IMG/VR virus record: IMGVR_UViG_3300042922_000295 | Coordinates: 1-64,000 of that record | DNA from: a virus | Length of the DNA stretch: 64,000 bases | Reading direction: 5' to 3' (one strand) | Part shown: piece by piece, positions 1-64,000 of the stretch | How positions within the stretch are numbered: position 1 is the stretch's first letter | Layout of the letters: every line of letters begins with the position of its first letter | The notes under the pieces: generated by a model | Seen by the model: only the letters and a program-made list of their open reading frames with translations | The model's database searches: none | What the model was told of the DNA's origin: nothing | Translations under genes and position numbers: made by a program

Positions 1-1
1 G

Positions 2-1498
2 TACAAGAACGACGCCACCTTCCACAAGCTGCGCGAGCAGATGGCGAAGGACTTCGGCTTCACCATCCAGAAGATGCCGGGTGGTGTGACTCACGTCATC
101 GCCCCCGAGCCGGAGCCGGAGGAGGAACCGACGACGACAGCCCCCGGGCCTGTCGTCGTCGGTTCGGAGCCTACGGTTCCCGAATTGGCGCCCGTCATCG
201 AGATGAACGACGACGGGGACCTGCCGCAGTATGTGTTCCCCGCTCTCGACTGGCGCTCCATCGTCCCCGAGAACAGCTTCATCCGCATGTACATGCGGCA
301 GTGCTGCATCGACGATGTCGCCGAAGAGTACCACTTCTGGAACGCAATGGTGGCAGTCGGATTCGCCCTCGGCCGCGAGGCCAGGCTGTTCGACTCTAGG
401 CCGGTGTACGGGAACCTGTTCGTCTGCACGCTCGGCACGTCCGGGTCCGGCAAGTCTAAGGCAGCGGGTTACCTTAACGACTGCGTCGACCAGGCCCTGC
501 CTCACGACTGGACCGACCCCTCGTCTCGGGGCGTTCGCCGCATCGCCACTCCCGGCTCGGCCGAGGTTCTGATCCACAGCTTCATGAAGCCGATCGCGAA
601 CACCTCAAACCCCAAGGTCATCGACTACTACGCACCAGTCAAGGGCCTGATCGACTTCAACGAGTTCTCGCAGCTCATGTCGCGTGCACAGCGCCAGGGG
701 AACGCACTCAAGCCCACCCTGATGCAGTTCTACGACATGGACCGTCTGATCACGTCAAACTCGATCACGACCGGCTCCAAGGAAGCTCACGACCCCTTCG
801 CATCCATCATCACGACGACTCAGCCCGCCGCATTCCGCAATCTCGTCGGAAAGGGTGACGACGATTCGGGATTCTTGAACCGGTGGCTATTCGTTGCCGG
901 GCCGGACAAAAAGAAGATCGCGGTCGGCGGTCAGCGCATCGACGTCTCGCCGTCGGCTCCGTACCTCAAGGCGATTTTCGCCTGGGCTGGACAGTTCCGC
1001 GATAACGAGTTCGTAGAGTGGGGTCCGGAGGCACTGGAGCTGTTCGAGAAGTTCTTCCACGAGACCCTGTATCCGCGCAAGGTGCAGGGAACCTCGGCAC
1101 TGTTCAACCGCATCGACCTTCTCATGAAGAAGGTCATTCTGCTGCTCGCGGGGAACAAGATGGAGCGCGTGGTGTCCGGCAAGACGGTCGAGGATGCCAT
1201 CAGCATCTACGACTACATCATCAAGTGCTACGAGATGCCGCAGGCCGAGCTCGGCAAGACGCTGAACTCCGAAGTCCAGGAAGCTGTGCTGTACCAGTGC
1301 CGCAAGCAGTTCGAGAAGAACCCCCAGGCTGGTGTGACGGTGTCCATCATCGCTCGCAACCTCGCCAGGAGGAACTATCCGAGGGAGATGATCGTGAAGA
1401 CGCTTGACACCCTTGTCAAGCTGGACCTTATCGAACCCGTGGTGTCCGAACCGGGCAAGCGCGGCCGACCGACAACGAGGTACCGCTATGTCGGCTGA
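2..1498 (+). CDS. DUF3987-type P-loop protein (5' truncated)
   Basis: The reading frame is open to the left edge of the window, so the gene very probably starts upstream; the ATG at 41 has no Shine-Dalgarno sequence. After an acidic, Pro/Thr-rich stretch comes a domain with a Walker A motif, GTSGSGKSK, encoded near 434-460. The context before the P-loop (WNAMVAVGFALGRE...GNLFVCTLG) resembles the DUF3987 helicase-like domains found beside phage and plasmid primases. An ATPase role in replication initiation is inferred from that family. The C-terminus (about 1300-1490) looks like a small winged-helix region (SIIARNLARRNYP). Its last 11 nt overlap the next gene. Confidence 0.7.
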   Translation, partial: YKNDATFHKLREQMAKDFGFTIQKMPGGVTHVIAPEPEPEEEPTTTAPGPVVVGSEPTVPELAPVIEMNDDGDLPQYVFPALDWRSIVPENSFIRMYMRQCCIDDVAEEYHFWNAMVAVGFALGREARLFDSRPVYGNLFVCTLGTSGSGKSKAAGYLNDCVDQALPHDWTDPSSRGVRRIATPGSAEVLIHSFMKPIANTSNPKVIDYYAPVKGLIDFNEFSQLMSRAQRQGNALKPTLMQFYDMDRLITSNSITTGSKEAHDPFASIITTTQPAAFRNLVGKGDDDSGFLNRWLFVAGPDKKKIAVGGQRIDVSPSAPYLKAIFAWAGQFRDNEFVEWGPEALELFEKFFHETLYPRKVQGTSALFNRIDLLMKKVILLLAGNKMERVVSGKTVEDAISIYDYIIKCYEMPQAELGKTLNSEVQEAVLYQCRKQFEKNPQAGVTVSIIARNLARRNYPREMIVKTLDTLVKLDLIEPVVSEPGKRGRPTTRYRYVG

Positions 1499-1856
1499 CC
1501 ACGACGTGAACCTTCTCCGGAACGCCTCGATCGAGTGGGTCGAGAACGGCCGTCTCGTTCTTCAGCTCTCCAATGGCGACAGGCTCATCCTCGCGCAGGA
1601 CGTTTACGACGAGCTGTGCGACGGCGAATACTCCAACCGGCAGCACTACAGCCGCGCCACCTACGCCAAGGGGTGCCGTGGCCCGATGTGCCGTCTCGCT
1701 GAGACACACCGGGGCCGCAAGCGCAACGCCGACCGCGCCCACGAGGGCGGGCGGGAGTACCGCGAGGGCTTCCGCACTAACGACAGGTCGGTCGAACTCG
1801 CGCCGATCATCACGTGGCACCTCGCGACCCGGGGCCGCAAGATACGCGAGTCCTAG
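1488..1856 (+). CDS. small basic protein with GCRGPMCR motif
   Basis: A 122-residue protein. The ATG at 1488 overlaps the end of the upstream P-loop gene, so the two are translationally coupled. The segment HYSRATYAKGCRGPMCRLAE followed by a basic stretch (HRGRKRNADRAH) matches a short motif (Y.KGCRC..CR) that recurs in small actinophage proteins. The Cys pair and basic tail suggest nucleic-acid or metal binding, but no function is known. It is the last gene of its transcript; a strong terminator begins 9 nt after the stop. Confidence 0.75.
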   Translation: MSADHDVNLLRNASIEWVENGRLVLQLSNGDRLILAQDVYDELCDGEYSNRQHYSRATYAKGCRGPMCRLAETHRGRKRNADRAHEGGREYREGFRTNDRSVELAPIITWHLATRGRKIRES

Positions 1857-1864
1857 AAGCAGAG

Positions 1865-1900
1865 AAACCCCCCGGCTGGAATCCAGCCGGGGGGTTTCTT
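1865..1900. terminator. bidirectional Rho-independent terminator
   Basis: A perfect 15-bp stem (AAACCCCCCGGCTGG, 1865-1879; CCAGCCGGGGGGTTT, 1883-1897) with a 3-nt loop. T-rich ends lie in both directions. It sits between convergent genes ending at 1856 (+) and 1907 (-). Confidence 0.93.
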
Positions 1901-1906
1901 GTGCCC

Positions 1907-2650
1907 TTATTGCAAGGCGCCTCGTTGGATCGGCGGTAGGTCGCCGGACAGGTTTCCAGTCGCATAGTCGTACGCGACGTCAGCGATGTGCCCGATGAGC
2001 GACCCGTCGAACTCGTCGCCGCAGATACACCCGGGCTCCGTCTGCGAGATGGGGCCGTGGTGCTCCTCGACTAGCGCCACGACCTGCTCGGGAGGGCGCC
2101 GTGCCCACATGTGACCCTCGAAGATGAGGGACCCATCCTTGTCGTGGTTGAACTCCACCTCAACGCGGGGCACCTCGCCCACGGCATGCGTGAAGGTGAC
2201 GAAATGCACACCGTCGAGCGAGGTGCCGTTGACCACGACCTCTGTAGTGGAGGGCGAGATGTTCTGCACCTTCACCATGCCAGACTTCGGAATGCGGGAC
2301 TTGACGTTGGTGCGCTCGGCCTGCGTGGTGTACTTCTTGGCGCTGCACTTGGGGCAGTAGTAGCGCGTGACAACATTGCCCTCGATCTCGTCTGGAAGCC
2401 AGGCGTGTTCGCACGACCCAGAGGTGGGAGCTCCGCCCACAACCTCCAGAGGCCCGTTTCCCAGGGAGTCCTTGAAGACCTGTGGCGGCTCAGTGCCCAC
2501 CTCCCACCACAGGTCGGAGTTGCAGATGAAGCAGTTGACGAGATACCGACCTTTGGTGTGACCCAGATCAGTTCGTACGTGACCCCACTGGTGCCTGTCG
2601 TCGCGACAGCAGGCGACAGTGCGGTCGAAGTCCCAGCTCAGCTGACCCAC
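1907..2650 (-). CDS. hypothetical protein with zinc-ribbon-like region
   Basis: 247 residues from GTG 2650, which has AAGGAG 8 nt upstream. This start overlaps the preceding gene's stop by 13 nt; longer starts would run through most of that gene. Residues around 60-115 hold paired Cys/His (FICNSD, CEHAW, YYCPKCSAKKY), typical of a structural zinc site. The C-terminal part has a further Cys pair (GCICGDEF). Last gene of the leftward operon, ending 7 nt from the shared terminator. Function unknown. Confidence 0.65.
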   Translation of the reverse strand: MGQLSWDFDRTVACCRDDRHQWGHVRTDLGHTKGRYLVNCFICNSDLWWEVGTEPPQVFKDSLGNGPLEVVGGAPTSGSCEHAWLPDEIEGNVVTRYYCPKCSAKKYTTQAERTNVKSRIPKSGMVKVQNISPSTTEVVVNGTSLDGVHFVTFTHAVGEVPRVEVEFNHDKDGSLIFEGHMWARRPPEQVVALVEEHHGPISQTEPGCICGDEFDGSLIGHIADVAYDYATGNLSGDLPPIQRGALQ

Positions 2651-3330
2651 CTCCAGTTCTCCTTGCCAGCCTTGAAGCCGCCGCACACCTGGCATTGCGT
2701 GCCCGTGATGCTCCCCACCATGGCGCGTGCCGTTCGCGTGTGCGAGCAGGCGTCGACCTCTTCCTTGGTGTACTGACGCTTCTCGTTGCACCCGTGGCAG
2801 ATCTTCCAGCCGCGCCGCATGTGGTGGTGCTCCCACTCGTGCTCGTGCGGCTGCTCCTCCAACACGGCCTCAAGCAGGACTGCCGCGCCGTCGAGCCACA
2901 TGATGCGAGTGTGCCCGCCGTGCCCGTGGACCTTCAGCGCGTCGTCGGCGGATGCGTACGTGATGGTGGAGGCCGTGTCCCCACGCCAGCGGAGCGTCAC
3001 GGTGCCGTCAGTAAACTGCACCCCGTCCGCGATGACGCCGGTGCCCGAGACGCCTGTAACGTCGTGAGAGCGGATGAGGACGAACTTGCGGAACCCCTTG
3101 GTCGGCGCACCCTCGCGCTCATCGTGCGGCTCCAGGCCGGGGCCGAACACCGCGACCTCCATCTGCACGAGGGTGATCGCGTCCATGAGTGCGCAGAGCG
3201 CCGGGTGGGTCTCCTGGAGAGACTTCCCGGCGCGCTGCTTGGGGTGGACCGACTCGTTGGCTTCCTGCATGGCCTTGGTGAACGCCGCTGAGAGCTGGTT
3301 CGCAGCAGCCTGGATGACACGGAGGTCCAT
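2638..3330 (-). CDS. hypothetical protein, C-terminal zinc-finger-like motif
   Basis: 230 residues. The N-terminal half is helical (MDLRVIQAAANQLSAAF...). A middle beta-rich part carries FTDGTVTLRWRGD. The C-terminal 60 residues are His/Cys rich (HEHEWEHHHMRR, CHGCNEKRQY, CQVCGGFKAGK), with two CxxC pairs about 35 residues apart, the spacing of a zinc-binding fold. It shares one base with the next upstream gene (3330). No recognised family. Confidence 0.7.
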   Translation of the reverse strand: MDLRVIQAAANQLSAAFTKAMQEANESVHPKQRAGKSLQETHPALCALMDAITLVQMEVAVFGPGLEPHDEREGAPTKGFRKFVLIRSHDVTGVSGTGVIADGVQFTDGTVTLRWRGDTASTITYASADDALKVHGHGGHTRIMWLDGAAVLLEAVLEEQPHEHEWEHHHMRRGWKICHGCNEKRQYTKEEVDACSHTRTARAMVGSITGTQCQVCGGFKAGKENWRWVS

Positions 3331-3581
3331 CAGTCGACCTCCGGCTTGGTGGGCTCTTCGGTGGCATCGAGCAAGGCCTCGCCGACCATCCGGAGAACCT
3401 TGTTCCCCAGGTCTCGGGCGAGCACCGGGTTCTCGGCCTGTATCGACTCGGCGTAGGCGATGATCGCGTTGACGGCGTGAGGGTCGTGCTTGGGGTCCAA
3501 GACGAACACCCAGCAGTTGTCGTGCTTGCCCTCCGGGTCGTTGATCTTCTTGACCTCGTAGCGTGCTTCCAGGCCCTTCAC
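3330..3581 (-). CDS. small conserved phage protein
   Basis: 83 residues. It starts KGLEARYEVKKINDPEGKHDNCWVF and continues VLDPKHDPHAVNAIIAYAES. That N-terminal pattern is a frequent short protein of unknown role in actinophages (recognised from memory, not searched). Coupled on both sides: it shares a base with the downstream gene and overlaps the upstream gene by 4 nt. No membrane segment or known catalytic motif. Confidence 0.75.
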   Translation of the reverse strand: MKGLEARYEVKKINDPEGKHDNCWVFVLDPKHDPHAVNAIIAYAESIQAENPVLARDLGNKVLRMVGEALLDATEEPTKPEVD

Positions 3582-3808
3582 GATACCTCCTTGTAGGGGA
3601 CGAGCAGTGCGGCCAGGGCGCAGATTGCGCTGGCGATGAGGGGGAGCAGGGCGACGGGGGTCAGGTTGCCGCTGATGATGACGAACCAGACGAACCCCGC
3701 CAGGGCGCCGATGCTGGCGCTGAAAAGGAGCTTCGCACCGTAGCGCATCTCGTACCGACGCGGCGGGGCGGGCTTCTTGGCGATCACTGTTGCGTGTCTA
3801 CCTTTCAT
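3578..3808 (-). CDS. small membrane protein, two TM segments
   Basis: 76 residues. A basic N-terminus (KGRHATVIAKKPAPPRRYEMRYG) is followed by two hydrophobic helices at about 28-48 and 52-70. The arrangement predicts an inner-membrane hairpin with the N-terminus in the cytoplasm. Function unknown; a membrane-targeted host-takeover role is possible but not shown. Confidence 0.7.
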   Translation of the reverse strand: MKGRHATVIAKKPAPPRRYEMRYGAKLLFSASIGALAGFVWFVIISGNLTPVALLPLIASAICALAALLVPYKEVS

Positions 3809-3810
3809 CG

Positions 3811-4005
3811 TTACTCGTCGTGGAACGTGGGCGTTGCGCGAGCAACCCGGCAGAACCAGTAGGTCTCGTATCGCTTGTACACGTCACTGTACGTGACGTG
3901 CATCCAGGAGGGTGTGCCGTCTCCGCGCTTGAGGAAGCGCAGCGCCTGGCCGCAGAGCTTGCAGGTGTCCTTCTTGACCGGGGTCTCGGGGGTCTCTTCG
4001 CTCAT
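3811..4005 (-). CDS. small CxxC protein
   Basis: 64 residues from ATG 4005, which overlaps the previous gene's stop (ATGA). Contains TCKLCGQALRFL and a later WFCRVAR, i.e. a CxxC pair and a single Cys. The same layout (CxxC near the N-terminus, HxxWFC downstream) appears in its upstream neighbour at 4002-4208, so the two are probably tandem duplicates. Confidence 0.7.
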   Translation of the reverse strand: MSEETPETPVKKDTCKLCGQALRFLKRGDGTPSWMHVTYSDVYKRYETYWFCRVARATPTFHDE

Positions 4006-4208
4006 GGGATCGGGGTCACCTTCTTCGTCGGCATGGGCTCCGGAAGGCGCCTCTTGCGCTCGCCCGGCTCGGCTGTGGTGCGGTGGCAGAACCAGTGGTC
4101 GTTGTGAGAACCGGCGCCGGGGGTGTAGTGAACCCACTTCTCCCCGAGGGCGAAGCGCACCTTCTTGATCGCCTTACCGCAGTGCTTGCAGGACTTGGGC
4201 TGGGCCAT
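4002..4208 (-). CDS. small CxxC protein, paralogue of neighbour
   Basis: 68 residues beginning MAQPKSCKHCGKAIKKVRF. Shares C(K)xCGxA, W(V/M)HYT/HVTYS and HWFC/YWFC landmarks with the product of 3811-4005, suggesting a local gene duplication. Probably a small zinc-binding protein. Overlaps the downstream gene by 4 nt and lies 8 nt after the SSB-tailed gene. Confidence 0.7.
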   Translation of the reverse strand: MAQPKSCKHCGKAIKKVRFALGEKWVHYTPGAGSHNDHWFCHRTTAEPGERKRRLPEPMPTKKVTPIP

Positions 4209-4216
4209 GAGGTCTC

Positions 4217-4744
4217 CTAGAAGGGGAGGTCGTCGTCGGTGTCGGCCGAACGCTCGGCTGCTGTCGTGTACTGCGCGGGCTTCGAGTCGTACAGGAGCGT
4301 GGTGATGCCTGTTGCGTCCTTCGTGGCCGTTAGCGGCTGAAAGTCGACGCCGGGACCCGCGAGGTCCAGCGTGGGCGTCGCGTCAGGCGGGGGATTCTCG
4401 GGCAGACTGCCTTCGTGGAAGTATGACGTGTCGCCTAGATCTTGTGCGCCGGGCCGGATGATCCACATGCCCTGCGAAGGGTCCCACAGGTGGTAGGAGT
4501 GCTTCGGGCAGGCGGGGTTGTAGGCGAGGTAGTACTCGATCATCCCGCCCCCGTGGTCCTCCGACTCCTGCGAGCAGGCGCACTCAACCTTGTCCCGCGT
4601 GGGGAGGATCATCTGCAGAGCAGCCGCGACCAGATGATTGCGGTCCTCGGTGGCGAGGCATGTACCGTACTTGTCGAGCATGTAGCGGTCGAGTTCTTCG
4701 GCAAGGTCCTTCATCAGGACATCGTCGTACTTGATCTCACTCAT
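4217..4744 (-). CDS. hypothetical protein with SSB-like acidic tip
   Basis: 175 residues from ATG 4744 (ATGA overlap with the upstream gene's stop). An N-terminal helix (DVLMKDLAEELDRYMLDKYG) is followed by a Cys/His region (CACSQESEDHGG, NPACPKHSYHLW), then a Pro-rich linker. The very end is DTDDDLPF. That acidic-Pro-Phe terminus is the signature by which bacterial single-strand-binding proteins recruit partner proteins, yet no OB-fold is evident. It may therefore compete for SSB-binding partners or join the replisome (inference). Confidence 0.7.
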   Translation of the reverse strand: MSEIKYDDVLMKDLAEELDRYMLDKYGTCLATEDRNHLVAAALQMILPTRDKVECACSQESEDHGGGMIEYYLAYNPACPKHSYHLWDPSQGMWIIRPGAQDLGDTSYFHEGSLPENPPPDATPTLDLAGPGVDFQPLTATKDATGITTLLYDSKPAQYTTAAERSADTDDDLPF

Positions 4745-5148
4745 CGCAGCACGCACCTCCTGTGGGGGCTCACGTGGTGGTTGTGAGTCGGGCAGCACGC
4801 CTTGTCAGTGTGGTCGTGCCACACCACCTTCTCGGAGTCGAGCAGGGCGAGGGCCATGTCGAAGAACGTCGCGACGAACGATGTCGGGTACTTCGAGAGG
4901 TTGTGGTCGGGCTCTGCCTTGCCGTACGACTCGAGCAGCACACCCGCCATCCGCCACGCCTGCGTGCGCTCTTCGGTGGTATTCGAGAGCGTCTCGGTCT
5001 GCATGCGCTGGCCGACAATCTCTGCCTCGGTGCGCCCGTCGAACTCGATGCAGTAGCATCCGCGCTTGGTGCACGACTCGTTGAAGTGCGAGTGCTGGAA
5101 GCGCGTGTGGGTGCAGCGGCGGCACTTGACGTCCTGCTTGTGCGTCAC
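4741..5148 (-). CDS. hypothetical Cys-rich protein
   Basis: 135 residues. The first 35 contain five Cys and several His (KCRRCTHTRFQHSHFNESCTKRGCYCIEF), a probable zinc-binding head. The rest is helical, with a second Cys/His patch near the C-terminus (HDHTDKACCPTHNHH). It overlaps the genes on both sides by 4 nt. Function unknown. Confidence 0.7.
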   Translation of the reverse strand: MTHKQDVKCRRCTHTRFQHSHFNESCTKRGCYCIEFDGRTEAEIVGQRMQTETLSNTTEERTQAWRMAGVLLESYGKAEPDHNLSKYPTSFVATFFDMALALLDSEKVVWHDHTDKACCPTHNHHVSPHRRCVLR

Positions 5149-5750
5149 TTGAACGAGTCCTTTTCGACCTGGTGCAGCGTCTCGTTGAACTCGGCGACGG
5201 CCTCCTCGGAGGCCGGAGCGTACACCGCCAGCACCTGGTCGGCCGTCTCGATGATGGACTCCTGCACCCGAGCAGCAAGCTCGACGTACCCGTCGTCACC
5301 CTCTGTGGCGAGGACGTCGAACGTCACCTGCTCGCCAGCAGTCATCCCCTCGACCGCGATGGTACCCGCCACCGTCGTCGCGCTCCGCTGCGCCAGCGCG
5401 GCGAACTCGGCCTGCGCAGCGGTGCGGCAGGCGCGCCGATCCGACCATCCGGCGTTGACCCAGCTCGCCATTCCGGGCGTCCAGAAGTCGCGCTCGTAAA
5501 TCTCCTGCGCCCGCTCGTTCAGAACGTCCGGGTCGATGTCCAGCTTTCCTGCCACCGTGAACTCCTCGCTATCGGATGCGACTTTCCTCTTGACACCCCA
5601 AGGCTTATCGGCGTCGAGCCGCTGCAGTAGGGCTGCCACTACATCGCCCGCCGTTACCGGCACCTTGCGGTGCGACCCTTCGACAGACGGGTCGTCGACC
5701 CAGGCGACTACTGTGGTGCACTCGCTCGCGGCGTCGTAGAGGTGCTTCAT
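5145..5750 (-). CDS. hypothetical protein, first gene of leftward operon
   Basis: 201 residues from ATG 5750 (KHLYDAASECTTVVAWVDD). An in-frame ATG at 5807 would add 19 residues; neither has a good ribosome site, so the start is uncertain. The protein is acidic and mostly helical with no Cys-pair motif and no recognised family. Being promoter-proximal, its transcript must begin in the repeat-bearing region to its right. Confidence 0.6.
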   Translation of the reverse strand: MKHLYDAASECTTVVAWVDDPSVEGSHRKVPVTAGDVVAALLQRLDADKPWGVKRKVASDSEEFTVAGKLDIDPDVLNERAQEIYERDFWTPGMASWVNAGWSDRRACRTAAQAEFAALAQRSATTVAGTIAVEGMTAGEQVTFDVLATEGDDGYVELAARVQESIIETADQVLAVYAPASEEAVAEFNETLHQVEKDSFK

Positions 5751-5847
5751 GAGCTCAGAGCCTATCACTCCGCGCCCATGGAACCTAGCCCCCGGCGCTA
5801 TCGGCATCCCTCAGGCACTCACGACAGAGGTTTACTGCAACGGCCGC

Positions 5848-6327
5848 TGCACTAAATGCTGTGAACCCGAACAAACGTCCCTCTCCAGGTTTTCCGCAAC
5901 GGCGTTGCACATAATGAGAGTGGGCGTCTAGACCCGAATCATGTACGTAAACGGACATCGTCTACGAAGTCGTGACATCTAGGGACGACCTGTACGGGGG
6001 TTCATGTTGCAGCAACAGATAGTGCAACACCCTCTGTTGCAGATGAAAAACGGCCCCTGACCTGCGGAAACACCATTTAGTGCAACAACTGCAACGCCCC
6101 CCCCTTACAAGCCCCCCCACACCCCACATCCCCAGCGACTGACGCTACCCGGAGCGCGGCCATGGGACGACCGTTGCAAGAATTCCCTGTTGCACTAAAT
6201 CTGGGGGGTCCCCAGCCCGGGGCTCAGGACCGTGTCCCTCCTACTACTACTACTACTACTACTATATATACAGTAAATAGGTTATAGGGGTATAACCCCT
6301 AGTCAGAGGGTGTTTTTTTAGTGCATC
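5848..6327. repeat. ATTTAGTGCAAC box cluster (six copies)
   Basis: Six matches to ATTTAGTGCAAC in both orientations: TGCACTAAAT 5848-5857, TTGCACATAAT 5905-5915, ATAGTGCAACA 6019-6029, ATTTAGTGCAACA 6075-6087, GTTGCACTAAAT 6189-6200, TTTAGTGCATC 6317-6327. A related GTTGCAGCAAC palindrome lies at 6005-6015. They flank the AT-rich tract; likely binding sites for a repressor or initiator. Confidence 0.65.
6241..6320. repeat. (CTA)8 and AT-rich tract, possible unwinding element
   Basis: Eight tandem CTA units (6241-6264) run into TATATACAGTAAATAG. A hairpin follows (TAGGGG 6285-6290, loop TATAA, CCCCTA 6296-6301), then a run of seven T at 6313-6319. Such a low-GC stretch is exceptional in this window and lies amid the ATTTAGTGCAAC boxes, as a duplex-unwinding element would. 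A promoter region is the alternative. Confidence 0.45.
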
Positions 6328-7176
6328 ACTTCCTGCTACGAACGTGTAACTGTGCGACAGTCGTTTTCAACTAATATTCTCGTCCTTGGGTGCGAAAGAG
6401 AGCAATGTCAGCGGGGTTGTGCGTAAGAATCATCGTTCTTAAGGGTAATCAGAAGACTTTTCCAAAGTTTTATGCGCGTCGAACGGGGCAAGAGAGCGCC
6501 GGGCAAAGGCGGGGTCTGGATTTTATTGCCGGGGGCAACAGTGTGCATTCCGTCGGGATAATTGCCGACGGCAACTATGTCGCCTTTGTTGCGCTAGGCA
6601 ATCATCAGAATGCGTTAGCGCAATGGGTCCGATAGTGCACACTATCGGCGCACCTCATTGTCATTGTTTGCATTCTCATTGTTTCGCGTGCATTAGGCGC
6701 CGACTATGGCGACGATTGCCTCACGCAACAGTCGTATCTATGCATTCATTGAACGTGCGCGTATTAGGTCCGGTAATGAGGCGAATCGAAATACGCGCAT
6801 CGATTGGCGCCTCACCCAATTCACAATGCACACCACGTATAGCACTGTTTCATCAGGCAACTACACACCCATTCCCACAGACGTTTCATCAGGCAACTAT
6901 GTACATTCACCATTCTGTTTAGGAAAGGCTAATGGTGCACACATAACAGACCATTGCCCATGACAACTGTCTATGCACTATGCACATGCACCATTCATGG
7001 TTACCCTACGCAACTACACTGTTGCATCAGGCAACTACCCTACGGGTGCATACCTATGCACACCATGCATACCTATGTGTGCCTCACGCAACAGTATGCA
7101 ACGCGTTGACTAGGCAATTCGCGTGTAACGGCCGAACAGACCTCACCCTAGGTAATGACACCCGGGACGCATGTAC

Positions 7177-7210
7177 GGGCGCCTACGGGGCGCCTAGGCA
7201 CGTCTACGCG
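7177..7210. repeat. dispersed GC-rich repeat, copy 1
   Basis: GGGCGCCTACGGGGCGCC followed by TAGGCACGTCTACGCG. The same combination recurs at 8859, 9051 and 12343, and in part at 8997 and 17339, always between genes. Confidence 0.6.
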
Positions 7211-7233
7211 TGTCCTATGGGTGCGACTACGCC

Positions 7234-7241
7234 TAGCGCTA
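7234..7241. promoter_or_regulatory. TAGCGCTA palindrome, site 1
   Basis: Perfect 8-bp palindrome within GCCTAGCGCTACGC. Eleven exact copies were seen in the window, eight of them between 7.2 and 9.6 kb. Confidence 0.5.
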
Positions 7242-7289
7242 CGCATGCATATGCATCCCACTAGATCGACTGTTGCCTAGGGCAACGGC

Positions 7290-7297
7290 TAGCGCTA
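7290..7297. promoter_or_regulatory. TAGCGCTA palindrome, site 2
   Basis: Directly beside the best TTGCC-TAG-GGCAA palindrome (7273-7285), 81 nt before the ATG at 7378. Confidence 0.55.
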
Positions 7298-7353
7298 GGT
7301 CACGACCGTTACCAAACCGTTATCGGAAAGAACGGTTTCGACTAGACACCACC

Positions 7354-7361
7354 TAGCGCTA
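7354..7361. promoter_or_regulatory. TAGCGCTA palindrome, site 3
   Basis: Inside the 12-bp palindrome CCTAGCGCTAGG, 16 nt before the ATG at 7378. Overlap with the leader of that gene suggests control of its expression. Confidence 0.55.
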
Positions 7362-7377
7362 GGCGTATGGTTGGGGC

Positions 7378-7848
7378 ATGACAACGAACCGGAACACCCG
7401 CCCCGCGCCCGACGCGGCGCCCGCGCCCCGCGTGCGACTCGCTACGGTCGCGACGGGCGCGCACGTCTACTACGCCACCGACGCAATCGACCACGTCGTG
7501 ACCGGGACCGTCGGCGACTCGTTCGGCATGGCCGAATTGGGCAACCGTGGTATCCGCATCCACGGTTGCGCATGCGGGACGACTCACAACGTGACCCGCT
7601 ACGCAATGGTCGTCGTCATCGACCCGTCGCCCGCGACGGTTGTCCCGGACACCCGTACGCGACGAGTCGCCTACACCATCGCGGACGTTGTTTCGTGGAT
7701 CAACAATGACGACGCGGACAATGACTATGCGGGACCGGGCGCGGCGCCCGCACCTAGCGCTACGTGCGAACACATGACGACCGTTTGCGACTCATGCGTT
7801 GACGAATGGTGCACCGACTACGCGATCACGTACATGCCGCACGCATAG
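7378..7848 (+). CDS. hypothetical protein, C-terminal CEH-C-C motif
   Basis: 156 residues. A Pro/Ala-rich N-terminus leads into a beta-rich middle (ATVATGAHVYYATDAIDHVVTG; HGCACGTTH). The C-terminus holds TCEHMTTVCDSCVDEW. The same C-terminal pattern, CEH-x5-C-x2-C-VD-W, occurs in the leftward gene at 9281-9553, so the two are paralogues and probably bind zinc. Glu is encoded only by GAA here, unlike the GAG-rich genes elsewhere. The site CCTAGCGCTA occurs inside the coding region (7753-7762). Function unknown. Confidence 0.65.
   Translation: MTTNRNTRPAPDAAPAPRVRLATVATGAHVYYATDAIDHVVTGTVGDSFGMAELGNRGIRIHGCACGTTHNVTRYAMVVVIDPSPATVVPDTRTRRVAYTIADVVSWINNDDADNDYAGPGAAPAPSATCEHMTTVCDSCVDEWCTDYAITYMPHA
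7755..7762. promoter_or_regulatory. TAGCGCTA palindrome, site 4 (intragenic)
   Basis: Within the 156-residue gene, inside CACCTAGCGCTACG. Confidence 0.4.
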
Positions 7849-7864
7849 TTCACCCGCTAGCACC

Positions 7865-7893
7865 TAGCGCTAGGGTGGCACATAGGCTAGACT
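7865..7893 (+). promoter_or_regulatory. TAGCGCTA site 5 with downstream -10-like TAGACT
   Basis: TAGCGCTA at 7865-7872 is followed 15 nt later by TAGACT (7888-7893), a good -10 hexamer. The palindrome lies near where a -35 would be. This would drive the gene at 7962. The same TAGACT appears upstream of the gene at 32363. Confidence 0.45.
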
Positions 7894-7936
7894 GGTCTAT
7901 GTACCGCCCGGGAACTAGGTCCCTAGTCACCCCACC

Positions 7937-7952
7937 GACCCCACATAGGGAG
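7937..7952 (+). promoter_or_regulatory. leader element GACCCCACATAGGGAG
   Basis: Copy of the recurrent GACCC[CG]ACA..GGGAG leader, ending 9 nt before ATG 7962; its 3' part is the ribosome-binding site. Confidence 0.6.
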
Positions 7953-7961
7953 ATGTTTCAA

Positions 7962-8624
7962 ATGGCACGCACGAACACCCGCACCGCGCCCGCTACGTCC
8001 GCCAAGTCGTCCGCCACGGTCGACCCGTGGGACGCCGCCGTGGACGCCTACCACGCCGCGTCGGGCGCCGAAAAGTCCCGCGTGCGTCGGGACGCCGACG
8101 CGTCGATGCGCGCCGCGCTCATCGCCGGTGACGCGTCGGGCGCCATGGCGTGGTTGGCCGCTACCGAAAAGATGGTGGCCAGCCGCCCGACGGCCGACGC
8201 GCCCGACTACGTCGACATCGTCGCCCGTCGCATCGTGACCCTTCGGGGCGCGGCCGAATCGATCCTCAACGGGTCGACCCGTCCGGCCGGTATCCCGGAC
8301 GACGTCGACCTGTCCGCCGTCGCGGCACGCGTCGCCACGATGTCCTACGACGACGTGTCGGCCGACGACATGTCCGCCGTCGCGTCCGCAAAGGTGGCGC
8401 GGTCGGCCGTCCGACGCGACATCGCGGACGTCGTGCGCCGTGCGTTCGACGTCACCGGAAAGAACCGGTTGACGGTCGCGGCCATCGCGCGGCACGGTGC
8501 CACCGACGACTACACGCCTTCGGGCGGTGCGGTCGCGGCGCGCATGTTCGGTGGTCGCGGTGTCGACGGATTCACCGCCCACGAGGCGACGGCCGACGCG
8601 CCCCGCACGATCACCCGCGACTAG
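7962..8624 (+). CDS. putative DNA-binding protein, paralogue of 14160 gene
   Basis: 220 residues from ATG 7962. It aligns along its whole length with the 320-residue product at 14160. Landmarks are AAVDAYHAASGAEKSRVRRD, then APDYVDIVARRI..RGAAESIL, and a C-terminal block RRDIADVVRRAF...LTVAAIARH...PSGGAVAARMF. That last block looks like a helix-turn-helix (recognition helix around SGGAVAARMF), so DNA binding is inferred. No named family recognised. Three of four Glu codons are GAA, unlike its paralogue. It lies amid the palindrome arrays, making it the best candidate to bind them. Confidence 0.7.
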   Translation: MARTNTRTAPATSAKSSATVDPWDAAVDAYHAASGAEKSRVRRDADASMRAALIAGDASGAMAWLAATEKMVASRPTADAPDYVDIVARRIVTLRGAAESILNGSTRPAGIPDDVDLSAVAARVATMSYDDVSADDMSAVASAKVARSAVRRDIADVVRRAFDVTGKNRLTVAAIARHGATDDYTPSGGAVAARMFGGRGVDGFTAHEATADAPRTITRD

Positions 8625-8637
8625 TCACTAGTCGCCC

Positions 8638-8675
8638 AAAAGGCGCCCGTCCCCTAATCGGGACGGGCGCCTTTT
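8638..8675. terminator. Rho-independent terminator
   Basis: Perfect stem AAAAGGCGCCCGTCCC (8638-8653) / GGGACGGGCGCCTTTT (8660-8675) with a 6-nt loop and a T run, starting 13 nt after the stop at 8624. The A/T ends allow function in both directions. Confidence 0.93.
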
Positions 8676-8690
8676 CGTGTCCCTAGATAG

Positions 8691-8975
8691 TTGCCCCGGG
8701 CGACAGTCGCCTAGCGCAACTACGAGCTACGCGGACGGTTGCCAGGGGCAACTATCCCGGTTGCGTCGGGCGACTGTTGCCTAGGGCAACGAACGCGTGT
8801 GTGCCGTTCTGACGGCCGTACACGCGTCGACCCTACCCACCTACCCACCTAGCGCTACGCGCCCCGTACGCGGGCGCCTAGGCACGTCTACGGCGAGATT
8901 GTGCCTAGGCGCCCCGCGCCCGTAGCGGTCGGGCGACTATGCGCCGACTACCGGCACGACTGTTGCCTAGGTCAA
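8691..8975. repeat. TTGCC-N3-GGCAA palindrome array, right cluster
   Basis: Six copies: 8691-8703, 8707-8719, 8739-8751, 8761-8773, 8777-8789 and 8963-8975. The first five are packed into 99 nt, 16-32 nt apart centre to centre. The 8777 copy is a perfect TTGCC-TAG-GGCAA identical to the one at 7273. Two copies have GGCGA instead of GGCAA. Confidence 0.75.
8850..8892. repeat. TAGCGCTA site 6 and GC-rich repeat copy 2
   Basis: TAGCGCTA at 8850-8857 followed by GCGCCCCGTACGCGGGCGCC and TAGGCACGTCTACG (8859-8892), the same module as at 7177-7210. Confidence 0.55.
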
Positions 8976-8996
8976 CCAACGCGTGTGCGCCCCGTA

Positions 8997-9080
8997 GGCG
9001 CCCGACTAGGCGCCCCGGGTCACCTAGTACCCACCTAGCGCTAGTCGCGTCCCTACGGGGCGCCTAGACACGTCTCACGC
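8997..9080. repeat. GC-rich repeats, copies 3-4, with TAGCGCTA site 7
   Basis: GCGCCCCGTAGGCGCCCG at about 8997, TAGCGCTA at 9036-9043, and CCCTACGGGGCGCC with TAGACACGTCTCACGC at 9051-9080. Confidence 0.55.
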
Positions 9081-9213
9081 GTAGTCGCGCCCCGTGCGCT
9101 AGTCGCCCGCTAGTCGACCGCCCGCGCCCCGCCCGTAGTCACCCGCGCCCCGTGCCACGGGCGCCCCGCGCCGACGATCCTTCGGGCGCATCGGCACCCG
9201 TGCGCGTAGTCAC

Positions 9214-9262
9214 CAAAAAGGGCGCCCCACACACGAAGTGACATCTCGTGTGTGGGGCGCCC
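9214..9262 (-). terminator. Rho-independent terminator of leftward gene
   Basis: Perfect 17-bp stem GGGCGCCCCACACACGA (9220-9236) / TCGTGTGTGGGGCGCCC (9246-9262). An A5 run on the + strand (9215-9219) gives U5 for leftward transcripts. It lies 18 nt after the leftward stop at 9281. Confidence 0.9.
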
Positions 9263-9280
9263 GTGCGCGCTAGTTATGCG

Positions 9281-9553
9281 CTAGTCGCGTGCCTCGTCGT
9301 GCGCGTCGTCGGACTCGTCCACCATGTCCGCGTAGTGAGCTCGCGTCGCCGTGATCGTCACCTCGTAGTCGGCCGACCATGAGTCCACGCATTCCACGCA
9401 CACAGTCACCGTGTGCTCGCACGTCGTCGGCGCGATGAGAGTTGTGTTGAAAGGTGCGGCCGGTTCGTTCGTCCAGGTGACCCCACCATCGCGTGACACC
9501 CGGTTGTCGCGGATGATGAGTCGCACGTTGTCGCCCGTGTTGAAGGTCATCAT
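9281..9553 (-). CDS. hypothetical protein, CEH-C-C motif paralogue
   Basis: 90 residues from ATG 9553 (ATG 9550 also possible). The open frame continues to 9703, but the upstream part is AT-rich with poor codon use. The C-terminal half carries TTCEHTVTVCVECVDSW, matching TCEHMTTVCDSCVDEW of the 7378-7848 product, followed by an acidic tail. It is the only leftward gene in the island and points toward the palindrome clusters. Likely zinc-binding; function unknown. Confidence 0.55.
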   Translation of the reverse strand: MMTFNTGDNVRLIIRDNRVSRDGGVTWTNEPAAPFNTTLIAPTTCEHTVTVCVECVDSWSADYEVTITATRAHYADMVDESDDAHDEARD

Positions 9554-9588
9554 GAGTCCAATCAATGTGTCGGGTGCGCTAGATTCCC

Positions 9589-9596
9589 TAGCGCTA
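9589..9596. promoter_or_regulatory. TAGCGCTA palindrome, site 8
   Basis: CCTAGCGCTATGAATATC lies 36 nt before the leftward start at 9553, where a promoter or operator would be expected. The adjacent AT-rich segment 9597-9700 is otherwise empty. Confidence 0.5.
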
Positions 9597-9753
9597 TGAA
9601 TATCGTACCACAAATGGTCACACTTTGTATTCTGGGTAATGCTGGGAATCCCAGAGAAATGCAGCATTTCAAGTGAAATGAGATATGCCTTTGTATGTGG
9701 CATCCGACTATGAATTGCCTGTGGAAATGGTCACCTGACGAACAAAGGTTTGA

Positions 9754-9759
9754 TAGAAT
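9754..9759 (+). promoter_or_regulatory. -10-like TAGAAT
   Basis: TTTGATAGAATGG gives a good -10 hexamer 65 nt before the ATG at 9825; no clear -35 hexamer. A short GCCCG-CAA-CGGGC hairpin follows at 9768-9780. Confidence 0.45.
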
Positions 9760-9804
9760 GGTCTCGTGCCCGCAACGGGCGCGGATTCGGCAGTCGGACA
9801 CTTT

Positions 9805-9820
9805 GACCCCATACGGGAGG
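9805..9820 (+). promoter_or_regulatory. leader element GACCCCATACGGGAGG
   Basis: Recurrent leader ending 4 nt before ATG 9825. Confidence 0.65.
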
Positions 9821-9824
9821 CATC

Positions 9825-10445
9825 ATGAAGATCAGGGCTTTCAACCTGGTTCCGGGCGCAGTCATCTATGGCCCGAACGAGGAGCCGCGAGTCGTCCACT
9901 CGGTTCACCGCAACGTGGACAACGAGTCGGTCACCCTGTGGTTCGTCGGCATCCTGCGGGCGGCACAGTTCGACTTCAACGAGGACCTGTCCCTCATGGG
10001 CCTGACGCCGCACTACGACGACTGGACGCACGTCGAGACCGACTTCGGCACCGACGCGGGCGACGCCTACGCGAAGGCGCAGATGGCTATGCACAACCCT
10101 GCAGACGACGACGAGGGCGTCCCGTTCGCGAAGTACACGTCAGACGAGCTGTGGGGCCAGGTCCAGTCGGACTACGAGGCGCTCGGTCGGGACGGCGTGG
10201 AGATGCTGCTGGACGAGATCCTGTCCCGCAACCCGCAGTACTTCGACAGGACGGTCCCGGCCGGGTCGCTCGAAGTCGGGACGAAGTTCCGGTTCGCCGA
10301 CAAGCGCGAGTGGTACTACACCGGTAGCAACCAGGACTACACAGTCAAGGAGCACTTCGGCGGTCGTACCACCTTCGACACCCAGACCGGCCAGGGCTCA
10401 GTCCCCAGCGAGTTCCTCGTCCGCATCGTCTCCACGGAGGTCTGA
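9825..10445 (+). CDS. hypothetical protein
   Basis: 206 residues, acidic, no membrane segment. It starts KIRAFNLVPGAVIYGPNEEPRVVH, a beta-rich opening. The last 60 residues contain LEVGTKFRFADKREWYYTG, which resembles the opening pattern (GTKFR/GAVI), so there may be two copies of a small beta-barrel-like unit. First gene of a rightward series after the island. No recognised family. Confidence 0.7.
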   Translation: MKIRAFNLVPGAVIYGPNEEPRVVHSVHRNVDNESVTLWFVGILRAAQFDFNEDLSLMGLTPHYDDWTHVETDFGTDAGDAYAKAQMAMHNPADDDEGVPFAKYTSDELWGQVQSDYEALGRDGVEMLLDEILSRNPQYFDRTVPAGSLEVGTKFRFADKREWYYTGSNQDYTVKEHFGGRTTFDTQTGQGSVPSEFLVRIVSTEV

Positions 10446-10448
10446 ACC

Positions 10449-10916
10449 GTGACGATCCACCAGTTCACCTCGAACGACGCACCGCACCTCGGAGTCATGC
10501 GCTTCTTCGGGCAGCACGTCGGTGTGCAGATTCGCCTGAAGCCGTACGACCGTGCACTGATGGTCCGTATCGACGACGAGGAGGGCACGGCAAGCCTCCT
10601 GGTCGAGACGTACATCGTCCGCGAAGGGGCGCGCAAGACGACGTTCCTCAAGCGCGGGAAGCGCCTGTACGGATTCAAGATGACGGCCGGTGGAGGCTAC
10701 CGTCCAGTCGGTGAGCCTATGGTGATCTGGGATGACGACTTCACCATCACCGAAGAGGTCCCCTGGGGATCGTCGCAGACGACCCGGGAGCGCAACGAGA
10801 AGCGTGAGTGGGAGGGTATGGCGTACCGAGTCGGCGCGCCCCGCGCCCCCATGGACAACGCTGCACGTGTGGCTGAAGGTCACACCACCGACGCAATGGC
10901 ACGTCACTGGCGCTAG
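10449..10916 (+). CDS. hypothetical protein
   Basis: 155 residues from GTG 10449, 3 nt after the previous stop, with GGAGG ending 9 nt upstream. Mixed alpha/beta sequence (IHQFTSNDAPHLGVMRFFGQHVG; ETYIVREGARKTTFLKRGKRLYGFK), basic in the middle, C-terminal helix rich in Arg/Glu. No known domain seen. Confidence 0.7.
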   Translation: MTIHQFTSNDAPHLGVMRFFGQHVGVQIRLKPYDRALMVRIDDEEGTASLLVETYIVREGARKTTFLKRGKRLYGFKMTAGGGYRPVGEPMVIWDDDFTITEEVPWGSSQTTRERNEKREWEGMAYRVGAPRAPMDNAARVAEGHTTDAMARHWR

Positions 10917-10931
10917 ACGCGCCGACTAGCC

Positions 10932-10959
10932 TAGTGCTAGTCAGACCCCGAGAGGGAGG
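10932..10959 (+). promoter_or_regulatory. TAGTGCTA variant and leader element
   Basis: CTAGTGCTAG (10931-10940), a one-base variant of TAGCGCTA, precedes the leader GACCCCGAGAGGGAGG (10944-10959), which ends 9 nt before ATG 10969. Confidence 0.5.
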
Positions 10960-10968
10960 CTGGACAAG

Positions 10969-11151
10969 ATGTTCAAGATTCGTCGCCGCTCGTACATCAG
11001 GTGCTCATGCGGCAAGAAGTTCTACATCAGTGACACCTGCCCGATGGCCGGAGCACAGTCGCTCGCCATCCTGCACGTCGTCGCCTGGCACGCGTGGCAG
11101 CCGACCGAGGCACCCGCGATTCTGACCACGAAGGAGTTTCACCGTGCGTGA
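10969..11151 (+). CDS. small zinc-binding-like protein
   Basis: 60 residues: FKIRRRSYIRCSCGKKFYISDTCPMAG is a compact Cys motif (C-x-C...C) followed by a helix with two His (LHVVAWHAW), consistent with a C2H2-like zinc site. Overlaps the next gene by 8 nt. Confidence 0.65.
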   Translation: MFKIRRRSYIRCSCGKKFYISDTCPMAGAQSLAILHVVAWHAWQPTEAPAILTTKEFHRA

Positions 11152-11581
11152 CATCACCGAGCCGGACTGGCCGAACCTGCCCCACGCCGTCAAGATCGAG
11201 TCCTACTACGCTCACACCGGGACGAACAAGGCGATCGAGAAGGTGTTCGACACCGAGGCCGAGGCCATCGCCTTCGCCCGGCTCGTCACGCCCGAGGAGC
11301 TGCGCCCGCAGGCCGAGGCGTGCCGCTACGACGAGGTCATGTGGCAGTCGTGCCACATGGAGTGGTGCGTGTCGATCAGCCTGCACCTGCCCAGCATCGT
11401 GGACGAGCCGCGACGGGTCGACCGCAAGTCGCTCGGATACCGGATCGGCTACTTCCTCGGTGAGCGGTGCGCCTACGTCGCCGCATGGATCGGTGACAAG
11501 TTGGCGCCCGAGCTGCCCGCCGGTCACCCGGAGTTCAACTCGCGCCTCGACATCCGCGACGCCGAGGCACACGGCAAGTAG
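11144..11581 (+). CDS. hypothetical protein
   Basis: 145 residues from GTG 11144, overlapping the previous stop. It has an ESYYAHTGTNKAIEKVFDTEAEAIAFA opening and a helical C-terminus (LGYRIGYFLGERCAYVAAWIG). Single Cys residues only. No recognised family; followed by a strong hairpin. Confidence 0.65.
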   Translation: MRDITEPDWPNLPHAVKIESYYAHTGTNKAIEKVFDTEAEAIAFARLVTPEELRPQAEACRYDEVMWQSCHMEWCVSISLHLPSIVDEPRRVDRKSLGYRIGYFLGERCAYVAAWIGDKLAPELPAGHPEFNSRLDIRDAEAHGK

Positions 11582-11588
11582 TCACGCC

Positions 11589-11624
11589 AGGTCCGCCACC
11601 AGTCACATGATTGGTGGCGGGCCT
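11589..11624 (+). terminator. terminator-like hairpin
   Basis: AGGTCCGCCACCA (11589-11601) pairs with TGGTGGCGGGCCT (11612-11624), 13 bp with one G-T pair, 10-nt loop; no U tract follows. Confidence 0.65.
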
Positions 11625-11644
11625 AGTCTGACTAACAGGCTACC

Positions 11645-11661
11645 GACCCCGACATGGGAGG
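11645..11661 (+). promoter_or_regulatory. leader element GACCCCGACATGGGAGG
   Basis: Recurrent leader ending 6 nt before ATG 11668. Confidence 0.65.
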
Positions 11662-11667
11662 CTTCAA

Positions 11668-12036
11668 ATGAGCAACACGTACGCGTCACAGCAGGCTGCG
11701 CGCAACATCGGCGGTGTCATCGGCCGAGCGCTGGTCCGAGCGCTCCGCATCCAGTCCGAGATCAAGGGCGACAACACGTCCGCCGTCCTCGCCACCATGC
11801 GCAGGCGTGACGTCGAGCGCGGTCGAGTCGAGGGCGCCCGCACGGTCGCGGTCTGCCTCGCGTACCAGTTCGGGCTCGACGATGGCGCCTTCGACGCCGA
11901 CGAGTTCTACCAGCTCGTCCTCGACGAGGCGTACCGAGCCTACCGGGGAGAGTGGGACAAGGCGCCGGAGGGGACCACCAACTTCTACCGCACCTGGGTG
12001 TTCGACCAGCCCTGGGCCAGCTTCGGCAACCTCTGA
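11668..12036 (+). CDS. hypothetical protein
   Basis: 122 residues, helical and basic at the start (ASQQAARNIGGVIGRALVRALR), ending in an aromatic-rich stretch (FYRTWVFDQPWASFG). No motif recognised. Separated from the next gene by 19 nt. Confidence 0.65.
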   Translation: MSNTYASQQAARNIGGVIGRALVRALRIQSEIKGDNTSAVLATMRRRDVERGRVEGARTVAVCLAYQFGLDDGAFDADEFYQLVLDEAYRAYRGEWDKAPEGTTNFYRTWVFDQPWASFGNL

Positions 12037-12055
12037 TCGGGAAGGCTAACTCATC

Positions 12056-12346
12056 ATGAAGGCTCACATGCGCCTCACCGACCGCGAGCGCCAGTACCCG
12101 TTCCCCGAGCTCATCCAGGAGTGCCACGTCCCGGCCGGAGGCTACGACCAGATCAAGGCCAACTTCCCGGAGGTCAGGTCGACACCGCACGACCTGGGTA
12201 ACTTCTTCAGCTCGGCGCGCCGCTACCGAGCGATGTTCGAGTCCATCAACCGCGCCGCGAAGTTGGAGCGCGAGTGGAACGAGCGTCACGCGCACGACAT
12301 GACACCCGGGGCGCGCACGCGGGGCGCCCTCATCGAGGTTGTCTAG
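12056..12346 (+). CDS. hypothetical protein
   Basis: 96 residues starting MKAHMRLTDRERQYPFPELI, charged and helical, no Cys pairs and no membrane segment. The terminal codons run into the GC-rich repeat at 12343. Function unknown. Confidence 0.6.
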   Translation: MKAHMRLTDRERQYPFPELIQECHVPAGGYDQIKANFPEVRSTPHDLGNFFSSARRYRAMFESINRAAKLEREWNERHAHDMTPGARTRGALIEVV

Positions 12347-12376
12347 GCGCCCCGTAGGCGCCCGCTAGACACGTCC
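12343..12376. repeat. dispersed GC-rich repeat, copy 5
   Basis: CTAGGCGCCCCGTAGGCGCC with CTAGACACGTCC after it; the same words as in the 7-9 kb island. Confidence 0.55.
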
Positions 12377-12429
12377 GGGTGCCACACACCCTGGCGACCT
12401 AGGCGCCCCGCACGCGGGCGCACACACAA

Positions 12430-12460
12430 CGGCCCGACTCGCACACCGCGAGTCGGGCCG
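12430..12460 (+). terminator. hairpin terminator
   Basis: CGGCCCGACTCGC (12430-12442) / GCGAGTCGGGCCG (12448-12460), 13 bp, 5-nt loop, followed by CTCGTGCTG. A similar TCGTGCTG tail follows the hairpins at 15176 and 23742. Confidence 0.75.
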
Positions 12461-12483
12461 CTCGTGCTGTACGCACAGTCCAT

Positions 12484-12501
12484 GACCCAGATCACTGGAG
12501 G
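12484..12501 (+). promoter_or_regulatory. leader-like element before 12506
   Basis: GACCCAGATCACTGGAGG, a weaker match to the recurrent leader, ending 4 nt before ATG 12506. Confidence 0.5.
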
Positions 12502-12505
12502 AACA

Positions 12506-13315
12506 ATGGGAAAGAAGTCACGAACCTGGGACGGCTTCTGGTCGGCCATCGAGTCGTACGTGATGGGCGCGACCATGCAGGGCAAGACGCTCTCCATGCA
12601 GCGCGCCAGGAACTTCTGGGACGACCTGGCCGACGAGCAGAAGCGTGACGCTGTCGAGGCGCTGCGCTACAAGAAGCAGAACAACAGTCAGTACCCGTCC
12701 GCGTACACCGAGATCTGGGTGGCCCTCTCGGGTTACGACCCCGAGCCGTTCAAGGACCCCGAGCTGCAGACCGGCCTGCCGACGCTCACGCACCCGGCCG
12801 ACTTCCCTCCCGGGGAGCGCTACCGGATCACGCTCACGAAGGTGAACACGAGCTGGCACTACGTGGTCGACAACCACAAGGGTCACGCCATCGCAGCCGA
12901 CAACCAGCCGACGGCGAGCGCGGCCGTCGTCGCCTCTTCGCAGGCGATGTTCGCGGACATCAACAGCCACACGACACCGCCTCGCAAGGTCTACAACTTC
13001 GTCCTCTACGACCCCGCCGGGCAGATCATCGGCAAGTCGCACGCGGTCGACATCGACGACCCGCAGACGATGATGTCCAACGTCATCAAGTACCTCGGTA
13101 AGCGCTACAACGAGGGGCCTGGCCAGGAGATCATCGAGGCGGGCGCCGGACTCAAGTTCAGGGAGTTCGACGCCGCCAACGACGAGGAGGGGGCCATCAT
13201 CCACGCCATCGAGATCGAACAGGACACCGTCCAGTTCGACAACACCTTCAACGAGTACATCTGGCCCGCCGAATCCAGCACCCGGCGCCAGGTGTTCCAG
13301 TTCACCCTGCTGTGA
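12506..13315 (+). CDS. hypothetical protein
   Basis: 269 residues from ATG 12506, chosen because GGAGG ends 4 nt upstream; an earlier GTG/ATG would read into the terminator region. Begins GKKSRTWDGFWSAIESYVMGA. Middle part is beta-rich (YRITLTKVNTSWHYVVDNHKG; RKVYNFVLYDPAGQIIGKSH). No signal peptide, no known domain. Confidence 0.7.
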   Translation: MGKKSRTWDGFWSAIESYVMGATMQGKTLSMQRARNFWDDLADEQKRDAVEALRYKKQNNSQYPSAYTEIWVALSGYDPEPFKDPELQTGLPTLTHPADFPPGERYRITLTKVNTSWHYVVDNHKGHAIAADNQPTASAAVVASSQAMFADINSHTTPPRKVYNFVLYDPAGQIIGKSHAVDIDDPQTMMSNVIKYLGKRYNEGPGQEIIEAGAGLKFREFDAANDEEGAIIHAIEIEQDTVQFDNTFNEYIWPAESSTRRQVFQFTLL

Positions 13316-13322
13316 GGTCACC

Positions 13323-13670
13323 ATGAGCATCACCTACGCCATTCCCAACGAGCCGGGCAACAACGACACGGTCGTTCGCACCGAAGTGAAGATCTGGTGC
13401 TCAACCGGGCACCTGGTCACCCAGCGTTCAGTGCGCACCATCGCTGAGTACTTCGCGGAGACCGGGGATGCCATGGACACGCTTGCCAGGTGCAAGCCTG
13501 TCGAGCTGGACGCGGTCATCTTCCGGTGCCTCACCATCATGCGAGGTCCGATGGTCGGCGTCGACGAGCAGATGCGCCTCATGGCACTGCTCGCATGGAC
13601 GGCGAACCGGTATGCACGCGAGGCGCAGTTGTTCGAGCTGCGCAGACGTGCTGCCATGAAGCCGCACTAG
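13323..13670 (+). CDS. hypothetical protein
   Basis: 115 residues, 7 nt after the previous gene with GAGGTCACC before the ATG. Contains KIWCSTGHLVTQRSVRTIAEYF and a C-terminal helix rich in Arg (ANRYAREAQLFELRRRAAMK). No recognised family. Confidence 0.65.
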   Translation: MSITYAIPNEPGNNDTVVRTEVKIWCSTGHLVTQRSVRTIAEYFAETGDAMDTLARCKPVELDAVIFRCLTIMRGPMVGVDEQMRLMALLAWTANRYAREAQLFELRRRAAMKPH

Positions 13671-13762
13671 ACCTGGAAAAAACGCTGACGTTCCAGGTGG
13701 AAACACTCACGGCTACGTGGTAAGCTCGACGTAGTCGAAACGGCACCATTGCGCCCACCGAC

Positions 13763-13801
13763 GACTGACCCGCCCGGGTCAGTCGAGACCCGTCACGGAG
13801 G
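13763..13801 (+). promoter_or_regulatory. hairpin and leader element before 13808
   Basis: GACTGACCC-GCCC-GGGTCAGTC, a 9-bp inverted repeat (13763-13784), is followed by GACCCGTCACGGAGG (13787-13801), 6 nt before ATG 13808. Confidence 0.55.
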
Positions 13802-13807
13802 AAAGAC

Positions 13808-13957
13808 ATGTACGTCAGCAACGAGGTCATGGAGTTCGGAGTCGCCACCTTCTCGGTCATCGGCCTCCTGTGGTCGGCCAAGGTGGTCGCGGTGTACGTC
13901 ACCAACAAGGTCACCGACACGATCGACTGGTTCCGGGCTCGTCGCACGGCGCAGTAG
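13808..13957 (+). CDS. 49-residue membrane protein
   Basis: Short gene: ATG 13808 preceded by GGAGG, stop TAG 13955-13957. The product starts MYVSNEVMEFGVATFSVIGL, has one hydrophobic helix at about 9-34, and ends in a basic tail (WFRARRTAQ). Probably a single-pass membrane peptide. The good ribosome site and following hairpin support it as real. Confidence 0.65.
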   Translation: MYVSNEVMEFGVATFSVIGLLWSAKVVAVYVTNKVTDTIDWFRARRTAQ

Positions 13958-13968
13958 TTCCCACAGTG

Positions 13969-14007
13969 GCGCCCCGGTCAGGTGAGTTACAACCCTGACC
14001 GGGGCGC
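13969..14007. terminator. terminator-like hairpin
   Basis: Perfect 14-bp stem GCGCCCCGGTCAGG (13969-13982) / CCTGACCGGGGCGC (13994-14007), 11-nt loop, no U tract. Confidence 0.65.
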
Positions 14008-14026
14008 ACTGCAACCGATAACGAAT

Positions 14027-14043
14027 CACCCTGATTCAGGGTG
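14027..14043. promoter_or_regulatory. inverted repeat CACCCT-N5-AGGGTG
   Basis: Perfect 6-bp arms around GATTC, 10 nt before a TTGACT hexamer (14053-14058). It may be an operator for the gene at 14160; no convincing -10 was found at the usual spacing. Confidence 0.35.
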
Positions 14044-14133
14044 GGATACGTATTGACTCCGCCTAGGTTGCATGACACGCTGAGTTTCATGCCACCCAGG
14101 GACGGTCAATCCGACAACCGTTCCCCACGACCG

Positions 14134-14150
14134 GACCGACACACAGGGAG
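14134..14150 (+). promoter_or_regulatory. leader element GACCGACACACAGGGAG
   Basis: Recurrent leader ending 9 nt before ATG 14160. Confidence 0.55.
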
Positions 14151-14159
14151 TTGAGCATC

Positions 14160-15122
14160 ATGGCACGACGCAAGGCAACCGAGACCCCGGAGACGACCGA
14201 GGTCCAGAGCACGGAGGAGAACACCGTGAGCACCGACACCACCACCGAGGCGCCCGTCGAGGCCGTCGCGGACGCGCCGGAGACGGACGCGCCCGAGGCG
14301 CCCGAGTACGACCTCACCGACTTCCAGGCCGCGCTGAAGCAGGCGCTGGAGGTCCGCGACGAGACGACCGGCGTCGTCCCCGAGGCGAACGTCAGCGAGG
14401 TCGTCGTCGCGTACCGCCAGATCAAGGGCGCGGCGGGCAAGCGCGCCGCCAAGGAGATCGTCGACGAGGCGATGAAGGAGGCGATGCGCGAGGCGAACCT
14501 GTCCGTCGCCCGTGCCAACCTCTCCATCAGCGAGAAGCTCGTCGCCGGTCCGTCCGGCGGCGGCTCGTCCAAGTCGTCCACGCCCCGCGAGCCGGTCGAC
14601 CCGACCGAGGCGTTCGTCGAGCTCGCGGCCGGTCTGCGGCTCGCCACGACGCTCGTCGGCAACACCGCGCCCGAGGGTGTCGCCGAGGACTGGCAGGAGA
14701 AGGCGAAGGAGAAGGTCGACGACGCCTTCGGCGACGCCGAGACGTTCCTCGCCTGGCTCCAGAGCGAGGACGAGGGCAAGGGCGACGAGCCCGAGGTCCC
14801 CGCCTTCGTGAAGGCGGCGGTCAAGCTCGCCCTCGGCAAGTCGGCCCGCGTGGGCACGGCTCGGGCGCGTGCCACGGGCGGCGGCTACTCGGGCGAGCGC
14901 CGCGACGTCGCGAAGCACATCCAGTCGGCCTTCGCCGACGTGGCCGAGGGCACGTTCCTCGCGGTCGCGGAGATCAGGAACCACAAGTCGGAGGAGTACG
15001 GCAACGACGCCCCGAGCGCCGGTGCCATCTCCGCCCGCCTGTTCCCCCGCAACGGCAAGGTCACGATCGAGGGCGTCGAGCCCGCGACGCAGAACGGCAA
15101 GAAGGGCGCCGTCAAGGCCTGA
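14160..15122 (+). CDS. putative DNA-binding protein, paralogue of 7962 gene
   Basis: 320 residues from ATG 14160 (GGGAG 9 nt upstream; a TTG at 14151 is less likely). The first 60 residues are Thr/Glu/Ala-rich. The rest aligns with the 220-residue product at 7962: EVVVAYRQIKGAAGKRAAKE, DPTEAFVELAAGLRLATTL, and C-terminal RRDVAKHIQSAF...LAVAEIRNH...PSAGAISARLF. This copy has two insertions, a Ser/Gly linker (GPSGGGSSKSS) and an acidic stretch (SEDEGKGDEPE). Glu is almost always GAG. The conserved end resembles a helix-turn-helix. Monocistronic, with its own terminator, hence probably abundant. Confidence 0.75.
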   Translation: MARRKATETPETTEVQSTEENTVSTDTTTEAPVEAVADAPETDAPEAPEYDLTDFQAALKQALEVRDETTGVVPEANVSEVVVAYRQIKGAAGKRAAKEIVDEAMKEAMREANLSVARANLSISEKLVAGPSGGGSSKSSTPREPVDPTEAFVELAAGLRLATTLVGNTAPEGVAEDWQEKAKEKVDDAFGDAETFLAWLQSEDEGKGDEPEVPAFVKAAVKLALGKSARVGTARARATGGGYSGERRDVAKHIQSAFADVAEGTFLAVAEIRNHKSEEYGNDAPSAGAISARLFPRNGKVTIEGVEPATQNGKKGAVKA

Positions 15123-15140
15123 CGTCGGCCTGCACGACCC

Positions 15141-15184
15141 GGCCCCGCACTCTCCCACACGGGAGGGTGCGGGGCCTTCGTGCT
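15141..15184 (+). terminator. Rho-independent-like terminator
   Basis: GGCCCCGCACTCTCCC (15141-15156) pairs with GGGAGGGTGCGGGGCC (15161-15176), one T-G pair, 4-nt loop, then TTCGTGCT. Confidence 0.8.
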
Positions 15185-15202
15185 GTAGGGTACAGCACGA
15201 GT
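15178..15202. promoter_or_regulatory. inverted repeat GTGCTGT-N5-ACAGCAC
   Basis: 7-bp arms around AGGGT, immediately after the terminator and about 20 nt before the TM2 gene start; a possible operator at its promoter. Confidence 0.35.
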
Positions 15203-15220
15203 CACGGAAGGAGAGAGAAC

Positions 15221-15490
15221 ATGAGCACGAACCTCACGATCAACAACACGAACAACGGAGGCTTCCCTGGCTATCGGCCGGTGAAGAACGCGTGGGCCGT
15301 CTTCTGGCTCGACATGTTCTTCGGCTTCCTGGGCGTGCACCGCTTCTACCTGGGGCACGTCGGACTCGGCGTCCTGTACCTGTTCACCGTGGGCCTGTTC
15401 GGTATCGGTGCCATCGTCGACCTGTTCATCGCCTGGCGCATCACGCGCAAGGAGAACATGCGACGCGGCCACGGTCCCGTCACCCGCTGA
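15221..15490 (+). CDS. TM2-domain membrane protein
   Basis: 89 residues from ATG 15221, with AAGGAG upstream; longer in-frame starts pass through the terminator. After an Asn-rich head (MSTNLTINNTNNGG) comes a textbook TM2 domain: KNAWAVFWLDMFFGFLGVHR, FYLGHVGLGVLYLF, then GIGAIVDLFIAWR. Two helices are joined by a short loop with the conserved HRFYLG and a DLF near the second helix. TM2 proteins sit in the cytoplasmic membrane and their roles are poorly defined. Confidence 0.88.
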   Translation: MSTNLTINNTNNGGFPGYRPVKNAWAVFWLDMFFGFLGVHRFYLGHVGLGVLYLFTVGLFGIGAIVDLFIAWRITRKENMRRGHGPVTR

Positions 15491-15503
15491 CTCCAACACC
15501 ACT

Positions 15504-15519
15504 GACCCCACACGGGAGG
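15504..15519 (+). promoter_or_regulatory. leader element GACCCCACACGGGAGG
   Basis: Recurrent leader, closest to consensus, ending 7 nt before ATG 15527. Confidence 0.7.
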
Positions 15520-15526
15520 ATTCACC

Positions 15527-15910
15527 ATGAGCCGCATCGACCGCGACCTGCAGACCTGGATCGAGCAGCGCGCCACGCAGGGCCACGTCAACGAGAAGAT
15601 CGGGCTGGCCATCGACGAGGCGCCGGAGTTCGACTACCTCGACCCGAGCGCCAACCTCTACGAGGTCGCGGGCACCTACGCGGGTGCCGTCGACTTCGAG
15701 GTCATCGTCACCGGTCCGTACGAGGTGAACGTCGCCGACTGGTGCGCCGAGTACTACGCCAAGACCAACCAGGAGACCGGCGACGGTGAGCCCTGGGAGA
15801 TCACGGTCACGCCGTACGTCAAGGACGACGAGACGGGTGAGTACTTCACGCACATGAGCAACGGCGACATGCCGACGTACAAGGTCACCGACGAGACCTG
15901 GAACGCCTGA
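15527..15910 (+). CDS. hypothetical acidic protein
   Basis: 127 residues, strongly acidic. Opens with an amphipathic helix (SRIDRDLQTWIEQRATQGHV) followed by beta-rich sequence (VDFEVIVTGPYEVNVADWC). Stop overlaps the next ATG by 1 nt. No recognised family. Confidence 0.7.
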   Translation: MSRIDRDLQTWIEQRATQGHVNEKIGLAIDEAPEFDYLDPSANLYEVAGTYAGAVDFEVIVTGPYEVNVADWCAEYYAKTNQETGDGEPWEITVTPYVKDDETGEYFTHMSNGDMPTYKVTDETWNA

Positions 15911-16167
15911 TGGCACTCGGTGACGGGATCGTCCGCGCCATCGAGACGCCCAAGAACCGGCGTGACATCATCCCGGCAGGCACTCGCGAGGTGTCGGTCA
16001 CGCTCGCCACACTCGGCAAGCAGCGCATGCGAGTGATCGACCGAGGTATTGCCATCGTGACGAAGGAGTATGTTGCGAAGTGGGGCGAGGTGCCGTGGGA
16101 CCTGGCAAGCCTGCACTTCCACTTCGTCACGGTCCAGTGCGTCGTGGTGCTGGAGGTCCGGCCGTGA
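15910..16167 (+). CDS. hypothetical protein
   Basis: 85 residues: ALGDGIVRAIETPKNRRDII then a beta-strand-rich remainder (REVSVTLATLGKQRMRVIDRG). Coupled on both sides by 1-4 nt overlaps. Function unknown. Confidence 0.65.
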   Translation: MALGDGIVRAIETPKNRRDIIPAGTREVSVTLATLGKQRMRVIDRGIAIVTKEYVAKWGEVPWDLASLHFHFVTVQCVVVLEVRP

Positions 16168-16892
16168 CCTACACCTGCGGCGCGTGCAAGCGCCAGCACG
16201 CCGACCCGTACCAGGCGCGCATCTGTTACGGGCTCGCTTCGCCGTACCCGGCACCCATGGCTGCGCCGCACTACGACGGCCGCGACGAGCCTGGCTCGAT
16301 GTCGCCTCGTCAGGAGCGCGTACTCGTGGAGCAGTACGCCGCGACCCGTGACATGACGCACCCGCACGGCCGTCGCCTGTCCGTCAACGCAGCATCCAAG
16401 CTGATCACCGAGCTGAAGGAGAAGGCCGTGAGTGGCGAGCTCAAGCTTCCCGAAGAGGACCCGCGCCTCACCATGCTCAAGGGCATGTTCGACATGATCC
16501 CGAACGGCTACTTCGCGGTCGAGATGGGCGACGGTTCGCCGCTCAAGTTCTTCCGCATCTCGAAGCGGAAGGTCGGCCACCTCAAGGGCTGCCGTGTCAT
16601 CCAGACGCAGCACGGCGAGGCGTACACGACGCGCATCGTCGTGACCGAGGCGGGGCGCTGGTCGATCCGAGACGACATGATCCTCGACCACCTCATGCTC
16701 GTCGTGGTCGACTACCAGCACGCCGCCATGCGGTACGCCAAGGAGATCGGCAAGTGCGCCCGGTGCAACGCCGAGCTGACCGACGAGCGCAGTCGGTGGT
16801 ACGGCATCGGTCCCGAGTGCGAGAAGCACTGGCCCTGGTACATCGAGGCCGTGGACCTGGAGCACAACGGAGTTCCGTACCGTGCAGGGTAA
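16164..16892 (+). CDS. DUF6011-like zinc protein
   Basis: 242 residues from GTG 16164 (GTGA overlap). Cys motifs at both ends: TYTCGACKRQHADPYQARIC at the start and GKCARCNAELTDERSRWYGI-GPEC near the C-terminus. The latter matches the pattern of DUF6011 (CxxC...L...RS..(Y/R)GIGPxC) found in many actinophage proteins. The middle (RLSVNAASKLITELKEKAVS; MIPNGYFAVE) resembles proteins annotated as phage nucleic-acid-associated factors. Exact role unknown. Confidence 0.75.
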   Translation: MTYTCGACKRQHADPYQARICYGLASPYPAPMAAPHYDGRDEPGSMSPRQERVLVEQYAATRDMTHPHGRRLSVNAASKLITELKEKAVSGELKLPEEDPRLTMLKGMFDMIPNGYFAVEMGDGSPLKFFRISKRKVGHLKGCRVIQTQHGEAYTTRIVVTEAGRWSIRDDMILDHLMLVVVDYQHAAMRYAKEIGKCARCNAELTDERSRWYGIGPECEKHWPWYIEAVDLEHNGVPYRAG

Positions 16893-17319
16893 GACCAAGG
16901 CTGGGATCGTTGGTGCGGTCGTCCTGCTCGTTGCCGGTTTCGGCATCGGGCAGGGCGTCCAGCCCAAGGTCTACCAGCCTGAGCCACGAACCGAGGTCGT
17001 CGTCAAGTACATCGACCGCGTCGAGGAGGTGGAGGTCGAGGTTCCCGCCGAACTTCCCGCCGTCTGTATCGAGGCGATCGACGCCATGCACGCGCTCCGC
17101 CTGAACATGGAGAGCATCGACACCGCAGCAGGTGACATCCTGCTGGAGGGTGCAGCACTCCAGTCGGCCGCAGTGCAGAACGACGTCAACGGCATGGTCC
17201 TCTCGCAGGAGGCTATCCGTGAGAGCCTGTCCACACTGGACACCGGCACTGTCGAGAAGCTCGACCTCATCAACCACATCGATTCATCGCTTGAGCGCTG
17301 CGAGTCGGCTATCGGGTGA
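16882..17319 (+). CDS. single-pass membrane protein with extracytoplasmic helix
   Basis: 145 residues from GTG 16882, with GGAG upstream. After a short basic head (QGKTKAG) comes one hydrophobic segment at about 8-26 (IVGAVVLLVAGFGIGQGVQ). An acidic coiled-coil-like remainder follows (VEEVEVEVPAELPAV). No lipobox or signal-peptidase site is obvious, so it is probably membrane-anchored with the C-terminus outside. Function unknown. Confidence 0.7.
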   Translation: MQGKTKAGIVGAVVLLVAGFGIGQGVQPKVYQPEPRTEVVVKYIDRVEEVEVEVPAELPAVCIEAIDAMHALRLNMESIDTAAGDILLEGAALQSAAVQNDVNGMVLSQEAIRESLSTLDTGTVEKLDLINHIDSSLERCESAIG

Positions 17320-17338
17320 CGCGTTCCCTCGTACGTAC

Positions 17339-17482
17339 GCGCCCCGTAGGCGCCCGACCACGGCCGACCGCTACAGGATCACCCGTCCGGCCGTCCGCGC
17401 CCCGTGGCGCCCCGTGCGGGCGCCCGTGCGGACGGCCGTAGCGGGGCGCCCCCGTGGTCGGGCGCCCCCGCCCGTAGCGCTA
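17339..17482. repeat. GC-rich intergenic repeat with TAGCGCTA site 9
   Basis: The gap holds GCGCCCCGTAGGCGCCCG (17339-17356), GCGCCCC/GGGCGCC words forming several alternative hairpins to 17470, and TAGCGCTA at 17475-17482. That site overlaps a -10-like TATGAT (17480-17485), 31 nt before ATG 17516. Confidence 0.5.
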
Positions 17483-17515
17483 TGATGTACCTACCGAAGA
17501 AAGGAACGAGACCTC

Positions 17516-17731
17516 ATGAAGCACACGTGCCAATGGGTCACCGAAGATGACACTGTGTGCGGCGAGAGCGCCGAGCACGAGCAGCGCCTGCCCATCGCAT
17601 TGGGCGCGACCGGTGTCATCTTCTTGTGCGACGCGCACAAGGCGAAGTTCAACCAGCTGATGCGGAAGAACCGGCGACTCGCCGCCCGCGTCGGCTACAC
17701 CCGTGGTGACCGAGACCGTCGGAAGGACTAG
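17516..17731 (+). CDS. small Cys/His protein
   Basis: 71 residues with KHTCQWVTEDDTVCGESAEH and FLCDAHKAKF: three Cys and four His spaced like a zinc ribbon. The C-terminus is very basic (RKNRRLAARVGYTRGDRDRRK). Its start has GAAAGG upstream. Immediately precedes the MoxR gene (6 nt gap), suggesting co-expression. Confidence 0.7.
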   Translation: MKHTCQWVTEDDTVCGESAEHEQRLPIALGATGVIFLCDAHKAKFNQLMRKNRRLAARVGYTRGDRDRRKD

Positions 17732-17737
17732 AGACCA

Positions 17738-19282
17738 GTGACCAGCACCAAGCCGTCTTGCGAGACGTGTCCCGCCTTCATCAAGGCGGAGGATGTACCG
17801 GGCAAGCTCCGCCGCGCAACTGGCTCAGCCATGTGCGGACGGTTCTTGATCCCCCTTGACCGGCCGACACAGGCCGAGCCCAAGGTGCTGAAGAAGGTGC
17901 ACGAGCACTTCGCATCGACCTGCGGGTCGTACGGCGAGCCGATGCCACCGACGCCCGAGGAGGCGCGACTCACCGTCGCGTTCCCCGACCCCGACCGACA
18001 GGTCAACACGCAGGGCACACCCAACTCCGCTGCGGTGCAGTCATGCAGCGGCTGTGCGCACTTCGTGCGAGACGACGCCGTCGCCCGCGAGTTCGGCTGG
18101 GTGACCGGGATGTGCTCGGCCAAGGGCAAGCTCGTCCTCACCAACCGCCAGACGTACGAGGCCCGCGACTGCGACTTCCGTACGTTCGGGGCACCTCGGA
18201 CCGAGACAGACGGCATCACCCTGTTCCCCGAGTACGCCGATGACTTCGGAGCGTACGACCCGGTGAAGGACTTCATCAACAACCTGTCCTCCGGTCCGGT
18301 CGACCCGCTGTCCTACGAGAGCGACGCGCCGGTCACCGAAGCCGAGCAGGCCGAGGGTGTGCAGGCGTGGCGCAAGATCGAGGACCCCGAGACCGGGAAC
18401 AGCACCCTGCTGCCGATCTTCCGGCCGTCGTACTTCGACGAGGACATGCAGGCGCTCATCCCCAAGACGGGCGACCCCGAGCACCCCGAGAACTACGTCG
18501 ACCACTTCCGAGGTGTGTACCTCGCTGCCGTGTGCTGGCAGGAGCTGGACGAGACGCCTGCCCTGTGGGGACAGGCCGGGACCGGCAAGACGGAGTTGTT
18601 CCGTCACCTCGCCTGGCTCATGCAGCTTCCGTTCCGCCGCATCAGCATCACAGGGTCGACGGAGCTGGACGACCTCGCCGGGAAGATGCGGTTCAACAAG
18701 GAGCAGGGTACGTACTTCCAGTACGGCCGTCTCCCGATGGCATGGTCGCACCCGGGTGTCATCTGCATCGACGAGCCGAACACCGGCGCGCCTGACGTGT
18801 GGCAGTTCATCCGCCCGCTGACGGACAACAGCAAGCAGCTCGTCCTCGACATGAACAAGGGCGAGGTCATCAAGCGTCACGACAGCGCGTACCTCGGCAT
18901 GGCGATGAACCCAAGCTGGGACGTCAAGAACGTCGGCACCATCGAGATCGGTGACGCAGACGCTAACCGACTGTTCCACGTCTACGTCGACCTGCCGCCG
19001 GAGAAGTTGGAACGCGAGATCATCAAGGCTCGCGTGAAGCTCGACGGCTGGGAGCTGTCCGGTCCTCAGATGGACATGCTCATGGGCGTGGCCAGGGACC
19101 TGCGCGCCCTCGTGGTCGACGGTTCGCTGCCGATCTCGTGGGCCATCCGCCCCCAGATCAAGGTCGCCCGCGCCCTGCGCTGGTTCGACACGGTCACGGC
19201 GTACAGGCGTGCCGTTGCTGACTACCTGGAGCCTGCCACCCAGGACATCATCCTGGACGTCGTGCGCTCGCACGCGTCCTGA
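17738..19282 (+). CDS. MoxR-type AAA+ ATPase with two Cys4 modules
   Basis: 514 residues from GTG 17738. The N-terminus has two tandem similar Cys modules, C8-x2-C11...C33...C62 and C103-x2-C106...C126...C145. Each has a C-x2-C-x-F pair followed by a G-x(1-3)-C motif, suggesting an internal duplication that binds Zn or Fe-S. Then comes an AAA+ core of the MoxR/CbbQ type: Walker A GQAGTGKTE (278-286), ITGSTELDDLAGK (304-316) and Walker B VICIDEPN (341-348). MoxR ATPases typically act on a von Willebrand A partner; here that partner is encoded at 19987. The Cys-rich head is not part of usual MoxR proteins. Confidence 0.85.
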   Translation: MTSTKPSCETCPAFIKAEDVPGKLRRATGSAMCGRFLIPLDRPTQAEPKVLKKVHEHFASTCGSYGEPMPPTPEEARLTVAFPDPDRQVNTQGTPNSAAVQSCSGCAHFVRDDAVAREFGWVTGMCSAKGKLVLTNRQTYEARDCDFRTFGAPRTETDGITLFPEYADDFGAYDPVKDFINNLSSGPVDPLSYESDAPVTEAEQAEGVQAWRKIEDPETGNSTLLPIFRPSYFDEDMQALIPKTGDPEHPENYVDHFRGVYLAAVCWQELDETPALWGQAGTGKTELFRHLAWLMQLPFRRISITGSTELDDLAGKMRFNKEQGTYFQYGRLPMAWSHPGVICIDEPNTGAPDVWQFIRPLTDNSKQLVLDMNKGEVIKRHDSAYLGMAMNPSWDVKNVGTIEIGDADANRLFHVYVDLPPEKLEREIIKARVKLDGWELSGPQMDMLMGVARDLRALVVDGSLPISWAIRPQIKVARALRWFDTVTAYRRAVADYLEPATQDIILDVVRSHAS

Positions 19283-19294
19283 TTCACCACCACC

Positions 19295-19312
19295 GACCCG
19301 ACACCTCGGAGG
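19295..19312 (+). promoter_or_regulatory. leader element GACCCGACACCTCGGAGG
   Basis: Recurrent leader ending 9 nt before ATG 19322. Confidence 0.65.
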
Positions 19313-19321
19313 CATTACATC

Positions 19322-19807
19322 ATGAGCATCAACCCGACTGACATCGACCACCTGCTCGGCGACACCCTGACGATGCCGCCGCTCCACATCTACTCGGACA
19401 GCCAGGGGCAGGTACGTCTGCTCAAGCGGGCGCCCGTCCGACACGAGGCGTTCGCCGCCCACACGGCGCACGTGCAGGTGGTGCAGGCTGCGCCTCGCCG
19501 GACCCAGATCGAGCAGTTCGCCTGGGACCGGGCCGACTGGTTCACGGAGAAGTGGACCGCCTTCGTCGACGCCGAGGGCGACTCGCTCACGCCGATCTTC
19601 GACGAGGTCAAGCGCGAGCAGGAGGAGCGCGCCAAGGCGGCGCCGATGACGATGACCCGCCTGCGCAAGATGAAGGTCGCTGACCTGCGCGAGTGGGTTC
19701 GGGCGAACATCGACCCCGACCTCCGTCGCGACGAGGTCATCGACGCGGCTAGCAAGTACGTGCTGCTGCACATCAGCCGCGACGACATCCTGCCCAAGCT
19801 GGGCTGA
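19322..19807 (+). CDS. hypothetical protein between MoxR and vWA genes
   Basis: 161 residues. The first 40 are hydrophilic; the C-terminal third is helical: TMTRLRKMKVADLREWVRAN, then DEVIDAASKYVLLHISRDDI. The RKMKVADLREWV segment resembles short SAP/LEM-like helix-extended-helix motifs, but this is weak. Position between the ATPase and its vWA partner suggests a third component of the same system. Confidence 0.6.
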   Translation: MSINPTDIDHLLGDTLTMPPLHIYSDSQGQVRLLKRAPVRHEAFAAHTAHVQVVQAAPRRTQIEQFAWDRADWFTEKWTAFVDAEGDSLTPIFDEVKREQEERAKAAPMTMTRLRKMKVADLREWVRANIDPDLRRDEVIDAASKYVLLHISRDDILPKLG

Positions 19808-19810
19808 CCG

Positions 19811-19990
19811 ATGGCTACCTGGGTGGTGGCGCGCACCGCAAGGAAGCGCCCCACGCTCATGCACAGCCTGGACCCTGACCGGGTCGGGTACACTCTGTGT
19901 GGCGTCGATGTGTCGGCATGGTCGCGTGCGTACTTCAACGCACCCATCCCGCAGATCGAGTGCCTCCGATGCAAGGGAGTTCGCAGGTGA
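19811..19990 (+). CDS. 59-residue Cys protein
   Basis: ATG 19811, 3 nt after the previous stop; its TGA overlaps the next gene's GTG (GTGA at 19987-19990). The product opens ATWVVARTARKRPTLMHSLD and contains RVGYTLCGVDVSAWSRAYF, then PQIECLRCKGVRR. It thus has one Cys followed by a C-terminal CxxC, resembling small zinc proteins of other actinophages. The tight overlaps on both sides support it. Confidence 0.65.
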   Translation: MATWVVARTARKRPTLMHSLDPDRVGYTLCGVDVSAWSRAYFNAPIPQIECLRCKGVRR

Positions 19991-22920
19991 CCAACACGCT
20001 TCCGTTCGAGGGTTCCGCCGAGGAGCGCACGGAGAAGGCGCAGGCTGCGGTCAAGGTGTTCCGCAGCATGCTACCCAGCCTCAACGGCTTCGTGCGTGCC
20101 CTCACGGGGAACCCTCGTGCCCGCATCGAGGTGCACCCTACCTCGAACGGTGGGACCGATGGGCAGACGATCATGTACCGTCCGCCCATCGCCCTGGGTG
20201 ACAAGCGCCCGCACGACAAGGGGCTGTGCGACAAGCGGGACGACGCGGGGCAGCAGCGCTGCCCCGCGTGTCACCTGCGCGAGAGCATCCTCACGACGCT
20301 CTATCACGAGATGGCGCACATCGCCTTCAACACCTTCGCTCCAGTCAGCCCCGACCACGCGGCGGACTTCACCCGGCGAGCAGCCGAGGAGTGGGGATCG
20401 AAGTACGCCAAGGCAATCGTGGAGAGGCTCAACGCCTTGCCCGAGCGCCAGCGCAACAACTACCTCACGCTCGCCAGCATGCTCAGCCCCTTTCTCCCGC
20501 TCCTGCTGAACGGACTGGAGGACGCCCGGGTCAACGCTCGCATGTTCGCGGCTCGCCCCGGCACCCGCGCCATGTTCGAGGCGAACGTGCGCGAGGTGAT
20601 GGCGAACGGCTTCGAGACGCATGAGGGTACGGTGCGGTGGAACGAGCGCCCGCTCAACGCACAGATCACCATTGGCCTGTACGCGGTCGCCAGCGGGTAC
20701 GACTACACCGGCTGGTTCCACGAGAAGGTCGAGCACGACCTCAAGGATGCCAAGCTCGTCGGCATCTGCGAGCAGGTGGCCGGGTCCGAGGGTGCCGGTC
20801 AGGTGTACAACCTCGCCTTCAAGGCGCTGGCGCGACTGCGCGAACTCGGATACTGCCTGTCCGAGCGTGACCCCGACGTGGAGGAAGAAGAAGATGAGCA
20901 GCCCGACGACGAGTCAGTACCTGAGCCGGATAGCGGAGAGGGTGAGCAGCCGGACGGGGATGCCTCCGAACCCGAGCACGCTGACAGCGATCAGCAGGGC
21001 GAGGGTGAGGATGAACAACCGGAAGCTGAAGAAGCTGACGGGACGTCCGAACCTGACGGCAGCGCCGACGACAGCGACGCACACGCCGACCCAGATCAGC
21101 AGGGTTCTGACGAGCCAGACTCCGGCGAGGCGCCGTCCGACGAGCCTGCATCCGACGAAGCGGACGATGGTTCCGAGAGCGACGCTGGTGACCCCGGTGA
21201 CGGGGATTCGGGAGCCGGAGCTGACGACGATGGTGGTCCTGCAGACTCCGAGGATGCTGGTGACGATGCCGACTCTGAGGGCGATGACGGAGGAGCACCT
21301 GAAGGGGAAGGTGCTGACGGGCGACCTGACGAAGCTGGCGGCAGTGACGGAGTGGACGATCAGGACTCCGAAGCAGGCGATGACTCGTCAGGCCAGGATT
21401 CGGGCGAAGCGGATGCTTCGAACGAGCAGCAGGATGGGGTAGACTCCGATGGCGAAGAGAGTGCTAACGGTGGGGCGCCTGACTCCGAAGGAGAAGAGGG
21501 TGCTGATCAGCCCGAGGCAGGGGGAGAGCTGGGAACTGGTGATCGCTCCGCCGACGCGCCAGTGGCTGACAACGATGAGCCTCTGGACGGGGACGGAGCC
21601 GACGACGCTGGCGAGGGTCAGCCCGAAGGAGACGTGACCGATGGAGCAGCCCTGGGTGAAGCTGGAAGTCCAGGAGGGGCCGACGAAGGTGTATCGGGTG
21701 ACGTGCCTCCTGGGGACAGTGCAGACGTCGGTGAGGTTCGAGACGACGAGACGCCTGCCGCCGAGGCTGGCGAAGGCGACGATGGACGTCACGAGGTCAG
21801 CGACGACGGCGATCAACCGTCTGACAGCGATGGGGCGCTCGACGTCGGACCGGCGAAGAAGGCCGGATGGGCAGAGCCCCTCCCCGAGTACGGCGAAGCC
21901 CGAGATGTCGAGGGAGACCTCGACGCCGCCATGCACCACGACGGTGACCAGGTAGCACCTTCGGGAGACATCGTCTACGACACGCAGGACGACGCCGAGG
22001 AGGTTGCCCGGGAGATCATCCAGGGCATCTACTTCGAGACGGGGTCACTCAACGTCGCGGGCGTGGTCGAGCATCGTCGTGACGACGAGCGCACTGGCGC
22101 ACACTGGAGCGCGGCCAAGAGGTTCAACGCCTTCGACAGGCGCCAGCGTGGCATCGACGGTGACTTCACCGTGCCGGAGTCCGTGCTCGGTGCCGCCCTG
22201 CAGCGCATGCGTGTCGTGTTCTCCGAGAACCGTCGAGCCGTCCACACGCGCAACCTCAAGGCCGGGAAGGTCAACGCACGGTCGCTCGGCAAGCGTGCGT
22301 GGGGTGACGACGAGCGGCTGTTCCGCCGCAAGCAGCAGCCGGGCAAGCGTGACTACTCGGTCGTCATCGGTATGGACATCAGCGGCTCGACGGCCGGGCA
22401 GGAGATCGCCATTGAGAAGCGGGCCGTCATGGCGCAGGCTGAGCTGCTCAACCGTATGGGTATCAGGTTCGCCATCGTGGCGCACTCGACCCAGCATGGT
22501 GGCGTACCAGGCATGACCGGCGGCATCACGCTGAGCATGTACCACGTCAAGGAGTTCGACCAGCCGTGGACGGACAAGACGCGGGACAACCTGTCGTCGT
22601 TGGCATCTGGCAACGGCAACCTCGACGGTCACAGCATGGAGTTCTACCGCAAGATGCTGGACCGAGAGAACACCACCGACCGCATCATCATGTACTACAC
22701 TGACGGCGCAATGCCTGCCTCCAACTACGACGAGGAACTTGAAATCCTGCGTCGGGAGCTCCAGGTGTGCGCCCAGAAACGGTACACCGTGATGGGAGTC
22801 GGCATCCGTACAGACTCGCCCACGGAGCACGGACTCGACACGGTCGTGGTGGAAGAAGACTCCGATATCGTCAACGTCGTGAAGTTCCTGGAGCGGCGGC
22901 TAGAGCGTACGGTACGGTAG
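19987..22920 (+). CDS. HExxH metalloprotease-like / vWA fusion protein
   Basis: 977 residues from GTG 19987, with GGGAG 7 nt upstream. The N-terminal third has C81...C92-x2-C95, then LYHEMAHIAF (HExxH at 107-111) and, 67 residues on, NGLEDARVN (E178), the layout of a zinc metallopeptidase of the type fused to CobT-like vWA domains. Residues about 296-640 are a low-complexity acidic linker of Asp, Glu, Gly, Ser, Ala and Gln. The C-terminal vWA domain has the MIDAS motif D797-I-S-G-S and a later YYTDG. By analogy with CobS/CobT and RavA/ViaA, it should pair with the MoxR ATPase at 17738. Substrate unknown. Confidence 0.85.
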   Translation: MTNTLPFEGSAEERTEKAQAAVKVFRSMLPSLNGFVRALTGNPRARIEVHPTSNGGTDGQTIMYRPPIALGDKRPHDKGLCDKRDDAGQQRCPACHLRESILTTLYHEMAHIAFNTFAPVSPDHAADFTRRAAEEWGSKYAKAIVERLNALPERQRNNYLTLASMLSPFLPLLLNGLEDARVNARMFAARPGTRAMFEANVREVMANGFETHEGTVRWNERPLNAQITIGLYAVASGYDYTGWFHEKVEHDLKDAKLVGICEQVAGSEGAGQVYNLAFKALARLRELGYCLSERDPDVEEEEDEQPDDESVPEPDSGEGEQPDGDASEPEHADSDQQGEGEDEQPEAEEADGTSEPDGSADDSDAHADPDQQGSDEPDSGEAPSDEPASDEADDGSESDAGDPGDGDSGAGADDDGGPADSEDAGDDADSEGDDGGAPEGEGADGRPDEAGGSDGVDDQDSEAGDDSSGQDSGEADASNEQQDGVDSDGEESANGGAPDSEGEEGADQPEAGGELGTGDRSADAPVADNDEPLDGDGADDAGEGQPEGDVTDGAALGEAGSPGGADEGVSGDVPPGDSADVGEVRDDETPAAEAGEGDDGRHEVSDDGDQPSDSDGALDVGPAKKAGWAEPLPEYGEARDVEGDLDAAMHHDGDQVAPSGDIVYDTQDDAEEVAREIIQGIYFETGSLNVAGVVEHRRDDERTGAHWSAAKRFNAFDRRQRGIDGDFTVPESVLGAALQRMRVVFSENRRAVHTRNLKAGKVNARSLGKRAWGDDERLFRRKQQPGKRDYSVVIGMDISGSTAGQEIAIEKRAVMAQAELLNRMGIRFAIVAHSTQHGGVPGMTGGITLSMYHVKEFDQPWTDKTRDNLSSLASGNGNLDGHSMEFYRKMLDRENTTDRIIMYYTDGAMPASNYDEELEILRRELQVCAQKRYTVMGVGIRTDSPTEHGLDTVVVEEDSDIVNVVKFLERRLERTVR

Positions 22921-22949
22921 TCGTAGGTCCCCACGGGAACGGGGGCCAC

Positions 22950-23003
22950 AGCCAGGCGACGGCGCGGCCCGTTGGCACGAGCGGCGCGGCCCGTCGCCTG
23001 GCT
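22950..23003 (+). terminator. long hairpin terminator
   Basis: AGCCAGGCGACGG (22950-22962) / CCGTCGCCTGGCT (22991-23003), 13 bp, with a GC-rich loop that can fold further; no clear U tract. Confidence 0.65.
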
Positions 23004-23035
23004 CGCCCCCCGACACACACACGAAAGAAGGAACA

Positions 23036-23482
23036 ATGAGCAACGCGGACTACAGCGAGTTCGAGGGCAAGAAGGTCATCCTCACCGCCACCGTCGACGG
23101 CGAGCAGGTCGAGCTGGAGGGCACCGCCGAGACGGTGAACGAGCTCGCCATCCTGTTCAAGCCGAAGGGCAAGGCGAAGCTCGACATCATCGAGGCCGAG
23201 AACATCGTCGGCGTCCGGTACGCGCCGGAGAAGCCGAAGACGCTCAAGGCGAAGTCGCTCCTCCCGATCCAGTACGGGCAGGCGCGCCAGCACCTCATCG
23301 ACCGGCACGGCTACACGCTCTCGGACATCAACGCGATGACCGAGGAGCAGGCGTACAACTTCCACAAGGAGCTCGACCACAAGGCGAGCGACCTCGGCCA
23401 CGTCCACGCGGCCAAGGAGCAGACCGAGGCCGAGGCCGCCGTCGAGGCCGTCGAGTCCGGCGAGACCGACTCCGAGGCCTGA
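23036..23482 (+). CDS. hypothetical conserved phage protein
   Basis: 148 residues preceded by AGAAGGAACA. Starts SNADYSEFEGKKVILTATVD, a small beta domain (about 1-65: GTAETVNELAILFKPKGKAK). A helical part (about 80-130) follows, with an acidic tail. Standalone transcript between two hairpins, so probably well expressed. Similar proteins are common in actinophages but have no assigned function. Confidence 0.7.
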   Translation: MSNADYSEFEGKKVILTATVDGEQVELEGTAETVNELAILFKPKGKAKLDIIEAENIVGVRYAPEKPKTLKAKSLLPIQYGQARQHLIDRHGYTLSDINAMTEEQAYNFHKELDHKASDLGHVHAAKEQTEAEAAVEAVESGETDSEA

Positions 23483-23709
23483 GAGAGCCTTCGGGGTTCC
23501 CTCCCGACGTCCGGCAGGCGCGGCGGTCGAGGGTTTCCAACAGGGGTGAGGCTAGCGGCGAGGTTGTCGGACCGGTCGCTGCAGGCCCTTCCCAAGTCTG
23601 CCTCATAAACGGTCCCGGGCGGCGGCATTCTACGCCGTGCGCCCGGGACTGATTAAAGGATGAGTGTGGTCGGCAAGAACTCATCACAAAAACTCCTGCC
23701 GGGCACTCG

Positions 23710-23750
23710 CCCCGCACCTGGTTCCCCTGGCCAGGTGCGGGGCGTTCGTG
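23710..23750 (+). terminator. hairpin terminator
   Basis: CCCCGCACCTGG (23710-23721) / CCAGGTGCGGGG (23731-23742), 12 bp, 9-nt loop, then CGTTCGTG. Confidence 0.8.
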
Positions 23751-23762
23751 CTGACCCAACCA

Positions 23763-23779
23763 GACCCCAATGACGGGAG
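23763..23779 (+). promoter_or_regulatory. leader element GACCCCAATGACGGGAG
   Basis: Recurrent leader ending 9 nt before GTG 23789. Confidence 0.55.
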
Positions 23780-23788
23780 ACAAGACGC

Positions 23789-24007
23789 GTGGACATCGCA
23801 CTCATCATCCTCATCGCCTACCTCATCATCGGCGCCGTCGTCGGCACGGTGCTCGTGTTCGTGGGCGAGCGAGGCAACAACGACGACCTGTACGCGTTCC
23901 TCGGAGGCCTCATCTTCTGGCCGCTCGTGGTGACCGTGCTGCTCGGCTTCTTCTTCTACAACATCATCCGCAAGACGGCGGACAAGATGAACGAGACCGG
24001 GCTGTGA
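23789..24007 (+). CDS. small membrane protein, two TM segments
   Basis: 72 residues from GTG 23789. Two hydrophobic helices (DIALIILIAYLIIGAVVGTV and FWPLVVTVLLGFFFY) flank a short polar loop; basic C-terminus (RKTADK). Heads a three-gene cluster with GTGA overlaps that ends in a lipoprotein, so a membrane-associated function is likely. Confidence 0.75.
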   Translation: MDIALIILIAYLIIGAVVGTVLVFVGERGNNDDLYAFLGGLIFWPLVVTVLLGFFFYNIIRKTADKMNETGL

Positions 24008-24285
24008 CCACCGAGCCGACCGTGGCGCCACGGGTGCCACGCGCCCCGCACACGGGCGCCGACGCCCCGGCCGCTACCCCGGTAGCCTCCGACGAGGAGC
24101 GGCCGTCCACGGGGCGCACGCACGACCGGGCATCTTCCCGCCAGTGGCGAGACGGCATGCTCCTCATCAACCTTCTACCGTCTCAGCGTCGAGACGGGAC
24201 GATGGCCGTGGTGGACTCCCGTGGTCGCATCCGCGACTACGACAGTGGCGAGCTGCTCGCCGTGACTAGAAGGAAGTCGAAGTGA
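24004..24285 (+). CDS. hypothetical basic protein
   Basis: 93 residues from GTG 24004 (GTGA overlap with the previous stop). The N-terminal half is a Pro/Ala/Thr-rich disordered stretch. The C-terminal half (ASSRQWRDGMLLINLLPSQR; VVDSRGRIRDYDSGE) is more ordered and basic. No known family. Overlaps the lipoprotein gene by 4 nt. Confidence 0.65.
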   Translation: MTTEPTVAPRVPRAPHTGADAPAATPVASDEERPSTGRTHDRASSRQWRDGMLLINLLPSQRRDGTMAVVDSRGRIRDYDSGELLAVTRRKSK

Positions 24286-24560
24286 AGAAGGCACTCGCAC
24301 TTGCTGCGGCGGTCGCTGTTGCACTCGTCGCCACCGCATGTACCCCCGACATGGAGTCGGGGGTGGTGATCGCCAAGGACCACCAGTCGGGACACTGGAT
24401 GCACTGCGGCAAGGGCTGCATGATCTGGAACGACGAGGAGTGGAACCTCCGCATCCAGGGGGTCAACGAGGAGGGCGAAGAGGCTACCGGCTGGGTCGAC
24501 GTCCCCATGGAGGTTTGGGACGCCACCGAGGTCGGCGACGAGTACCCTCCCCGTGGTTGA
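24282..24560 (+). CDS. predicted lipoprotein
   Basis: 92 residues from GTG 24282. A lipoprotein signal peptide is clear: basic start KK, hydrophobic core LALAAAVAVALVA and lipobox VATAC with Cys20. The mature part is short and acidic with two more Cys (MHCGKGCMIW). It should be lipid-anchored on the outer face of the membrane. Phage lipoproteins of this kind are known as superinfection-exclusion factors in some systems; that role here is inference. Confidence 0.8.
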   Translation: MKKALALAAAVAVALVATACTPDMESGVVIAKDHQSGHWMHCGKGCMIWNDEEWNLRIQGVNEEGEEATGWVDVPMEVWDATEVGDEYPPRG

Positions 24561-25323
24561 CGGCTGGCCGGGCGTCACCTGGCAGGAGGACATCGGGCGC
24601 TGGCTGTTCGAGTGCCCCGAGCCCAGGTGCTGGTGGCGCCTACTCATCAAGCACGAGCACGACACGGAGCACACCTGCCCGCACGAGGGGCAGGTCACGT
24701 ACGGATGGAGCGAGACGGTGAAGCTGGTCAGCCAGATCTGGGAGATGCTCGACAAGTGCATCGACGACGTGAAGAACCCCGAGGTGAACGAGGCACAGCG
24801 GGCCGTCGCAGGCAACCAGGCCAGGGCCTACTGCAACACGCTGGTGCTGTTCATGACGCCGATCTTCTCCACCAGCAACGACGTCGCCAAGGAGGCGATG
24901 GCACGCTGGCGCGCCCGGCGAGACGGTGTCGAGCACCACACGCCCGGCATGATGCACGCCACCTACAAGACCGTGCTCGACGGTGACGTCTGGTACGAGG
25001 GGACGGACGGATTCACCTCGGACCCGGCCTTCGCCTCGGGTGCGCCGCGCATCAACAACGAGACCGTGAAGAACCGGATGAAGGGCGCGCTAGATGCGGC
25101 GGCGTCGCAGTCCGGCGCGGAGGCCACACGCCTCCATTGGGAGAAGCAGGGCAAGCCGCACATGGGCCGACCCCGCCAGCCCGAGCTGCCTGTCGCCCAC
25201 AACCTGGACGACAAGCAGGTTGCTGTCGTCAAGCAGTTCGCCGCCGCCGGTGCGTCTCACGACGAGCTGGCGAAGATGTTCAGCGTCAGTGCTGCGCAGA
25301 TTGCGTCGATCGTTTCGATTTGA
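24553..25323 (+). CDS. hypothetical protein with C-terminal HTH
   Basis: 256 residues from GTG 24553, overlapping the lipoprotein stop by 8 nt. The head has a Cys/His cluster (FECPEPRCWWRLLIKHEHD; EHTCPHEG), a probable zinc site. The middle is helical. The last 35 residues (LDDKQVAVVKQFAAAGASHD then ELAKMFSVSAAQIASIV) are a clear helix-turn-helix of the sigma-4/Hin type. A DNA-binding regulator or nuclease-associated factor is possible. Confidence 0.65.
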   Translation: MVDGWPGVTWQEDIGRWLFECPEPRCWWRLLIKHEHDTEHTCPHEGQVTYGWSETVKLVSQIWEMLDKCIDDVKNPEVNEAQRAVAGNQARAYCNTLVLFMTPIFSTSNDVAKEAMARWRARRDGVEHHTPGMMHATYKTVLDGDVWYEGTDGFTSDPAFASGAPRINNETVKNRMKGALDAAASQSGAEATRLHWEKQGKPHMGRPRQPELPVAHNLDDKQVAVVKQFAAAGASHDELAKMFSVSAAQIASIVSI

Positions 25324-25341
25324 GAAACTTATCGGCGTAGT

Positions 25342-25378
25342 GTACGATAGCGCTATGTGTTCATGACCCGACACGGAG
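25342..25378 (+). promoter_or_regulatory. TACGAT, TAGCGCTA site 10 and leader element
   Basis: A -10-like TACGAT (25343-25348) abuts TAGCGCTA (25348-25355). GACCCGACACGGAG (25365-25378) follows, 15 nt before ATG 25394. All three putative control signals are together here. Confidence 0.55.
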
Positions 25379-25393
25379 AAACGAGATTCAAGA

Positions 25394-25870
25394 ATGGACA
25401 CCTTCATTCCACTGAGGAGCTTCGAGGCTTCGGCTGAGGTTCTTCGTCCGCAGGAGGCACTGATCAGCCTGGAGGGCGCCATCCGGCTCCTTGAGCTCGA
25501 TCACGAGGTTGGCAACCTCGACCGCAACAAGATGATCGCTCGGCACCCGCTCGTGCAGATGTGGGGCAGGCACACTCCCGTGCTGTGCACGTACGCCTAC
25601 GCCATGCTGGAGCGCATGAAGAGCGACCAGGAGCACCGGCGCCTCCCGAACAGCCAGCGCATGAACTTCTCCAAGCTGGAGAAGAACCTCGACTATCACA
25701 TGGAGTGCGCCTCGTCGGGCGAGCTCGTGATGGAGAAGCCGCGCTGGCTGGGCAACGAGAAGTTCCACCAGACGCAGCGCGCTGCGCTCATGCGCCTCGA
25801 ACCGGAGCACTACGGCAAGGAGTGGCCGGACGAGGACATGCACTACCCGACCTTCTGGCCGGTGTCCTGA
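25394..25870 (+). CDS. pyrimidine dimer DNA glycosylase-like protein
   Basis: 158 residues. The pattern MDTFIPLRSFEASAEVLRPQ, then HPLVQMWGRHTPVLCTYAYA, and the C-terminal FHQTQRAALMRLEPEHYGKE...YPTFWPV matches the MSMEG_6728-type family related to T4 endonuclease V (Pyr_excise). In that family the N-terminal residues are part of the active centre and the HP..MW segment is highly conserved. It probably recognises or excises damaged pyrimidines in DNA. Preceded by a TAGCGCTA palindrome and leader, so it may be specially regulated. Confidence 0.75.
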   Translation: MDTFIPLRSFEASAEVLRPQEALISLEGAIRLLELDHEVGNLDRNKMIARHPLVQMWGRHTPVLCTYAYAMLERMKSDQEHRRLPNSQRMNFSKLEKNLDYHMECASSGELVMEKPRWLGNEKFHQTQRAALMRLEPEHYGKEWPDEDMHYPTFWPVS

Positions 25871-26320
25871 ATGGCGAAGAACACGGTCGAAGCCTGCATG
25901 TTCTGCGGGTCGGTTCCGTGCGAGTGCAACAAGCCTGCACCGAAGCCGAAGGCAGCGAAGCGTGCACCGCGCACGCCGAAGCCTGTCGAGGTCGAGGCTA
26001 CGGCGACGGCGCCCGCGCCTTCGCCTGCCGAAGACATAGCGCTAGGTGAACCGTCCGGGGGCAAAAAGATCAACGTGCGAGCTGCGATGAAGGCGACGGC
26101 GAAGCCGCTACCGCCGAAGTCGGAGCCCGCACCACCGGCACCTGTCGATGACGGGAGTGTCAGTCCGGAGTTGGCGTCCGCGTTGCGGGTGCTCGACACG
26201 GTCGGCATCCTGCACCCGACGGAGCGCCGCAAGTACTCCGATGTACTCGACGCCGAGCCCGACGTCGAGGAGCGCAAGGTGACGTTCAGGAAGGCGAGGG
26301 AGTATGCCCAAGGCACGTAA
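25871..26320 (+). CDS. hypothetical protein with Cys-pair head and disordered middle
   Basis: 149 residues, ATG directly after the previous stop. Starts AKNTVEACMFCGSVPCECNK, a four-Cys zinc-type motif. A Pro/Ala/Lys-rich linker (20-95) follows, then a helical C-terminal domain (SPELASALRVLDTVGILHPT; ERRKYSDVLDAEP). The DNA for the linker contains TAGCGCTA (26037-26044), perhaps by chance. Confidence 0.65.
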   Translation: MAKNTVEACMFCGSVPCECNKPAPKPKAAKRAPRTPKPVEVEATATAPAPSPAEDIALGEPSGGKKINVRAAMKATAKPLPPKSEPAPPAPVDDGSVSPELASALRVLDTVGILHPTERRKYSDVLDAEPDVEERKVTFRKAREYAQGT

Positions 26321-26537
26321 CTACCGAGGCCAGCGTCCCCGGCAGCTCACCGACGAGGACATCGCCTGGTTCGAGGACACCAAGCTCGACAAGCCGCTGA
26401 CGATGGAGGACGTGAAGGCGCTCCTTCGTCAGCGCAACCCGGTTCGATGGTGGCGGCTGCAGAACGACTTCAAGTGGATGCAGCGCCAGCTTCGCAAGAT
26501 GGGGCGGAACCCCGAGGATGCGAGGTGGTTGTTTTGA
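26304..26537 (+). CDS. hypothetical basic protein
   Basis: 77 residues, overlapping the previous gene by 17 nt. Helical and rich in Arg/Trp: TDEDIAWFEDTKLDKPLTME, DVKALLRQRNPVRWWRLQND. No Cys. Shares its stop with a TTG start of the next gene (TTGA). Function unknown. Confidence 0.6.
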   Translation: MPKARNYRGQRPRQLTDEDIAWFEDTKLDKPLTMEDVKALLRQRNPVRWWRLQNDFKWMQRQLRKMGRNPEDARWLF

Positions 26538-27277
26538 GCGCCCTGGAGGACTCGCTCCGCAAGCTCGTCCGCTTCGATGGGAACAACTTCCGACTGAAGT
26601 GCATGTTCACAGAGGGCAGTGAGTGCAAGACGAGTTGGTGCAGGCACCGGAGCGACTACATCAACCGTCGCCTCGACAGCAGGGCCATCTTCGACCTGTT
26701 CTTCGGCGAGGATGGCGAGATGCTAGGGCAGGACGAGATCGACCTCCTCGCCCCCATCCGCCCGACCGCCGACAAGTGGTCAGCGGTTCGCCTGAAAGTC
26801 GTGAGTTACAACATCCTCAGTGTGATCGACCCGAACGACGAGAGCGTCTTCTACGGTGTCATAGGCGCCGGACAGGGCCTGCGAGACGTTCGCGATCTGT
26901 GGTTCGACTCCATGCAGCAGCGGGTCGAGATTCACGGGGAGGGCACCGAAGAGGGGCGCAAGCTCCTCAAGTGCACCGGCGCCCACGGATGGAAGGCCAA
27001 GACGGCGGAAGCCCTGGTCGTCAAGAACAAGGCCCAGGTCAACCAGTACAACATCGAGGTACACCTCACGGGCAAGTGTCCGACCTGTTCCCGGAGCGAG
27101 GGCTTCGAGAACTACGAGGACATGATCCCCGAGATTCAGAACACCGAGCGCAAGACCGTCTGGCAGCGCCAGCAGGAGCGCGCCAACGGTGGGCAGCTCA
27201 GCCGGTACGCCGTCCAGGCTGGGTCGTACATGGACAAGGACGGCAACACCTGGCACTACGATCCGAACGCCTTCTAG
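26534..27277 (+). CDS. hypothetical protein with Cys pairs
   Basis: 247 residues from TTG 26534, chosen because GAGGTGG lies just upstream and the TTGA overlap fits the local pattern (GTG 26525 is the alternative). Cys/His groups at CMFTEGSECKTSWCRHR (about 19-35) and CPTCSRSEGF (about 185). Middle part holds RLKVVSYNILSVIDPNDESV. Unknown function; possibly zinc-dependent. Confidence 0.65.
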   Translation: MSALEDSLRKLVRFDGNNFRLKCMFTEGSECKTSWCRHRSDYINRRLDSRAIFDLFFGEDGEMLGQDEIDLLAPIRPTADKWSAVRLKVVSYNILSVIDPNDESVFYGVIGAGQGLRDVRDLWFDSMQQRVEIHGEGTEEGRKLLKCTGAHGWKAKTAEALVVKNKAQVNQYNIEVHLTGKCPTCSRSEGFENYEDMIPEIQNTERKTVWQRQQERANGGQLSRYAVQAGSYMDKDGNTWHYDPNAF

Positions 27278-27287
27278 GAGAGAACAA

Positions 27288-27512
27288 GTGAAGCAGCGAG
27301 TCTACCGATGCACCCGGTGCCGACGTGGCGAGGAGTCGGGTATCACCCGCGAGAAGCTCATGGTCAAGAAGGCCGTGTTCTACACCATGGGTGTCGCGCC
27401 CAAGATCATCCGATCCCGACGCCTCGACTGGCTCTGCCCCGCGTGCGTGGCCGAGGACCCCGACTGGCAGAAGGAGTCCCAGCAGGGCGCTTCGGAGGCC
27501 CTCGTTGGCTAG
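27288..27512 (+). CDS. small zinc-ribbon-like protein
   Basis: 74 residues from GTG 27288, with AGGAGA upstream. Two CxxC pairs (YRCTRCRRGEE and WLCPACVAED) separated by a 35-residue basic, hydrophobic stretch, the layout of a treble-clef/zinc-ribbon protein. Overlaps the next gene by 8 nt. Confidence 0.7.
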   Translation: MKQRVYRCTRCRRGEESGITREKLMVKKAVFYTMGVAPKIIRSRRLDWLCPACVAEDPDWQKESQQGASEALVG

Positions 27513-28113
27513 GCAGGGTAGGCCGCGCAACGCCAAGGCTGCTGAAGGTCTGATCAGCAAGCACCGTGTGGCGTGGCTGGAGACCTTCATCGGCCACGTC
27601 TACATCATGATGTATCCCGAGGGTCACGCCGACGAGACCGACGCACCCTCAGTCAAATCAGAACCCGGCCCGACACTCCGGCTGATGTTCGTCAAGAACG
27701 GGCGTCCGATCTACTGGACGCTCACGGCGCTGACATCAGATGAGCTCGACAAGCTCAAGACCCTTCTCGACATGGCCTTCGACATCGCTCGCCCGATAGT
27801 CGAGGAAAGAGACAAGGCGGCACAACATGCGTACGACACCCAGGGTGACGACTCTATCGCCCGACTCTATCGCGCAGTTTCGCGCCTCATTGTGCGCGAG
27901 GGGGCGATCACCGAAAACAGCACAAGCGTACGGCAGCGACCTGAAGACGATGCTGCTGGACCTGGAGGACCCGGAGATTCCGATGAAGGACTTCGAGTCA
28001 TCGGCCCAGAACTGGCTGACGTTCAACCGGAAGCTGGTGGGGTACAAGACGACGGGACGCAGGCTGACGAGTCTCCGGGCGTTCGCCCGGTGGGCTGGAT
28101 GGCCGACCTCTGA
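27505..28113 (+). CDS. hypothetical protein overlapping the recombinase gene
   Basis: Up to 202 residues from TTG 27505 (GGAGG 6 nt upstream). Residues 1-140 look like a real protein (LKTLLDMAFDIARPIVEERD; QGDDSIARLYRAVSRLIVRE), the last part resembling the usual C-terminus of a small actinophage family. The frame then continues to 28113 inside the recombinase gene with a low-complexity sequence. The overlap with the recombinase is 287 nt, unusually long. The frame may have lost its original stop when the recombinase gene was joined on. Confidence 0.6.
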   Translation: MARQGRPRNAKAAEGLISKHRVAWLETFIGHVYIMMYPEGHADETDAPSVKSEPGPTLRLMFVKNGRPIYWTLTALTSDELDKLKTLLDMAFDIARPIVEERDKAAQHAYDTQGDDSIARLYRAVSRLIVREGAITENSTSVRQRPEDDAAGPGGPGDSDEGLRVIGPELADVQPEAGGVQDDGTQADESPGVRPVGWMADL

Positions 28114-28663
28114 CCTCGACGAGTACAAGGCGCCTTCTGCCCCGCCGACCCAGCCTCACCCGATCCCCGAGGGCGTGGACGGACTTCGTCGCATGGTTGC
28201 GGCGGCGCGAAAGCCGAGCCATCGTGCACTAGTGGCGTTGTGCGGTTTCATCGGCTGTCGAGTCGGCGAGGCTCTCTCTGTCCGACCTAGCGACATCGAC
28301 CTCGGGTCGATGGTCCTGAAGGTCGACGGCAAGGGCGACAAGATTCGCTTCGTCCCCATCTCCACCGAGGCGTGGGGGTACATGGCGGATGCAGTAACAG
28401 CAGCTTTCCTGAACGGTGACGAGCGAATCATCAACGTTCAGGAGCGGGTGGCACGTCAGAACATCACCACCCTCGCGAAGCGCGCCGGACTCTCCCGGCA
28501 CGTTTCCTCGCATGACCTGCGGTCGACGTTCTCGACCGCTGTGTACGACAAGACGGGCGACATCCGTCTTGTGCAGGAACTCCTCGGGCACTCGTCCGTG
28601 GAGACGACCCAGATCTACATTGGCGTCAAGCACCAGAAGATGCGCGACGCTGTGGAACTGTGA
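27827..28663 (+). CDS. tyrosine recombinase (integrase/Xer-like)
   Basis: 278 residues. An N-terminal SAM-like core-binding domain (SPDSIAQFRASLCARGRSPK, TAQAYGSDLK) precedes the catalytic domain. All active residues can be placed: R145 (GCRVGEAL), K172 or K169 (KGDKIRF), H229-x2-R232 (HDLR), H255 (LLGH) and nucleophile Y264. It is compact, nearer to XerC/D-like phage enzymes than to large integrases. It begins inside the upstream frame and ends 15 nt before a surface-protein gene, so no room for an adjacent attP exists on either side. Site-specific integration or dimer resolution are both possible. Confidence 0.9.
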   Translation: MRTTPRVTTLSPDSIAQFRASLCARGRSPKTAQAYGSDLKTMLLDLEDPEIPMKDFESSAQNWLTFNRKLVGYKTTGRRLTSLRAFARWAGWPTSDLDEYKAPSAPPTQPHPIPEGVDGLRRMVAAARKPSHRALVALCGFIGCRVGEALSVRPSDIDLGSMVLKVDGKGDKIRFVPISTEAWGYMADAVTAAFLNGDERIINVQERVARQNITTLAKRAGLSRHVSSHDLRSTFSTAVYDKTGDIRLVQELLGHSSVETTQIYIGVKHQKMRDAVEL

Positions 28664-28678
28664 CGAAGGGAAGTGATC

Positions 28679-29908
28679 GTGAAGAAGCAGATCATCAGCA
28701 GCATCGCGGCCGTGGGCCTGGCCCTCGGTAGCATGCTGGCGGGGGCAAGCGTCGCCGCCGCCGAGGAGGCACCGTCGACCGGCGTGTGCGTCCCGGCTCC
28801 GGCAGTCCCCGCGACCACGGAGGAGCGTCTCGTCACCGAGGCGTGGGTCGAGACGATCGTGCACCCGGCCGTGACCGAGGAGGTCGAGCACGACGCTGTC
28901 TACGAGACGGTCGAGCACCCGGCCGAGACCGTCGACCACCCGGCCGAGACCGTCGACCACCCCGCCGTCTACGAGACGGTCGTCATCGTCGAGGCGCAGC
29001 CCGCCGTTCCGGAGGTTCCCGAGGTCAGCCACACGGACTACGTGTGGAAGAACTGGATCACCCAGGAGCGTCAGGTCACGCACGACTCCAACTCGCCCGG
29101 GTTCTTCTGGGCGAAGGTCGGCACCGAGAAGCATGTCACCCAGGAGTACGTCCCGGGCAAGCCCGCCGTCGAGGAGGTCACCGAGCAGCGTCTCGTCAAG
29201 GAGGCATGGAGCGAGACCGTCAAGGAGGCGTACACCGAGACGATCAAGGAGGCGTACACCGAGGAGGTGCTCGTCACCGAGGCCTGGACCGAGACGGTCG
29301 TCATCGTCGAGGCGCACACCGAGAAGATCGAGCACGACGCCGTCTACGAGACGATCGATCACCCGGCGGTCGAGGCGATCAAGTGCCAGGACGGTGTGAC
29401 GGTCACGGCCAGCACGCGGTGCCTCGACGGCACCGCCTACGTCGGCGTCCGTGTGGTCAACAACACGGGCGGCGCACTCACGGTGAAGTCCGGTCCGACG
29501 TCCGATGTCGCCTTCGCGGCGAACGAGGTCGCGGCGGGCGGGAACTTCTACCAGTCCTACAACCAGCGTGCCGCAACCCTGGACGCGGGCAAGGTCGTCG
29601 TCGCCCTGAAGAACGCGGGCGGCGCGTGGACGTCCACGGCGCGCTACACGTCCCTGGACTGCGAGGTCACGCCCGTGACGCCGGAGAGCCCGGCGCCCTC
29701 CAACGCGGCGCCCGCACCGGCGCCCACGGTGACGCAGGTCAGCAACCCGGTGGTCAACGAGGCGAACCCGACCGAGACGCTGTCGGCGCAGGAGGGTAGT
29801 ACGCTCGCCAGCACGGGAGCGAACACCCGCCTGTTCGGCATCGGCGCGGGCATCCTCATCCTCGGCGGTGTCGTCATCATGGCGACTCGCCGGTTCAGCA
29901 GCAACTGA
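28679..29908 (+). CDS. secreted LAxTG (sortase-anchored) repeat protein
   Basis: 409 residues from GTG 28679, with AAGGGA 7 nt upstream. A Sec signal peptide (KKQIISSIAAVGLALGSMLA then GASVAAAEE) precedes a region of about 190 residues built from short degenerate repeats of the types HPA-E-T-V-D, Y-E-T-V and EAYTET-I/V. Then comes a beta-rich domain with two Cys (KCQDGVTVTASTRCLDG) and a Pro/Ala linker. The C-terminus is a full cell-wall sorting signal: LASTGA, a hydrophobic stretch and a basic tail RRFSSN. LAxTG is the motif used by class E sortases of actinobacteria. Predicted to be displayed on the host surface; receptor masking or lysogenic conversion are possible roles. Confidence 0.87.
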   Translation: MKKQIISSIAAVGLALGSMLAGASVAAAEEAPSTGVCVPAPAVPATTEERLVTEAWVETIVHPAVTEEVEHDAVYETVEHPAETVDHPAETVDHPAVYETVVIVEAQPAVPEVPEVSHTDYVWKNWITQERQVTHDSNSPGFFWAKVGTEKHVTQEYVPGKPAVEEVTEQRLVKEAWSETVKEAYTETIKEAYTEEVLVTEAWTETVVIVEAHTEKIEHDAVYETIDHPAVEAIKCQDGVTVTASTRCLDGTAYVGVRVVNNTGGALTVKSGPTSDVAFAANEVAAGGNFYQSYNQRAATLDAGKVVVALKNAGGAWTSTARYTSLDCEVTPVTPESPAPSNAAPAPAPTVTQVSNPVVNEANPTETLSAQEGSTLASTGANTRLFGIGAGILILGGVVIMATRRFSSN

Positions 29909-29925
29909 TCCATCCGCTCGAAGTC

Positions 29926-29949
29926 GGGCTGGAGCCTCGGTTCCAGCCC
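29926..29949. terminator. terminator-like hairpin
   Basis: GGGCTGGAGC-CTCG-GTTCCAGCCC, 10 bp with one G-T pair, 18 nt after the surface-protein stop. Confidence 0.65.
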
Positions 29950-29974
29950 GGCCTCGGACTGATGTTATCAGCCC

Positions 29975-29995
29975 GACCCGACACAGCGAAAGGAG
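29975..29995 (+). promoter_or_regulatory. leader element GACCCGACAC...AAGGAG
   Basis: Recurrent leader with a longer spacer before AAGGAG, 6 nt before ATG 30002. Confidence 0.6.
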
Positions 29996-30001
29996 TTCCC
30001 G

Positions 30002-30244
30002 ATGGCCGAGAAGCTTCTGGTCTTCGAGAACAACCTCGGAGAGCGTGCGTTCATCAACGCGATCACCTCCGAGGTCAACCCGAGGTCCGGTCACCGCGAG
30101 GTGTACCTGAAGGGCTTCGACACGGAGGCAAAGCCGGTGTCCTACCCGGCTGACCTCCTCCTCGACGGACGCCTCCACGTCGAGCGCGGGATCGCGGTCC
30201 GGTGGCACTTCAAGCGATCGGAGTACACGGGTGCCGCAGGCTGA
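30002..30244 (+). CDS. hypothetical protein
   Basis: 80 residues, beta-rich: AEKLLVFENNLGERAFINAI, SGHREVYLKGFDTEAKPVSY. No Cys or membrane helix. Overlaps the following gene by 14 nt. Confidence 0.6.
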   Translation: MAEKLLVFENNLGERAFINAITSEVNPRSGHREVYLKGFDTEAKPVSYPADLLLDGRLHVERGIAVRWHFKRSEYTGAAG

Positions 30245-30968
30245 CGCCGCCTACGATCTCCGGTACACCGACCGGGACGTACGGGAGGACCCCCGTCTGA
30301 CCGAGCTGGCCATCGCCTACCTCGGTCAGTACGGCGGGGACTTCGAACCACTCGTGGGCGCGCAGCGCATGCTGCGCGCTCGCGGGGGGCTCACCACGGC
30401 AGTGACACGCAAGGTGTTGAACTGCATGCGCCACGACTGGAACGTCGCAGGCGAACTGCCCGAGCCCAAGGGCTACAGCCTAGGGAGCAACGTCGTGCCT
30501 TTCCCGAAGCAAGAGCCCGAGCCCGAGCCGCCACCGCCGCTCGGTAGCCCGAGGTGCAACATCAAGGCGCTGCATCATTCTCACAGCGTCCCGGCCCTCT
30601 TCGAGAACCAGTACCGTGGCTGGTGCCCAGGCGTGCGAAACGAGCGAGAGGTTCTCATTCGCCCCGCCAGGGTTAAGCACGAGTTTCTCATCGGCAAGAC
30701 GGGGCGCCTGATTCACAGACTCAATCCGTGGCACCCACCCGTCGTCATCTGGGAGCCCAACCAGTATGACGACACGGGGTGGGACAAGGTCTACCTCAAG
30801 GTATGGACGCAGTGCAAGAACCCGGGCAACATCAAGTCGCCCATCGTCATGTCGTACTTCGAGGCTGCATCGCTGTGGGCGACGGGCGAGCGTAACATCG
30901 GATACGCAAAGCCGGTCGCGCTGAGCCTGTGCATGAACTGCTTTCCCAGGGGAGATCTGAATGCGTGA
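30231..30968 (+). CDS. hypothetical protein
   Basis: 245 residues from GTG 30231. The N-terminal 85 residues are helical, with LAIAYLGQYGGDFEPLVGAQ and RMLRARGGLTTAVTRKVLNC. This arrangement resembles the N-terminal segments of several actinophage proteins in which it precedes other domains. A Pro-rich hinge leads to a basic beta-rich C-terminal half with three Cys. Function unknown. Confidence 0.6.
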   Translation: MPQADAAYDLRYTDRDVREDPRLTELAIAYLGQYGGDFEPLVGAQRMLRARGGLTTAVTRKVLNCMRHDWNVAGELPEPKGYSLGSNVVPFPKQEPEPEPPPPLGSPRCNIKALHHSHSVPALFENQYRGWCPGVRNEREVLIRPARVKHEFLIGKTGRLIHRLNPWHPPVVIWEPNQYDDTGWDKVYLKVWTQCKNPGNIKSPIVMSYFEAASLWATGERNIGYAKPVALSLCMNCFPRGDLNA

Positions 30969-31131
30969 GTTCGCGCTCATGAACGGTGACACGGTGGTAA
31001 ACATCGTGCTCACCAACAAGACCAAGGAGCAGGTGGAGCGCACCGCCTCGGAGGGCTACAAGGTGGTCCCCATCGAGATGGTGCCGCGTGCTTCGCTGAC
31101 CCGCTACAAGTACTGGAAGGAGCGGTCCTGA
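30961..31131 (+). CDS. 56-residue hypothetical protein
   Basis: ATG 30961, overlapping the previous stop by 8 nt, with GGGGAG before it. MREFALMNGDTVVNIVLTNK is typical of small phage proteins with a short beta-hairpin, followed by a helix and basic end (RYKYWKERS). Stop TGA 31129-31131 abuts the next ATG at 31132. Confidence 0.65.
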   Translation: MREFALMNGDTVVNIVLTNKTKEQVERTASEGYKVVPIEMVPRASLTRYKYWKERS

Positions 31132-31395
31132 ATGGACATGGCCCAGGCCCTGGAGTGGGCTGCCAAGTTCGCTGAGGACACCAAGCTGTTCGAGCCGGTC
31201 CTCAACGCTCGCGGCTACGCGGACGGCTGGAAGCCGCCGGACCCGCACGACAAGTCGGTCATCATCACCGAGCTCGCCAAGACGGTGGTGACCCCGGTCG
31301 TGAGCCTCAACGACGTGTCCAACGTCTGCATGCACGGCGCGCTCATCTGTGCACCGTGTGACTTCATCCCGCCCTCGTGGCGCCCGAGCGAGTGA
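31132..31395 (+). CDS. hypothetical protein
   Basis: 87 residues starting directly after the previous stop (TGAATG). Helical N-terminus (AQALEWAAKFAEDTKLFEPV), then a C-terminal Cys pair (CMHGALICAPCDF). Function unknown. Confidence 0.6.
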   Translation: MDMAQALEWAAKFAEDTKLFEPVLNARGYADGWKPPDPHDKSVIITELAKTVVTPVVSLNDVSNVCMHGALICAPCDFIPPSWRPSE

Positions 31396-31403
31396 GGACA
31401 GGA

Positions 31404-32213
31404 ATGGCAGAGACAACGACCGCCGAAAAGTTCTGCACCAAGAAGGTCAAGAACGAGTACGGCGAGCAGGTGCCCTGCGGGCAGCGCCTGAAGGGGGAGT
31501 GCCGGAACCGCAAGAACCACGTCGGCAAGTACAAGACGGGGTTCTGCTCGAACGGGTTCTGCGAGGGGGTGAGTGTCAAGTCCCCTCGCACCGGCAAGCC
31601 GATGAAGCACTGCGAGGCATGGCAGACGTGCGGGTGCCAGTGCCACGTCGGCGTCGACAAGCTCTTCATCATGACGAAGATGCCTCGCGTCCACCAGGAC
31701 ATGTCCGGCTACAGCCCGCCGCACAGCCCGTACAAGATGCCGACCGCCGAGGAGCGTGCACTGCTGCACGCCGCCGCGAAGTCGAGCACGCCCGACAAGC
31801 CCGTAGTCGTCATCGAGTCGCCCGCCCCCGGGCTGGTTCCCCCGACGATCCAGCGCGAGTTCAAGGAGACTCCGACCGGCCGCGCCGGGCGCGGTCAGCT
31901 CGAATACCGGGTGAAGGAGTTCTGCGACGAGTACCTGGTCGCCACGCTGGACCTCGCCTGCACACCGAAGGCCGTGGCCGAGGGCATCGCGAAGAAGTAC
32001 GGGATCGAGCCGCCGAGCCAGGGTGCCGTCGATGCCGTGTTCAAGCGGTGGGTCGCGCTCGACTTCGCCATGGTCGCGAGCAAGCCGACGCGCTTCATCG
32101 GGTACACGCCCGAGGGCGCGAAGCTCGGCCTGGAGGCCATGAAGGTCCAGGCCAAGCAGCGTGCCAAGTCGAAGGAAGCGGAGTCAGCGCGCACCTTGCG
32201 TCCGCGCAAGTAA
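31404..32213 (+). CDS. hypothetical Cys-rich N-terminus, helical C-terminus
   Basis: 269 residues from ATG 31404. The first 85 residues contain ten Cys (for example CTKKVKNEYGEQVPCGQRLK; CEAWQTCGCQCH), a likely multi-zinc module. The C-terminal 120 residues (LEYRVKEFCDEYLVATLDLA...PKAVAEGIAKKYG...GAVDAVFKRW) look like a DNA-binding helical domain with HTH character. A regulatory role is possible. Confidence 0.6.
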   Translation: MAETTTAEKFCTKKVKNEYGEQVPCGQRLKGECRNRKNHVGKYKTGFCSNGFCEGVSVKSPRTGKPMKHCEAWQTCGCQCHVGVDKLFIMTKMPRVHQDMSGYSPPHSPYKMPTAEERALLHAAAKSSTPDKPVVVIESPAPGLVPPTIQREFKETPTGRAGRGQLEYRVKEFCDEYLVATLDLACTPKAVAEGIAKKYGIEPPSQGAVDAVFKRWVALDFAMVASKPTRFIGYTPEGAKLGLEAMKVQAKQRAKSKEAESARTLRPRK

Positions 32214-32264
32214 CCGCTCCACGCCGATAGCATCCCTCGCTAGACGGCGACCGGGCGCATGCCC

Positions 32265-32270
32265 TAGACT
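32265..32270 (+). promoter_or_regulatory. -10-like TAGACT
   Basis: Same hexamer as at 7888-7893; about 90 nt before GTG 32363, upstream of the terminator hairpin. No -35 match. Confidence 0.3.
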
Positions 32271-32308
32271 ATGACCTGCCGCCGTACTGTGTCGGGTCGA
32301 TGGCATCC

Positions 32309-32349
32309 GCCGAGGGTCACGCTTAATCAGCGTGGCCCTCGGCTTCTCT
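32309..32349 (+). terminator. Rho-independent terminator or attenuator
   Basis: Perfect 15-bp stem GCCGAGGGTCACGCT (32309-32323) / AGCGTGGCCCTCGGC (32329-32343) with loop TAATC, followed by TTCTCTG. It lies between the -10-like element and the start at 32363, so it could act as an attenuator. Confidence 0.85.
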
Positions 32350-32362
32350 GTGAGGAGGAAAC

Positions 32363-32665
32363 GTGGCAGACAATCGCGGCCAAGGGGTCAACCTTCCGGC
32401 GCCTAACGTCGGACTGCCTCCGCGCCCGTTCCTGTACACGATCGATCAGCTCGCGGTCGTGCTGAACATGCGCGAGGAGAACATCAAGAACCGCTACCTC
32501 TACCTCGAAGGGCGCAGTATCGGCGTCCGGAGGAAGGATCTCATGGTGGCGCGGAACATCGCACTGCGGGAAGAGAAGCCCGACTGGCGGGTGACCGAGC
32601 GCGAGTTCATCCGGTGGATGAAGCTCAAGGGCTTCAAATACTACGAACGAGGTACCTTCGCCTAG
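32363..32665 (+). CDS. helix-turn-helix DNA-binding protein
   Basis: 100 residues from GTG 32363, GAGGAGG upstream. FLYTIDQLAVVLNMREENIK is the helix-turn-helix, followed by NRYLYLEGRSIGVRR and DWRVTEREFIRWMKLKGFKY. This arrangement matches a common actinophage family annotated as HTH DNA-binding protein, resembling excisionases/MerR-like folds. A candidate regulator or recombination directionality factor for the recombinase at 27827. Confidence 0.7.
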   Translation: MADNRGQGVNLPAPNVGLPPRPFLYTIDQLAVVLNMREENIKNRYLYLEGRSIGVRRKDLMVARNIALREEKPDWRVTEREFIRWMKLKGFKYYERGTFA

Positions 32666-32714
32666 TAGCCGATAGCGCGCCGTGACGTGCACGAACGTAT
32701 GGGATGGTACGGTT

Positions 32715-33167
32715 ATGAACATGCCGGAGCCCCAGCCTGGACCGCTACGTAAGGCGCTGAACTACGCCGAGAACGACCTCGGAGTGCACGCGGCTTACGA
32801 GGAGGCCAACAAGGCAAAGGCCACACTGGAGGCCGATCTGGACCTCCTTGCACAGGCTCGCAGTGGCAAGCGCGAGCTGGAACAGAAGATTGCCGACAGG
32901 GAGATGGAGCTCGTCATCGACGAGACTTCCAAGCACCCGAGCATGTCGGTAGCGGCCATGGAGCGTCACCTCAAGGTGGTGGTCCACACGGATGAACCGA
33001 TGCGGAGCCTGAAGCAGGGCCTGTCCAATCAAGCCCTAGCCCTTGACCTGGCCGAATCAAGGGTGAAGTCATCCGACGCAGCGGTTCGGATTGCAGTCGC
33101 TCGCCTGAGTGAGTTGGGTGGATATCTCACCTACCTCGCTGCAATCAAGTCAGCCCAGAAAGCGTAG
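32715..33167 (+). CDS. coiled-coil hypothetical protein
   Basis: 150 residues from ATG 32715 (or 32721); ribosome site weak. Almost entirely helical with heptad character (YEEANKAKATLEADLDLLAQ; RELEQKIADREMELVIDE), hence a coiled coil. Precedes the SSB-like gene by 14 nt, so possibly involved in DNA transactions. Confidence 0.65.
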   Translation: MNMPEPQPGPLRKALNYAENDLGVHAAYEEANKAKATLEADLDLLAQARSGKRELEQKIADREMELVIDETSKHPSMSVAAMERHLKVVVHTDEPMRSLKQGLSNQALALDLAESRVKSSDAAVRIAVARLSELGGYLTYLAAIKSAQKA

Positions 33168-33181
33168 AAAGCGAGAACGGA

Positions 33182-34342
33182 ATGACAGTCGACACGGTCG
33201 GCAACGCAGGGGCCGTCGGCGCCTGGTCGCAGGGTGACCAGGGGGTCGCGGGCCTGGAGGACATCGGTGCGGAGGACTTCAGCGTCCCCCGGCTGAAGAT
33301 CATGCAGCGGGAGTCGCGGTTCAAGCTCCCGGACGGTTCCGAGCTGCAGCAGCTCGACTGCATCCTGCTCGGCATGACCAAGCAGCGCATCATGTGGTAC
33401 AGGGACCTGGAGGACAACGACAAGCCGCAGTGCAAGTCCCCGGACTTCCAGCACGGCTTCCCGAACATCGGGCGCGGTCGTCCCCAGACGCACTTCCCGT
33501 TCTCGATCACGCCCTTCACGCCGGAGTCGCTCCGGCCGGTCGAGGAGCCGCCGTCGTACGAGTGGCAGGACGGGTACTCGTCCAACGGTCACCCGGTCAT
33601 CGCCTGCTCCACGTGCCCGCTCAAGGAGTGGGGCAAGGACTCGTCGGGCAAGTCGACGCCCCCGCCGTGCTCGGAGCAGCACACGTACGCGCTGCTCTAC
33701 ACCACGGACCAGGGTCAGAGCTGGTTCCCGGCGATCCTCACGCTCCAGAAGACCGGCATCAAGCCCTCGAAGAACTACATCCAGGGCTTCGCGCAGCGTC
33801 GGCTCCCGCTGTTCTCGGCGCAGACCCGCATCACGCTGCGCGGCGAGAAGCGCGGCATGGTCGAGTACTCCGTGCCGACGTTCGAGAAGATCGGTGACAA
33901 CGATCCTTCGATGGCGGCGGAGTTCGCGGACAAGGGTCGGGCCATCCGCGACTTCCTCCGGGCGGCTCCCCGTCCGAACGAGGTCGAGGCAGCTCCGGAG
34001 TCGAACCCGGGCGCGGCAGACCCGTGGGCGACGGACGGTCAGCGTCCGGCACCCGCACCGGCTCCCGCCCCGGCACCGGCAGCCCCGGCACCCGCCGCAC
34101 CGGCACCGGCAGCGGTCGCTGCTGCCCCTGTGGCGCCCGCTCCGGCCGCACCGGCACCCGTGGCACCGGCAGCCCCGGCTGCGCCCGCACCGGCCGCTCC
34201 GGCGCCGCCCGTGGCACCCGCCGCGACGGCGCCCACGGCCCCGGCAGCGCCGCCCACGCCGACGCCCGCGCCGCCCTCCATGCCCGCCATGGCGACGCCT
34301 CCTCCGGCGTCGGAGGACGACGACGACGAGATTCCCTTCTGA
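33182..34342 (+). CDS. single-stranded DNA-binding protein-like
   Basis: 386 residues. The ordered N-terminal 260 residues include four Cys (CKSPD; CSTCPLKEWG; PPPCSEQH) that may bind zinc. The following 110 residues are a Pro/Ala linker. The C-terminus is SEDDDDEIPF, the acidic tip of bacterial SSBs. Proteins of this make-up are annotated as ssDNA-binding proteins in other actinophages. Located at the head of the replication/recombination module, with its own terminator, consistent with high expression. Confidence 0.75.
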   Translation: MTVDTVGNAGAVGAWSQGDQGVAGLEDIGAEDFSVPRLKIMQRESRFKLPDGSELQQLDCILLGMTKQRIMWYRDLEDNDKPQCKSPDFQHGFPNIGRGRPQTHFPFSITPFTPESLRPVEEPPSYEWQDGYSSNGHPVIACSTCPLKEWGKDSSGKSTPPPCSEQHTYALLYTTDQGQSWFPAILTLQKTGIKPSKNYIQGFAQRRLPLFSAQTRITLRGEKRGMVEYSVPTFEKIGDNDPSMAAEFADKGRAIRDFLRAAPRPNEVEAAPESNPGAADPWATDGQRPAPAPAPAPAPAAPAPAAPAPAAVAAAPVAPAPAAPAPVAPAAPAAPAPAAPAPPVAPAATAPTAPAAPPTPTPAPPSMPAMATPPPASEDDDDEIPF

Positions 34343-34370
34343 TCGTCGAGGGGTAATTCGTCAGTAAGAC

Positions 34371-34415
34371 CAGGGCGGTCCCGGTGTGCATCCCCACACC
34401 ACCGGGACCGCCCTG
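34371..34415. terminator. strong hairpin terminator
   Basis: Perfect 16-bp stem CAGGGCGGTCCCGGTG (34371-34386) / CACCGGGACCGCCCTG (34400-34415), 13-nt loop; no long U tract. Confidence 0.8.
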
Positions 34416-34443
34416 CCCATGATCCGACGAAAGTAGAGGTGCT

Positions 34444-35001
34444 ATGGACATCAACATGTACGTCCAGGACCAGATCAACCAGGTGAACGACACCCTGGAC
34501 TCCCTGGACAACGAGTCGCTCGCCGTCATCGGGCAGCTCGTCAGCGCAATCGTCCTCGGCCACGAGGGCCTCGGGCACTACTGGAAGGGCACCATCGACG
34601 CACGCCTCCGGGCACGCGGCGCCTGCCTCGGCTGCGGCGGAGACCCGCTGCGTCACGCACACGACATGGACGGCCAGATCGTCCCGCTGGACGAGGACGA
34701 GCCTGTTGCGGCGCAGGGTGACTCGTATAAGCACTTCCAGAGCGAGCCCAAGGAGGTCGCGGAGTACCTCCAGGGAACGCTGTTCGACGACCCCGCAGAC
34801 ATCGTTCCGGGTGACCCCATCGCGAACATGAAGGCCAACGCCTTGGAGTGGGGAGTCACCTTCGCGGACGAGGGCAACCTCTTCGGTCCGGTCATCTGCG
34901 ATGGCTGCGGCCAGGAGTACGTGTCGCTGGAGGACCGCATGCTCCGCCCGCCCGGCCTCGACGGGTGCCACTTCTGCCAGCTCAAGTCGCGGCTCGGCTG
35001 A
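34444..35001 (+). CDS. hypothetical protein with Cys clusters
   Basis: 185 residues, acidic. Helical head (NQVNDTLDSLDNESLAVIGQ), a CLGCGGDPLRHAHD motif in the middle, and CDGCGQEY...GCHFCQ near the end: three CxxC pairs, probably two zinc sites. Stop overlaps the next ATG by 1 nt. Confidence 0.65.
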   Translation: MDINMYVQDQINQVNDTLDSLDNESLAVIGQLVSAIVLGHEGLGHYWKGTIDARLRARGACLGCGGDPLRHAHDMDGQIVPLDEDEPVAAQGDSYKHFQSEPKEVAEYLQGTLFDDPADIVPGDPIANMKANALEWGVTFADEGNLFGPVICDGCGQEYVSLEDRMLRPPGLDGCHFCQLKSRLG

Positions 35002-35159
35002 TGGACTGGCTCGCACTGCTCGGCAGTGTCGTCACGTTCGGGATCGGCTGGCACATGGGTAGCCTCAAGGGCTACAAGATCGGCGTCAAGTCTGGCACCG
35101 AGCGAACCACGCAGGCCATCACCGAGGGCTACATGCTGATTCCCCGGAGGAAGCGATGA
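35001..35159 (+). CDS. 52-residue membrane protein
   Basis: ATG 35001. One hydrophobic helix (DWLALLGSVVTFGIGWHMG) then a basic cytoplasmic-type tail ending PRRKR. Coupled to both neighbours (1-nt and 4-nt overlaps). Function unknown. Confidence 0.65.
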   Translation: MDWLALLGSVVTFGIGWHMGSLKGYKIGVKSGTERTTQAITEGYMLIPRRKR

Positions 35160-35410
35160 ACCAGGGTCGACGCAGGCGCAACGGACAGATCGACCGCAAG
35201 CGCATGACGTGCGCTCACTGCCTGCAGGGCAACTGCATGCGGTGCGTCGACGTCGTCCGAGTGGCGTTCGACATGAAGCCTCTGTGCACCTGCACGGCCA
35301 AGGACCACGGTGGCGAGCCTGCTGCGAAGCAGATCGAAGACCCTTTCACCGGCGACGTTCACGCGCCGGGAATGGTCATCAAGAAGGATGGGGAGGTGGA
35401 GCGGAAGTGA
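35156..35410 (+). CDS. small Cys-rich protein
   Basis: 84 residues with a basic head (NQGRRRRNGQIDRKR), then MTCAHCLQGNCMRCVDV and LCTCTAKDHGG: six Cys arranged in pairs, as in double zinc-binding proteins. GTGA overlap with the next gene. Confidence 0.7.
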   Translation: MNQGRRRRNGQIDRKRMTCAHCLQGNCMRCVDVVRVAFDMKPLCTCTAKDHGGEPAAKQIEDPFTGDVHAPGMVIKKDGEVERK

Positions 35411-35667
35411 AGTGCGCGCTGTGTGGTAACCCGATCCTGGACGGTGGCGAGGTTGCCGTCGAGGTCAAGGGCTGGGTCAGCGGGCCGAAGCGGGACTCGA
35501 TGCGACTCCGCGCCGAGACCGGCAGGAAGGCGCACGAGCACTGCGTCACCATCGTGGCCGCAGGCCAGGACCCCGTCCAGCCCGACCTGTTCGAGCCGGA
35601 GGGTCGGCTCGCAACGGCGGCGACCCAGAACACGGTCACAACCGAGAACCTGGAGGACATGCTGTGA
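35407..35667 (+). CDS. small CxxC protein
   Basis: 86 residues from GTG 35407 (the GTGA overlap with the previous stop decides the start). KCALCGNPILDGGEVAVEVK and a later AHEHCVTI form a zinc-type site; acidic C-terminus. Function unknown. Confidence 0.7.
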   Translation: MKCALCGNPILDGGEVAVEVKGWVSGPKRDSMRLRAETGRKAHEHCVTIVAAGQDPVQPDLFEPEGRLATAATQNTVTTENLEDML

Positions 35668-35840
35668 AGGGCATGAGCACGGTATTCGAGTTCGAGAGGG
35701 GCGAGGCGACGCCGCAGGCTGTCTCCCAAGTCCTGTCGGACATCCCCGAGGGCGCCACCATGAAGGTGCTGTCCTACATGAACGGTGACCTCCGCAAGAT
35801 CACCGTCACCTTCCCGTTCGACACCCCGCCTGCAGCATGA
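35664..35840 (+). CDS. 58-residue hypothetical protein
   Basis: GTG 35664 in a GTGA overlap (ATG 35673 is an alternative). Sequence KGMSTVFEFERGEATPQAVS...MKVLSYMNGDLRKITVTFPF: one helix and several strands. The 4-nt overlaps at both ends (ATGA with 35837) support it. Confidence 0.65.
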   Translation: MKGMSTVFEFERGEATPQAVSQVLSDIPEGATMKVLSYMNGDLRKITVTFPFDTPPAA

Positions 35841-36118
35841 GCGAGCAGGCGAACCCCCGCGAGGGGGAGTACGAGGCGGCAGCCTACATCTACTACGACG
35901 ACAAGCTCAACGAGGTCTTCAGGTCGTCGCAGCCGAAGTCGGACGCCGAGGCGAAGGATCACTACTACGACCTCTTCGAGCGCGAGCCCGCGTTCATCCA
36001 CGCCCGCCGCTTCGACGGCAAGCACGAGGCGCTGGAGTTCAACCCGGACGAGTACTACGAAGAGCCGACACCCGAGGAGCGAGAGGAGCTGGACGGCCTT
36101 GGCAGTAGCAACGCCTGA
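35837..36118 (+). CDS. hypothetical acidic protein
   Basis: 93 residues, very acidic and Tyr-rich (EGEYEAAAYIYYDDKLNEVF; EYYEEPTPEEREELDGL). No Cys. Its last 20 nt overlap the TTG start of the helicase gene. Confidence 0.65.
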   Translation: MSEQANPREGEYEAAAYIYYDDKLNEVFRSSQPKSDAEAKDHYYDLFEREPAFIHARRFDGKHEALEFNPDEYYEEPTPEEREELDGLGSSNA

Positions 36119-37577
36119 GACGAACCAGTACACCGGACAGCGTCCGCGCAAGTCACTGGAGCCGTGGATCAAGGATGAGGTGCACTTCTACCCTCATCAG
36201 ATCGACGGTGTGCGGACGCTCGCCCGGCGTCGGTCGTTCCTTCTCGCAGACGACATGGGCCTCGGCAAGTCACTGCAGGCACTCACGGTGTTCGCAGTCG
36301 ACGTCGTGCAGGGGTACTCGAAGACCGCCATCGTGGTTGCGCCCGTCACCCTGAAGGGCAACTGGTCCGACGAGATCGAGAAGTTCTCGCGGTTCCCGCA
36401 CGTGGTTCTCGACGGGACCCCGGCCAAGCGCCGCAAGCAGATCGAGGAGTTCCGGCAGATCGATGGCCCGAAGATTCTCGTCGTGAACTACGAGCAGGTC
36501 GTCACCCACAAGGATGACCTGAACAGCCTCCTGTTCGACATCGCGATCTTCGACGAGGCGCACTACCTCAAGAACCCGAAGGCGCAGCGCACCAAGGCGT
36601 GCCTCATGCTCTACTCGCGTCGGTCGTTCCTCCTCACGGGTACGCCGATGCTGAACCACGTCGATGAGCTGTGGTCCATTCTCAACCGGATCGACCCGGT
36701 GAAGTGGCCCAAGTACTGGAGCTTCCTCAATCGCTACGCAGTCTTCGGCGGATACAAGGACAAGCAGATCATCGGCGTGAAGAACGAGCTGGAGCTCACC
36801 GAGCGCCTCAAGGACGTCATGGTTCGGCGCCTCAAGAAGGATGTGCTCGACCTCCCCGAGGTCCAGTACATCGAGCGCCGCGTCGACCTGGAGAAGGAGC
36901 AGCGGACGCTGTACGACGAGGTCGCGAACGAGCTGCGACTCCCGACCCCGGACGGCGACCCGCAGGACATCGAGAACGCCCTCACGAAGTTCCTCCGACT
37001 CAAGCAGATCTGTGGCACGACACTCCCGTTCACCGGCGAGGACGTGTCCAGCAAGCTCACGCTGGCGGTGTCGGACGACGTCGAGTTGCTGGAGAACGGC
37101 GAGCGTGTCGTGGTGTTCACGCAGTTCAGGGACGTCCAGCGTGCGTACATCGACCGCCTCAAGAAGGCTCGGCCTAACACGCCTATCTTCGAGCTGCACG
37201 GTGACGTGCCGACAGACGGTCGCCAGCAGGTCGTCAAGCAGTGGGGGATGACCCAGGAGCCTGGCGTGATCGTCTGCATGCTCCAGGTTGCAGGCGTCGG
37301 CCTGAACATGACGCAGGCGCGGCACGGCAGCTTCATCGACAAGCTCTTCGTCCCCGGCCTCAACCAGCAGGCCGTCGACCGGCTCCACCGTATCGGACAG
37401 TCCGAGACGCAGCAGGTGCAGATTCGCGAGTACCTGTGCCGCAACACGATCGAGTCCAGGGTCAACCAGATCCTTCGGACGAAGAAGAAGTTGTTCGGGG
37501 AGATCGTGGAGACCGACCCGAACTGGAAGCGGAAGCTCATCGCGGCCATGCGAGAGGATGACAACTACGGTGGATGA
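36099..37577 (+). CDS. SNF2-family DEAH helicase
   Basis: 492 residues from TTG 36099 (GGAG about 10 nt upstream; no ATG near). Superfamily 2 core complete: YPHQIDGVRTL Q-like motif (31-41), Walker A DMGLGKS (52-58), DEAH (152-155), LTGTP (179-183), and the second RecA domain with VVFTQF and QAVDRLHRIGQ, typical of SNF2/RapA proteins. Acts on double-stranded DNA as an ATP-driven translocase. Phage versions are thought to aid replication or recombination. Overlaps the next gene by 20 nt. Confidence 0.92.
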   Translation: MAVATPETNQYTGQRPRKSLEPWIKDEVHFYPHQIDGVRTLARRRSFLLADDMGLGKSLQALTVFAVDVVQGYSKTAIVVAPVTLKGNWSDEIEKFSRFPHVVLDGTPAKRRKQIEEFRQIDGPKILVVNYEQVVTHKDDLNSLLFDIAIFDEAHYLKNPKAQRTKACLMLYSRRSFLLTGTPMLNHVDELWSILNRIDPVKWPKYWSFLNRYAVFGGYKDKQIIGVKNELELTERLKDVMVRRLKKDVLDLPEVQYIERRVDLEKEQRTLYDEVANELRLPTPDGDPQDIENALTKFLRLKQICGTTLPFTGEDVSSKLTLAVSDDVELLENGERVVVFTQFRDVQRAYIDRLKKARPNTPIFELHGDVPTDGRQQVVKQWGMTQEPGVIVCMLQVAGVGLNMTQARHGSFIDKLFVPGLNQQAVDRLHRIGQSETQQVQIREYLCRNTIESRVNQILRTKKKLFGEIVETDPNWKRKLIAAMREDDNYGG

Positions 37578-37758
37578 CAACGACCCTCTCGTGAAGGTCA
37601 GCAGCGTGGCGGAGATCTTCGGCGTCCAGCCCCGCACCGTTCGCGAGTGGATCAAGAGCGGCAAGATCAAGGCCACCAGCACGCCGGGTGGTCAGTACCG
37701 AATCCCTCAGTCCGAAGTTCAGCGACTCGCTGACGCCATGTACGGGAGCAACGCATGA
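37558..37758 (+). CDS. MerR/excisionase-type HTH protein
   Basis: 66 residues: VKVSSVAEIFGVQPRTVREW followed by IKSGKIKATSTPGGQYRIPQ is the classic HTH_17 fold (helix-turn-helix plus wing GG.YRI). Candidate excisionase for the recombinase, or a replication regulator. Starts inside the helicase gene (ATG 37558; GTG 37570 possible) and overlaps the exonuclease by 4 nt. Confidence 0.82.
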   Translation: MTTTVDDNDPLVKVSSVAEIFGVQPRTVREWIKSGKIKATSTPGGQYRIPQSEVQRLADAMYGSNA

Positions 37759-38372
37759 ACAAGTTCTTCTGGATCGACGTCGAGACCACCGGTCTGGACC
37801 CCCAGCAGGGGGACGTCCTGGAGGTGTCGTTCGCCGTCACCGACACCGAGCTGAACATCATCGACATCGCCAACTGGATCATCCGCCAGCATGGCGCCGA
37901 GGACTACGTCGCCCTCCGCGCCAGCGGCGGTGACACCGGCGCCGAGACCGTCCTGCAGATGCACCGCAAGACCGGGCTCTGGGAGGACATCCTCTCGCCC
38001 AAGGCGTGGTCGGAGAACGACGCGGCGAAGGCGATGATCCAGTTCCTGGAGCAGAACGGCATCACCCTGAAGGACCCGATGTGCGGCTCGTCCGTGCACT
38101 TCGACCGGGCCTGGATGGCCCAGCACTTCCCCGACGTGCACGCCCTGTTCCACTACAGGAACATCGACATCAGCACGCTCAAGGAGCTGTGCCGTCGGCT
38201 GCAGCCCGAGATGTTCGCCTACCAGGAGAACGACCTCCGGCCCTCGATGAAGGAGCCGTTCCACCGGGCGGAGAACGACGTCGAGAACACCATCGCCGAG
38301 GCGCGGTGGTACTTCGACAACTTCCTCTTCATCCCGACCATCGAGGTCATCAGCGACCCGGGTGAGATCTGA
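37755..38372 (+). CDS. DEDDh 3'-5' exonuclease (oligoribonuclease/DnaQ-like)
   Basis: 205 residues. Catalytic residues: D8-x-E10 (WIDVETTGLD), D117 (SSVHFDRAW), H170 and D175 (FHRAENDVENTI). The HFDRAWMAQHFP and YRNIDISTLKEL segments are those of oligoribonuclease. Degrades short RNA or proofreads DNA ends. Its stop shares a base with the next ATG. Confidence 0.9.
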   Translation: MNKFFWIDVETTGLDPQQGDVLEVSFAVTDTELNIIDIANWIIRQHGAEDYVALRASGGDTGAETVLQMHRKTGLWEDILSPKAWSENDAAKAMIQFLEQNGITLKDPMCGSSVHFDRAWMAQHFPDVHALFHYRNIDISTLKELCRRLQPEMFAYQENDLRPSMKEPFHRAENDVENTIAEARWYFDNFLFIPTIEVISDPGEI

Positions 38373-38950
38373 TGAACCCCGAAGGCGATCCGGTGGACGG
38401 GAAGGTCGGCCCGTCCACCGATGAGGTTATCGGTCACCTCGTCGATGCCGCCAAGAAGGGCTTCATCACGCCGCCGAACCAGTCGGGCTCGTGGTCGGAC
38501 CCCAACACAGACGTCATGGCGAGCCTTCGGAAGGCGTCGGATGCCTTGTCGAAGCAGATCGGTTCGGGGAAGATCTTCGCGCTGCCTGCCGACATGCAGC
38601 CCACGGTCGCCTCACTGCTGGGTCCCAACGGTCTGGGGCAGCCGCTGAACGGCATCCGGTCGGGCAGGTTCACGGGACCGACGCCACCGGCCAACACGCC
38701 CGCAAGTGGTGGCATGCTGTCACGAGCTGCCGGGCATCGGGATTGGGCAGAGAAGATGAACAGCACCGAGACCGACTACCTCATCAACCTCCTCGCCCTG
38801 CTCATCGAGCAGGTCGGTGGCAGCATCGTCCTGTCCAAGCAGGAGGTCGAGCAGCTCGCTATCGCCCCGCGCCGAACCCTCGAAGTGTTCGAGGACCCCG
38901 AGCGCGGTTCCATCACCTATCGAGTCGACATCGAGGAGACCCAGCAGTGA
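38372..38950 (+). CDS. hypothetical protein upstream of sliding clamp
   Basis: 192 residues. Disordered Pro/Gly-rich middle; C-terminal part (YLINLLALLIEQVGGSIVLS...VEQLAIAPRRTLEVFEDPER) is ordered and conserved-looking. Coupled (GTGA) to the clamp gene, so possibly a replisome partner. No recognised family. Confidence 0.65.
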   Translation: MNPEGDPVDGKVGPSTDEVIGHLVDAAKKGFITPPNQSGSWSDPNTDVMASLRKASDALSKQIGSGKIFALPADMQPTVASLLGPNGLGQPLNGIRSGRFTGPTPPANTPASGGMLSRAAGHRDWAEKMNSTETDYLINLLALLIEQVGGSIVLSKQEVEQLAIAPRRTLEVFEDPERGSITYRVDIEETQQ

Positions 38951-40047
38951 CGATCAAGGTCACATTCGAGACTGCGACGCTGGCGGACGCCATCAAGAAG
39001 GCCGACCGCGTCGCCCCCGGAAAGGGGAAGGCCTTTGACGAGGCCGGTGGCATCGTCATGGAGTTTGTCCCTGACGAGAACCTGGTTGTCGTACGCGCCA
39101 CCAACACCGAGATCTTCTACCGCGAGTGGATCAACGGTCAGATCGAGACCGACCAGGAGTCCGTCCTCTGGCGGCTCCCGAGCCAGATGCTCACGCCCAT
39201 CGTCACCAGCCTCCCCATCGGGTCCGGCAAGACGGTGACGTTCGAGCAGGTGGGCTCGCGCATCGAGTTCAAGTCGGGGCGCGCCAAGGGCAAGATCAAC
39301 CTGCTGGACCCCTCGTACTACCCCGAGTGGGACGTGTTCGACCCGGACGACCTGAAGCCGGTTGCCGACCTCGGCGGCAAGGTCAGCCTGGTGGAGTGGG
39401 CTATCGACAAGACTGCCCCGCCCTTCAATGGGGTGAACTTCAACGGTGACGCGGTGCGTGCCACCGACAAGTACAGGATCGCCACCGTTCCGCTCGCCAT
39501 CCCGCTGGACGCGCCGGTCACGGTTCCCGGAGGCCTCCTCGGGTCGATCCTGAAGCAGACTGGCGAAGTCATGGTCGGCTTCACGGAGCACCAGATGCTC
39601 CTGATGCCGAACGAGACGACGCAGATTCGCCTCGTGCTGATCGGCAGCCAGTACCCGGCGGTCGAGCGTGTCATGGATCGTGACATGGAGATGTCGGTGA
39701 CTTTCAACAAGACGGAGTTGCTGGAAGTCATCAACCGTGTCATCATCGCGGCGGGCGGGGATCGGCTTCCCGTCATGAGGATGTACTTCGGTCGTGAGGG
39801 CATCAACGCAGTCGTGAAGTCGGACACCAGTTCGATCCTCGACGGCATTGAGACGCCGGGGTACTGCGTGCACGACCGCATCGAGATAATGTTCACGCCC
39901 AAGAACATCGTTGACCCGATCTCGAACGCGCCGAACGAGAAGGTTACCCTGCACTACAACCTCTCGGACAACAAGAAGGTCTACATCGACGGAGGTTCAG
40001 GCTACGAGGCCTGGGCCGTCGTTCGGGCCTCCACTGGCGAGTCATGA
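38947..40047 (+). CDS. dnaN-like: DNA polymerase III beta-like sliding clamp
   Basis: 366 residues from GTG 38947, in a GTGA overlap. Three-domain DnaN layout: IKVTFETATLADAIKKADRV as the first strand-helix; GRAKGKINLLDPSYYPEW, a variant of the conserved F.Y.P.W segment; NGVNFNGDAVRATDKYRIAT, equivalent to the L(R/M)A(T/V)D.(Y/H)R(L/M)A clamp motif; C-terminal strands ending GGSGYEAWAVVRAS. Forms the ring that tethers DNA polymerase to DNA. A phage-own clamp implies a substantially autonomous replisome. Confidence 0.88.
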   Translation: MTIKVTFETATLADAIKKADRVAPGKGKAFDEAGGIVMEFVPDENLVVVRATNTEIFYREWINGQIETDQESVLWRLPSQMLTPIVTSLPIGSGKTVTFEQVGSRIEFKSGRAKGKINLLDPSYYPEWDVFDPDDLKPVADLGGKVSLVEWAIDKTAPPFNGVNFNGDAVRATDKYRIATVPLAIPLDAPVTVPGGLLGSILKQTGEVMVGFTEHQMLLMPNETTQIRLVLIGSQYPAVERVMDRDMEMSVTFNKTELLEVINRVIIAAGGDRLPVMRMYFGREGINAVVKSDTSSILDGIETPGYCVHDRIEIMFTPKNIVDPISNAPNEKVTLHYNLSDNKKVYIDGGSGYEAWAVVRASTGES

Positions 40048-40448
40048 GAGACGAGGAGACGACGGGAATGAAGCTTCCCAAGGGGTTCGACTTCCAGCGG
40101 GAGTACTACCTCGCTGGGCCGATGACGGGGTACGAGCACTTCAACTACCCCGCCTTCGAGCGCAACATGCACGAGCTCGAAGGAGAGGCGGTGACGATCA
40201 AGTCGCCGCACACGATCCCCTGGCCCGAGGAGCCTCAGGAGGGGGAGGAGCTCTGGCAGACCATGATGCGCAAGGCGCTCGCGATGCTCCTCACCTGCAA
40301 CGGCATCATCCTCATGCGAGGGTGGACCGAGAGCAAGGGGGCGTTGGTCGAGTACAACATCGCCACCGCCCTTCGCATGCCCGTCTACTTCCTGGACGGT
40401 AAGTACGTAGTTCCGATGCACGACCACGAGAGGACGCTTGTTTCATGA
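40044..40448 (+). CDS. DUF4406 protein (nucleoside deoxyribosyltransferase-like)
   Basis: 134 residues. YYLAGPMTGYEHFNYPAFER and GIILMRGWTESKGALVEYNI match DUF4406, a Rossmann-like fold related to nucleoside 2-deoxyribosyltransferases. Probably handles nucleotides or their derivatives. It lies in a nucleotide-metabolism pair with MazG, overlapping it by 4 nt. Confidence 0.87.
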   Translation: MRDEETTGMKLPKGFDFQREYYLAGPMTGYEHFNYPAFERNMHELEGEAVTIKSPHTIPWPEEPQEGEELWQTMMRKALAMLLTCNGIILMRGWTESKGALVEYNIATALRMPVYFLDGKYVVPMHDHERTLVS

Positions 40449-41044
40449 CCAACGCAGCTTACGCCGAGCCGATGTCCGTTGAGGACTACTCGGCCAAGGC
40501 GCTCACGACCGCCATCTACCCGGGTCGCAACGAGACGGGTGGTGTGCTGTACGCCACCCTCGGCCTCGTCGGCGAGGTGGGCGAGACGGGCGAGTTGTTC
40601 CTGGAGGACAAGGACTTCGAGCGGTCCGCCACGACGCCCGAGCTGGGTGACGTCCTGTGGTACATCAACGCGCTGGCCGACGAGCTCGAGTGGGGTCTCC
40701 CGGGCGTGCACAACGAGGTGTGCTACCGCCTGGGGATCGACGTCGCGAACATCTTCCTCGCGTCATCCCGGTCAGCGATCCCGTGGCGCCTGCACGCCGA
40801 GCTCGTCGTCAAGACCGGGGCCATCGCCAACAAGGTGAAGAAGGCGCTCCGCGACGACAAGGGCGTCATCACCGAGGACCGGGCGTCGCACCTTCGCGTC
40901 CTGCTGTCCCAGGCGTACGAGGTCTACATCCAGCTCGTCTGGGCGTGCGACCTCGACCTGCACGCCGTGATGGTGTACAACATCGACAAGCTCTTCGACC
41001 GCAAGCAGCGCGGTGCCCTGGGTGGCGACGGGGACAAGCGGTGA
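40445..41044 (+). CDS. mazG-like: MazG-like nucleotide pyrophosphohydrolase
   Basis: 199 residues. Metal-binding residues E44, E47 (LVGEVGETGEL) and E66-x2-D69 (ELGDVLWYINAL) match MazG-type dNTP pyrophosphohydrolases. An insertion separates these from the C-terminal NIDKLFDRKQRGALGGDGDK, which matches the typical N..KL..R...G...G.GD end. Hydrolyses (d)NTPs or (p)ppGpp in related enzymes. Confidence 0.88.
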   Translation: MTNAAYAEPMSVEDYSAKALTTAIYPGRNETGGVLYATLGLVGEVGETGELFLEDKDFERSATTPELGDVLWYINALADELEWGLPGVHNEVCYRLGIDVANIFLASSRSAIPWRLHAELVVKTGAIANKVKKALRDDKGVITEDRASHLRVLLSQAYEVYIQLVWACDLDLHAVMVYNIDKLFDRKQRGALGGDGDKR

Positions 41045-41595
41045 GCCAGTTCATCTACCTCTACGTACCGGTCAACCCCGAGCCGTGGGCCATCGGGCCT
41101 GTCGGCTACGCTCGCCGGGGTGGTAAGATGTCGGCGTATGTCGGGCAGAACAAGCAGCTCGCTGCCTTCAAGGAGGCCGTCGCGGAGTCCGTTCGTGAGC
41201 AGTGGGGCGGGCTGCCGATGCTCGAAGGTGCCATCGAGATGCGACTGTGGTTCTGGCGCCAGCGAGCCGCGTACAAGACTCCGGCAGCCCGCGTCCACCG
41301 CAAGCACGAGGCCGACGCGACGAACATGCAGAAGGCAACCGAGGACGCCCTCCAGGGCATCGTGTTCGGGAACGACCGGGACGTGAAGATTCCCCGCTCC
41401 GTCATCATGGAGCAGGGCGAGTCGACGGTCGGCGGTATCGTCATCGCGGTTCGGAGCATCGAGGGGTGGGCCGAGGCCGAGGAGGATGCCCTGCCTCCCG
41501 GCGTGCGCGCCGCTCGTATCCAGCACATCGGCAGCTTCACCCCATCCCCCGAGACCGACAGCAACGCGTGGCCCCCGGCTGACGGAGCCTTCTGA
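41041..41595 (+). CDS. rusA-like: RusA-like Holliday junction resolvase
   Basis: 184 residues from GTG 41041 (GTGA overlap). The core motif ADATNMQKATEDALQGIVFG followed by NDRDVK places D92, N95, K98, D102 and D112/D114 like the catalytic acids of RusA dimeric resolvases. Resolves four-way junctions from recombination or replication. The C-terminal 50 residues are an acidic/Pro-rich extension. Confidence 0.87.
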   Translation: MSQFIYLYVPVNPEPWAIGPVGYARRGGKMSAYVGQNKQLAAFKEAVAESVREQWGGLPMLEGAIEMRLWFWRQRAAYKTPAARVHRKHEADATNMQKATEDALQGIVFGNDRDVKIPRSVIMEQGESTVGGIVIAVRSIEGWAEAEEDALPPGVRAARIQHIGSFTPSPETDSNAWPPADGAF

Positions 41596-41900
41596 TGCTG
41601 ACGGTGTCGGTCAAGGTCAATGACCTCGAAGTCGCCATCGTGGAAATCAAGAACGTCCAGACGAACGAGGACGGGACTGCTAACTACGTAGCGACCTTCG
41701 AGGTTGACCGGATGGGTGCGCGAGGCCGACACCGTCGCAGGCTGTTCGGATTCCCGCGCACGCAGTACAACGCACTTGGGCTACTCAAGTTGGCCCTGGA
41801 TTCACTCGACCCGAGAGACTTGGAGCTCGAAACCGATGGGACTGGTACATCAGATCTGGCACGGCGACAGCGTGGAGCTGGCCCAGCGCTTCCACGCTAA
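41595..41900 (+). CDS. hypothetical protein
   Basis: 101 residues; the ATG shares a base with the previous stop. Beta-rich (LTVSVKVNDLEVAIVEIKNV; YVATFEVDRM) with basic middle (RGRHRRRLFGFPR). The last 65 nt overlap the methyltransferase gene. Confidence 0.6.
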   Translation: MLTVSVKVNDLEVAIVEIKNVQTNEDGTANYVATFEVDRMGARGRHRRRLFGFPRTQYNALGLLKLALDSLDPRDLELETDGTGTSDLARRQRGAGPALPR

Positions 41901-42564
41901 GCGTCGCATCCAGAGCGTCATCACCGACCCGCCCTTCGGCGTGGACAACCTGTCGAACATGGCGACGACGCAGGCTGGCAAGGAGTATGCCCGCAAGATC
42001 GCCAACGACGAGTCCCCCGAGGTGGCGATCAAGGTCTTCCGTGACGTCATGGAGTCCGTCATCCCCGGGATGAAGGAGGAGTCGGACATCTACATCTTCA
42101 CGGCGCACCAGGTGCTGGAGGAGTGGCTGGTGTTCACCCGGGACCTCCTGGAGCCGCACGGCTTCCGCCGCAAGGCGATCCTCGTGTGGGAGAAGGATGG
42201 CCCCGGCATGGGCGACCTCAACTCGTGGGGCATGGGCTGCGAGTTCGTCCTGTACTACAAGCGGGGCAACCGCGAGAAGTCGGACAAGCGCCGGAACAAC
42301 GTCCTGCACCTCCCGCAGCTCAGGCCGAACGAGCTCATCCACCCGCACGAGAAGCCGGAGCAGTTGCTGGAGTTGCTCCTGAAGCACTCGACGGACCCGG
42401 GCGACTTCGTCATCGACCCGTTCGGTGGTAGCGGCAGCCTCGTGCGCGCCGCTCGCCGGTGCGGCCGGTCGGCGGTCGCCATCGAGCTGGACGAGAAGAA
42501 CTACGAACTCGCCAGCAAGAAGCTCAACGAGGGCGACGGCGGAGGCTTCGACTTCGGAGTGTGA
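41836..42564 (+). CDS. DNA adenine/cytosine-N4 methyltransferase
   Basis: 242 residues from ATG 41836. The catalytic motif DPPF (31-34, VITDPPFGV) precedes the S-adenosylmethionine motif DPFGGSGS (194-201), the beta-class order; HPHEKPEQLLELL (169-181) is the usual segment before it. Modifies amino groups in DNA, likely protecting phage DNA from host restriction or marking it. No cognate nuclease is adjacent, so it appears to be an orphan. Ends just before a strong hairpin. Confidence 0.9.
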   Translation: MGLVHQIWHGDSVELAQRFHAKRRIQSVITDPPFGVDNLSNMATTQAGKEYARKIANDESPEVAIKVFRDVMESVIPGMKEESDIYIFTAHQVLEEWLVFTRDLLEPHGFRRKAILVWEKDGPGMGDLNSWGMGCEFVLYYKRGNREKSDKRRNNVLHLPQLRPNELIHPHEKPEQLLELLLKHSTDPGDFVIDPFGGSGSLVRAARRCGRSAVAIELDEKNYELASKKLNEGDGGGFDFGV

Positions 42565-42576
42565 TCGACCTGCCAG

Positions 42577-42627
42577 GCGGGGGCGGCGTATCCGGTAGTG
42601 CACGCACTATCACGCCGCCCCCGCTTT
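42577..42627 (+). terminator. terminator with nested stems
   Basis: GCGGGGGCGGCGT (42577-42589) pairs with ACGCCGCCCCCGC (42612-42624); the loop itself holds GGTAGTG-CACG-CACTATC; TTT follows. Confidence 0.85.
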
Positions 42628-42674
42628 CGGCTACCATGACACCACCCGAAGCCCCGACCCAGCAGGAGGCACCA

Positions 42675-43028
42675 GTGAGTACGACCGAAGGCCAGGAGGT
42701 GCGGGAAGTCCACCCGTTCTCCATGGACAGGATCAGCCCTGTCATGAGCTTCGCCCCCGTCCCCGAAGTCGAGGCGGAGGTCCCAAAAGAAGAATCTGCA
42801 CCGGAGCCTGCTCCCGTGCCCGATCCGACGCCGACGACTCCGGACCCGGAGAAGAAGGACCCGGAGGACGACCCGCTCAAGGACGTGAAGGTGAGCGAGG
42901 GGGAGGCTTCGAAGAAGTCTGGGGAATCGACCTCGTCCCCCACGCCGCCCACGACCCCCGCACCCCCGGCGAAGCCTGCGACTGCGGCGAAGGTGTCGAA
43001 GAGCGACTCGCCGACTTCTTCCAAGTAG
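42675..43028 (+). CDS. Pro/Glu-rich protein overlapping WhiB domain
   Basis: 117 residues from GTG 42675, preceded by AGGAGG (ATG 42636 would lie too close to the hairpin). About 40 ordinary residues (TEGQEVREVHPFSMDRISPV; MSFAPVPEVEAEVPK) are followed by a disordered Pro/Thr/Lys tail. The -1 frame is open across the whole gene and leads without a stop into a WhiB domain. A canonical slippery heptamer C-CCA-AAA sits at 42782-42788 in the right phase. The protein may thus exist as a short form and as a WhiB fusion. Confidence 0.65.
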   Translation: MSTTEGQEVREVHPFSMDRISPVMSFAPVPEVEAEVPKEESAPEPAPVPDPTPTTPDPEKKDPEDDPLKDVKVSEGEASKKSGESTSSPTPPTTPAPPAKPATAAKVSKSDSPTSSK

Positions 43029-43249
43029 ACACGTCATGGCAGGAGCGCGGAGCATGCTTCGGCCGGGCTCCTGCCAAGCGTGGCGAGCCTGACCCCTTCT
43101 TCCCGGAGAAGGGGTCTATCGCCTTGGCGAACAAGGCAATCAAGGAGTATTGCATGGTCTGCCCCGTGCGCAAGCTGTGCAAGCAGTACCAAGAAGAGAC
43201 TGGCTCCGTCGGAGTATGGGGCGGGCAGTACATCGGTCGAGATTCCTGA
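43001..43249 (+). CDS. whiB-like: WhiB-family domain lacking its own start codon
   Basis: Frame reading ERLADFFQVDTSWQERGACF...DPFFPEKG...CMVCPVRKLC...GVWGG. All four iron-sulfur cysteines are present (codons at 43055, 43151, 43160, 43178; C-x31-C-x2-C-x5-C), as is the GVWGG turn, so the fold is complete. No ATG, GTG or TTG precedes the domain in this frame anywhere back past 42640; the only in-frame TTG lies inside the domain. Expression therefore needs a -1 frameshift from the 42675 gene, a non-standard start codon, or a sequencing error. WhiB proteins bind sigma factor and control transcription; phage copies can interfere with host regulation. The given start is the domain edge. Confidence 0.8.
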   Translation, partial: ERLADFFQVDTSWQERGACFGRAPAKRGEPDPFFPEKGSIALANKAIKEYCMVCPVRKLCKQYQEETGSVGVWGGQYIGRDS

Positions 43250-43260
43250 AGGGAACAACA

Positions 43261-43581
43261 GTGAACGTCCACAAGGTCACCATCTACACGGACCCCGAGA
43301 CCGGCAAGCTCAGGTGGCGCTTCGTCCGCAAGGATGGGTCGATCCTCGCGGAGAGCACCAAGGTGTACGACACCCGCGAAGAGCTCATGGAGGACATGCA
43401 GATCGTCGTCGGCCTGTGGTTCGCCTTCGACGAGCACATGCCGGACCGCGTCAAGCAGGTCAGCCTCCACCGGAGCGAGCCGGTCGGCCTGGAGCTGCCT
43501 CAGCCGCAGGTCACCCCGGCCGAGCCCGAGGAGTCCGGCGAGGTCATCGGCGACCCCGACACCGAGGTCGAGCAGCCGTGA
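43261..43581 (+). CDS. DUF1508/YegP-like protein
   Basis: 106 residues from GTG 43261, GAAGGGAAC upstream. NVHKVTIYTDPETGKLRWRF then VRKDGSILAESTKVYDTREE matches the YegP-type unit (strand, RWR, A/S..Y.....). Acidic Pro-rich tail. GTGA overlap with the nuclease gene. Function of the family is unclear. Confidence 0.7.
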   Translation: MNVHKVTIYTDPETGKLRWRFVRKDGSILAESTKVYDTREELMEDMQIVVGLWFAFDEHMPDRVKQVSLHRSEPVGLELPQPQVTPAEPEESGEVIGDPDTEVEQP

Positions 43582-44801
43582 GGCCCAAGTCTCTGTCGGC
43601 ATCAGCGCTGCAGGTTGCAGCGCTGTGCCTCTCTCGGTACAACGCGGAGAACATCAACTACTCACGCGGCGCGTCCAACGAGGCGGCTCTCACCGGAACG
43701 TCGGCGCACGGCGCACTGGAGTTGTACGTCCAGAAGGTGTACCTGGAGAAGTCGATGGAGCCGAGCGTCGAGCTGCTCCTGGAGTTCTTCAAGCTGTCGT
43801 ACGTCAAGACGTTCGGCAACTCGGACTTCCGCTCGAAGAACTACAAGGACGGCGTGAAGATGCTCACGGCGTGGTTCGAGCGTACGTCGTTCGAGGGCTT
43901 CGAGGTCATCAGTACGGAGAAGAAGAAGAACTTCCCCATCCCCGTGATGATCGACGGAGTCAAGGACTCCATCCCGTTCAACTATGTTCTCGACCGGTTC
44001 GATCGCCTCGGCGAGACGAAGTACCGAGTCGTGGACTACAAGACGAACATCATGCCGCTCTCGCCGTCCGACCTGCGCGACAAGCCGCAGGCTCGCTGCT
44101 ACGCACTCGCCATGCAGATCGAGCACAAGGATGCCACCCAGATCTGGGTCGAGTTCGACATGCTTCGTCACGACGGCCCCGTGGGTGTGACCTACACCCG
44201 CGAGGACAACGTCGAGACGTGGAAGTGGATCAAGGCCGAGGCGCAGCGCATCATCGACACGCCCACGACCAAGATCGACAAGCAGACGGGCGAGGAGGTT
44301 CCGGCCAAGCTGCCCGAGACGCTCAACCCGGAGTGCAACTTCTGCATCCGCAAGACCACGTGCGAGACGGTCACCCGGAACATCGAGAACGGCGGCGTCC
44401 TGAGTCTCGGGATGCCGGGGATCGCTGACCGCCGCGCCGCGCTGGAGAACCAGAAGAAGGCGGCGGCGGCTGCCATCGAGGAGATCGACCGCGTCCTCCT
44501 GGCCGAGGCCAAGGTTGCCGACGTCGACCTCATCCCGGGAGACGACTACGACCTCGCGGTCGGCGTCTCGAAGCGTCGGGGCGTGGACGCGGAACGTCTC
44601 GTCATGGTACTGGCGGACAGCCCGAACCTGATCCGCAAGTACACCGGCGGCGCGTCCATCACGATGCGTGACTACGACGCCCTGCTGTCCGACCCCGAGC
44701 TCACCGAGGATCAGCGGCGGCACGTGTCAGGGCTGGTTTCGACCCGCTACGGGGAGCCGAGCATCCGAGTCAAGAAGAAGCCGACGATCCGCTCGAAGTA
44801 G
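43578..44801 (+). CDS. cas4-like: Cas4/RecB-like PD-(D/E)XK exonuclease
   Basis: 407 residues from GTG 43578 (GTGA overlap). Nuclease motifs: an N-terminal Cys (ALCLSRYNAEN), GTSAHGALEL, D...KYRVVDYKTN (the D..(D)YK core), Q..CYALAMQ (QxxxY-type), and C-terminal CNFCIRKTTC. The four Cys can hold an iron-sulfur cluster, as in Cas4/AddB. A helical extension (about 290-400) follows. Phage Cas4-like enzymes act on DNA ends; there is no CRISPR array here. Final gene of the nucleic-acid operon. Confidence 0.87.
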   Translation: MRPKSLSASALQVAALCLSRYNAENINYSRGASNEAALTGTSAHGALELYVQKVYLEKSMEPSVELLLEFFKLSYVKTFGNSDFRSKNYKDGVKMLTAWFERTSFEGFEVISTEKKKNFPIPVMIDGVKDSIPFNYVLDRFDRLGETKYRVVDYKTNIMPLSPSDLRDKPQARCYALAMQIEHKDATQIWVEFDMLRHDGPVGVTYTREDNVETWKWIKAEAQRIIDTPTTKIDKQTGEEVPAKLPETLNPECNFCIRKTTCETVTRNIENGGVLSLGMPGIADRRAALENQKKAAAAAIEEIDRVLLAEAKVADVDLIPGDDYDLAVGVSKRRGVDAERLVMVLADSPNLIRKYTGGASITMRDYDALLSDPELTEDQRRHVSGLVSTRYGEPSIRVKKKPTIRSK

Positions 44802-44808
44802 CGCCACG

Positions 44809-44895
44809 CGGCCCGGTGGGACCCGCCCGGAGACGAACGGCGCGCTAGCGGCGGCACGTCCTCTAGGGAATCGGCTCCACCGGGCCGTTTCGCTT
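44809..44895 (+). terminator. long structured terminator/RNA element
   Basis: CGGCCCGGTGG (44809-44819) pairs with CCACCGGGCCG (44877-44887) across a 57-nt insert that can itself fold (GCGCGCTAGCG); TTTCGCTTT follows. Longer than a simple terminator. Confidence 0.6.
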
Positions 44896-44899
44896 TAAA

Positions 44900-44909
44900 G
44901 ACCCGACAC
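44900..44909 (+). promoter_or_regulatory. leader element GACCCGACAC
   Basis: Recurrent leader core without an adjacent GGGAGG; GTGAGG lies downstream and GTG 44930 is 20 nt after the core. Confidence 0.5.
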
Positions 44910-44929
44910 AACTGTAGTGAGGACTGAAA

Positions 44930-45229
44930 GTGCCCGAGTTCAAGAACATGATCGTCATGATCCAGCGAGGGTTCGGCAAGGCTGCTCTCGCGGCGAAGGA
45001 GGCCGGAAAGGCCTTCGAGATGTGGGGCCAGACGACCTACCGCAAGGTGCAGCGCTACAGGCTGCAGATGGAGACGGCCGACTGGCCTCCGTACAAGCGA
45101 GCCGAGGCTCTTCGCAAGCTGGATGCGACGTACCGCAAGCGGGATGCCATCGCTGCCAACCACGCGCAGGGTCACCCGAGCATGCGTGGTATCATCAGGA
45201 AGTCCAACAAGTCCCGAAAGGGGTGGTGA
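44930..45229 (+). CDS. basic helical hypothetical protein
   Basis: 99 residues from GTG 44930. Highly basic and helical (RGFGKAALAAKEAGKAFEMW; YKRAEALRKLDATYRKR), pI clearly high, no Cys. Nucleic-acid binding is plausible; no family recognised. Confidence 0.65.
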   Translation: MPEFKNMIVMIQRGFGKAALAAKEAGKAFEMWGQTTYRKVQRYRLQMETADWPPYKRAEALRKLDATYRKRDAIAANHAQGHPSMRGIIRKSNKSRKGW

Positions 45230-45231
45230 CA

Positions 45232-45549
45232 GTGCCGCACGACAAGAACAAGCCGACCTTCATCTGCGGTGGCGATGACACGCCGGGTGATCGTGGAACC
45301 GAGTGCCCGAACGCCCTGCACGATCATCCTCTTCCGTCCGGCTACGTGGACGCTGCTGCAGCGGCAGACAGGCGCTTGCGCTCGGGCAACTGGCGCAACA
45401 AGCGCTGCCCGGAGTGCGGCACGTACGGCTGGGAGGGGAGAGAGGACGACGCCCCACCGGAGGAGGTGCGGGGCGTCGTCCAGTCCAAGGGCCGGATCGT
45501 CGGCGGCAGCATGAAGGGACTCGAGTCCCAGGGCCGCATCATTCGATAG
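45232..45549 (+). CDS. hypothetical protein with zinc-type Cys pairs
   Basis: 105 residues from GTG 45232 (GTG 45226 also possible). CGGDD...TECPNALHDH and KRCPECGTYGW suggest a zinc site. Last rightward gene; its final 11 nt overlap the end of the convergent leftward gene, with no terminator between. Confidence 0.65.
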   Translation: MPHDKNKPTFICGGDDTPGDRGTECPNALHDHPLPSGYVDAAAAADRRLRSGNWRNKRCPECGTYGWEGREDDAPPEEVRGVVQSKGRIVGGSMKGLESQGRIIR

Positions 45550-45943
45550 GGGACTTCTCCTCGTCCTCGTCCTCCTCGTTGAAATCGACTTCGGCCAGTT
45601 CCATCACCGGCGGGTCGGGCAAGTTAAGCCCGGCCCGCCGAAGCTCTTTGACGACAATCTGGTCCCACGTGGCGTGCGCGTCGAAGAGCTTTCGCATCTT
45701 GTCGTCTCGCCTGCGCACCGCAGTCTTGAACCGGTCGAACCGAGACGAGACGCGGATGTTCTCTGCACGCAGTCGCCCGTTGTCCTCCTGCAGGTTGAGG
45801 ACGATCCCGCCCGCCGCCTGCGTGATGATGTGGGTTGCGTCCGCAGAAAGCTTACGCTTCTGGATTACGCCGTTGGCAATCGCTCCGAGGATCACGGTTA
45901 CGCCTGACGATCCAATGACCGCAATAAGGACGTCAGTGTCCAC
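45539..45943 (-). CDS. membrane-anchored coiled-coil protein (lysis region)
   Basis: 134 residues. One N-terminal hydrophobic helix (DVLIAVIGSSGVTVILGAIA), then a charged helical part (GGIVLNLQEDNGRLRAENIR; RFDRFKTAVRRRDDKMRKLF) and an acidic tail (NEEDEDEEK). The layout resembles small holin-associated or spanin-like proteins encoded after endolysins. Last gene of the leftward lysis series. Confidence 0.65.
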   Translation of the reverse strand: MDTDVLIAVIGSSGVTVILGAIANGVIQKRKLSADATHIITQAAGGIVLNLQEDNGRLRAENIRVSSRFDRFKTAVRRRDDKMRKLFDAHATWDQIVVKELRRAGLNLPDPPVMELAEVDFNEEDEDEEKSPIE

Positions 45944-46379
45944 GATTCCCGAACCCCCTCTGCCGACGCTGTGCGAGAACCTCGGCCTTCTTCAGTGCCT
46001 TCTGGATGCGCCACCAACGCCGGAAGCAGGCCAGGCCGAAGCCGGTAACCGCGATGGCTGGGAAGAAGCCTGACCACCCGGCCGCGTCGAGGACAGCAGC
46101 AGCATACGCGAGCATGCCTACGCCCGTCGCCACCATCCCGATCTGCTCGATGATGAGCCCGGTGTCCCGCCTCGGGAGAAAGATTCCGATGAGGGCGATG
46201 AGCGACCCGAGGCAGATCATCAACCCCCATACGAGCTGCCACTGGTGCGGGAGAAGAGCCTGGATCGTGCCCGGCGTGGCGTCCCCGAAGATGATCGGCG
46301 GTCCACCGAGCACGCACAGTACGAGCGTGTAGATCTCGAAGCCTTCACGGCCTTCCCGCGTCACCTCGGTCAGTGGCAT
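45933..46379 (-). CDS. four-TM membrane protein (holin-like candidate)
   Basis: 148 residues. Four hydrophobic helices (about 17-33, 45-66, 75-98, 104-118) and a very basic C-terminal tail (RRWWRIQKALKKAEVLAQRR). Position after the endolysin and overlap with a second multi-TM protein suggest a role in membrane permeabilisation. Confidence 0.65.
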   Translation of the reverse strand: MPLTEVTREGREGFEIYTLVLCVLGGPPIIFGDATPGTIQALLPHQWQLVWGLMICLGSLIALIGIFLPRRDTGLIIEQIGMVATGVGMLAYAAAVLDAAGWSGFFPAIAVTGFGLACFRRWWRIQKALKKAEVLAQRRQRGFGNRGH

Positions 46380-46797
46380 TGTAAGCCTTCCTCGTGTTTC
46401 GGTAGACCTCGGCCATGCCCGCGTACATCACTCCGAGGATAGCGAAGATGATGAGACCGAGGCCTGACGAGCTGGGGATATCCATGAAGGCCTTGCCGAA
46501 GACCCCTGCAAAGAAGAACGACCATACGGCACTGGCGTAGAAGCCGATGACGATGTAGATGAGCTTGTGAAGTATGCCGCCGTAGGCGGATACGAGTCCT
46601 GCCAGGAGGATCACCCAGCCCCACGTCGGAGGAGCGCCGGGCACCGCCAGGGCGTATGTGAACCCTGGCGATGCCCAGCGACTCGGTTCCGTGAGGACGA
46701 TGAAGACTCCCTGGAGGATGGCGAACAGCGACAGTAGCCGCGACCCCTGCGTGACGGCCCACTGAGCCATCTTCAGGGGAATGATCGGTCCAGTCAC
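46345..46797 (-). CDS. multi-TM membrane protein (holin-like candidate)
   Basis: 150 residues from GTG 46797, GGAGG 6 nt upstream; ATG 46770 is a second choice. Four hydrophobic stretches, including SLFAILQGVFIVLT, WGWVILLAGLVSAYGGIL, LIYIVIGFYASAVWSFFFAG and LIIFAILGVMYAGMA, and a short basic tail. Immediately downstream of the endolysin. Holin or anti-holin is a reasonable guess only. Confidence 0.65.
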   Translation of the reverse strand: MTGPIIPLKMAQWAVTQGSRLLSLFAILQGVFIVLTEPSRWASPGFTYALAVPGAPPTWGWVILLAGLVSAYGGILHKLIYIVIGFYASAVWSFFFAGVFGKAFMDIPSSSGLGLIIFAILGVMYAGMAEVYRNTRKAYNATDRGDAGRP

Positions 46798-46810
46798 TCC
46801 AGGGCCTCCG

Positions 46811-47914
46811 TCACTTGTTGATAGCGTGCTTGCGCCACGCCTGGACGAAGGCTGCGTCCGTTCCCGGACCCCACTGCCCGTCGATGGCTCCCTTGTAGAA
46901 GCCGTGGGCCTTGAGGGCCTGCTGGACACGGATGACCGCCTGGTCGTGGGCCTTGATCGACTTGCGACCCCAGTCCCCGTCCTGTCCGGTGCCGACGACA
47001 GCCTGCGCGTACTTCACGCCGAACGGGAACTGGCGACCCTTGAGCGACGAGGACATGCGAACCGCGTGGGTGCGCTTGTCGGTGTCGTTCCCCCAGAAGC
47101 CGTCGTCCGTCGCGCCGACCGCACGCTGGATGGCCTTGACGGCCTCGTTCCCAGCGGGCTTGGGCGGCTTCGGCAGCGCGGGCTTGCCCTTGTTGGCGAT
47201 GGCCCGGTCGAGCGCGGCCATCGTTGCAGGACCCGGGTCGCCGTCCACCGAGATGCCCGCCGCCTTCTGGAAGGCACGCGTGGCGTCGTAGGTGTACTTG
47301 CCCAGGTCGCCGTCCACGCCCGCAGGGCCGAGGTTGTACCCCAGCGCCTTGAGCTTGGTCTGGATGGCCTTGATCCAGACGCTGGTGCGACCGTTCGGGT
47401 TGTACTTGACGGTCGTGCCGCCACCCGTGGAGACCGCGTTGGAGTACGCCGGGGAGCCGTAGCCCACGATGTACGCCTTGCGACGCTTGCGGACAACGGC
47501 GCGCCCGTTGCGCTGGTCACCGGCAGCGGTGCCGCTGGTGTTGAACTCGATCGTGTTGACCGAGCCGTCACCGTTCACGGACTCCACGATGCCGACGTGC
47601 GAGATGCGGTTCGGCTGACCGGGCCAGTCGAAGAACACGATGGCGCCACGGTGGATGCCACGCGTGCCCGTCGTCCACTGGCCGCGAGCCTTGAACCAGT
47701 TCGCACCCGCAGGGGTGTAGGCGTGCAGCGGGAAGATGTCGAGTCCACCGACGCCGTCGAACACCCACGACAGACCCATCGCGCAGAACGCGGCGGAGTC
47801 GTAGACGCTGGAGCCGACCTTGTCGCCGTACCAGACACCGTACTTCGAGTTGCCGGGGTAGTAGTTCCCCAGCTCCCCGCGAGCCTTGGCGAGAACCTGC
47901 TCGATGGTCGTCAT
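46811..47914 (-). CDS. endolysin: CHAP-like domain plus peptidoglycan-binding repeats
   Basis: 367 residues. N-terminal cysteine-peptidase/amidase domain: VYDSAAFCAMGLSWV (C44), GAIVFFDWPGQPNRISHVGI (H106) and SVNTIEFNT (E123). Two C-terminal regions of peptidoglycan-binding type follow a hinge: IKAIQTKLKALGYNLGPAGV-DGDLGKYT near 200, and VQQALKAHGFYKGAIDGQWG-PGTDAAF at the end. No signal peptide, so it needs a holin. Cleaves host peptidoglycan at the end of infection. Confidence 0.9.
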   Translation of the reverse strand: MTTIEQVLAKARGELGNYYPGNSKYGVWYGDKVGSSVYDSAAFCAMGLSWVFDGVGGLDIFPLHAYTPAGANWFKARGQWTTGTRGIHRGAIVFFDWPGQPNRISHVGIVESVNGDGSVNTIEFNTSGTAAGDQRNGRAVVRKRRKAYIVGYGSPAYSNAVSTGGGTTVKYNPNGRTSVWIKAIQTKLKALGYNLGPAGVDGDLGKYTYDATRAFQKAAGISVDGDPGPATMAALDRAIANKGKPALPKPPKPAGNEAVKAIQRAVGATDDGFWGNDTDKRTHAVRMSSSLKGRQFPFGVKYAQAVVGTGQDGDWGRKSIKAHDQAVIRVQQALKAHGFYKGAIDGQWGPGTDAAFVQAWRKHAINK

Positions 47915-48063
47915 CCGCCGACCTCCTGCTCGCCGTCCGGGCCGACCTCGACGCTCGGGTCGTTCGGCGGGTCCGGATACTCCGAGGGGTGGTTGCCCGT
48001 GTCGGGCAGGTCACCGCCCGTGGGGTCGTTGGTCGCCTTGGCGATCTTCTTCTCCTCGGTCAT
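47911..48063 (-). CDS. 50-residue acidic protein between holin and endolysin
   Basis: ATG 48063 overlaps the holin stop (ATGA), and its own end overlaps the endolysin start by 4 nt. TEEKKIAKATNDPTGGDLPD then a Pro/Asp-rich tail; disordered, no membrane helix. Possibly a lysis-timing peptide or coupling gene. Confidence 0.65.
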   Translation of the reverse strand: MTEEKKIAKATNDPTGGDLPDTGNHPSEYPDPPNDPSVEVGPDGEQEVGG

Positions 48064-48401
48064 GCTGCGTGCCGCCCCTCGTACGTCTGGACGGCAGCCT
48101 GCTCCAGCGCGACGACCTCGGCGTCCTCGTTGAGGTCGACCACGGCGTTGCCGGGATAGATGACCTCGGGGGCGTCGAACGGCTTCGGCTGGAAGGCGAT
48201 GACCTTCGCCATGCTCGTGACGGTCGGTCGTGCCACGAGCACCAGGAACAGCGCGCTGACCGCCGTGAACAGGTCGACGATGAGGTCGACCCACTGGTTC
48301 ACGTCGGGGATGCCGAACTGCGCCAGGATGCCCGCGAGCGCCACCAGCAGGCCGCGCACCAGCACGGGCTCCGTCTGGAAGAACTGCTTGAGCTTCTCCA
48401 A
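48060..48401 (-). CDS. holin-like protein
   Basis: 113 residues. A short amphipathic start (EKLKQFFQTEP) leads to two hydrophobic helices (VLVRGLLVALAGILAQFGI; WVDLIVDLFTAVSALFLVLV). The C-terminal half is cytoplasmic-type, with TSMAKVIAFQPKPFDAPEVI and acidic residues. Helical hairpin and location immediately before the endolysin fit a holin. First gene after a promoter-like sequence. Confidence 0.75.
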   Translation of the reverse strand: MEKLKQFFQTEPVLVRGLLVALAGILAQFGIPDVNQWVDLIVDLFTAVSALFLVLVARPTVTSMAKVIAFQPKPFDAPEVIYPGNAVVDLNEDAEVVALEQAAVQTYEGRHAA

Positions 48402-48428
48402 GTTCCTCTCCTCCTTCTGTCAGGCCGA

Positions 48429-48458
48429 ACTGTACGGCCCACTAACCACCCGCGTCAA
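48429..48458 (-). promoter_or_regulatory. sigma70-like promoter for lysis genes
   Basis: On the minus strand TTGACG (48458-48453), 18-nt spacer, TACAGT (48434-48429). It lies in the 101-nt gap between the last tail gene and the holin gene, oriented toward the latter. Confidence 0.6.
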
Positions 48459-48502
48459 ACGGGAGGCTGTTCGCGGATTGAACGCACCCGCGTCTATAAG
48501 TA

Positions 48503-49957
48503 CTACGCCTCGGCGACGAAGTTGATGCCGTTGAGACTGTGCCAGGAAGTGACCGTACGGTTCATGTGCTCGATGTCACCAAGTGAGGCTGCAAACAGGT
48601 CAACTCGTGCCCACTGATTGTCGGACGAGATGGTGTACAGGCCTCGCTCGGAGGGGCGTGCGCCGACAGGAAGGATTCCAGAGTCGCCAGGAAAGGTTCC
48701 ACCGGTGATGAGTCCCTGGAGTTGGACAAGGCTGTCAGCATGGCGCTGGTACTGCTGTGCTGGCATAGAAGCGTTGAACGATGCCCAACTGTTTGTGTAA
48801 GGGATGTTGGTCATCGCCTCGTACTCTTCCGGGGTGTACATCAACCCAGCGAGCGAGACCCAGGTAGTCGTGTTGGTGCCGGTGGTCTTGCGCTTCCAGC
48901 GGAGCGTCGGGTAGTTGGCGTCGCCACCCGCCGCGTTGATCCTGGCAAAGTCGACACCGCTTCCGACGTTCGTCATGAGAGCAGGCATGTGGAGCTGCAG
49001 TCGAGGCTGGAGGTTCGTCGGGAGCTGGGCCATGATACTGTCAGCCGTGGGAACTGCTCCCCTGTACACCATGCCCCGGAACCAGACTCGTCCCAACCGA
49101 TCCTGCCACCACGAGGGCGTGCCATAACCAGAGCCGCCCGAGTCCGTGTATTCCAGCCACGAGTTGACGAGCGTGAGCGGCTGCCAGTCGGCAACACCAG
49201 CGGCTGGGAACATGATGCCGTCGAGGCCGATCCAATCCGGGTCAGACCGAACAGCCACGATGTTCCCGTTAGGGTGGACGTCCACACGCCCGACGATGTT
49301 GGAGAACGTGGACGTCTCGAACACCATCCGCTCGTCAGGCCGGTAGCCCTCCGGAAGCTGGGCAATCACGCTACCCTCGGCTCCGCCCTTCACAAGTCCC
49401 TTGAGGACAACGATGCCGGTATTGAGCTTGAGGTATCCACCGTCTGCATACGATGTGGCGTAGCGGGTCCACGGAGTCTCGTAGGGGAGCTGGGTCCATG
49501 TAGCCTTGCTGGGCATGGCGTCAATGGAGAGCCAGGTCACCCCGTCCGTCGTGAGGCGAAACTTGTACGGGTCCGTAACGGCGTCGTTCCTGTGGATGAT
49601 GACAGGCGAGTTGTGATCCGGCCTCATGGCCGCGAGGATAGCCTGCTGCTCGGTGAAGGTGGAAGCGCTCAGGATCGGGACCGTCTCGGGTACACCGACG
49701 ACTCCGTCGATGAAGCGGTCGGTGCCGATGCCTGACACTCGCACGATCTGCCCCGGTCGCGGCCAGACGCCAGCGATGGGAACGTTCACCGGGTCGAGGT
49801 CGCCGTTGAACAGAACGCTAGCCCTCTTGGCGGGGATGTCGACCGAAACGCACGCGCCATACCTGTACGCCGGGCGCAGCTTGTTGATCGTACTCTCGGC
49901 GATCGACGTGATGAGGTCACGCATCTTCGCTGAGACGTTGTACTCGGACAGGCCCAT
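48503..49957 (-). CDS. minor tail protein / tail fibre with repeated beta units
   Basis: 484 residues. The N-terminal 100 residues (VSVDIPAKRASVLFNGDLDP, VPIAGVWPRPGQIVRVSGIG) form a small OB-like/adaptor domain. After a helix come three degenerate repeats built around L-x-G-(L/M)-(V/I)...(Q/L)LP...P: GIVVLKGLVKGGAEGSVIAQ, GRVWFRGMVYRGAVPTADSI and SLVQLQGLITGGTFPGDSGI. Such repeats suit a trimeric receptor-binding or baseplate protein. Most 3' of the tail genes, as host-range proteins often are. Confidence 0.7.
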   Translation of the reverse strand: MGLSEYNVSAKMRDLITSIAESTINKLRPAYRYGACVSVDIPAKRASVLFNGDLDPVNVPIAGVWPRPGQIVRVSGIGTDRFIDGVVGVPETVPILSASTFTEQQAILAAMRPDHNSPVIIHRNDAVTDPYKFRLTTDGVTWLSIDAMPSKATWTQLPYETPWTRYATSYADGGYLKLNTGIVVLKGLVKGGAEGSVIAQLPEGYRPDERMVFETSTFSNIVGRVDVHPNGNIVAVRSDPDWIGLDGIMFPAAGVADWQPLTLVNSWLEYTDSGGSGYGTPSWWQDRLGRVWFRGMVYRGAVPTADSIMAQLPTNLQPRLQLHMPALMTNVGSGVDFARINAAGGDANYPTLRWKRKTTGTNTTTWVSLAGLMYTPEEYEAMTNIPYTNSWASFNASMPAQQYQRHADSLVQLQGLITGGTFPGDSGILPVGARPSERGLYTISSDNQWARVDLFAASLGDIEHMNRTVTSWHSLNGINFVAEA

Positions 49958-49959
49958 GG

Positions 49960-52287
49960 TCAGCTCACATTCGTGACGCGTCGTGCCTTGCCGTCCATGA
50001 GGCCGAGGCCGAGCGGGATGGAAAAGTCGCTAAGCAAGAACGTCGTCGGGTCGCCGGGCGCCGGACGAGGGTCCACGAACCCGACGATATCACCCGCCTC
50101 CAACCAGGGAAGCATGAGGGAGCTGAATCCCAGCTCGAACTCCTCCAGTGCGTGCACTGCGAGGAAGCTGTCTGCGACCTGCTGCGCCTGCGGTGTCGTC
50201 TCGATGAACGAGCTGGAGTACTCGTAGACCCGCTCCCCGATGTTCACAGTACTCGTGGGGGAGTTGGGGTCGTCGTTGCGAGCGACCGCATAGACAGGCG
50301 GCGAGTCAGCGTCGGACGACTCGCCCGTCACGAGCACCACGTTGTAGATGCGCGTATCCGTCGTGGACTTCTCGTACGATCCGAGCTGACCGCCGTCGCG
50401 CCCGGTCTTGAGTACCAGGACGGGGCTCGTGCTGACAGGATCGCTGTACGGACGGAGGATCAGGAACCCGGTCGCGTCGAAGAAGATCTCGTAGTCGTAC
50501 GCAGTTGCGATCTCCTTCATCGCTTCCCACCGGGATACGCCCCGGTCGAAGAAGAATTCGCGGGCGACGACGACACCCGTCGTGGGGAGGCTCCGCTTCG
50601 TGATGCCCGCCGCCCCGGCGATGGACGCGATGATCGACTCAAGCGCCATGCCGGAAGCAAACTGCGTGGCGTAGAGGAACTTCGACCCCATGCACTTCTT
50701 GGTGTAGTCTCGTCCTGTGAGCGACACGTCGTAGGGGAAGTGACGCTCGGTGATCCGATCGATCATGAACTCACCGATCTGGCATTCCCACTCCAGCATC
50801 GGCTTCACCGTGTTGAGCCACCCGAAGAAGCTCGCCAGCATGTTGACGACCTGCGGAACGTCATACTGGTTGTAATCGAAGGGCAGGTGCGCTGCAATGA
50901 GTCGCCCGCCGCGAATCGGCTCGGCGTAAGCCACGATGCGCGAGTAGATCGCGTCCACAGGGTCGGCGGAGATGACGGACGCCTGGGAGATGCCAGACAC
51001 ATCGTACGACCGGCCCGCGATAGCCGAGCGAGTGGACGTCGAAGCGTTCGCCGTCGATGTCCACGCGTAGTCGTAGAACTGCGTGTCAGTCATGTCGCCA
51101 TCGACATACGGCTGAATCTCCGGCTCATAGTAGGTGCGACCGCCGGTCCAGTGGAAGATGTCTCCCACTCCGAGGTACGAGCCGCCCGAGGGGACGAACC
51201 ACACTCGAGTCGAGGTGTAGTCGCCGGTCGACGTCACAACGTCCGACAGCTCCAGCCACTGGTTGAGCGGCAGGGTGACGCTGACCTGCTTGCTGCCGAC
51301 GACGGTGCTGCCGTTGTAGAAGCGGAAGTAGGCGATGCCACTCACAGCTCGATTCGCCCTGATCCACATGCCGATGTTCGCCGTCTGTCCAGCACTGCCC
51401 GAGACGAACACACTGCGGTAGGGTCCGCTCGACCCAGCCGTCTGCGCTGTCGTGACCTCTGCACGGCGGTACGTCGTGATCTTCGAGCCGTCCGAGAGAA
51501 CCGGGCCGTCCGACGCTCCCGTGACGTTCGAGAGGGTAGCCGCTCCACCGGTGCCGAGTCCCAAGGGCCAGTTAGTCGCAGTCGTTGCACGCGGGTCAGG
51601 GTCGAGGTTCGTGAGCTGGATCGGCGTGTAGTTCTCGAACTCCTGCCAAGCCTTGGATGCGGGGTGCGGCGACCCAGCCAGCGGCGCAACGGTCCTGTCG
51701 GTCGAGTAGATCGACAGTGCAGTCGGGTGGTACGCCTCCATCCAGGCAGCCGCGTCGGCGTCCTGGAGGTACACGGACTTGCCAGCCTCGTACGCCTCCT
51801 GGAACAGCTCGACCTGCGACTCCACGGCGCCGCCGAGGCCGACGATGATGTCGAAGTCGAGAACGTCGCCCCAGACGTAAGCGGTGGTGTTCACGAGGAC
51901 GTCACCGAATCCGCTGGTAACGAGCGCGTCACGGAACGAGCTGGCGAGCGTCTCCGGGCCAGCCTTGTCCGTGATGATAAGAATCTTCGGAGTGCGCGTC
52001 GGCTGGTTGATCCGAACCCCACGGAAGACCTTGATGATCTTGTCGTACCAGAACTCGTCCGGCGCGTTGACAAGAACGCCGTCCGCGTTCGCGAGCTGAA
52101 GGTCGAGGGTGCGGCGCTCATCGCGATTCTGGTCGACGCTCACCGTCCCATCCTTGAGGCGCAGCTCGGTGTCCTTCGACCAGCGAGTCAACCCATCCGC
52201 CTCGTAAATCTCCACGCGGCGGATGTGGCGAGTCGTCGAGCCGAGGAACTCTCGGAGTGCGATCTGCGGGGGAGTAGTGGTGGGCAC
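49960..52287 (-). CDS. minor tail protein (baseplate-type)
   Basis: 775 residues, 2 nt from the next gene and sharing a base with the previous stop. Opening (LREFLGSTTRHIRRVEIYEA...LRLKDGTVSVDQNRDERRTL) is typical of siphovirus distal minor tail proteins. A central region has a carbohydrate-module-like beta fold (SVTLPLNQWLELSDVVTSTG...YTSTRVWFVP). The C-terminal 300 residues (WEAMKEIATAYDYEIFFDAT; GFLILRPYSDP) resemble ReqiPepy6 gp37-like or T4 gp27-type hub segments. Confidence 0.7.
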   Translation of the reverse strand: MPTTTPPQIALREFLGSTTRHIRRVEIYEADGLTRWSKDTELRLKDGTVSVDQNRDERRTLDLQLANADGVLVNAPDEFWYDKIIKVFRGVRINQPTRTPKILIITDKAGPETLASSFRDALVTSGFGDVLVNTTAYVWGDVLDFDIIVGLGGAVESQVELFQEAYEAGKSVYLQDADAAAWMEAYHPTALSIYSTDRTVAPLAGSPHPASKAWQEFENYTPIQLTNLDPDPRATTATNWPLGLGTGGAATLSNVTGASDGPVLSDGSKITTYRRAEVTTAQTAGSSGPYRSVFVSGSAGQTANIGMWIRANRAVSGIAYFRFYNGSTVVGSKQVSVTLPLNQWLELSDVVTSTGDYTSTRVWFVPSGGSYLGVGDIFHWTGGRTYYEPEIQPYVDGDMTDTQFYDYAWTSTANASTSTRSAIAGRSYDVSGISQASVISADPVDAIYSRIVAYAEPIRGGRLIAAHLPFDYNQYDVPQVVNMLASFFGWLNTVKPMLEWECQIGEFMIDRITERHFPYDVSLTGRDYTKKCMGSKFLYATQFASGMALESIIASIAGAAGITKRSLPTTGVVVAREFFFDRGVSRWEAMKEIATAYDYEIFFDATGFLILRPYSDPVSTSPVLVLKTGRDGGQLGSYEKSTTDTRIYNVVLVTGESSDADSPPVYAVARNDDPNSPTSTVNIGERVYEYSSSFIETTPQAQQVADSFLAVHALEEFELGFSSLMLPWLEAGDIVGFVDPRPAPGDPTTFLLSDFSIPLGLGLMDGKARRVTNVS

Positions 52288-54902
52288 TACCCGACCTCCT
52301 CGTAAGGAATGGTGATGTCACCCATCTCGGAGGTGCCGGTCCCCGGGAGGGGCGACCAGCCGATGTTCCCGAGGGCGACCTCGAACAGGCGACCGAACGG
52401 CGTCCGGTAGTAGTACGACTCCTGCGAGTTGCGCATCGCCTCGATGGCGAGACGGAACCGGTTCGGCCGCTCCGTCCCACGCGCCTGGCAGACGATCGAT
52501 CCGGTGTACCCGAGTCGGTCACCGTAGTCACGGTGGCGCCCTCGACCGATGATGGTAGACGTCTCGGACTCGTACTCCAGGGTGCTGTCATCGCTGATGA
52601 CGTTCTGGAGGCGAACGCTAAGCTGGGGGTTGTCCGGGTCGATCAGCCAGTAGTGCGTGAGGTCGATGAAGTAGACGCGGTTCTCGACCTGCTCGTCACC
52701 GCTGGGGTCATCTGCAGGGACATAGTAGCCGACCGGGCTCTCCAGGAGGATGCCGGAACGGCTCGCCGCCTGGGTAACCGAGTAGGCGTAGTTGCTCCCG
52801 GCGCTGACCATGTAGTCGCGGAACTCGCGGGTGTTCTGGTTCGTGACCTCGCCGATCAGCTTCCACGTGGTGTCGGGCAGGTTACGTCGGTAGACCTTCC
52901 ATGCTGCGAAGAGCGGGTCGGGAGCCGCATCCACCCAGGTGACACTGACGTAGCCGTTCTCGTCCACCTGATCCACGTTGACACTGTAGGACAAGATGTC
53001 CGGGGCGATGTACTCCGTCTCGAACGCTCCGGTAGCCACGCCCGTGAGGCCAAGCGAGTCGGTAGCCTCGATACGGAAGTGGTAACTACGAGCGTTGATG
53101 AGGACGACGACCTGGGGCGTGACCTGGGTGGCCTGCCCGACCACCGCATCGGTCCAGATGAGCTCGTTGTTGGCGTCGTCGAACACCTCGATGACAGCCA
53201 GAGCCTGCGTGCCACCGGACGGGGCGGTGAACTCCCACGAGAACGTCGGCGCGCCGTTGTCGACCGGCAGGGACGGGGCGGGCGTGATGACCGTCACGAC
53301 AGGCGGGTCGGCCAGCGTGAACAGTCCCCAGCCGGTCCAGCCGGACTCGGTGTCGCCCTTGTCCCAGACCTTCACGCGCCAGCGCAGGACGTCGTTCTTC
53401 TTGTCCTCCGGGATGGCGACCGACCGCGAGACCGTCGGGTTGGAGGCACTCGACACGAGTGCGACCTTGCCGCTGTCGTAGACCACGTCGCCGGAGAGGT
53501 TGTCCTCGATGACGAGCTGGTAGGCAGACTGCACGTCGTTCGGGTTGGCCGCGTCCGTGAAGCGCCACTGGAACACCGTCTGCGCCTCGTACCGAACCGT
53601 GCTCCCTGTGACGGGAGACTGGAGAGAGACGGACGGCTGGTGTGCCTGGGTGATCTTGAGCGTGGTCGACCAGGGAGTGATGTAGCCCGTGTTGAGGTTC
53701 GTGACCTTCGACCGCATGTACCAGTCGCCGGACTTCAGGTACACCGCCGTCTTGGTGAAGCGGTACAGGCTGTTCGAGGCGACCGCAGCAGGGGTCAGCG
53801 TCTCGGTGGTAACTCCCGTGGCAAAGGTGGAGTCCTGCGACACCTCGACCGTAATGAGGCTCTTCGTGGCGATGATGCCGAGTGCCTTGATCGTGACGTC
53901 GAGGATGCCGTTGCTGACGGTCGCGTTGTTCGCGGGGGACGAGAACTCCGGGGTGCCAGCGAGTGTGGTGAACGCCTGTGCAGCAGACCACGGGCCAGGG
54001 CCGACACCGTTGGTGGCGCGGACGCGAGCCCAGTATGGCGTGCCAGGCGTGAGGTCCGTCAGCTCGGCAGGCGTGGTTCCGTCATCGAAGTTCTTGACGC
54101 CTGCCGTGAAGCCGCTGTTCGTGGCATACTGGATGTTGAACGTCTTGAGCGCCGACCCGCCGGTGCTGGCAGGGTTCACGAAGTTCAGCCGAGCGGACGT
54201 CTGCTCGACGTTCGAGATGGACACGCTCTGCGGCACGGTGGGGATCGTGGCGCCCGTAGTGAAGGAGATCGTGCCGGACCAGGCACCCCATCCTACGCCG
54301 TTACGTGCCCGCGTACGGGCGTAGTAGGTGGTTGCCGCAGCCAGACCCGTGACGGTCCCCGAACCACCGCCCCACGTGAGATGCGGCGAGGCGAAGTTCG
54401 AGTTGTTGTCGACCTGGCTCTGGTACTCCTGGATGCCCGAGCCGCGCCCGTCCGCAGCGCTGACGGTGATGCGAGCGCTGTTGTTCGTGACCGACCCGGC
54501 CGAGATGCCAGGCTGCGTCGGGACGTTCGCAGGGCGCGCCGGAACCTGCCACGACCGGGACACGCTCGGCGCGCCGCCGAGGTAGGAGCCGCTGATCGAG
54601 GCGTTGAATCCCCACACCGGACCTGGCGAGTAGTTCAGCCCAGCGACGACGTGGCGAGTCGAGATGAACTTCGTCTGCGGCTGACCAGGAACGTTCGGGG
54701 TGTTCATGTAGAACGCCCACGACCCACTTCCCCACGAGTCGGCGAAGTGGTACGTCTGGTTGTCCGCGAAGCCCCAGCCGTCCGAGCCGACATAGTAGTC
54801 AGCGTAGACGTTGATGGCAGTCGTGTTCGTGTTGTACGAGTCGTGTCGGATGTCGATACCGACTCGCTCGTGCTGCGAATAGCCGCCCCAGACGATAGCC
54901 AT
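52287..54902 (-). CDS. minor tail protein with fibronectin type III repeats
   Basis: 871 residues. A jelly-roll-like head (residues 1-120) precedes at least two clear FN3 modules with the usual landmarks: SARITVSAADG...GLAAATTYYARTRARN and SARLNFVNPAS...DLTPGTPYWARVRATN. Two or three more divergent Ig-like modules follow, then a C-terminal phage domain (QNVISDDSTLEYESETSTII...YRTPFGRLFEVALG). FN3 domains of phage tails are thought to bind cell-surface polysaccharide. Shares single-base overlaps with both neighbours. Confidence 0.82.
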   Translation of the reverse strand: MAIVWGGYSQHERVGIDIRHDSYNTNTTAINVYADYYVGSDGWGFADNQTYHFADSWGSGSWAFYMNTPNVPGQPQTKFISTRHVVAGLNYSPGPVWGFNASISGSYLGGAPSVSRSWQVPARPANVPTQPGISAGSVTNNSARITVSAADGRGSGIQEYQSQVDNNSNFASPHLTWGGGSGTVTGLAAATTYYARTRARNGVGWGAWSGTISFTTGATIPTVPQSVSISNVEQTSARLNFVNPASTGGSALKTFNIQYATNSGFTAGVKNFDDGTTPAELTDLTPGTPYWARVRATNGVGPGPWSAAQAFTTLAGTPEFSSPANNATVSNGILDVTIKALGIIATKSLITVEVSQDSTFATGVTTETLTPAAVASNSLYRFTKTAVYLKSGDWYMRSKVTNLNTGYITPWSTTLKITQAHQPSVSLQSPVTGSTVRYEAQTVFQWRFTDAANPNDVQSAYQLVIEDNLSGDVVYDSGKVALVSSASNPTVSRSVAIPEDKKNDVLRWRVKVWDKGDTESGWTGWGLFTLADPPVVTVITPAPSLPVDNGAPTFSWEFTAPSGGTQALAVIEVFDDANNELIWTDAVVGQATQVTPQVVVLINARSYHFRIEATDSLGLTGVATGAFETEYIAPDILSYSVNVDQVDENGYVSVTWVDAAPDPLFAAWKVYRRNLPDTTWKLIGEVTNQNTREFRDYMVSAGSNYAYSVTQAASRSGILLESPVGYYVPADDPSGDEQVENRVYFIDLTHYWLIDPDNPQLSVRLQNVISDDSTLEYESETSTIIGRGRHRDYGDRLGYTGSIVCQARGTERPNRFRLAIEAMRNSQESYYYRTPFGRLFEVALGNIGWSPLPGTGTSEMGDITIPYEEVG

Positions 54903-57900
54903 TACTTACCCGCCAGGTCTTCGAGGTTACGGATGAACTTCTCGGCGTCGTTCTCGTCCTTGATGTTCGGGAACGACAGGTCGCCGTGGAAGTGGAAGGT
55001 TCGGTTGTCGTTGTACGTCTGGCTCTGCACTCCGGACTCCGCCTTCTCCAGGCGGGCCATGATGCGGTCGAGACGGCCAGACAGGCTCTGGATGCTGTTG
55101 TTGCCCTGGAACATCGTCTGCCAGTTGCGGGGCAGCGGGATGACAGCCTCGTCTCGACCGGCTTCGCCGATGGTCGCGAGCGTACCACCGCGCCGTGCGC
55201 CGACGATACCGCCGTCTGCAAGCGGCACACCCTTGCTAGCCATCCACGGAACAGGGTTCGTGGCGACCCCGCCCTGCTTCACGATGAAGTGAAGGTGGGA
55301 ACCAGTCGATGCACCTGTGCTACCCATGCGGGCGATGAGCTCGCCCGGGGTGACCTGACGCGGCCCTCCGACGTAGCCGGAGAGGTGGCCGTACCACGTC
55401 TGCAGACCGGCGCCGTGGTCGACCTTCGCGTACTGACCCAGACCGCCGTTCATGCTGTGGTAGGTCACCCGACCACCGGCAGCGGCGAAGATCGAGGAGC
55501 CCATCGGACCGGCAAGGTCGACGCCGTCGTGCAGGCGACGCTGACCGGTGATCGGGTGCGTACGCATACCGAACGGCGAGGACATTCGGTAGCCCGTTGC
55601 AGGCTTGCGCCACGGACCAGACCCGCCAACCTCGGTCGCAGCCTTGCGGTACGCCTCGTCCGTTCCGGTGACCCACTCCCAGACCTGATTGAGCCCGGCC
55701 TGTGCGTACTTCTTGCCGAACTGCCAGGTCATACCGTCGATCTGCGTCTGTGCAAGCTGGCGGATCGGCTCGAAGATGACGGACGCCGCGCCCTGTGCAA
55801 CATCCTTGAGCCAGTCGACACCCTGGCCCGCGAGGTCCGCACCCTTGCCGATGAACGCCTTGACATCCTCCCAGCCGCCCATCCCGAGGCCGGTGTCGTC
55901 CGTCCCGGCGCCGATGCGCTTGCCGAGCTCCTCGTAGAGTGCGCTGGCACGGCGGCGGTGAGTCGGGTCGGTCGGGATGACGAACTCGGGGTGGTTCGCC
56001 TTTCCCTCACCGACGATGGCGCGAGCGCCGTTCGTCTCGAATCCGCCACCAACACGACGCGTCGGGATGGCACCACCCTTAGCCAGCAGGGGGATGGTGC
56101 TGATGTTCCAGTCGAGACCGGGCAGGATGTCCGCGACCTTGTTCAGGCCATCGATCAGCTTGTTGACGAACTTGATGCCGCTGTTGATGCCAGTCTTGAT
56201 GAAGGTCGTGATGTTGTCGAAGATGCCGCCGATCTTGTCCTTGACCCAGGTGAACGCACCAAGCATGTTGTCGCGCAGCGTGTTGAAGGCTGTCGTGGCA
56301 GCGTCCTTGAGGAGGTTGACCTTCTCCATGACGCTGTTGCGAATCTGCTGGAACTTCTCCACGACCTTGTCCCAGATCATCTTCGCGACTGCGATCAGGG
56401 TGTCCTTGAAGTTGTTCCACTTGGTGATGGCACCGGTCACGAGGTCTGCGATCCACTGCAGAACCTTCGCCCGCATGTCCAGAATCCAGCCGACGACCTC
56501 GTAGGCGATCATCTTGGCGAAGTTGACGATGTTGTTGTACCAGCCCTGGACGGTGGTGACGACTGCAACCACCATGTTCTTGATCCAGGTGGTCACCCGG
56601 TTGTACAGGTCCACGAACCAGTCCACGACACCATTGACGAGGCCAGACACGAAGTCGATGACCGTGTCCCACAGGTTCTTGAACCAGTCGATGATCGCCA
56701 GGACCATGTCCGGGATGATCGAGTGGCCGACCAGAACGTCCCAAAGCCAGGTGAAGAACTCGACGATGCCTTCGACCAGGCCGGAAACCAGGCCGTAGAC
56801 GATGTCCCAGGCGGTGGTGAAGATCGACACGATGGTGGACCAGATCGCACCGAAGATCTCGGTGATGCCCGTCCAGGCCCGCGACCAATCGCCCGTGAAC
56901 ACGCCGACGATGAAGTTCACCAGGCCTCGGATAACCTGGATGACGTTCCCGATGAGGTCACCGATGAAGCTGATGACAGGCTCGACGATGTTGCCGATCA
57001 TCGAGAACGCGGTCGAGAAGGCTGCGACGAGCGTTCCGCCGATGAAGCCCACGAGCGGCTTGAGGATGTAGTCCCAGAGCCACTTGAGGACGCCGCCGAT
57101 GTTGCCCAGCGCCTCCTTGACCGGACCCATCATCGGGCCGAACTTGGCGAGCTGGGTCTTGATCTCCTCGACGGCCGGGCCGACCGCCGCGACGAGGTTG
57201 TCCCAGATCTCCTTGAGCTGAGGGCCGAACAGGTCCCAGAGCTGGCTGGCGCCGCTACTAATGCCTTCCCACAGACCCTTGAACCAGTCGCCCACCGCTG
57301 CGAACTTGTCGGTGAACCCGCTGAAGTCGATTCCGCTGAACGCGTCCTTGAGGCCGCCGACGAGACCGTTCCAGGCGGGGACGATGGTCGTGTTCCACCA
57401 GTTGACGACCTTGTCCCACATGTTCTGGAGGCCGGTCAGCGGGTTGATCGACGCGAGCGACGCCGCGAGATCTTCCTCAAGCTGCTTGGTGAACTCGTCG
57501 ATCATCCCGGACTGGTCGCCGAACCCGCCTTCGCGGGCGATCGAATCCATTCCTCCAACGTCGGGGAACTCTCCACCCGCCGCGTTCATAAAGTTTTCGG
57601 CTCCGGGCGACAGGGACCCCGCTCCGCCCGCGCCGCCGCCCGCCGCCGCGTCCCGGGCCTGCTTCGCCGCCGACGCCGCGCTCGCGACGTCGTTCAGTGC
57701 GGCCTCGATCTCCCGGATAGCATCGGCGGTGAGCTGGTACTCGTCCTTCAGGGTCTGGAGGCTCGCGTACTCCTGATCGTACGCAGCCTGCACCGCGTTC
57801 TTCGCTGCGGTGAGCTGGTCAACAGAAGCGGACTGCGCGTCGTACGAGGCCTGGGCGGCGTCGAGCTGAGGCTGCAGCGCCGTCATCGCGGCCTGCTCGC

Positions 57901-60900
57901 GCTGGATGCCAGCGATGATCTCGGCGAACGTAAGCTCCTTGGACGCGTTCGCCGCCTGCTGAATCTGACGCTCCAGCCCGTCGAACTGCAGGCTGTTCTC
58001 CAGGTCGAGCCGGGTGCCCTGTCGCTGCAGGTCGGCAAGCTGCTTCTGCAGGTCGCTGATCCCGTTGCCCTGGCCCATGCTCTGACCCATGGCGTCATAC
58101 GCGGCCTGCATGGCATCGATCTGCGAGTTGATCGGACCGAGCACGTCCGACCCAGCACCTGCAGCGCGGAGGTCGTTAGACTCTCCGCGCAGCTTTTCGA
58201 TGTCGCCCTGCAGGGAGGCCATCTTGCCACTGATGTCCTCGACGGCGCCGCCAGCGTCCTCCAGGTCCATGATGGCGAGCTGGAGTCGCTTCTGCTCCAT
58301 GGTGTTCGCGAAGATCGCGTCGTCCATGGCCTGCATGCCGACGATGCCTGTGTTCGAGTAGTTCGCGATGGCATCGGCGTGAGCCTGGTACTGGTTCTGC
58401 AGCTTCTGCAGCTTGTCAGCCGCCGCGTCGAGCTTGTTCTGCTGCAGGTCGAGAGCGGTGTTCGCCGCGTCGAGCTTCTTCTTCCACGAGTCGACGACGT
58501 TCTGCTGGCGGGTGACCAGAACCTGCTGCTCGGCCAGGAGGGTGTTGAGAACCTTGAGGTCCCCGACCAGGGCGTTGAAGTTGCCGAGGTTCCCCGGCAT
58601 CATGTCCTTGACCTTGCCCCGCTGGTCCGACCACTCGTCGAAGTTCATCGAGGCTGCCATCTTCTTGAACTTGGCGAGGTCTGTAGCAGCCTTGCCGAAG
58701 ATGGCGCCGACGTTGCCGACGCTCTGGAACTGGCGCTTGATGGCTGCCATGCCCCAGGTGACCGTCTCCACGAGGGACGGGGAGTGGTGGGCAAACGGGT
58801 TGATATACGAGAACCACTCGTAGATCGCGAGTGCCGCCTGCTTGATGATGTTCACCACGGCGATCATCGACTTCTGGATACCCTCGGGCAGCTTGTAGAA
58901 CAGCCGCACGATCCCGTCGATGAGCCCCTGGAAGAACTTCCCGAGTGGCTCGAAGCCCTTGGCGATGCCCTCCGCGTTGCGCGACAGCCCCTGTCCGAGC
59001 TGGCTGAAGAAGTCCTTGATGTCGTTCCAGAAGATCGACAGCAGCGTGACAATCGCAGTGATGGCGATACCCCAGGGGCCGGTGAGCAGGCCGATGAGGC
59101 GAGGTCCCCACGTCTTGATGAACGCGAGGATCGCAGGCCAGAGTCCCTTGAAGAATGCGAGGACCGCCGCGCCACCCACCTTGAAGGCGACGAGGATCAT
59201 CGGGAACAGCTTGCCCCAGAGCGTCGCGATGGCAAGCATGGCGGTCCGAGACAGGGCGACGAGGGCGGCGTAGCCCTTCGCCATCACCGTCTGCATAGCC
59301 CACATGGCCTGCGCCATGAGGAGGCCGAGCCGCGCAGCCATTGGAGCGAACACTGCCGTGACGGCGGTCCACATCGCCACGAAGGCGCGCTGGACTCCAG
59401 CGATGCCAGCCCAGACAGCACCGGACAGGCCTGCCATGACCGAAGCCATGGTGCCCATCATCATCGGCACGCCCTTGGTGAACATCGCCGTCATGAGAAT
59501 GACGCCGCGCATCATGAGCAGGTTAATGCCTGCCCATCCCCGCTTGATGATGCCAGGGATCGTGGTGAACAGGAGCATCTGGAAGGCGAAGTTAACCCGC
59601 CCCAGCGCACCGAACACAGCCGGGCCGAGCAGTGCGGCCCTGGTGTACATAAAGGTGGTGATCTTGGCCCAGCCCGTGGAGATTGCGGCGCCCATGGCAG
59701 CGAACATCGAGGCGATTCCCGCCGTGATTCCGCCTGCCGCCGCGAAGGTCTTGACCGACCACAGGGCGATGATGCCCTTCACCCACAGAACCTTCATCGC
59801 CGCCCAACCGGCGGGGATCACCGTTCCAAGAACGGCGAACATCTTCGCGAAGCCAGCCGCTACGGCGATGCGCAGGGTAGCCATGTACGACTGGAACGAC
59901 GACATGCCCTTGACACTCGTCACTGCCGCTGCGCTCACGCCGAGCATGCCCTGGACGAGCCGCGACAGCCCGCCGAACAGCGCCCCGACTCCGGTCGCCG
60001 CCGCCGTGAACGGGAGGGCCAGGAACGAGCCCATGACGCGCACGGCAGGCAGCATACCCCCGGCGAACCAGTGGACGGCCTTTGCGAGCTGACCGAACAG
60101 GACTGCCGTTGCGCCGACGTACCGACCGATGGGGCCAATGAGGGCGAGGAACACTGCCCCGATGACGACGGCCTTCTGAATCCACGGCTCCAGCTCGCTG
60201 AACGACTTGGCGAGTTCCGCGACTTCCTTGGCAGCCCAGACGATCCACGGGATGAGCGGCTGGATGACGTCAGCCAGCGCGTTCTGCAGGATGACCCACA
60301 TCTGCTGCAGCTTGTGCGGCGACGAGTCGAGGACCGCGTTGAGCTCCTTGACCTTCTGGTTGTAGGTCTCGGTAGCACTCGCGGTGTGCTCCAGCGCTCG
60401 GTTGTAGTAGCCGAGCGGGTTGATGATGTCTCGCATGAGAACGTCGAAGCGGTTGATCTGCCAGCGTCCAGCGACCGATGCCGACACCTGCGCCTTCTGT
60501 GCGTCGCTGAGCTGGTCGAACGCCTCCGCCATCTTCTCCAGGCGCTGCGCACCGTTCAGGGACTGCCACCCCATGTCCTGGGTGTTCATCCCCATCATAC
60601 CCATGATCTCGGCAGCCTCCTTGGTAGGCGCCAGGAGACGGGAGAGGATGGTCTTGAGTGCGTTACCGGCATTCGCGGCCGACCCGGACGCCGGGACGAG
60701 CGCGGCGGTCAGGGCTGCGAGGTGCTGGACGTCGACACCGGCCGAGCGGGCCGAACCGGCAGCACGAGCGAAGGTCTGGATCAGACCCTCCATCGTGACA
60801 CCGGTCTCGTTCTCAACCATGTTGAGGGTGTCGATGGTCTTGGAGAGTTCCTGGGTACTCAGACCATACTGAGCCTGGATCGCGATGAGTGCCTCGGTGG

Positions 60901-61408
60901 CGGCAGCCGCCTCCATCTCACCGAGGACCATGGCCTCCAGTGTGAGCTTGACACCCCGGGCGAGCGCGATGCCGGATGCACCGGCTGCAGCCCAGTCTCC
61001 AGCGATCTCGATGACCTGCTGCTGGTGGACGCCGAAGCGGTCCGACAGGGCTCGAAAGGCTCCTTCGAGAGCCTTGAGCTCGTTGGTCATCACCTGCGCG
61101 GAAAGCCTACTATCTCCGTAGACCTTGTTCACGCGCACCATCGCCGCCTCGTTTTCGAGGGCGAACTTCGTTGCCGCCGCACCTGCGATGGCGAGGGGGA
61201 TGGTGAAGTTGTACGTGAGCTGTCGTCCGGCCCACTGCACCTGCGAGCCCCACTTGGTCAGGTTACTCCCAGCACCGACCTTGGTCTGGGCGCCCTGAGC
61301 GCGCTCAAGCTGCTGCTGCAGACTCGCAACTTCGCGGCGCAGGCTCTGGACCTCCTTCTGAGCCTGCGCGGCCTGAATGCGAATCTGGATCGCCATGAAG
61401 GCGTTCAT
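54902..61408 (-). CDS. tape measure protein with M23 peptidase domain
   Basis: 2168 residues. The N-terminal helical region (AAQAQKEVQSLRREVASLQQ) and the TMP-type domain (NELKALEGAFRALSDRFGVH) precede many hydrophobic helices, a long coiled coil near 1100-1290, and Trp-rich repeats. Close to the C-terminus there is a LytM/M23 zinc peptidase: SSPFGMRTHPITGQRRLHDG-VDLAG, HGAGLQTWYGHLSG, GSHLHFIV. By the 0.15 nm per residue rule the tail would be about 325 nm. The peptidase should help penetrate peptidoglycan during DNA entry. Confidence 0.93.
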   Translation of the reverse strand: MNAFMAIQIRIQAAQAQKEVQSLRREVASLQQQLERAQGAQTKVGAGSNLTKWGSQVQWAGRQLTYNFTIPLAIAGAAATKFALENEAAMVRVNKVYGDSRLSAQVMTNELKALEGAFRALSDRFGVHQQQVIEIAGDWAAAGASGIALARGVKLTLEAMVLGEMEAAAATEALIAIQAQYGLSTQELSKTIDTLNMVENETGVTMEGLIQTFARAAGSARSAGVDVQHLAALTAALVPASGSAANAGNALKTILSRLLAPTKEAAEIMGMMGMNTQDMGWQSLNGAQRLEKMAEAFDQLSDAQKAQVSASVAGRWQINRFDVLMRDIINPLGYYNRALEHTASATETYNQKVKELNAVLDSSPHKLQQMWVILQNALADVIQPLIPWIVWAAKEVAELAKSFSELEPWIQKAVVIGAVFLALIGPIGRYVGATAVLFGQLAKAVHWFAGGMLPAVRVMGSFLALPFTAAATGVGALFGGLSRLVQGMLGVSAAAVTSVKGMSSFQSYMATLRIAVAAGFAKMFAVLGTVIPAGWAAMKVLWVKGIIALWSVKTFAAAGGITAGIASMFAAMGAAISTGWAKITTFMYTRAALLGPAVFGALGRVNFAFQMLLFTTIPGIIKRGWAGINLLMMRGVILMTAMFTKGVPMMMGTMASVMAGLSGAVWAGIAGVQRAFVAMWTAVTAVFAPMAARLGLLMAQAMWAMQTVMAKGYAALVALSRTAMLAIATLWGKLFPMILVAFKVGGAAVLAFFKGLWPAILAFIKTWGPRLIGLLTGPWGIAITAIVTLLSIFWNDIKDFFSQLGQGLSRNAEGIAKGFEPLGKFFQGLIDGIVRLFYKLPEGIQKSMIAVVNIIKQAALAIYEWFSYINPFAHHSPSLVETVTWGMAAIKRQFQSVGNVGAIFGKAATDLAKFKKMAASMNFDEWSDQRGKVKDMMPGNLGNFNALVGDLKVLNTLLAEQQVLVTRQQNVVDSWKKKLDAANTALDLQQNKLDAAADKLQKLQNQYQAHADAIANYSNTGIVGMQAMDDAIFANTMEQKRLQLAIMDLEDAGGAVEDISGKMASLQGDIEKLRGESNDLRAAGAGSDVLGPINSQIDAMQAAYDAMGQSMGQGNGISDLQKQLADLQRQGTRLDLENSLQFDGLERQIQQAANASKELTFAEIIAGIQREQAAMTALQPQLDAAQASYDAQSASVDQLTAAKNAVQAAYDQEYASLQTLKDEYQLTADAIREIEAALNDVASAASAAKQARDAAAGGGAGGAGSLSPGAENFMNAAGGEFPDVGGMDSIAREGGFGDQSGMIDEFTKQLEEDLAASLASINPLTGLQNMWDKVVNWWNTTIVPAWNGLVGGLKDAFSGIDFSGFTDKFAAVGDWFKGLWEGISSGASQLWDLFGPQLKEIWDNLVAAVGPAVEEIKTQLAKFGPMMGPVKEALGNIGGVLKWLWDYILKPLVGFIGGTLVAAFSTAFSMIGNIVEPVISFIGDLIGNVIQVIRGLVNFIVGVFTGDWSRAWTGITEIFGAIWSTIVSIFTTAWDIVYGLVSGLVEGIVEFFTWLWDVLVGHSIIPDMVLAIIDWFKNLWDTVIDFVSGLVNGVVDWFVDLYNRVTTWIKNMVVAVVTTVQGWYNNIVNFAKMIAYEVVGWILDMRAKVLQWIADLVTGAITKWNNFKDTLIAVAKMIWDKVVEKFQQIRNSVMEKVNLLKDAATTAFNTLRDNMLGAFTWVKDKIGGIFDNITTFIKTGINSGIKFVNKLIDGLNKVADILPGLDWNISTIPLLAKGGAIPTRRVGGGFETNGARAIVGEGKANHPEFVIPTDPTHRRRASALYEELGKRIGAGTDDTGLGMGGWEDVKAFIGKGADLAGQGVDWLKDVAQGAASVIFEPIRQLAQTQIDGMTWQFGKKYAQAGLNQVWEWVTGTDEAYRKAATEVGGSGPWRKPATGYRMSSPFGMRTHPITGQRRLHDGVDLAGPMGSSIFAAAGGRVTYHSMNGGLGQYAKVDHGAGLQTWYGHLSGYVGGPRQVTPGELIARMGSTGASTGSHLHFIVKQGGVATNPVPWMASKGVPLADGGIVGARRGGTLATIGEAGRDEAVIPLPRNWQTMFQGNNSIQSLSGRLDRIMARLEKAESGVQSQTYNDNRTFHFHGDLSFPNIKDENDAEKFIRNLEDLAGK

Positions 61409-61474
61409 GTGGACCCACGATCTTGTTCGATCTATATGGGCCTCAAGTGCCCGACGACTCGCGAAGCATACAGG

Positions 61475-61509
61475 TAGGGCCGGTCCCGCGTCTAGCGGGA
61501 CCGGCCCTA
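61475..61509. terminator. perfect hairpin between chaperone and tape measure genes
   Basis: 15-bp stem TAGGGCCGGTCCCGC (61475-61489) / GCGGGACCGGCCCTA (61495-61509), 5-nt loop, no U tract. It may attenuate tape measure transcription. Confidence 0.8.
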
Positions 61510-61516
61510 GGCTTTG

Positions 61517-61807
61517 CTATCGGCGGCGTCCGCCAGCAACTCGACCTGCTCCCTTGCCGCTCGATTGCTTTTTGCGATCGAGCTCTCGCTTCCGCTCTTG
61601 CTCGGCTTCGTGCTCGCCGCGCTTAGCGAAGATGTAGCGAAAGTCTTCCAGGAGCTTCGGGTGTTGATCGTACAGCCCACCCTCCACCGGGAGGTGGTTC
61701 CACTTCATCGACTCGCACAGTGCGAACAGGCGGATCGACTCGGCAGGGTTCGGTACGGACTCACCCTTGATGAACAGGTCTACTTGCTGGTGGAAGAGCC
61801 TTCCCCC
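61517..61807 (-). CDS. tail assembly chaperone, frameshift extension
   Basis: In the -1 frame relative to the gene at 61780-62319, an open frame continues LFHQQVDLFIKGESVPNPAE, SIRLFALCESMKWNHLPVEG, GLYDQHPKLLEDFRYIFAKR and ends in a basic tail at 61517. It has no good start of its own. The candidate slip site is G-GGG-GAA (61807-61801 on the minus strand), just before the first product's stop. This is the conserved G/GT arrangement of siphovirus tail genes; the extension would recruit tape measure protein. Confidence 0.82.
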   Translation of the reverse strand, partial: GGRLFHQQVDLFIKGESVPNPAESIRLFALCESMKWNHLPVEGGLYDQHPKLLEDFRYIFAKRGEHEAEQERKRELDRKKQSSGKGAGRVAGGRRR

Positions 61808-62319
61808 GCCTCGCGCTCCTCGGCCTCCTTGATGAGCTTGTCGAGCTCGTCACGCTGCTCGTACAGCTCCTTGGCCGACAGCTCCGCCGTGAGCCAGGGG
61901 TTGGCCTTGCGGATCGCGACCTCGATCTTCTCGATGATCGCGGGGTTGGCGTCGCGCAGGAACTCGCGACGCGTCTGCGCGTTGAAGGGGACGTCCTCCA
62001 GGGGGCCGTCCGCGCTGCGGCGGCGCTTGAGGTTCCAGCCGACGAGGCTCGTCTCGATGAGCGCGTGGCGCTCCGAGGCCGGGTCCATCCGGGTGCGGGC
62101 GTCGCCGCCGCGCTGGATGACGAGGTCGCGCTGGGTGTCGCGCTGGAAGCGCGCCTTCTGGCCCTCGTTCATGATGGCGTACTCGACGTACGACACCTTG
62201 TCGGGGAAGAGGAAGCGCTCGGTGCCGCCGAAGCCGAAGTAGTCCATCTGCGGCTGCTGGAACGAGTCCGGCGCGGCGTCGACGGGCTGGGGGGTGTACT
62301 GCGTGGAAGTCTCGGACAT
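61780..62319 (-). CDS. tail assembly chaperone, short form
   Basis: 179 residues from ATG 62319. Opens with an extended region (SETSTQYTPQPVDAAPDSFQ) and FGFGGTERFLFPDKVSYVEY, then a helical domain (RREFLRDANPAIIEKIEVAI; DELDKLIKEAEEREAGEG). Position directly before the tape measure gene and the -1 extension at its 3' end identify it as the first tail assembly chaperone. Confidence 0.82.
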   Translation of the reverse strand: MSETSTQYTPQPVDAAPDSFQQPQMDYFGFGGTERFLFPDKVSYVEYAIMNEGQKARFQRDTQRDLVIQRGGDARTRMDPASERHALIETSLVGWNLKRRRSADGPLEDVPFNAQTRREFLRDANPAIIEKIEVAIRKANPWLTAELSAKELYEQRDELDKLIKEAEEREAGEGSSTSK

Positions 62320-62374
62320 CCTTGTGACCCTCTCTGTGGTCTAGTGGGCATGCATGCAAGGGACATCATGCCAC

Positions 62375-62405
62375 AGCCCCGGGGCGCGGTACACACCCCG
62401 GGGCT
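62375..62405 (-). terminator. hairpin after phosphatase gene
   Basis: AGCCCCGGGG (62375-62384) / CCCCGGGGCT (62396-62405), 10 bp, 11-nt loop; lies 17 nt past the leftward stop at 62423. Confidence 0.75.
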
Positions 62406-62422
62406 ATCGGCATGACTCCGGC

Positions 62423-64000
62423 CTAGAGCGCTGCGAGCTCTTCCGGCGTCAGGGCCTTGCGGAAGATCTGCACCTCGTCCACGATACACCCCTCCGCGAC
62501 GTCGAGCTTGATCCGATCTGCAATCGGGATGATGCCCGTCGTAGCAGCAGGCGTTCCGATCGACGCTCCGTCTCGGTACAGGCGCAGCATCGATCCGTCG
62601 AACGTCGCTGCGATCTTGTACCACACCTTTCCCGGAGTGTTGCGCGACACCTGCTGGAACACGTTCTTGCTGGCCCCGCCGAACACACCCTCGAAGCGGC
62701 AGGTCACGTAAGGCTGGGTTGCAAGCAGGTTGCCTCGAACGTACATGCGAGCCACGTACTCCGGCAGCCCGTCCGAGAACAGCGAGACGTAGTTGATGTT
62801 GGTCGAGACGCCCTCGGGAAGCATGACGTTCGCGAACAACGTGAAGGCCGATGCCAGCGTGGGTGCGTACCCGATGCCGACATCTCCAACCCCGCCTCCC
62901 GCGAGTCCCTGAACGCCCCCTCCGCCAGGCGTGGACACTCGGCTGACGTTCGACAGAAGCATCGGACGCGCCTTGACGGTGTCGACAGCAACATCCGGGT
63001 CCTCGTCTGCGATGAAACTCCACATCGCCGCCTCGGCCGGAGGCTCCGAGCCAAGGAGGGGGAGGAGGATGCCGCCCTGCTTGACCCACCCCGCGACCAC
63101 GGGGCGAATCTCGGCACCGACCTTCACCTTCTTAATCCGCCGCTCGGTGACGATGCCACCGGACTTCATGCGGATGACGACGCCCGTCTCGGGCTCCTGG
63201 TTGATCGGCACCACCACGTCGAGCTGAACTCGAATGGTGTTCGTCGTGTCGTATCCCCGGAAGGCGAGCGTGACACTGTCGGCCGTCTCGGTGACAGTCG
63301 TGATTCCGTGCTGCGCAACCTCGACGCCCTGCGTGGTGGGGTACATCCCCTCGGACCAGTCGTCGACAGACAGGGTCTTGATGGACGACGTGTTGCGGAA
63401 CGGCGCCGCACAGAAGGACGGAAAGCCGCCCCAGGGGTTGTTCGACCCGTCGTCCGCCCCCAGGGAGTGCTGGTCGCCGGTAGCCGTGACGACCTGACCA
63501 ACCGCCTCGTTTGCGATGAAGGTGCCCAGCTCGGACTTCTCTGCAGGGAAGTCCTGCCACTTGTCCTCGCCGCTGTTCGGCTCGTTGTCGATCCAGATGG
63601 ACTCCTGAATCCACACCTTCACCGGCTCGGGCTGCTGCAGCTCTGCCTTGAACCAAGCCTTCTGCGTGGCCCCCATGCGGGTCACGCCGACCTCTGCAGC
63701 GTATCGAGTGTCCGTCACGATGTAACGAACGCTGCCGATCTTGAAGCTGTGGTACAGCATGTTGGGGTCGGGGCGAGTCAGGAAGGCGTACATCTGCAGG
63801 TTTGCAGCACGGTTGGCAGGCGTGTACACGCCAGGGAAGGAGTTGTTCGCACCTCCGCCGTCGTGATCCGAGTTGAGCGGAATCACGGGAATGGACTTGT
63901 GAAGCTCGCGCAGGGCAGACGAGTATGTCAGCGTCTGCTTGAGGTCGTTGTAGTGCGACGACTGCTGCGTACTACTGTTGTTGGCGTACGTCTTGTCGCC
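62423..64000 (-). CDS. PhoD-like phosphatase with C-terminal LamG domain (5' truncated)
   Basis: The frame is open to the right window edge, so the N-terminus is missing; the GTG at 63886 is internal. The metal-site motif IPLNSDHDGGGANNSFPG matches the DDHD-x-G-x-NN signature of PhoD alkaline phosphatases; YIVTDTRYAAEVG and ATGDQHSLG follow as expected. The last 140 residues form a concanavalin-like LamG module: VWYKIAATFDGSMLRLYRDG and IVDEVQIFRKALTPEELAAL. PhoD enzymes cleave phosphodiesters, including teichoic acid. Its place just before the tail chaperones suggests a virion-associated cell-wall polymer hydrolase (inference). Confidence 0.87.
   Translation of the reverse strand, partial: GDKTYANNSSTQQSSHYNDLKQTLTYSSALRELHKSIPVIPLNSDHDGGGANNSFPGVYTPANRAANLQMYAFLTRPDPNMLYHSFKIGSVRYIVTDTRYAAEVGVTRMGATQKAWFKAELQQPEPVKVWIQESIWIDNEPNSGEDKWQDFPAEKSELGTFIANEAVGQVVTATGDQHSLGADDGSNNPWGGFPSFCAAPFRNTSSIKTLSVDDWSEGMYPTTQGVEVAQHGITTVTETADSVTLAFRGYDTTNTIRVQLDVVVPINQEPETGVVIRMKSGGIVTERRIKKVKVGAEIRPVVAGWVKQGGILLPLLGSEPPAEAAMWSFIADEDPDVAVDTVKARPMLLSNVSRVSTPGGGGVQGLAGGGVGDVGIGYAPTLASAFTLFANVMLPEGVSTNINYVSLFSDGLPEYVARMYVRGNLLATQPYVTCRFEGVFGGASKNVFQQVSRNTPGKVWYKIAATFDGSMLRLYRDGASIGTPAATTGIIPIADRIKLDVAEGCIVDEVQIFRKALTPEELAAL

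Follow-up and report, generated by a model that had tools for sequence, protein, structure and literature searches.

Two paralogues of actinophage family phrog_6708, the shorter encoded in a palindrome-rich island

The window analysed here, the first 64,000 nucleotides of the virus record IMGVR_UViG_3300042922_000295 (IMG/VR), encodes two paralogues within one phage protein family, phrog_6708: a conserved long protein (P0002) and a short one (P0001) whose gene is situated within an array of palindromes. Family members are predicted to have a helical N-terminal region and, at the C-terminus, a winged helix. We propose tentatively, at a little under even confidence, that P0001 binds DNA sequence-specifically, probably as a dimer, that its targets are the island palindromes (CTAGCGCTAG in this phage), and that it thereby represses or times its own operon and neighbouring early promoters. 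For an unnamed protein of ∼100 sequenced actinophages, this provides a predicted fold and a function that can be tested; the protein is now linked both to a palindrome-rich region of no assigned function and to GmrSD restriction enzymes. Should the domain prove to read specific DNA, its recognition site could be measured both in the phage protein's case and in that of the restriction enzymes.

A short and a long member of one family

Direct comparison of P0001 with P0002 by BLASTP gave 35.4 bits (E 4e-7), and aligning a profile of eight long orthologues to P0001 with hhalign gave a probability of 95.3% (E 2e-8) over 183 columns. In the 84.5-kb record, the phrog_6708 profile matched the P0002 and P0001 loci only (E 1e-72 and 9e-7), which bears out the paralogy proposed in a first-pass annotation. 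That annotation had the alignment covering the full length of the shorter protein; residues 23–207 of P0001 do align, but residues 1–22 and the last ∼13 fall outside, and P0001 is without an internal block and a basic linker that are present in P0002. The family comes from phages of Gordonia, Tsukamurella and Rhodococcus and has no assigned function. P0002 resembles it from end to end (residues 8–319 on 13–318 of 319, E 1.4e-70), whereas P0001 resembles only its C-terminal part (residues 117–198 on 208–294, E 5e-6). Pfam and NCBIfam supplied no name for either protein, neither has a Pfam match to DUF262 or DUF1524, a PDB sequence search returned no match, and profile searches linked neither protein to an unrelated function.

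Orthologues of P0002 occur, always in single copy, in 98 records of Gordonia, Tsukamurella and Rhodococcus phages, and its gene order matches that of the cultured phages; P0001 is an additional, shorter copy. With P0001 alone as query, no relative was found among 50,697 phage records, cultured phages included, or by a single-protein scan of viral contigs. The short copies of G010 and G001, two uncultured genomes, gave only weak matches in cultured phages and, among viral contigs, only themselves. Nonetheless, of seven other uncultured relatives, six carry a second, fast-diverging short copy 4–9 kb upstream of the long gene, so that the short-then-long pair recurs in the same order and at this distance in 7/8 uncultured genomes, the present one included. 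The short proteins of P0001 and G010 are sisters in a clade with 96/95 support, although the sister fork itself (93/65) carries a long-branch warning; the short copies may or may not all form a single clade (support 50/73).

The two genes do differ in codon dialect, as first noted: glutamate is encoded by three GAA and one GAG in P0001 and by GAG at 38/38 positions in P0002, and CTB trinucleotides (CTC, CTG or CTT, both strands) number 18 per kb versus 106 per kb. The separate acquisition read into this difference has lost ground. Since related genomes repeat the pair in unchanged order, acquisition of the short copy from outside was set aside; a duplication that was then inherited vertically, the short copy diverging fast, is the likelier origin. 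A gain in the uncultured group and a loss in the cultured phages fit equally.

The C-terminal 70–75 residues of both proteins are modelled by AlphaFold at a pLDDT of ∼90 or above as helix-strand-helix-helix-hairpin. Predicted secondary structure and fold neighbours agree with a winged-helix H1-S1-H2-H3-S2-wing-S3 topology in both, in keeping with the helix-turn-helix character originally suspected. The P0001 domain (pLDDT 89–98) has helices at 154–165, 172–178 and 188–196 and strands at 169–171, 204–207 and 216–219. VIA-align of residues 149–220 returned mostly winged helices, among them Zur, MarR, FoxO and pNOB8 centromere-binding proteins, at Z 5–7, where values under 8 are modest and part of the listed winged helices do not bind DNA; ESCRT-II and cullin winged helices are also neighbours. 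Foldseek of the P0001 model against the PDB gave nothing below E 0.001, and a BFVD structure search gave only TIN2 and GMA3 proteins below 0.001. A CID/VHS-like match of the N-terminal helices of P0002 (Z 10) was discarded because helical bundles reach such scores by chance.

The palindrome-rich island

P0001 lies among the palindrome arrays, as the first-pass annotation had it, and these palindromes far exceed their frequency in dinucleotide shuffles (Table 1). TTGC-N5-GCAA occurs eight times within 6400–9300 versus 0.03 in shuffles, TAGCGCTA seven times versus 0.03, and CTAGCGCTAG four times versus 0. The island holds 8/9 genome copies of TTGC-N5-GCAA and 4/4 of CTAGCGCTAG. The most A+T-rich 100-bp windows of the genome (6221–6361 and 9541–9661) belong to an A+T-rich region beside the repeats.

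Table 1. Features of the island, the paralogous pair and syntenic markers.
Feature	Position	Strand	Remarks
Most A+T-rich 100-bp stretch of genome	6221–6380		TACTACTACTATATATAC tract
Palindrome-rich island (putative control region)	6400–9300		Own base dialect; CTAG 74 vs 3.8 expected from remaining genome
TTGC-N5-GCAA palindromes	6526–7285		Starts 6526, 6562, 6589, 6716, 7022, 7273
CTAGCGCTAG palindrome	7289–7298		Adjoins GTTGCCTAGGGCAAC
Promoter-like site TAGACA-17-TATGGT	7343–7371	+	Spacer CCACCTAGCGCTAGGCG; ATG of ORF 7378 lies 7 bp downstream; consensus match only
CTAGCGCTAG palindrome	7353–7362		Within TAGACA-17-TATGGT spacer
ORF 7378	7378–7848	+	156 aa; island dialect; precedes P0001 on its strand; matched no family
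CTAGCGCTAG palindrome	7864–7873		Start 98 bp upstream of P0001 ATG; TAGACT, possible -10, at 7888–7893
P0001, short paralogue	7962–8624	+	220 aa; ORF exactly as first annotated
P0001 C-terminal winged-helix domain	8409–8621	+	Residues 150–220; AlphaFold prediction
Inverted repeat AAAAGGCGCCCGTCCC/GGGACGGGCGCCTTTT	8638–8675	+	Perfect, 16-bp; terminator-like, after P0001
TTGC-N5-GCAA palindromes	8739–8789		Starts 8739, 8777
CTAGCGCTAG palindrome	9035–9044
Terminator-like hairpin	9220–9262	-	18 pairs
P0002, long paralogue	14160–15122	+	320 aa; phrog_6708 orthologue; ORF exactly as first annotated
P0002 C-terminal winged-helix domain (predicted)	14892–15119	+	Residues 245–320; 54% identical to end of Rhodococcus plasmid DUF262 protein
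AAA-ATPase	17738–19282	+	phrog_5424; syntenic marker
CobT-like protein with VWA domain	19897–22920	+	phrog_5298; syntenic marker; actual start possibly more internal

Across 12 genomes, CTAGCGCTAG is confined to two, with four copies in the P0001 island and one in G010; it was absent from 10 of the 11 other genomes searched. The G010 copy stands inside a promoter-like TTGACA-18-CATTCT, 81 bp upstream of the gene for P0001's closest short relative. Other palindromes stand upstream of the short gene in G001 and G003 and recur in the array before it, and the loci read in G609 and G611 contain neither TTGC-N5-GCAA nor CTAGCGCTAG. The regions upstream of the long genes are plain and promoter-like, with short palindromes only.

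A proposed regulator and the alternatives

The proposed regulatory role builds on computed features: homology, fold, recurrent pairing, location, palindrome enrichment and the CTAGCGCTAG site also present before the short gene of G010. P0002 is the conserved long copy and P0001 the fast-evolving short one, encoded inside a divergent control island. P0001, probably as a dimer, would bind the palindromes and thereby repress or time its own operon (ORF 7378 and P0001) and neighbouring early promoters. If P0001 binds DNA, repression is the preferred outcome because a palindrome sits between promoter-like -35 and -10 hexamers in two genomes. A lysogeny repressor is not expected, since related phages are reported to be virulent (PMC4563357). 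A role on DNA is supported by the same domain forming the C-terminal module of GmrSD nucleases, which act on DNA. Binding of the island repeats, also foreseen in the first-pass annotation, is backed only by association: location, the CTAGCGCTAG site in G010 and the palindromes before other short genes. Against it, the winged-helix domain has a net charge of +4 in P0001 but −3 to +2 in other short copies, and is net acidic in three (G010 −3, G002 −3, G001 −1); winged helices can, moreover, serve protein contacts. The loci read in G609 and G611 count against it too. Nor need GTTGC-type palindromes as a class be tied to the short protein, because Gordonia phage Woes has similar palindromes and only the long copy.

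Alternatively, the island may be a replication origin or partition site, with P0001 (perhaps together with P0002) as an iteron- or centromere-binding protein. The genome's most A+T-rich stretches belong to the island, as would suit an unwinding region beside binding repeats, with a TACTACTATATATA-like tract also found beside the islands of G003, G010 and G001; a DUF3987 helicase-like gene (41–1498) is nearby and the record encodes a primase-like ORF at ∼79.4 kb; in TIN2 the corresponding place holds an array of direct repeats; and the pNOB8 protein is among the fold neighbours. We nevertheless consider this unlikely: GC skew has its minimum near 20 kb and maximum near 79 kb, with no turning point at the island, the palindromes are irregularly spaced over 2.5 kb, the genes scanned include no ParA-type partner (the nearest ATPase found is of AAA_5 type), and the short protein is absent from cultured phages that have islands. 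A rather improbable reading takes the winged helix to mediate protein–protein contacts, P0002 being a virion- or assembly-associated protein and P0001 its variant. In TIN4 the orthologue bears the annotation ‘putative structural protein’, P0002 is acidic (pI 4.8), as is its N-terminal tail, and ESCRT and cullin winged helices do not bind DNA. However, both genes belong to the non-structural arm, with replication-type genes close by, the domain's fusion to nucleases suggests DNA, and in several long copies a basic linker (RPRK, GRPAG) precedes it.

Equally improbable in our judgement is an arms race, in which GmrSD would find phage DNA through a shared DNA-reading module and the phage proteins would protect the phage, either by sitting on those sites or by binding to the enzyme. 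The C-terminal domain of P0002 is 44–54% identical to the C-termini of GmrSD Type IV restriction enzymes from Oerskovia, other actinomycetes and plasmids of Rhodococcus, the genus infected by phages Perlina and ReqiDocB7. All full-length cellular carriers examined closely are GmrSD fusions, and the fast divergence of the short copies fits conflict. Yet the domain could be merely a reusable DNA-binding part, restriction of these phages by GmrSD is hypothetical, and the island palindromes are not conserved across phages. More speculative again, and less probable, is that a relative of the control-region protein steers the actinobacterial nuclease to phage DNA while the phage gains protection by filling the sites in question, which would drive the divergence of both short copy and palindromes.

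Comparison with known systems

Single-chain GmrSD enzymes (DUF262-DUF1524) share their C-terminal ∼77 residues with the phage proteins at up to 54% identity, whereas the phage proteins are without a nuclease or NTPase domain. The C-terminal additions named in one passage of a GmrSD survey are DUF4268, DUF4357 and DNA_binding_1, with no P0002-like domain among them there (PMC4619093). The proposed regulator of P0001 type recalls the repressor-stoperator system of Cluster A actinobacteriophages, in which a DNA-binding regulator is likewise paired with numerous short sites within a single phage genome. Cluster A stoperators are asymmetric 13–14-bp sites distributed genome-wide (PMC13313380, PMC5559632); the sites here are palindromic and clustered in a single 2.9-kb island, and do not qualify as stoperators. 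Palindrome-rich non-coding regions are already known in related phages: GordTnk2, GTE7 and ReqiDocB7 have a non-coding inverted-repeat region near the right genome end, called unusual in 2015 and given no function (PMC4563357). The present island shares its general place, kilobase scale and wealth of inverted repeats, but differs in its strong base dialect and in containing genes, including a paralogue of a neighbouring conserved protein.

Two paralogues with a predicted winged-helix domain

The first-pass annotation placed two homologous open reading frames in this region, and both are present as located there (P0001, the short paralogue, and P0002, the long one; see table). Their homology is borne out by BLASTP (27% identity, E 4e-7) and hhalign (95.3%, E 2e-8, 183 columns), and matches to phrog_6708, the PHROG family of P0002, fall in the record at precisely these two loci. 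In the alignment, the middle region of P0002 is partly absent from P0001, and the P0002 linker is also absent.

AlphaFold models built from alignments of window and contig proteins have a pLDDT of about 90 or more at both C-termini and predict the same order of elements: helix, strand, helix, helix, beta hairpin. On these models, the C-terminal domain of P0001 and P0002 is a winged helix. Most structural neighbours of P0001 residues 149-220 are winged helices too; the Z scores are modest (5-7), and the matches include Zur, MarR, FoxO, linker histone and the pNOB8 centromere-binding protein. The motif earlier credited with helix-turn-helix character maps onto this predicted fold: RRD[IV]A...AF is helix 1, LTV..I is strand 1/helix 2 and PS.GA[IV].AR[LM]F is helix 3.

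In a genome-collection scan, P0002 residues 242-319 matched the C-terminal end of a Type IV restriction enzyme from Oerskovia, a GmrSD protein (DUF262-DUF1524; 44% identity). Genome searches yielded further carriers, G117 and G520, whose GmrSD fusions were confirmed by Pfam; in G535 and G555, the domain ends long ORFs that resemble these fusions in sequence. It also occurs, at 54% identity, on DUF262 proteins encoded by plasmids of Rhodococcus qingshengii and Rhodococcus sp. The added domains named in part of a GmrSD survey are DUF4268, DUF4357 and DNA_binding_1, and a P0002-type domain is not among them there (PMC4619093).

Features of the window
Feature	Position	Remarks
P0001, short paralogue	7962-8624 (+)	220 aa
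P0002, long paralogue	14160-15122 (+)	320 aa
Island holding P0001	6400-9300	lies between leftward genes (ORFs to 5807) and a rightward block from near 9825
ORF pair with common motif C-E-H-x-x-T-V-C-x-x-C-V-D-x-W	7378-7848, 9281-9703	opposite strands, either side of P0001
SNF2-type helicase gene	36099-37577	PF00176, 3e-41

Pairing of short and long copies

P0002 orthologues occur in 98 phage records (Gordonia, Tsukamurella, Rhodococcus), at a single place in each. In the phages inspected, an AAA-ATPase and a CobT-like protein lie downstream, and the window has the same gene order. No P0001 relatives were found among cultured phages; those searched hold one family copy each, to which Perlina adds a 28-residue fragment match (E 0.002). 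Scanning viral contigs for the family found 15 loci, and rescanning with the long copies of the uncultured group gave three more. Searches of source genomes located an extra copy in G001, G002, G003, G010, G609 and G611, in each case lying 4-9 kb upstream of its long counterpart; the extra copy of G611 is a winged-helix domain only. Counting the window phage, seven of eight uncultured genomes have the two-copy arrangement; the lone exception, with one copy, is G610, a 33-kb fragment. Branch lengths of short copies (1.6-3.0) exceed those of long copies (median of all, 0.4), and the tree groups P0001 with the short copies of G010 and G002 at 96/95 support, subject to a long-branch warning.

The palindrome-rich island and the short protein

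Island palindromes are far more numerous than in shuffles. CTAG occurs 74 times against 3.8 expected, CTGC 0 against 38 and GAGC 4 against 40; a large proportion of CT dinucleotides have A as the next base, far more than elsewhere. This base dialect continues inside the coding sequences of P0001 and ORF 7378, the 156-aa ORF upstream of it. CTGC, CTCC, CAGC and CGAG are nearly missing from the island, coding sequence included. The genome's most A+T-rich 100-bp windows are located at the island edges. The motif common to the two ORFs flanking P0001 is underlain by an inverted repeat (78-bp arms, 7762-7839/9347-9424), and their sequences suggest small zinc-binding paralogues.

The record ends overlap by 3831 bp (window 1-3831, record 80667-84497), which implies a unit of about 80.7 kb, although virus records of this source are described by IMG/VR end class only. 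Window positions 2000-3831 of the overlap match exactly, but similarity over 1-2000 is only about 72-99%, and the two ends may carry different strain variants of the helicase region.

Across twelve genomes, CTAGCGCTAG has four copies in the window phage, every one of them within the island, and a single copy in G010; the other ten have none. In G010 the copy precedes the short gene by 81 bp and lies within TTGACA-18-CATTCT; one window copy lies within TAGACA-17-TATGGT ahead of ORF 7378, and another 98 bp upstream of P0001. Different palindromes, of types repeated in their own arrays, precede the short genes of G001 and G003, and neither CTAGCGCTAG nor TTGC-N5-GCAA was found in the G609 and G611 loci covered. 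Against a protein-site link, the winged-helix domains of three other short copies are net acidic, and GTTGC-type palindromes occur in Woes, a cultured phage with no short copy. The link between short protein and palindromes is an association, not binding.

Computation establishes the paralogy, the predicted winged-helix fold, recurrent pairing, island location, palindrome enrichment, a common site and the GmrSD fusion. We infer that P0001 would bind the island palindromes as a dimer and, so bound, would repress its own operon and early promoters. Less probably, the island is instead an origin or partition site bound by P0001; an anti-restriction role and a protein-contact role have somewhat lower probability again.

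Repeat islands in related phages

The G001 island contains 11 copies of GTTCGATT/AATCGAAC against 0.1 expected, that of G003 nine copies of TTGC-N5-GCAA and that of Woes seven of TAGTTGC...CAACTA; the TIN2 island has direct repeats. Comparable regions of GordTnk2, GTE7 and ReqiDocB7 were described in 2015 as non-coding, unusual and containing inverted repeats (PMC4563357). Upstream of several small genes in ReqiDocB7 (L016 4700-7123) and Perlina (L002 7329-10916), CATTCT...AGAATG palindromes overlap TTGACA-type promoter sequences, looking like operators for some regulator. Woes (L019 1643-2810) has a recurring AACACCGAAAGGGTTGC-like sequence immediately upstream of start codons, as does TIN2, and these repeats recall the start-associated sequences of cluster K mycobacteriophages.

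Follow-up and report, generated by a model that had tools for sequence, protein, structure and literature searches.

A predicted sortase-anchored repeat protein encoded beside the recombinase of a probably lytic phage, with a tentative role in superinfection exclusion

Directly downstream of its tyrosine recombinase, an uncultured phage encodes a repeat protein, predicted to be secreted, that ends in an LAxTG-type sorting signal. The position raises the question of whether the gene serves lysogenic conversion, of which the arrangement had been called typical in an earlier note on this DNA, or whether a lytic phage would have a use for a protein displayed on the wall of its host. The window analyzed here is a 64-kb stretch of an 84,497-bp IMG/VR virus record, with the tail and packaging genes on its minus strand and the early genes on its plus strand.

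Gene and Reading Frame

An open reading frame at positions 28679–29908 (+) codes for a protein of 409 amino acids.

28679..29908, plus strand: LAxTG wall-anchored repeat protein gene (predicted; 409 aa, from sequence)
28664..28678, plus strand: 15-nt gap with Shine-Dalgarno-like AAGGGAAG (from sequence)
29923..29952, plus strand: 13-bp hairpin without a U-tract, possible terminator (z -5.0)

The recombinase stops at 28663 and is followed by exactly 15 nt (CGAAGGGAAGTGATC) up to the GTG at 28679, so the spacing reported earlier holds to the nucleotide. This start is preferred over an upstream GTG at 28673 because the Shine-Dalgarno-like AAGGGAAG lies about 7 nt ahead of it. The third-position GC of the gene is 0.93, matching the real genes of the window, and codon usage gave no signal of horizontal origin, with a value of 0.152 that lies between the extremes of nine other genes of the phage (0.083–0.178). 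The hairpin that had been described as the gene's own terminator does form a strong 13-bp stem, but it lacks a U-tract and a terminator scan calls none 3' of the gene; a terminator function is possible.

Architecture of the Protein

The features of the protein are as follows.

28679..28765, plus strand: predicted signal peptide, residues 1 to about 29 (KK and hydrophobic core, by sequence)
28787..28789, plus strand: Cys37, N-terminal partner in the conserved Cys pair around the repeats (Cys at a similar place in every phage and host member tabulated)
28799..29383, plus strand: irregular HPA / EAYTET / AWTETV repeat tract, residues 41–235 (sequence; common to host proteins L093–L099 and phage proteins)
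29018..29164, plus strand: Trp insert EVSHTDYVWKNWI..PGFFWAKVGTEKHVTQEYVPGKP, residues 114–162 (HMM from other members; shared 10-mer)
29384..29386, plus strand: Cys236, closing partner in the Cys pair around the repeats (sequence; member comparison)
29393..29665, plus strand: Ig-like β-sandwich of ~90 aa, residues 239–329, with Cys248 and Cys328 (221 related genome stretches; AF2 pLDDT ~94 over most of it)
29666..29803, plus strand: Pro/Ala-rich linker, presumed wall-spanning (sequence)
29804..29905, plus strand: class E-type sorting signal of LASTG, hydrophobic stretch and RR tail (sequence)

The polypeptide thus runs from the signal peptide through Cys37, the repeats with the Trp insert, Cys236, the β-sandwich and the Pro/Ala linker to LASTG, a hydrophobic stretch and a terminal RRFSSN. 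Inspection and hydropathy place KK, a hydrophobic core and ASVAAA at the N-terminus, the four Cys are found at residues 37, 236, 248 and 328, and the sorting signal reads LASTGANTRLFGIGAGILILGGVVIMATRRFSSN. The Cys-bearing domain (Cys248/Cys328) and the complete sorting signal that the earlier note had described are seen in the sequence, and the signal peptide is likewise predicted here. Among the window's ORFs of 100 codons or more, no other combines LxxTG with a hydrophobic tail, a combination that codon-shuffled controls produce at 0.04 per window.

The repeat tract covers about 195 residues and is built of HPA, AxYETV and EAYTET units, broken by the Trp-rich insert. It is real in composition but irregular, as no fixed period beats shuffled sequences (best lag 9, 0.176; shuffle maximum 0.194). 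A 190-residue tract of short repeats, as claimed previously, can be retained in its composition and approximate extent (residues 41–235), but not as a periodic array. In the AF2 model the tract has pLDDT values mostly below 50 and is uninterpretable.

The β-sandwich matches a module that is widespread at the C-terminus of secreted enzymes (Cellulosimicrobium, Nonomuraea, Microbispora and others), and a sorting signal was found in none of 60 ORFs carrying the module. The fold matches are middling and generic (Z up to 9.0, with Z 8.5 to a Trueperella lacto-N-biosidase domain). For this reason no function is drawn from the module, which was dropped as a clue.

Anchoring by a Host Sortase

A PF04203 search of the phage record found no sortase of its own, nor were further LAxTG proteins found in the phage. 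Class E sortases recognise LAXTG (PMC5148588), and the class E sortase model NF033747 scores over its cut-off in seven of the seven bacterial genomes that encode homologous proteins, in line with the earlier reading of the signal as one for host wall anchoring. The window protein is very probably anchored to the wall, through a class E sortase presumed in its host.

Given the type of signal, the protein would be exported by Sec, the class E sortase of the host would cut LASTG between Thr and Gly, and the cleaved protein would be joined covalently to the host peptidoglycan. The Pro/Ala linker would span the wall, and the Cys-bracketed repeat domain and the β-sandwich module would be displayed on the infected cell. 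Established class E substrates such as the Streptomyces chaplins ChpA–C (PMC5148588) have LAxTG, a hydrophobic stretch and a basic tail in common with the window protein, besides a signal peptide, which is predicted here; as for these substrates, the bacterial genomes with homologues encode a class E sortase. By contrast, the window protein comes from a probably lytic phage, its repeat ectodomain is unrelated to the chaplins, and its anchoring is predicted.

A Family Common to Host Chromosomes and Lytic Phages

The LAxTG protein as a whole falls outside the families of Pfam, PHROG and NCBIfam. A search with the repeat region in 396 genomes (Micrococcales) gave one chromosomal protein with the same plan. 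A profile of the window protein and one host protein had no matches over 396 phylum genomes, a set without a positive control. A two-sequence profile matched 7 of 200 genomes within one Micrococcales family, that of the first chromosomal match. The host homologues (L093–L099) carry a signal peptide and AWTETV/HPA repeats bracketed by Cys; they also have a Trp insert, such as VQYEWINAFAHWKKQWAATDPGFGWVKTG, and end in LAATG or LATTG signals.

An alignment of the host proteins with the window protein led to two IMG/VR contigs of 136.5 and 95 kb, both with signal peptide–repeat proteins ending in LAQTG or LAATG. The protein of one IMG/VR contig matches 132 Microbacterium phage records, and a Microbacterium member used as the query retrieves 109 records that overlap this set. 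The 132 records are similarity matches; the anchors were inspected in 12 Microbacterium phage proteins, from Squashvirus, Gillianvirus, Rogerhendrixvirus, Krampusvirus, Quhwahvirus, Mementomorivirus and unclassified phages. All 12 end in LAQTG, LAETG or LATTG followed by a hydrophobic stretch and a basic tail, which together with the two IMG/VR proteins gives an LAxTG end at 14 of 14 inspected phage loci. Since most of the matches that retrieved these loci ran mainly through the repeat region and stopped short of the anchor, the anchors are not there by construction. Two further, near-identical contigs (L126/L127) encode proteins ending in LAHTG, and the NCBIfam model TIGR01167 (LPXTG_anchor) is over its cut-off for two proteins, those of Squash and L102.

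The phage members range from 322 to 693 aa. Squash gp73, RobinRose gp77, Hendrix gp122, Krampus gp58 and ValentiniPuff gp21 have the same plan of signal peptide, Cys, repeats with Trp insert, Cys, linker and LAxTG; they are encoded in the replication regions of lytic phages and annotated only as hypothetical or membrane proteins. Most of these named members differ from the window protein in carrying VGEPTI..NPDYVPA repeats rather than HPA/TETV. They are also without its β-sandwich, to which no match was found in the Microbacterium phage members read. In Hendrix and Rasputia, tblastn finds 7–8 places of family similarity per record, which could reflect either repetition within a single long gene or the presence of several genes.

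Family genes adjoin primase, DNA polymerase, helicase, sigma-factor or similar genes and lie outside the virion module, which suggests that they are expressed during replication rather than with the virion genes. Microbacterium phages of the carrier groups are predicted to be strictly lytic (PMC7302621); the words "sortase" and "LPXTG" do not occur in that paper. The family is apparently undescribed in the libraries and open-access papers searched, although the anchoring principle itself is already known.

The window protein very likely belongs to this phage and host family of LAxTG repeat proteins. Within the candidate set, it matches L102 over residues 41–409 at 7e-12. With a Trp-insert HMM built without it, the window protein scores 21.4 bits, whereas the highest-scoring of 2000 composition-preserving shuffles reaches 12.1. 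An exact 10-mer, KHVTQEYVPG, is common to the window protein and RobinRose gp77, and PEVSHTDYV is common to it and ValentiniPuff gp21. The arrangement of signal peptide, Cys, repeats, Cys, linker and LAxTG is the same in the window protein and in the tabulated phage and host members. Membership is held on these four grounds, namely the L102 match, the motif model, the shared peptides and the Cys-bracketed plan. A direct tblastn against INPHARED (E <= 0.01, default filters) returned no Microbacterium phage member and one repeat artefact only, so the link to the Microbacterium phages runs through intermediates and may in part reflect repeat or compositional similarity. That artefact, a match to the Blautia phage Montmirail, was rejected, as the underlying annotated protein is a different low-complexity repeat, NTGxxGASS.

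Phage Lineage and the Variable Interval

By sequence, the window phage belongs to the DocB7/Reynauld/GordTnk2 lineage: its TerL is 50–55% identical to those of the Gordonia and Rhodococcus phages Jumbo, Perlina, DocB7, Mbo2 and GMA3. The gene order common to the lineage is AAA ATPase, CobT/vWA and, further along, XerC-like recombinase, HTH gene and helicase.

27827..28663, plus strand: XerC-like tyrosine recombinase, 278 aa, probably not an integrase (Pfam PF00589, 1.6e-24; synteny; literature)
28664..31376, plus strand: variable cargo interval from the recombinase to the HTH gene (length comparison with relatives)
31377..32213, plus strand: conserved HTH-type gene beside the interval (phrog_6622, 2.7e-48; 38% and 34% identity to the Perlina and DocB7 proteins)

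The recombinase is syntenic and 33–41% identical in Perlina, DocB7, Mbo2, Jumbo and GMA3. The match of the HTH protein is confined to its C-terminal part in Mbo2 and Jumbo, and no match was found in GMA3. The interval between the two genes measures 2.7 kb in the window, 0.3 kb in Perlina, 1.1 kb in DocB7, ~1.3 kb in Jumbo and ~6.7 kb in Mbo2. In the stretches fetched from these five relatives, the LAxTG gene was not found. The interval of the window also carries ORFs at 30002–30244, 30231–30968, 30961–31131 and 31132–31395, and a family search with the ORF at 30231–30968 gave no match.

Phages of this lineage are held to be lytic, with no repressor found and the recombinase judged unlikely to be an integrase (PMC13313380), and GordTnk2, Gmala1 and GordDuk1 did not yield lysogens (PMC4563357). 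The window phage, itself uncultured, is probably lytic as well.

Several minor observations concern the genome. Its ends (window 1–3831 and L005 667–4497) overlap by 3.85 kb at 93.7% identity, and the genome is for this reason probably circular or permuted, about 80.6 kb long, and assembled from two co-existing strains. A LysB homologue is not detectable, though Perlina and DocB7 have LysB, which suggests a host without mycolic acids. At 24282–24560 of the window there is a small secreted protein with a lipobox-like VALVATAC that matches phrog_4392, of no assigned function. A virion-region protein of 1272 aa (L004 423–4241) combines PhoD-like phosphatase and LamG-like domains.

Possible Function

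The gene would be a cargo gene of a probably lytic phage, from a family that occurs both in lytic phages of Micrococcales and in some of the host chromosomes. What the sequence itself shows is the architecture, family membership, lineage and genomic context, the lack of a phage sortase and the class E sortases of the homologue-bearing genomes. The simplest use of a wall coat on a doomed cell would be to keep out further phages or to prevent progeny from being lost on that coat. The protein might alter the surface of the infected cell during lytic growth in such a way that rival phages and the phage's own progeny are kept from productive infection of the cell or from being trapped on it. Wall-anchored superinfection exclusion is proposed, tentatively, as the most likely function. 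The complete chain, in which a sortase-anchored cargo protein of a probably lytic phage confers exclusion, is put forward with the same reserve; actual anchoring, expression during infection and exclusion are the steps that we infer.

Two known systems offer partial parallels. CwpV of Clostridioides difficile is a wall-anchored repeat protein that blocks infection after adsorption, a resistance resembling superinfection exclusion, and repeat deletions lower its antiphage activity (PMC4737114). Like the window protein, it is a repeat protein displayed on a Gram-positive wall; it differs in being host-encoded and anchored through PF04122 rather than by sortase, with no evident sequence relation to the window protein, for which exclusion is a possible function. 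Ltp, an instance of surface exclusion by a phage-encoded protein, and the Sie lipoproteins of streptococcal and lactococcal temperate phages (PMC3952083) are, as here, phage-encoded proteins of the host surface. They are lipid-anchored and belong to temperate phages, whereas the window protein and its relatives have a sortase-type signal, lytic carriers and a larger repeat ectodomain. As to what a coat might mask, binding of OneinaGillian is abolished by periodate and not by proteinase K (PMC9224216), so its receptor is probably a carbohydrate, which a protein coat could cover.

An unlikely alternative is that the protein stiffens or cross-links the wall or aggregates cells, thereby delaying premature lysis or keeping infected cells in a biofilm. 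The Cys pair that brackets the repeats would suit such a part, as would the β-sandwich in common with secreted enzymes, and the homologues in some host chromosomes suggest a general surface role; they also weigh against the exclusion reading, in that they argue for a cellular role of the family beyond defence against phages. The variable length and repeat content of the members (322–693 aa) agree better with a surface that is exposed and diversifying than with a structural part of fixed form. Less likely again, the phage picked up a host gene for a surface protein and has retained it by chance or for some transient benefit in its niche, without a specific role in infection. Bacterial chromosomes carry homologues, the interval is variable and the gene did not turn up in any of the five relatives compared; its retention across many phages of several genera, with sorting signals intact in all inspected, argues otherwise.

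Lysogenic conversion, in which the recombinase would be an integrase and the adjoining gene would alter the surface of lysogens, is improbable. In its favor are the tyrosine recombinase directly upstream across a 15-nt gap and the matches of this enzyme to PHROG integrases. The enzyme is, however, a XerC-like protein of 278 aa kept in lineage members described as lytic, and in the stretches fetched the relatives have it without the LAxTG gene. The reading loses its basis because the lineage is considered lytic, no repressor has been identified, the recombinase is unlikely to be an integrase and lysogens of the three phages named above were unobtainable. Nor did homologues in prophages, which the earlier note had proposed to search for, come to light as such: those found sit in host chromosomes and in lytic phages, among them Microbacterium phages predicted to be strictly lytic, and none in a known prophage. 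Virions often contain repeat-rich proteins, but a tail or head decoration with a coincidentally hydrophobic C-terminus is the most improbable reading of all, given that every inspected member has a signal peptide and a complete sorting signal and that the family genes lie in replication or regulatory regions.

Superinfection exclusion remains the preferred reading, and a broader form of it is offered with slightly more caution still: strictly lytic Micrococcales phages of several unrelated genera may commonly carry early host-sortase substrates that re-coat the wall of the doomed cell, giving a sortase-dependent exclusion of competitors that also spares progeny from binding there. The surface-exclusion proteins known from phages of Gram-positive bacteria come mainly from temperate phages and are membrane proteins or lipoproteins. 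If the reading is correct, obligately lytic phages use a host enzyme to rework the outer face of the wall of doomed cells, by way of a widespread and unnamed family of sortase substrates. A recombinase neighbor would also be a poor sign of lysogeny in the DocB7/Reynauld/GordTnk2 lineage, and annotations would be corrected. Family genes are at present labeled hypothetical, membrane protein or, wrongly, glycosyltransferase. The last label is attached to Paschalis gp81 (L112 2498–3823), in fact a surface protein with a signal peptide, repeats and LAQTG, and Quhwah gp85 bears the same one.

Follow-up and report, generated by a model that had tools for sequence, protein, structure and literature searches.

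Programmed frameshifting and WhiB proteins are each already known, and in phages programmed frameshifting is known mainly from tail, capsid and transposase genes. The tail assembly chaperone pair G/GT is reportedly made by a -1 frameshift in lambda and in most long-tailed phages, as described by Xu, Hendrix and Duda in 2004, a work cited in PMC11556095. Like G/GT, the locus studied here has one start, two overlapping frames and an in-phase slippery site, and it is predicted to give both a short protein and a fusion with a C-terminal extension. A strong stimulator is often missing in the chaperone system; at the WhiB locus no conserved one was found. Unlike G/GT, the extension consists of a WhiB domain plus a cysteine module, and it lies away from the tail genes. 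The positional criterion for G/GT, a chaperone gene directly 5' of the tape measure gene, is not met, as the locus stands between genes for a methylase and a Cas4-like exonuclease. Tandem slippage on X_XXY_YYZ is shared with dnaX tau/gamma and with IS3/IS911, but these systems have clear SD-like and/or RNA-structure stimulators, while no conserved stimulator was found here. Regarding the encoded domain, the locus resembles the Wbl regulators of Actinobacteria and phages (PF02467), of which TM4 WhiB is a phage example, in the order C-x(n)-C-x2-C-x5-C followed by G-V/I-W. The other Wbl loci compared have their own start and no additional module, whereas in the phage group described here WhiB is reachable only or mainly by the frameshift and four extra invariant cysteines are found upstream of it. 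What we describe is a conserved and previously unannotated -1 programmed frameshift, inferred from sequence, which would lead to an eight-cysteine WhiB fusion, and both this use of frameshifting and this form of the protein appear to be new.

The analysed window comprises the first 64,000 bases of the 84,497-base virus record IMGVR_UViG_3300042922_000295. The overlapping frame pair is located between a DNA methylase gene (ORF end at 42564) and the gene of a PD-(D/E)XK/Cas4-like exonuclease (43578-44801, + strand), and all its features lie on the + strand as well. The 0-frame gene (42675-43028) begins with GTG and encodes a Pro/Glu/Lys-rich protein of 117 aa, which is the short product and also provides the N-terminus of the fusion. 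Its Shine-Dalgarno sequence AGGAGG (42664-42669) was read directly, and comparable sites precede the gene in most relatives. The -1 frame is free of stop codons from 42599 up to the stop at 43247-43249, and its part in the predicted fusion (42788-43249) has 153 codons and the stop. This part contains a cysteine module (42797-42994) which exists in the -1 frame only and consists of CTGAC (42797-42811) and CDCGEG (42977-42994), followed by the WhiB domain (43037-43228) with cysteines at 43055, 43151, 43160 and 43178 and then GVWGG. Upstream of the gene, between it and the methylase, a perfect 13-nt inverted repeat (GCGGGGGCGGCGT/ACGCCGCCCCCGC) is present at 42577-42589 and 42612-42624. It is possibly the terminator of the methylase transcript, and in that case the frameshift gene would have its own promoter.

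The assignment of the WhiB domain is based on a PF02467 match of 38.8 bits (Pfam gathering score 23.6), and the profile also matches the solved WhiB1, WhiB3, WhiB4, WhiB6 and WhiB7 structures. The criteria of the Wbl family, namely PF02467 above gathering, four cysteines and G[VI]W, are fulfilled, and the cysteines as well as G-x-W-x-G are invariant in the alignment. No second WhiB is encoded in the 84,497-base record. The earliest ATG, GTG or TTG in the -1 frame of the window is the TTG at 43124, located 3' of the first WhiB cysteine (43055), and therefore ordinary initiation cannot yield a complete domain in the window. The original prediction had described a WhiB frame which is open but has no start before the domain, the four cysteines with GVWGG, and an overlapping gene with a strong ribosome site from which a -1 shift leads into WhiB. 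Positions, open frame and frame relation all proved correct.

Near DNA matches to the window were not found in the phage collection. However, a tblastn search with the WhiB part and a limit of E <= 1e-5 returned 101 phage records, exclusively from phages of Gordonia, Tsukamurella or Rhodococcus. A set of 29 relatives was compared together with the window, giving 30 loci with at least 18 clearly different sequences. In all 30 loci an upstream gene overlaps the WhiB frame, which is -1 relative to it, and all 30 carry an in-phase heptamer at the corresponding position, either CCCAAAA or CCCTTTA, the latter being found in about half of the phage family. The heptamer is positioned one to three codons 5' of the cysteine motif C-[TNS]-G-x-C ... 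C-x-C-G-[EH]-G, which is confined to the -1 frame. Directly after the heptamer the sequence reads R-x-x-C-[TNS]-G-x-C or R-C-[TN]-G-x-C, and P-K-I-L-I-C in Trogglehumper. The arrangement is kept even in the most distant relatives (Mbo2, ReqiDocB7, Perlina, Reynauld and Trogglehumper), and wherever the annotation of a relative was consulted, the gene of a Cas4/RecB-like exonuclease comes next, either directly 3' or after a few small genes. The prediction was to be given up if relatives had a normal WhiB start without the overlap, or if an indel restored one frame; instead, the overlap is present in all relatives compared and none of them has a single frame. Being an IMG/VR contig, the window possibly derives from a metagenome assembly, and an indel introduced by sequencing or assembly could have split a single gene into two frames. 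We attach practically no weight to this explanation, as the same split and the in-phase heptamer occur in isolates which several laboratories sequenced independently and which represent three host genera. When viral contigs were scanned with the pattern, the matches were mainly known phages, together with some metagenomic ones for which the full gene was not recovered. Five Acidimicrobiia loci which seemed to be start-less were rejected as an artefact of the search pattern, because a normal ATG follows.

Another explanation is that WhiB is translated on its own, by re-initiation or internal initiation 3' of the 0-frame stop, and that the overlap is incidental. Indeed, 13 of the 30 loci have an ATG or GTG shortly before the first WhiB cysteine, most of them within or close to the conserved W region that precedes it, and several GenBank entries start WhiB there. 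An additional short WhiB is possible in these loci. However, the ribosome sites of these internal starts are poor or absent at the usual spacing, and the remaining 17 loci, including the window, have no ATG, GTG or TTG in the -1 frame before this cysteine. Moreover, the conserved cysteine module upstream would stay untranslated. In Orchid, Gmala1 and GordTnk2 the heptamer is immediately preceded by a stop codon of the -1 frame, which in GMA3 and Jumbo lies one codon earlier, and no start codon was found between heptamer and cysteine motif. In these five relatives the motif can thus be reached only from the heptamer and not from further upstream. We consider independent translation of WhiB to be very improbable.

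The heptamer of the window, C_CCA_AAA (42782-42788, with the codons CCA at 42783-42785 and AAA at 42786-42788), is the only in-phase XXXYYYZ heptamer of the gene 42675-43028, so that the proposal of a slippery site in the correct phase holds. As a bare string CCCAAAA is not rare, with two occurrences in the window versus 1.9 expected. In-phase A/T-type heptamers, on the other hand, occur 19 times in 18 representative genes, whereas 3.3 are expected from codon shuffling. Each of the 18 genes has one at the homologous place, and this site accounts for 18 of the 19. The excess over chance is therefore due to in-phase position and conservation and not to the frequency of the string. The A-site codons themselves are exceptional: in 12 other clear genes of the window, among them 54905-61408 (- strand) and 43578-44798 (+ strand), none of the 281 Lys codons is AAA and none of the 7,131 codons is TTA, and in every representative with CCCTTTA the TTA of the slip site is the only one of its gene. 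This indicates that the A-site codon is kept against a strong opposing codon bias. Both CCCAAAA and CCCTTTA are among 18 heptamers giving more than 0.10% frameshifting in E. coli without stimulators (PMC4066793).

The AAAA within the site could also point to slippage of the polymerase during transcription instead of ribosomal frameshifting. A run of four A is short for polymerase slippage, and the CCCTTTA present in roughly half of the family offers no more than three T. Conservation concerns the X_XXY_YYZ pattern with its phase and not a homopolymer. By switching between CCC-AAA-A and CCC-TTT-A the site changes its bases but retains the tandem-slip pattern, and this favours the ribosomal mechanism; transcriptional slippage is hardly credible to us.

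Selection on the two frames was followed by counting variable columns at the codon positions. Before the heptamer the counts for 0-frame positions 1, 2 and 3 are 53, 51 and 137, so the N-terminal region of the short product displays ordinary 0-frame codon constraint. Within the overlap they are 31, 69 and 51, where position 2 corresponds to position 3 of the -1 frame, and after the 0-frame stop 46, 34 and 145 in the -1-frame register. As read from the aligned sequences, the codon-position variation follows the -1 frame once the heptamer is passed. The total variation is lower in the overlap, matching the expectation if both frames matter. The counts were summed over seven groups of related phages without a correction for shared ancestry. 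A later slip point around 42905-42925 had been suggested because the -1 frame looks more protein-like from there on. It is true that the -1 frame of the window is Gly/Arg-rich and less protein-like between the two cysteine pairs, but this linker is merely the variable part of the family. There is no in-phase XXXYYYZ heptamer at 42905-42925, and conserved -1-frame coding begins right after the heptamer with RRICTGAC. This part of the original prediction was dropped, and we see only a very slight chance for a later shift.

The overlap, its phase, the heptamer, their conservation and the switch of the frame under selection can all be observed in the sequences, and we are highly confident that the locus is one gene giving two products by a -1 programmed frameshift at 42782-42788. 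The reading as programmed frameshifting, already put forward in the original prediction, is supported by the conservation of heptamer, frame relation and -1-frame cysteine motif in at least 18 divergent sequences. According to this model ribosomes would start at the GTG at 42675, and the majority would stay in frame 0 up to 43028, giving the low-complexity protein of 117 aa. A minority, with CCA in the P site and AAA in the A site, would slip by -1 on C_CCA_AAA, the tRNAs re-pairing with CCC and AAA, and would continue in the -1 frame to 43249. The resulting product of 191 aa would carry in this order an N-terminus of 38 aa, the four-cysteine module, the linker and a WhiB domain that is complete and includes the four cluster-ligand cysteines. 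Promoter and ribosome site would be common to WhiB and the short protein and, since the WhiB of the window has no start of its own, its output would be governed by the slippage efficiency. That slippage takes place at all is inferred, and the fixed ratio of short protein to WhiB fusion is an inference too.

The efficiency of slippage likewise remains an inferred quantity. A downstream RNA structure, hairpin or pseudoknot, conserved among 18 sequences was not found (mean z -0.48 and -0.63), and an upstream SD-like (anti-SD) duplex is not consistent across the relatives: the pairing is strong in the window, Mbo2, DocB7 and Perlina and absent in Reynauld and GMA3. A possible hairpin of the window at about 42798-42819 was rejected as a stimulator, being no more stable than shuffled sequences (z -0.3) and not conserved. 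Because neither a conserved structure nor a consistent anti-SD pairing is present, the efficiency may be low. Without a conserved stimulator it is in fact unconstrained, and anything between less than one per cent and several tens of per cent could be compatible with the data. It is conceivable, though we regard it as rather unlikely, that the frameshift acts as a control device. In these very GC-rich phages the rare codon AAA or TTA, which is nearly unique, would then couple the output of the WhiB fusion to the translation state or tRNA supply of the infected host, and the short 0-frame protein would be a matched partner or competitor with a common N-terminus.

The predicted fusion of the window has 191 aa, 38 from frame 0 and 153 from the -1 frame beginning with RRICTGAC, compared to 117 aa for the predicted short form; across the relatives the fusions range from 170 to 248 aa. 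They are predicted to contain eight invariant cysteines, four of the module and four of WhiB. The module cysteines and CGEG are invariant in four alignments, with CTCGHG in the most divergent member Trogglehumper. Neither Pfam nor PHROG gave a match to the module itself, and the PDB match covers the WhiB part only. A standalone or in-frame version of the module did not come to light either: a tblastn search with the GMA3 module matched only members of the phage group, and the module is absent from the 80 bacterial WhiB loci retrieved. An AlphaFold2 model of the -1 part gives the WhiB fold with moderate confidence and the cysteine module with low confidence (pLDDT about 30-36). Judged from its C-x3-C and C-x-C motifs, the module is probably metal-binding. 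Binding of a [4Fe-4S] cluster and/or of sigma-A by the fusion is inferred solely from homology to the solved WhiB1, WhiB3 and WhiB7 structures, and an action on host sigma-A/RNA polymerase is inferred by analogy to other members of the WhiB family.

The annotation of these loci has so far consisted of two genes without relation to each other, of a shortened WhiB, or of no gene at all. GenBank holds a truncated WhiB of 33 aa in Diabla, a WhiB beginning after the first cysteine in Mbo2, later WhiB starts in Hollow and DocB7, and a gap at the locus in Eggsie, Orchid, GMA7 and TIN4. In the PHROG families, phrog_11832 (33 aa, unknown function) corresponds to a start-truncated WhiB and phrog_6890 ('endonuclease') to the half in frame 0; the two families seem to have arisen artificially because the frames were not joined. 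The truncated 33-aa WhiB, the unannotated gaps and the 'endonuclease' family of the 0-frame half can now be corrected. In agreement with the original prediction, which knew of no frameshift producing a WhiB regulator, we found no report of one in the open-access papers searched. A survey of phage WhiB proteins from 2021 does not use the word 'frameshift' (PMC8612146), and WhiB is not mentioned in the main text of the searched surveys and review on frameshifting. The PRFect study has many unassigned predictions among 'hypothetical' genes of SEA-PHAGES genomes, and some of the WhiB slip sites may sit unrecognised in its supplements.

Frameshifting seems to be a conserved route to a transcription-factor domain in these phages, and the predicted fusion defines an eight-cysteine form of WhiB. 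Provided that the close relatives outside the set of 30 loci share this behaviour, more than 100 sequenced phage records are concerned; the neighbouring exonuclease is present in roughly 118. For studies of frameshifting in high-GC actinobacteria, the locus offers a natural slippery site in Gordonia and Rhodococcus.

Two further observations concern other genes of these phages. Orchidvirus RobinSparkles has, besides the frameshifted WhiB, a further annotated WhiB gene (gp55) near a RusA resolvase gene. In the window an ordinary tail assembly chaperone gene (phrog_3096, 61783-62319, - strand) adjoins the tape measure gene (54902-61408, - strand) on its upstream side. Its likely -1 extension lies at about 61530-61800 (- strand), near GCG_GGG_GAA_GGC, and is probably a second programmed frameshift of the same phage, with a different and less canonical slip site.
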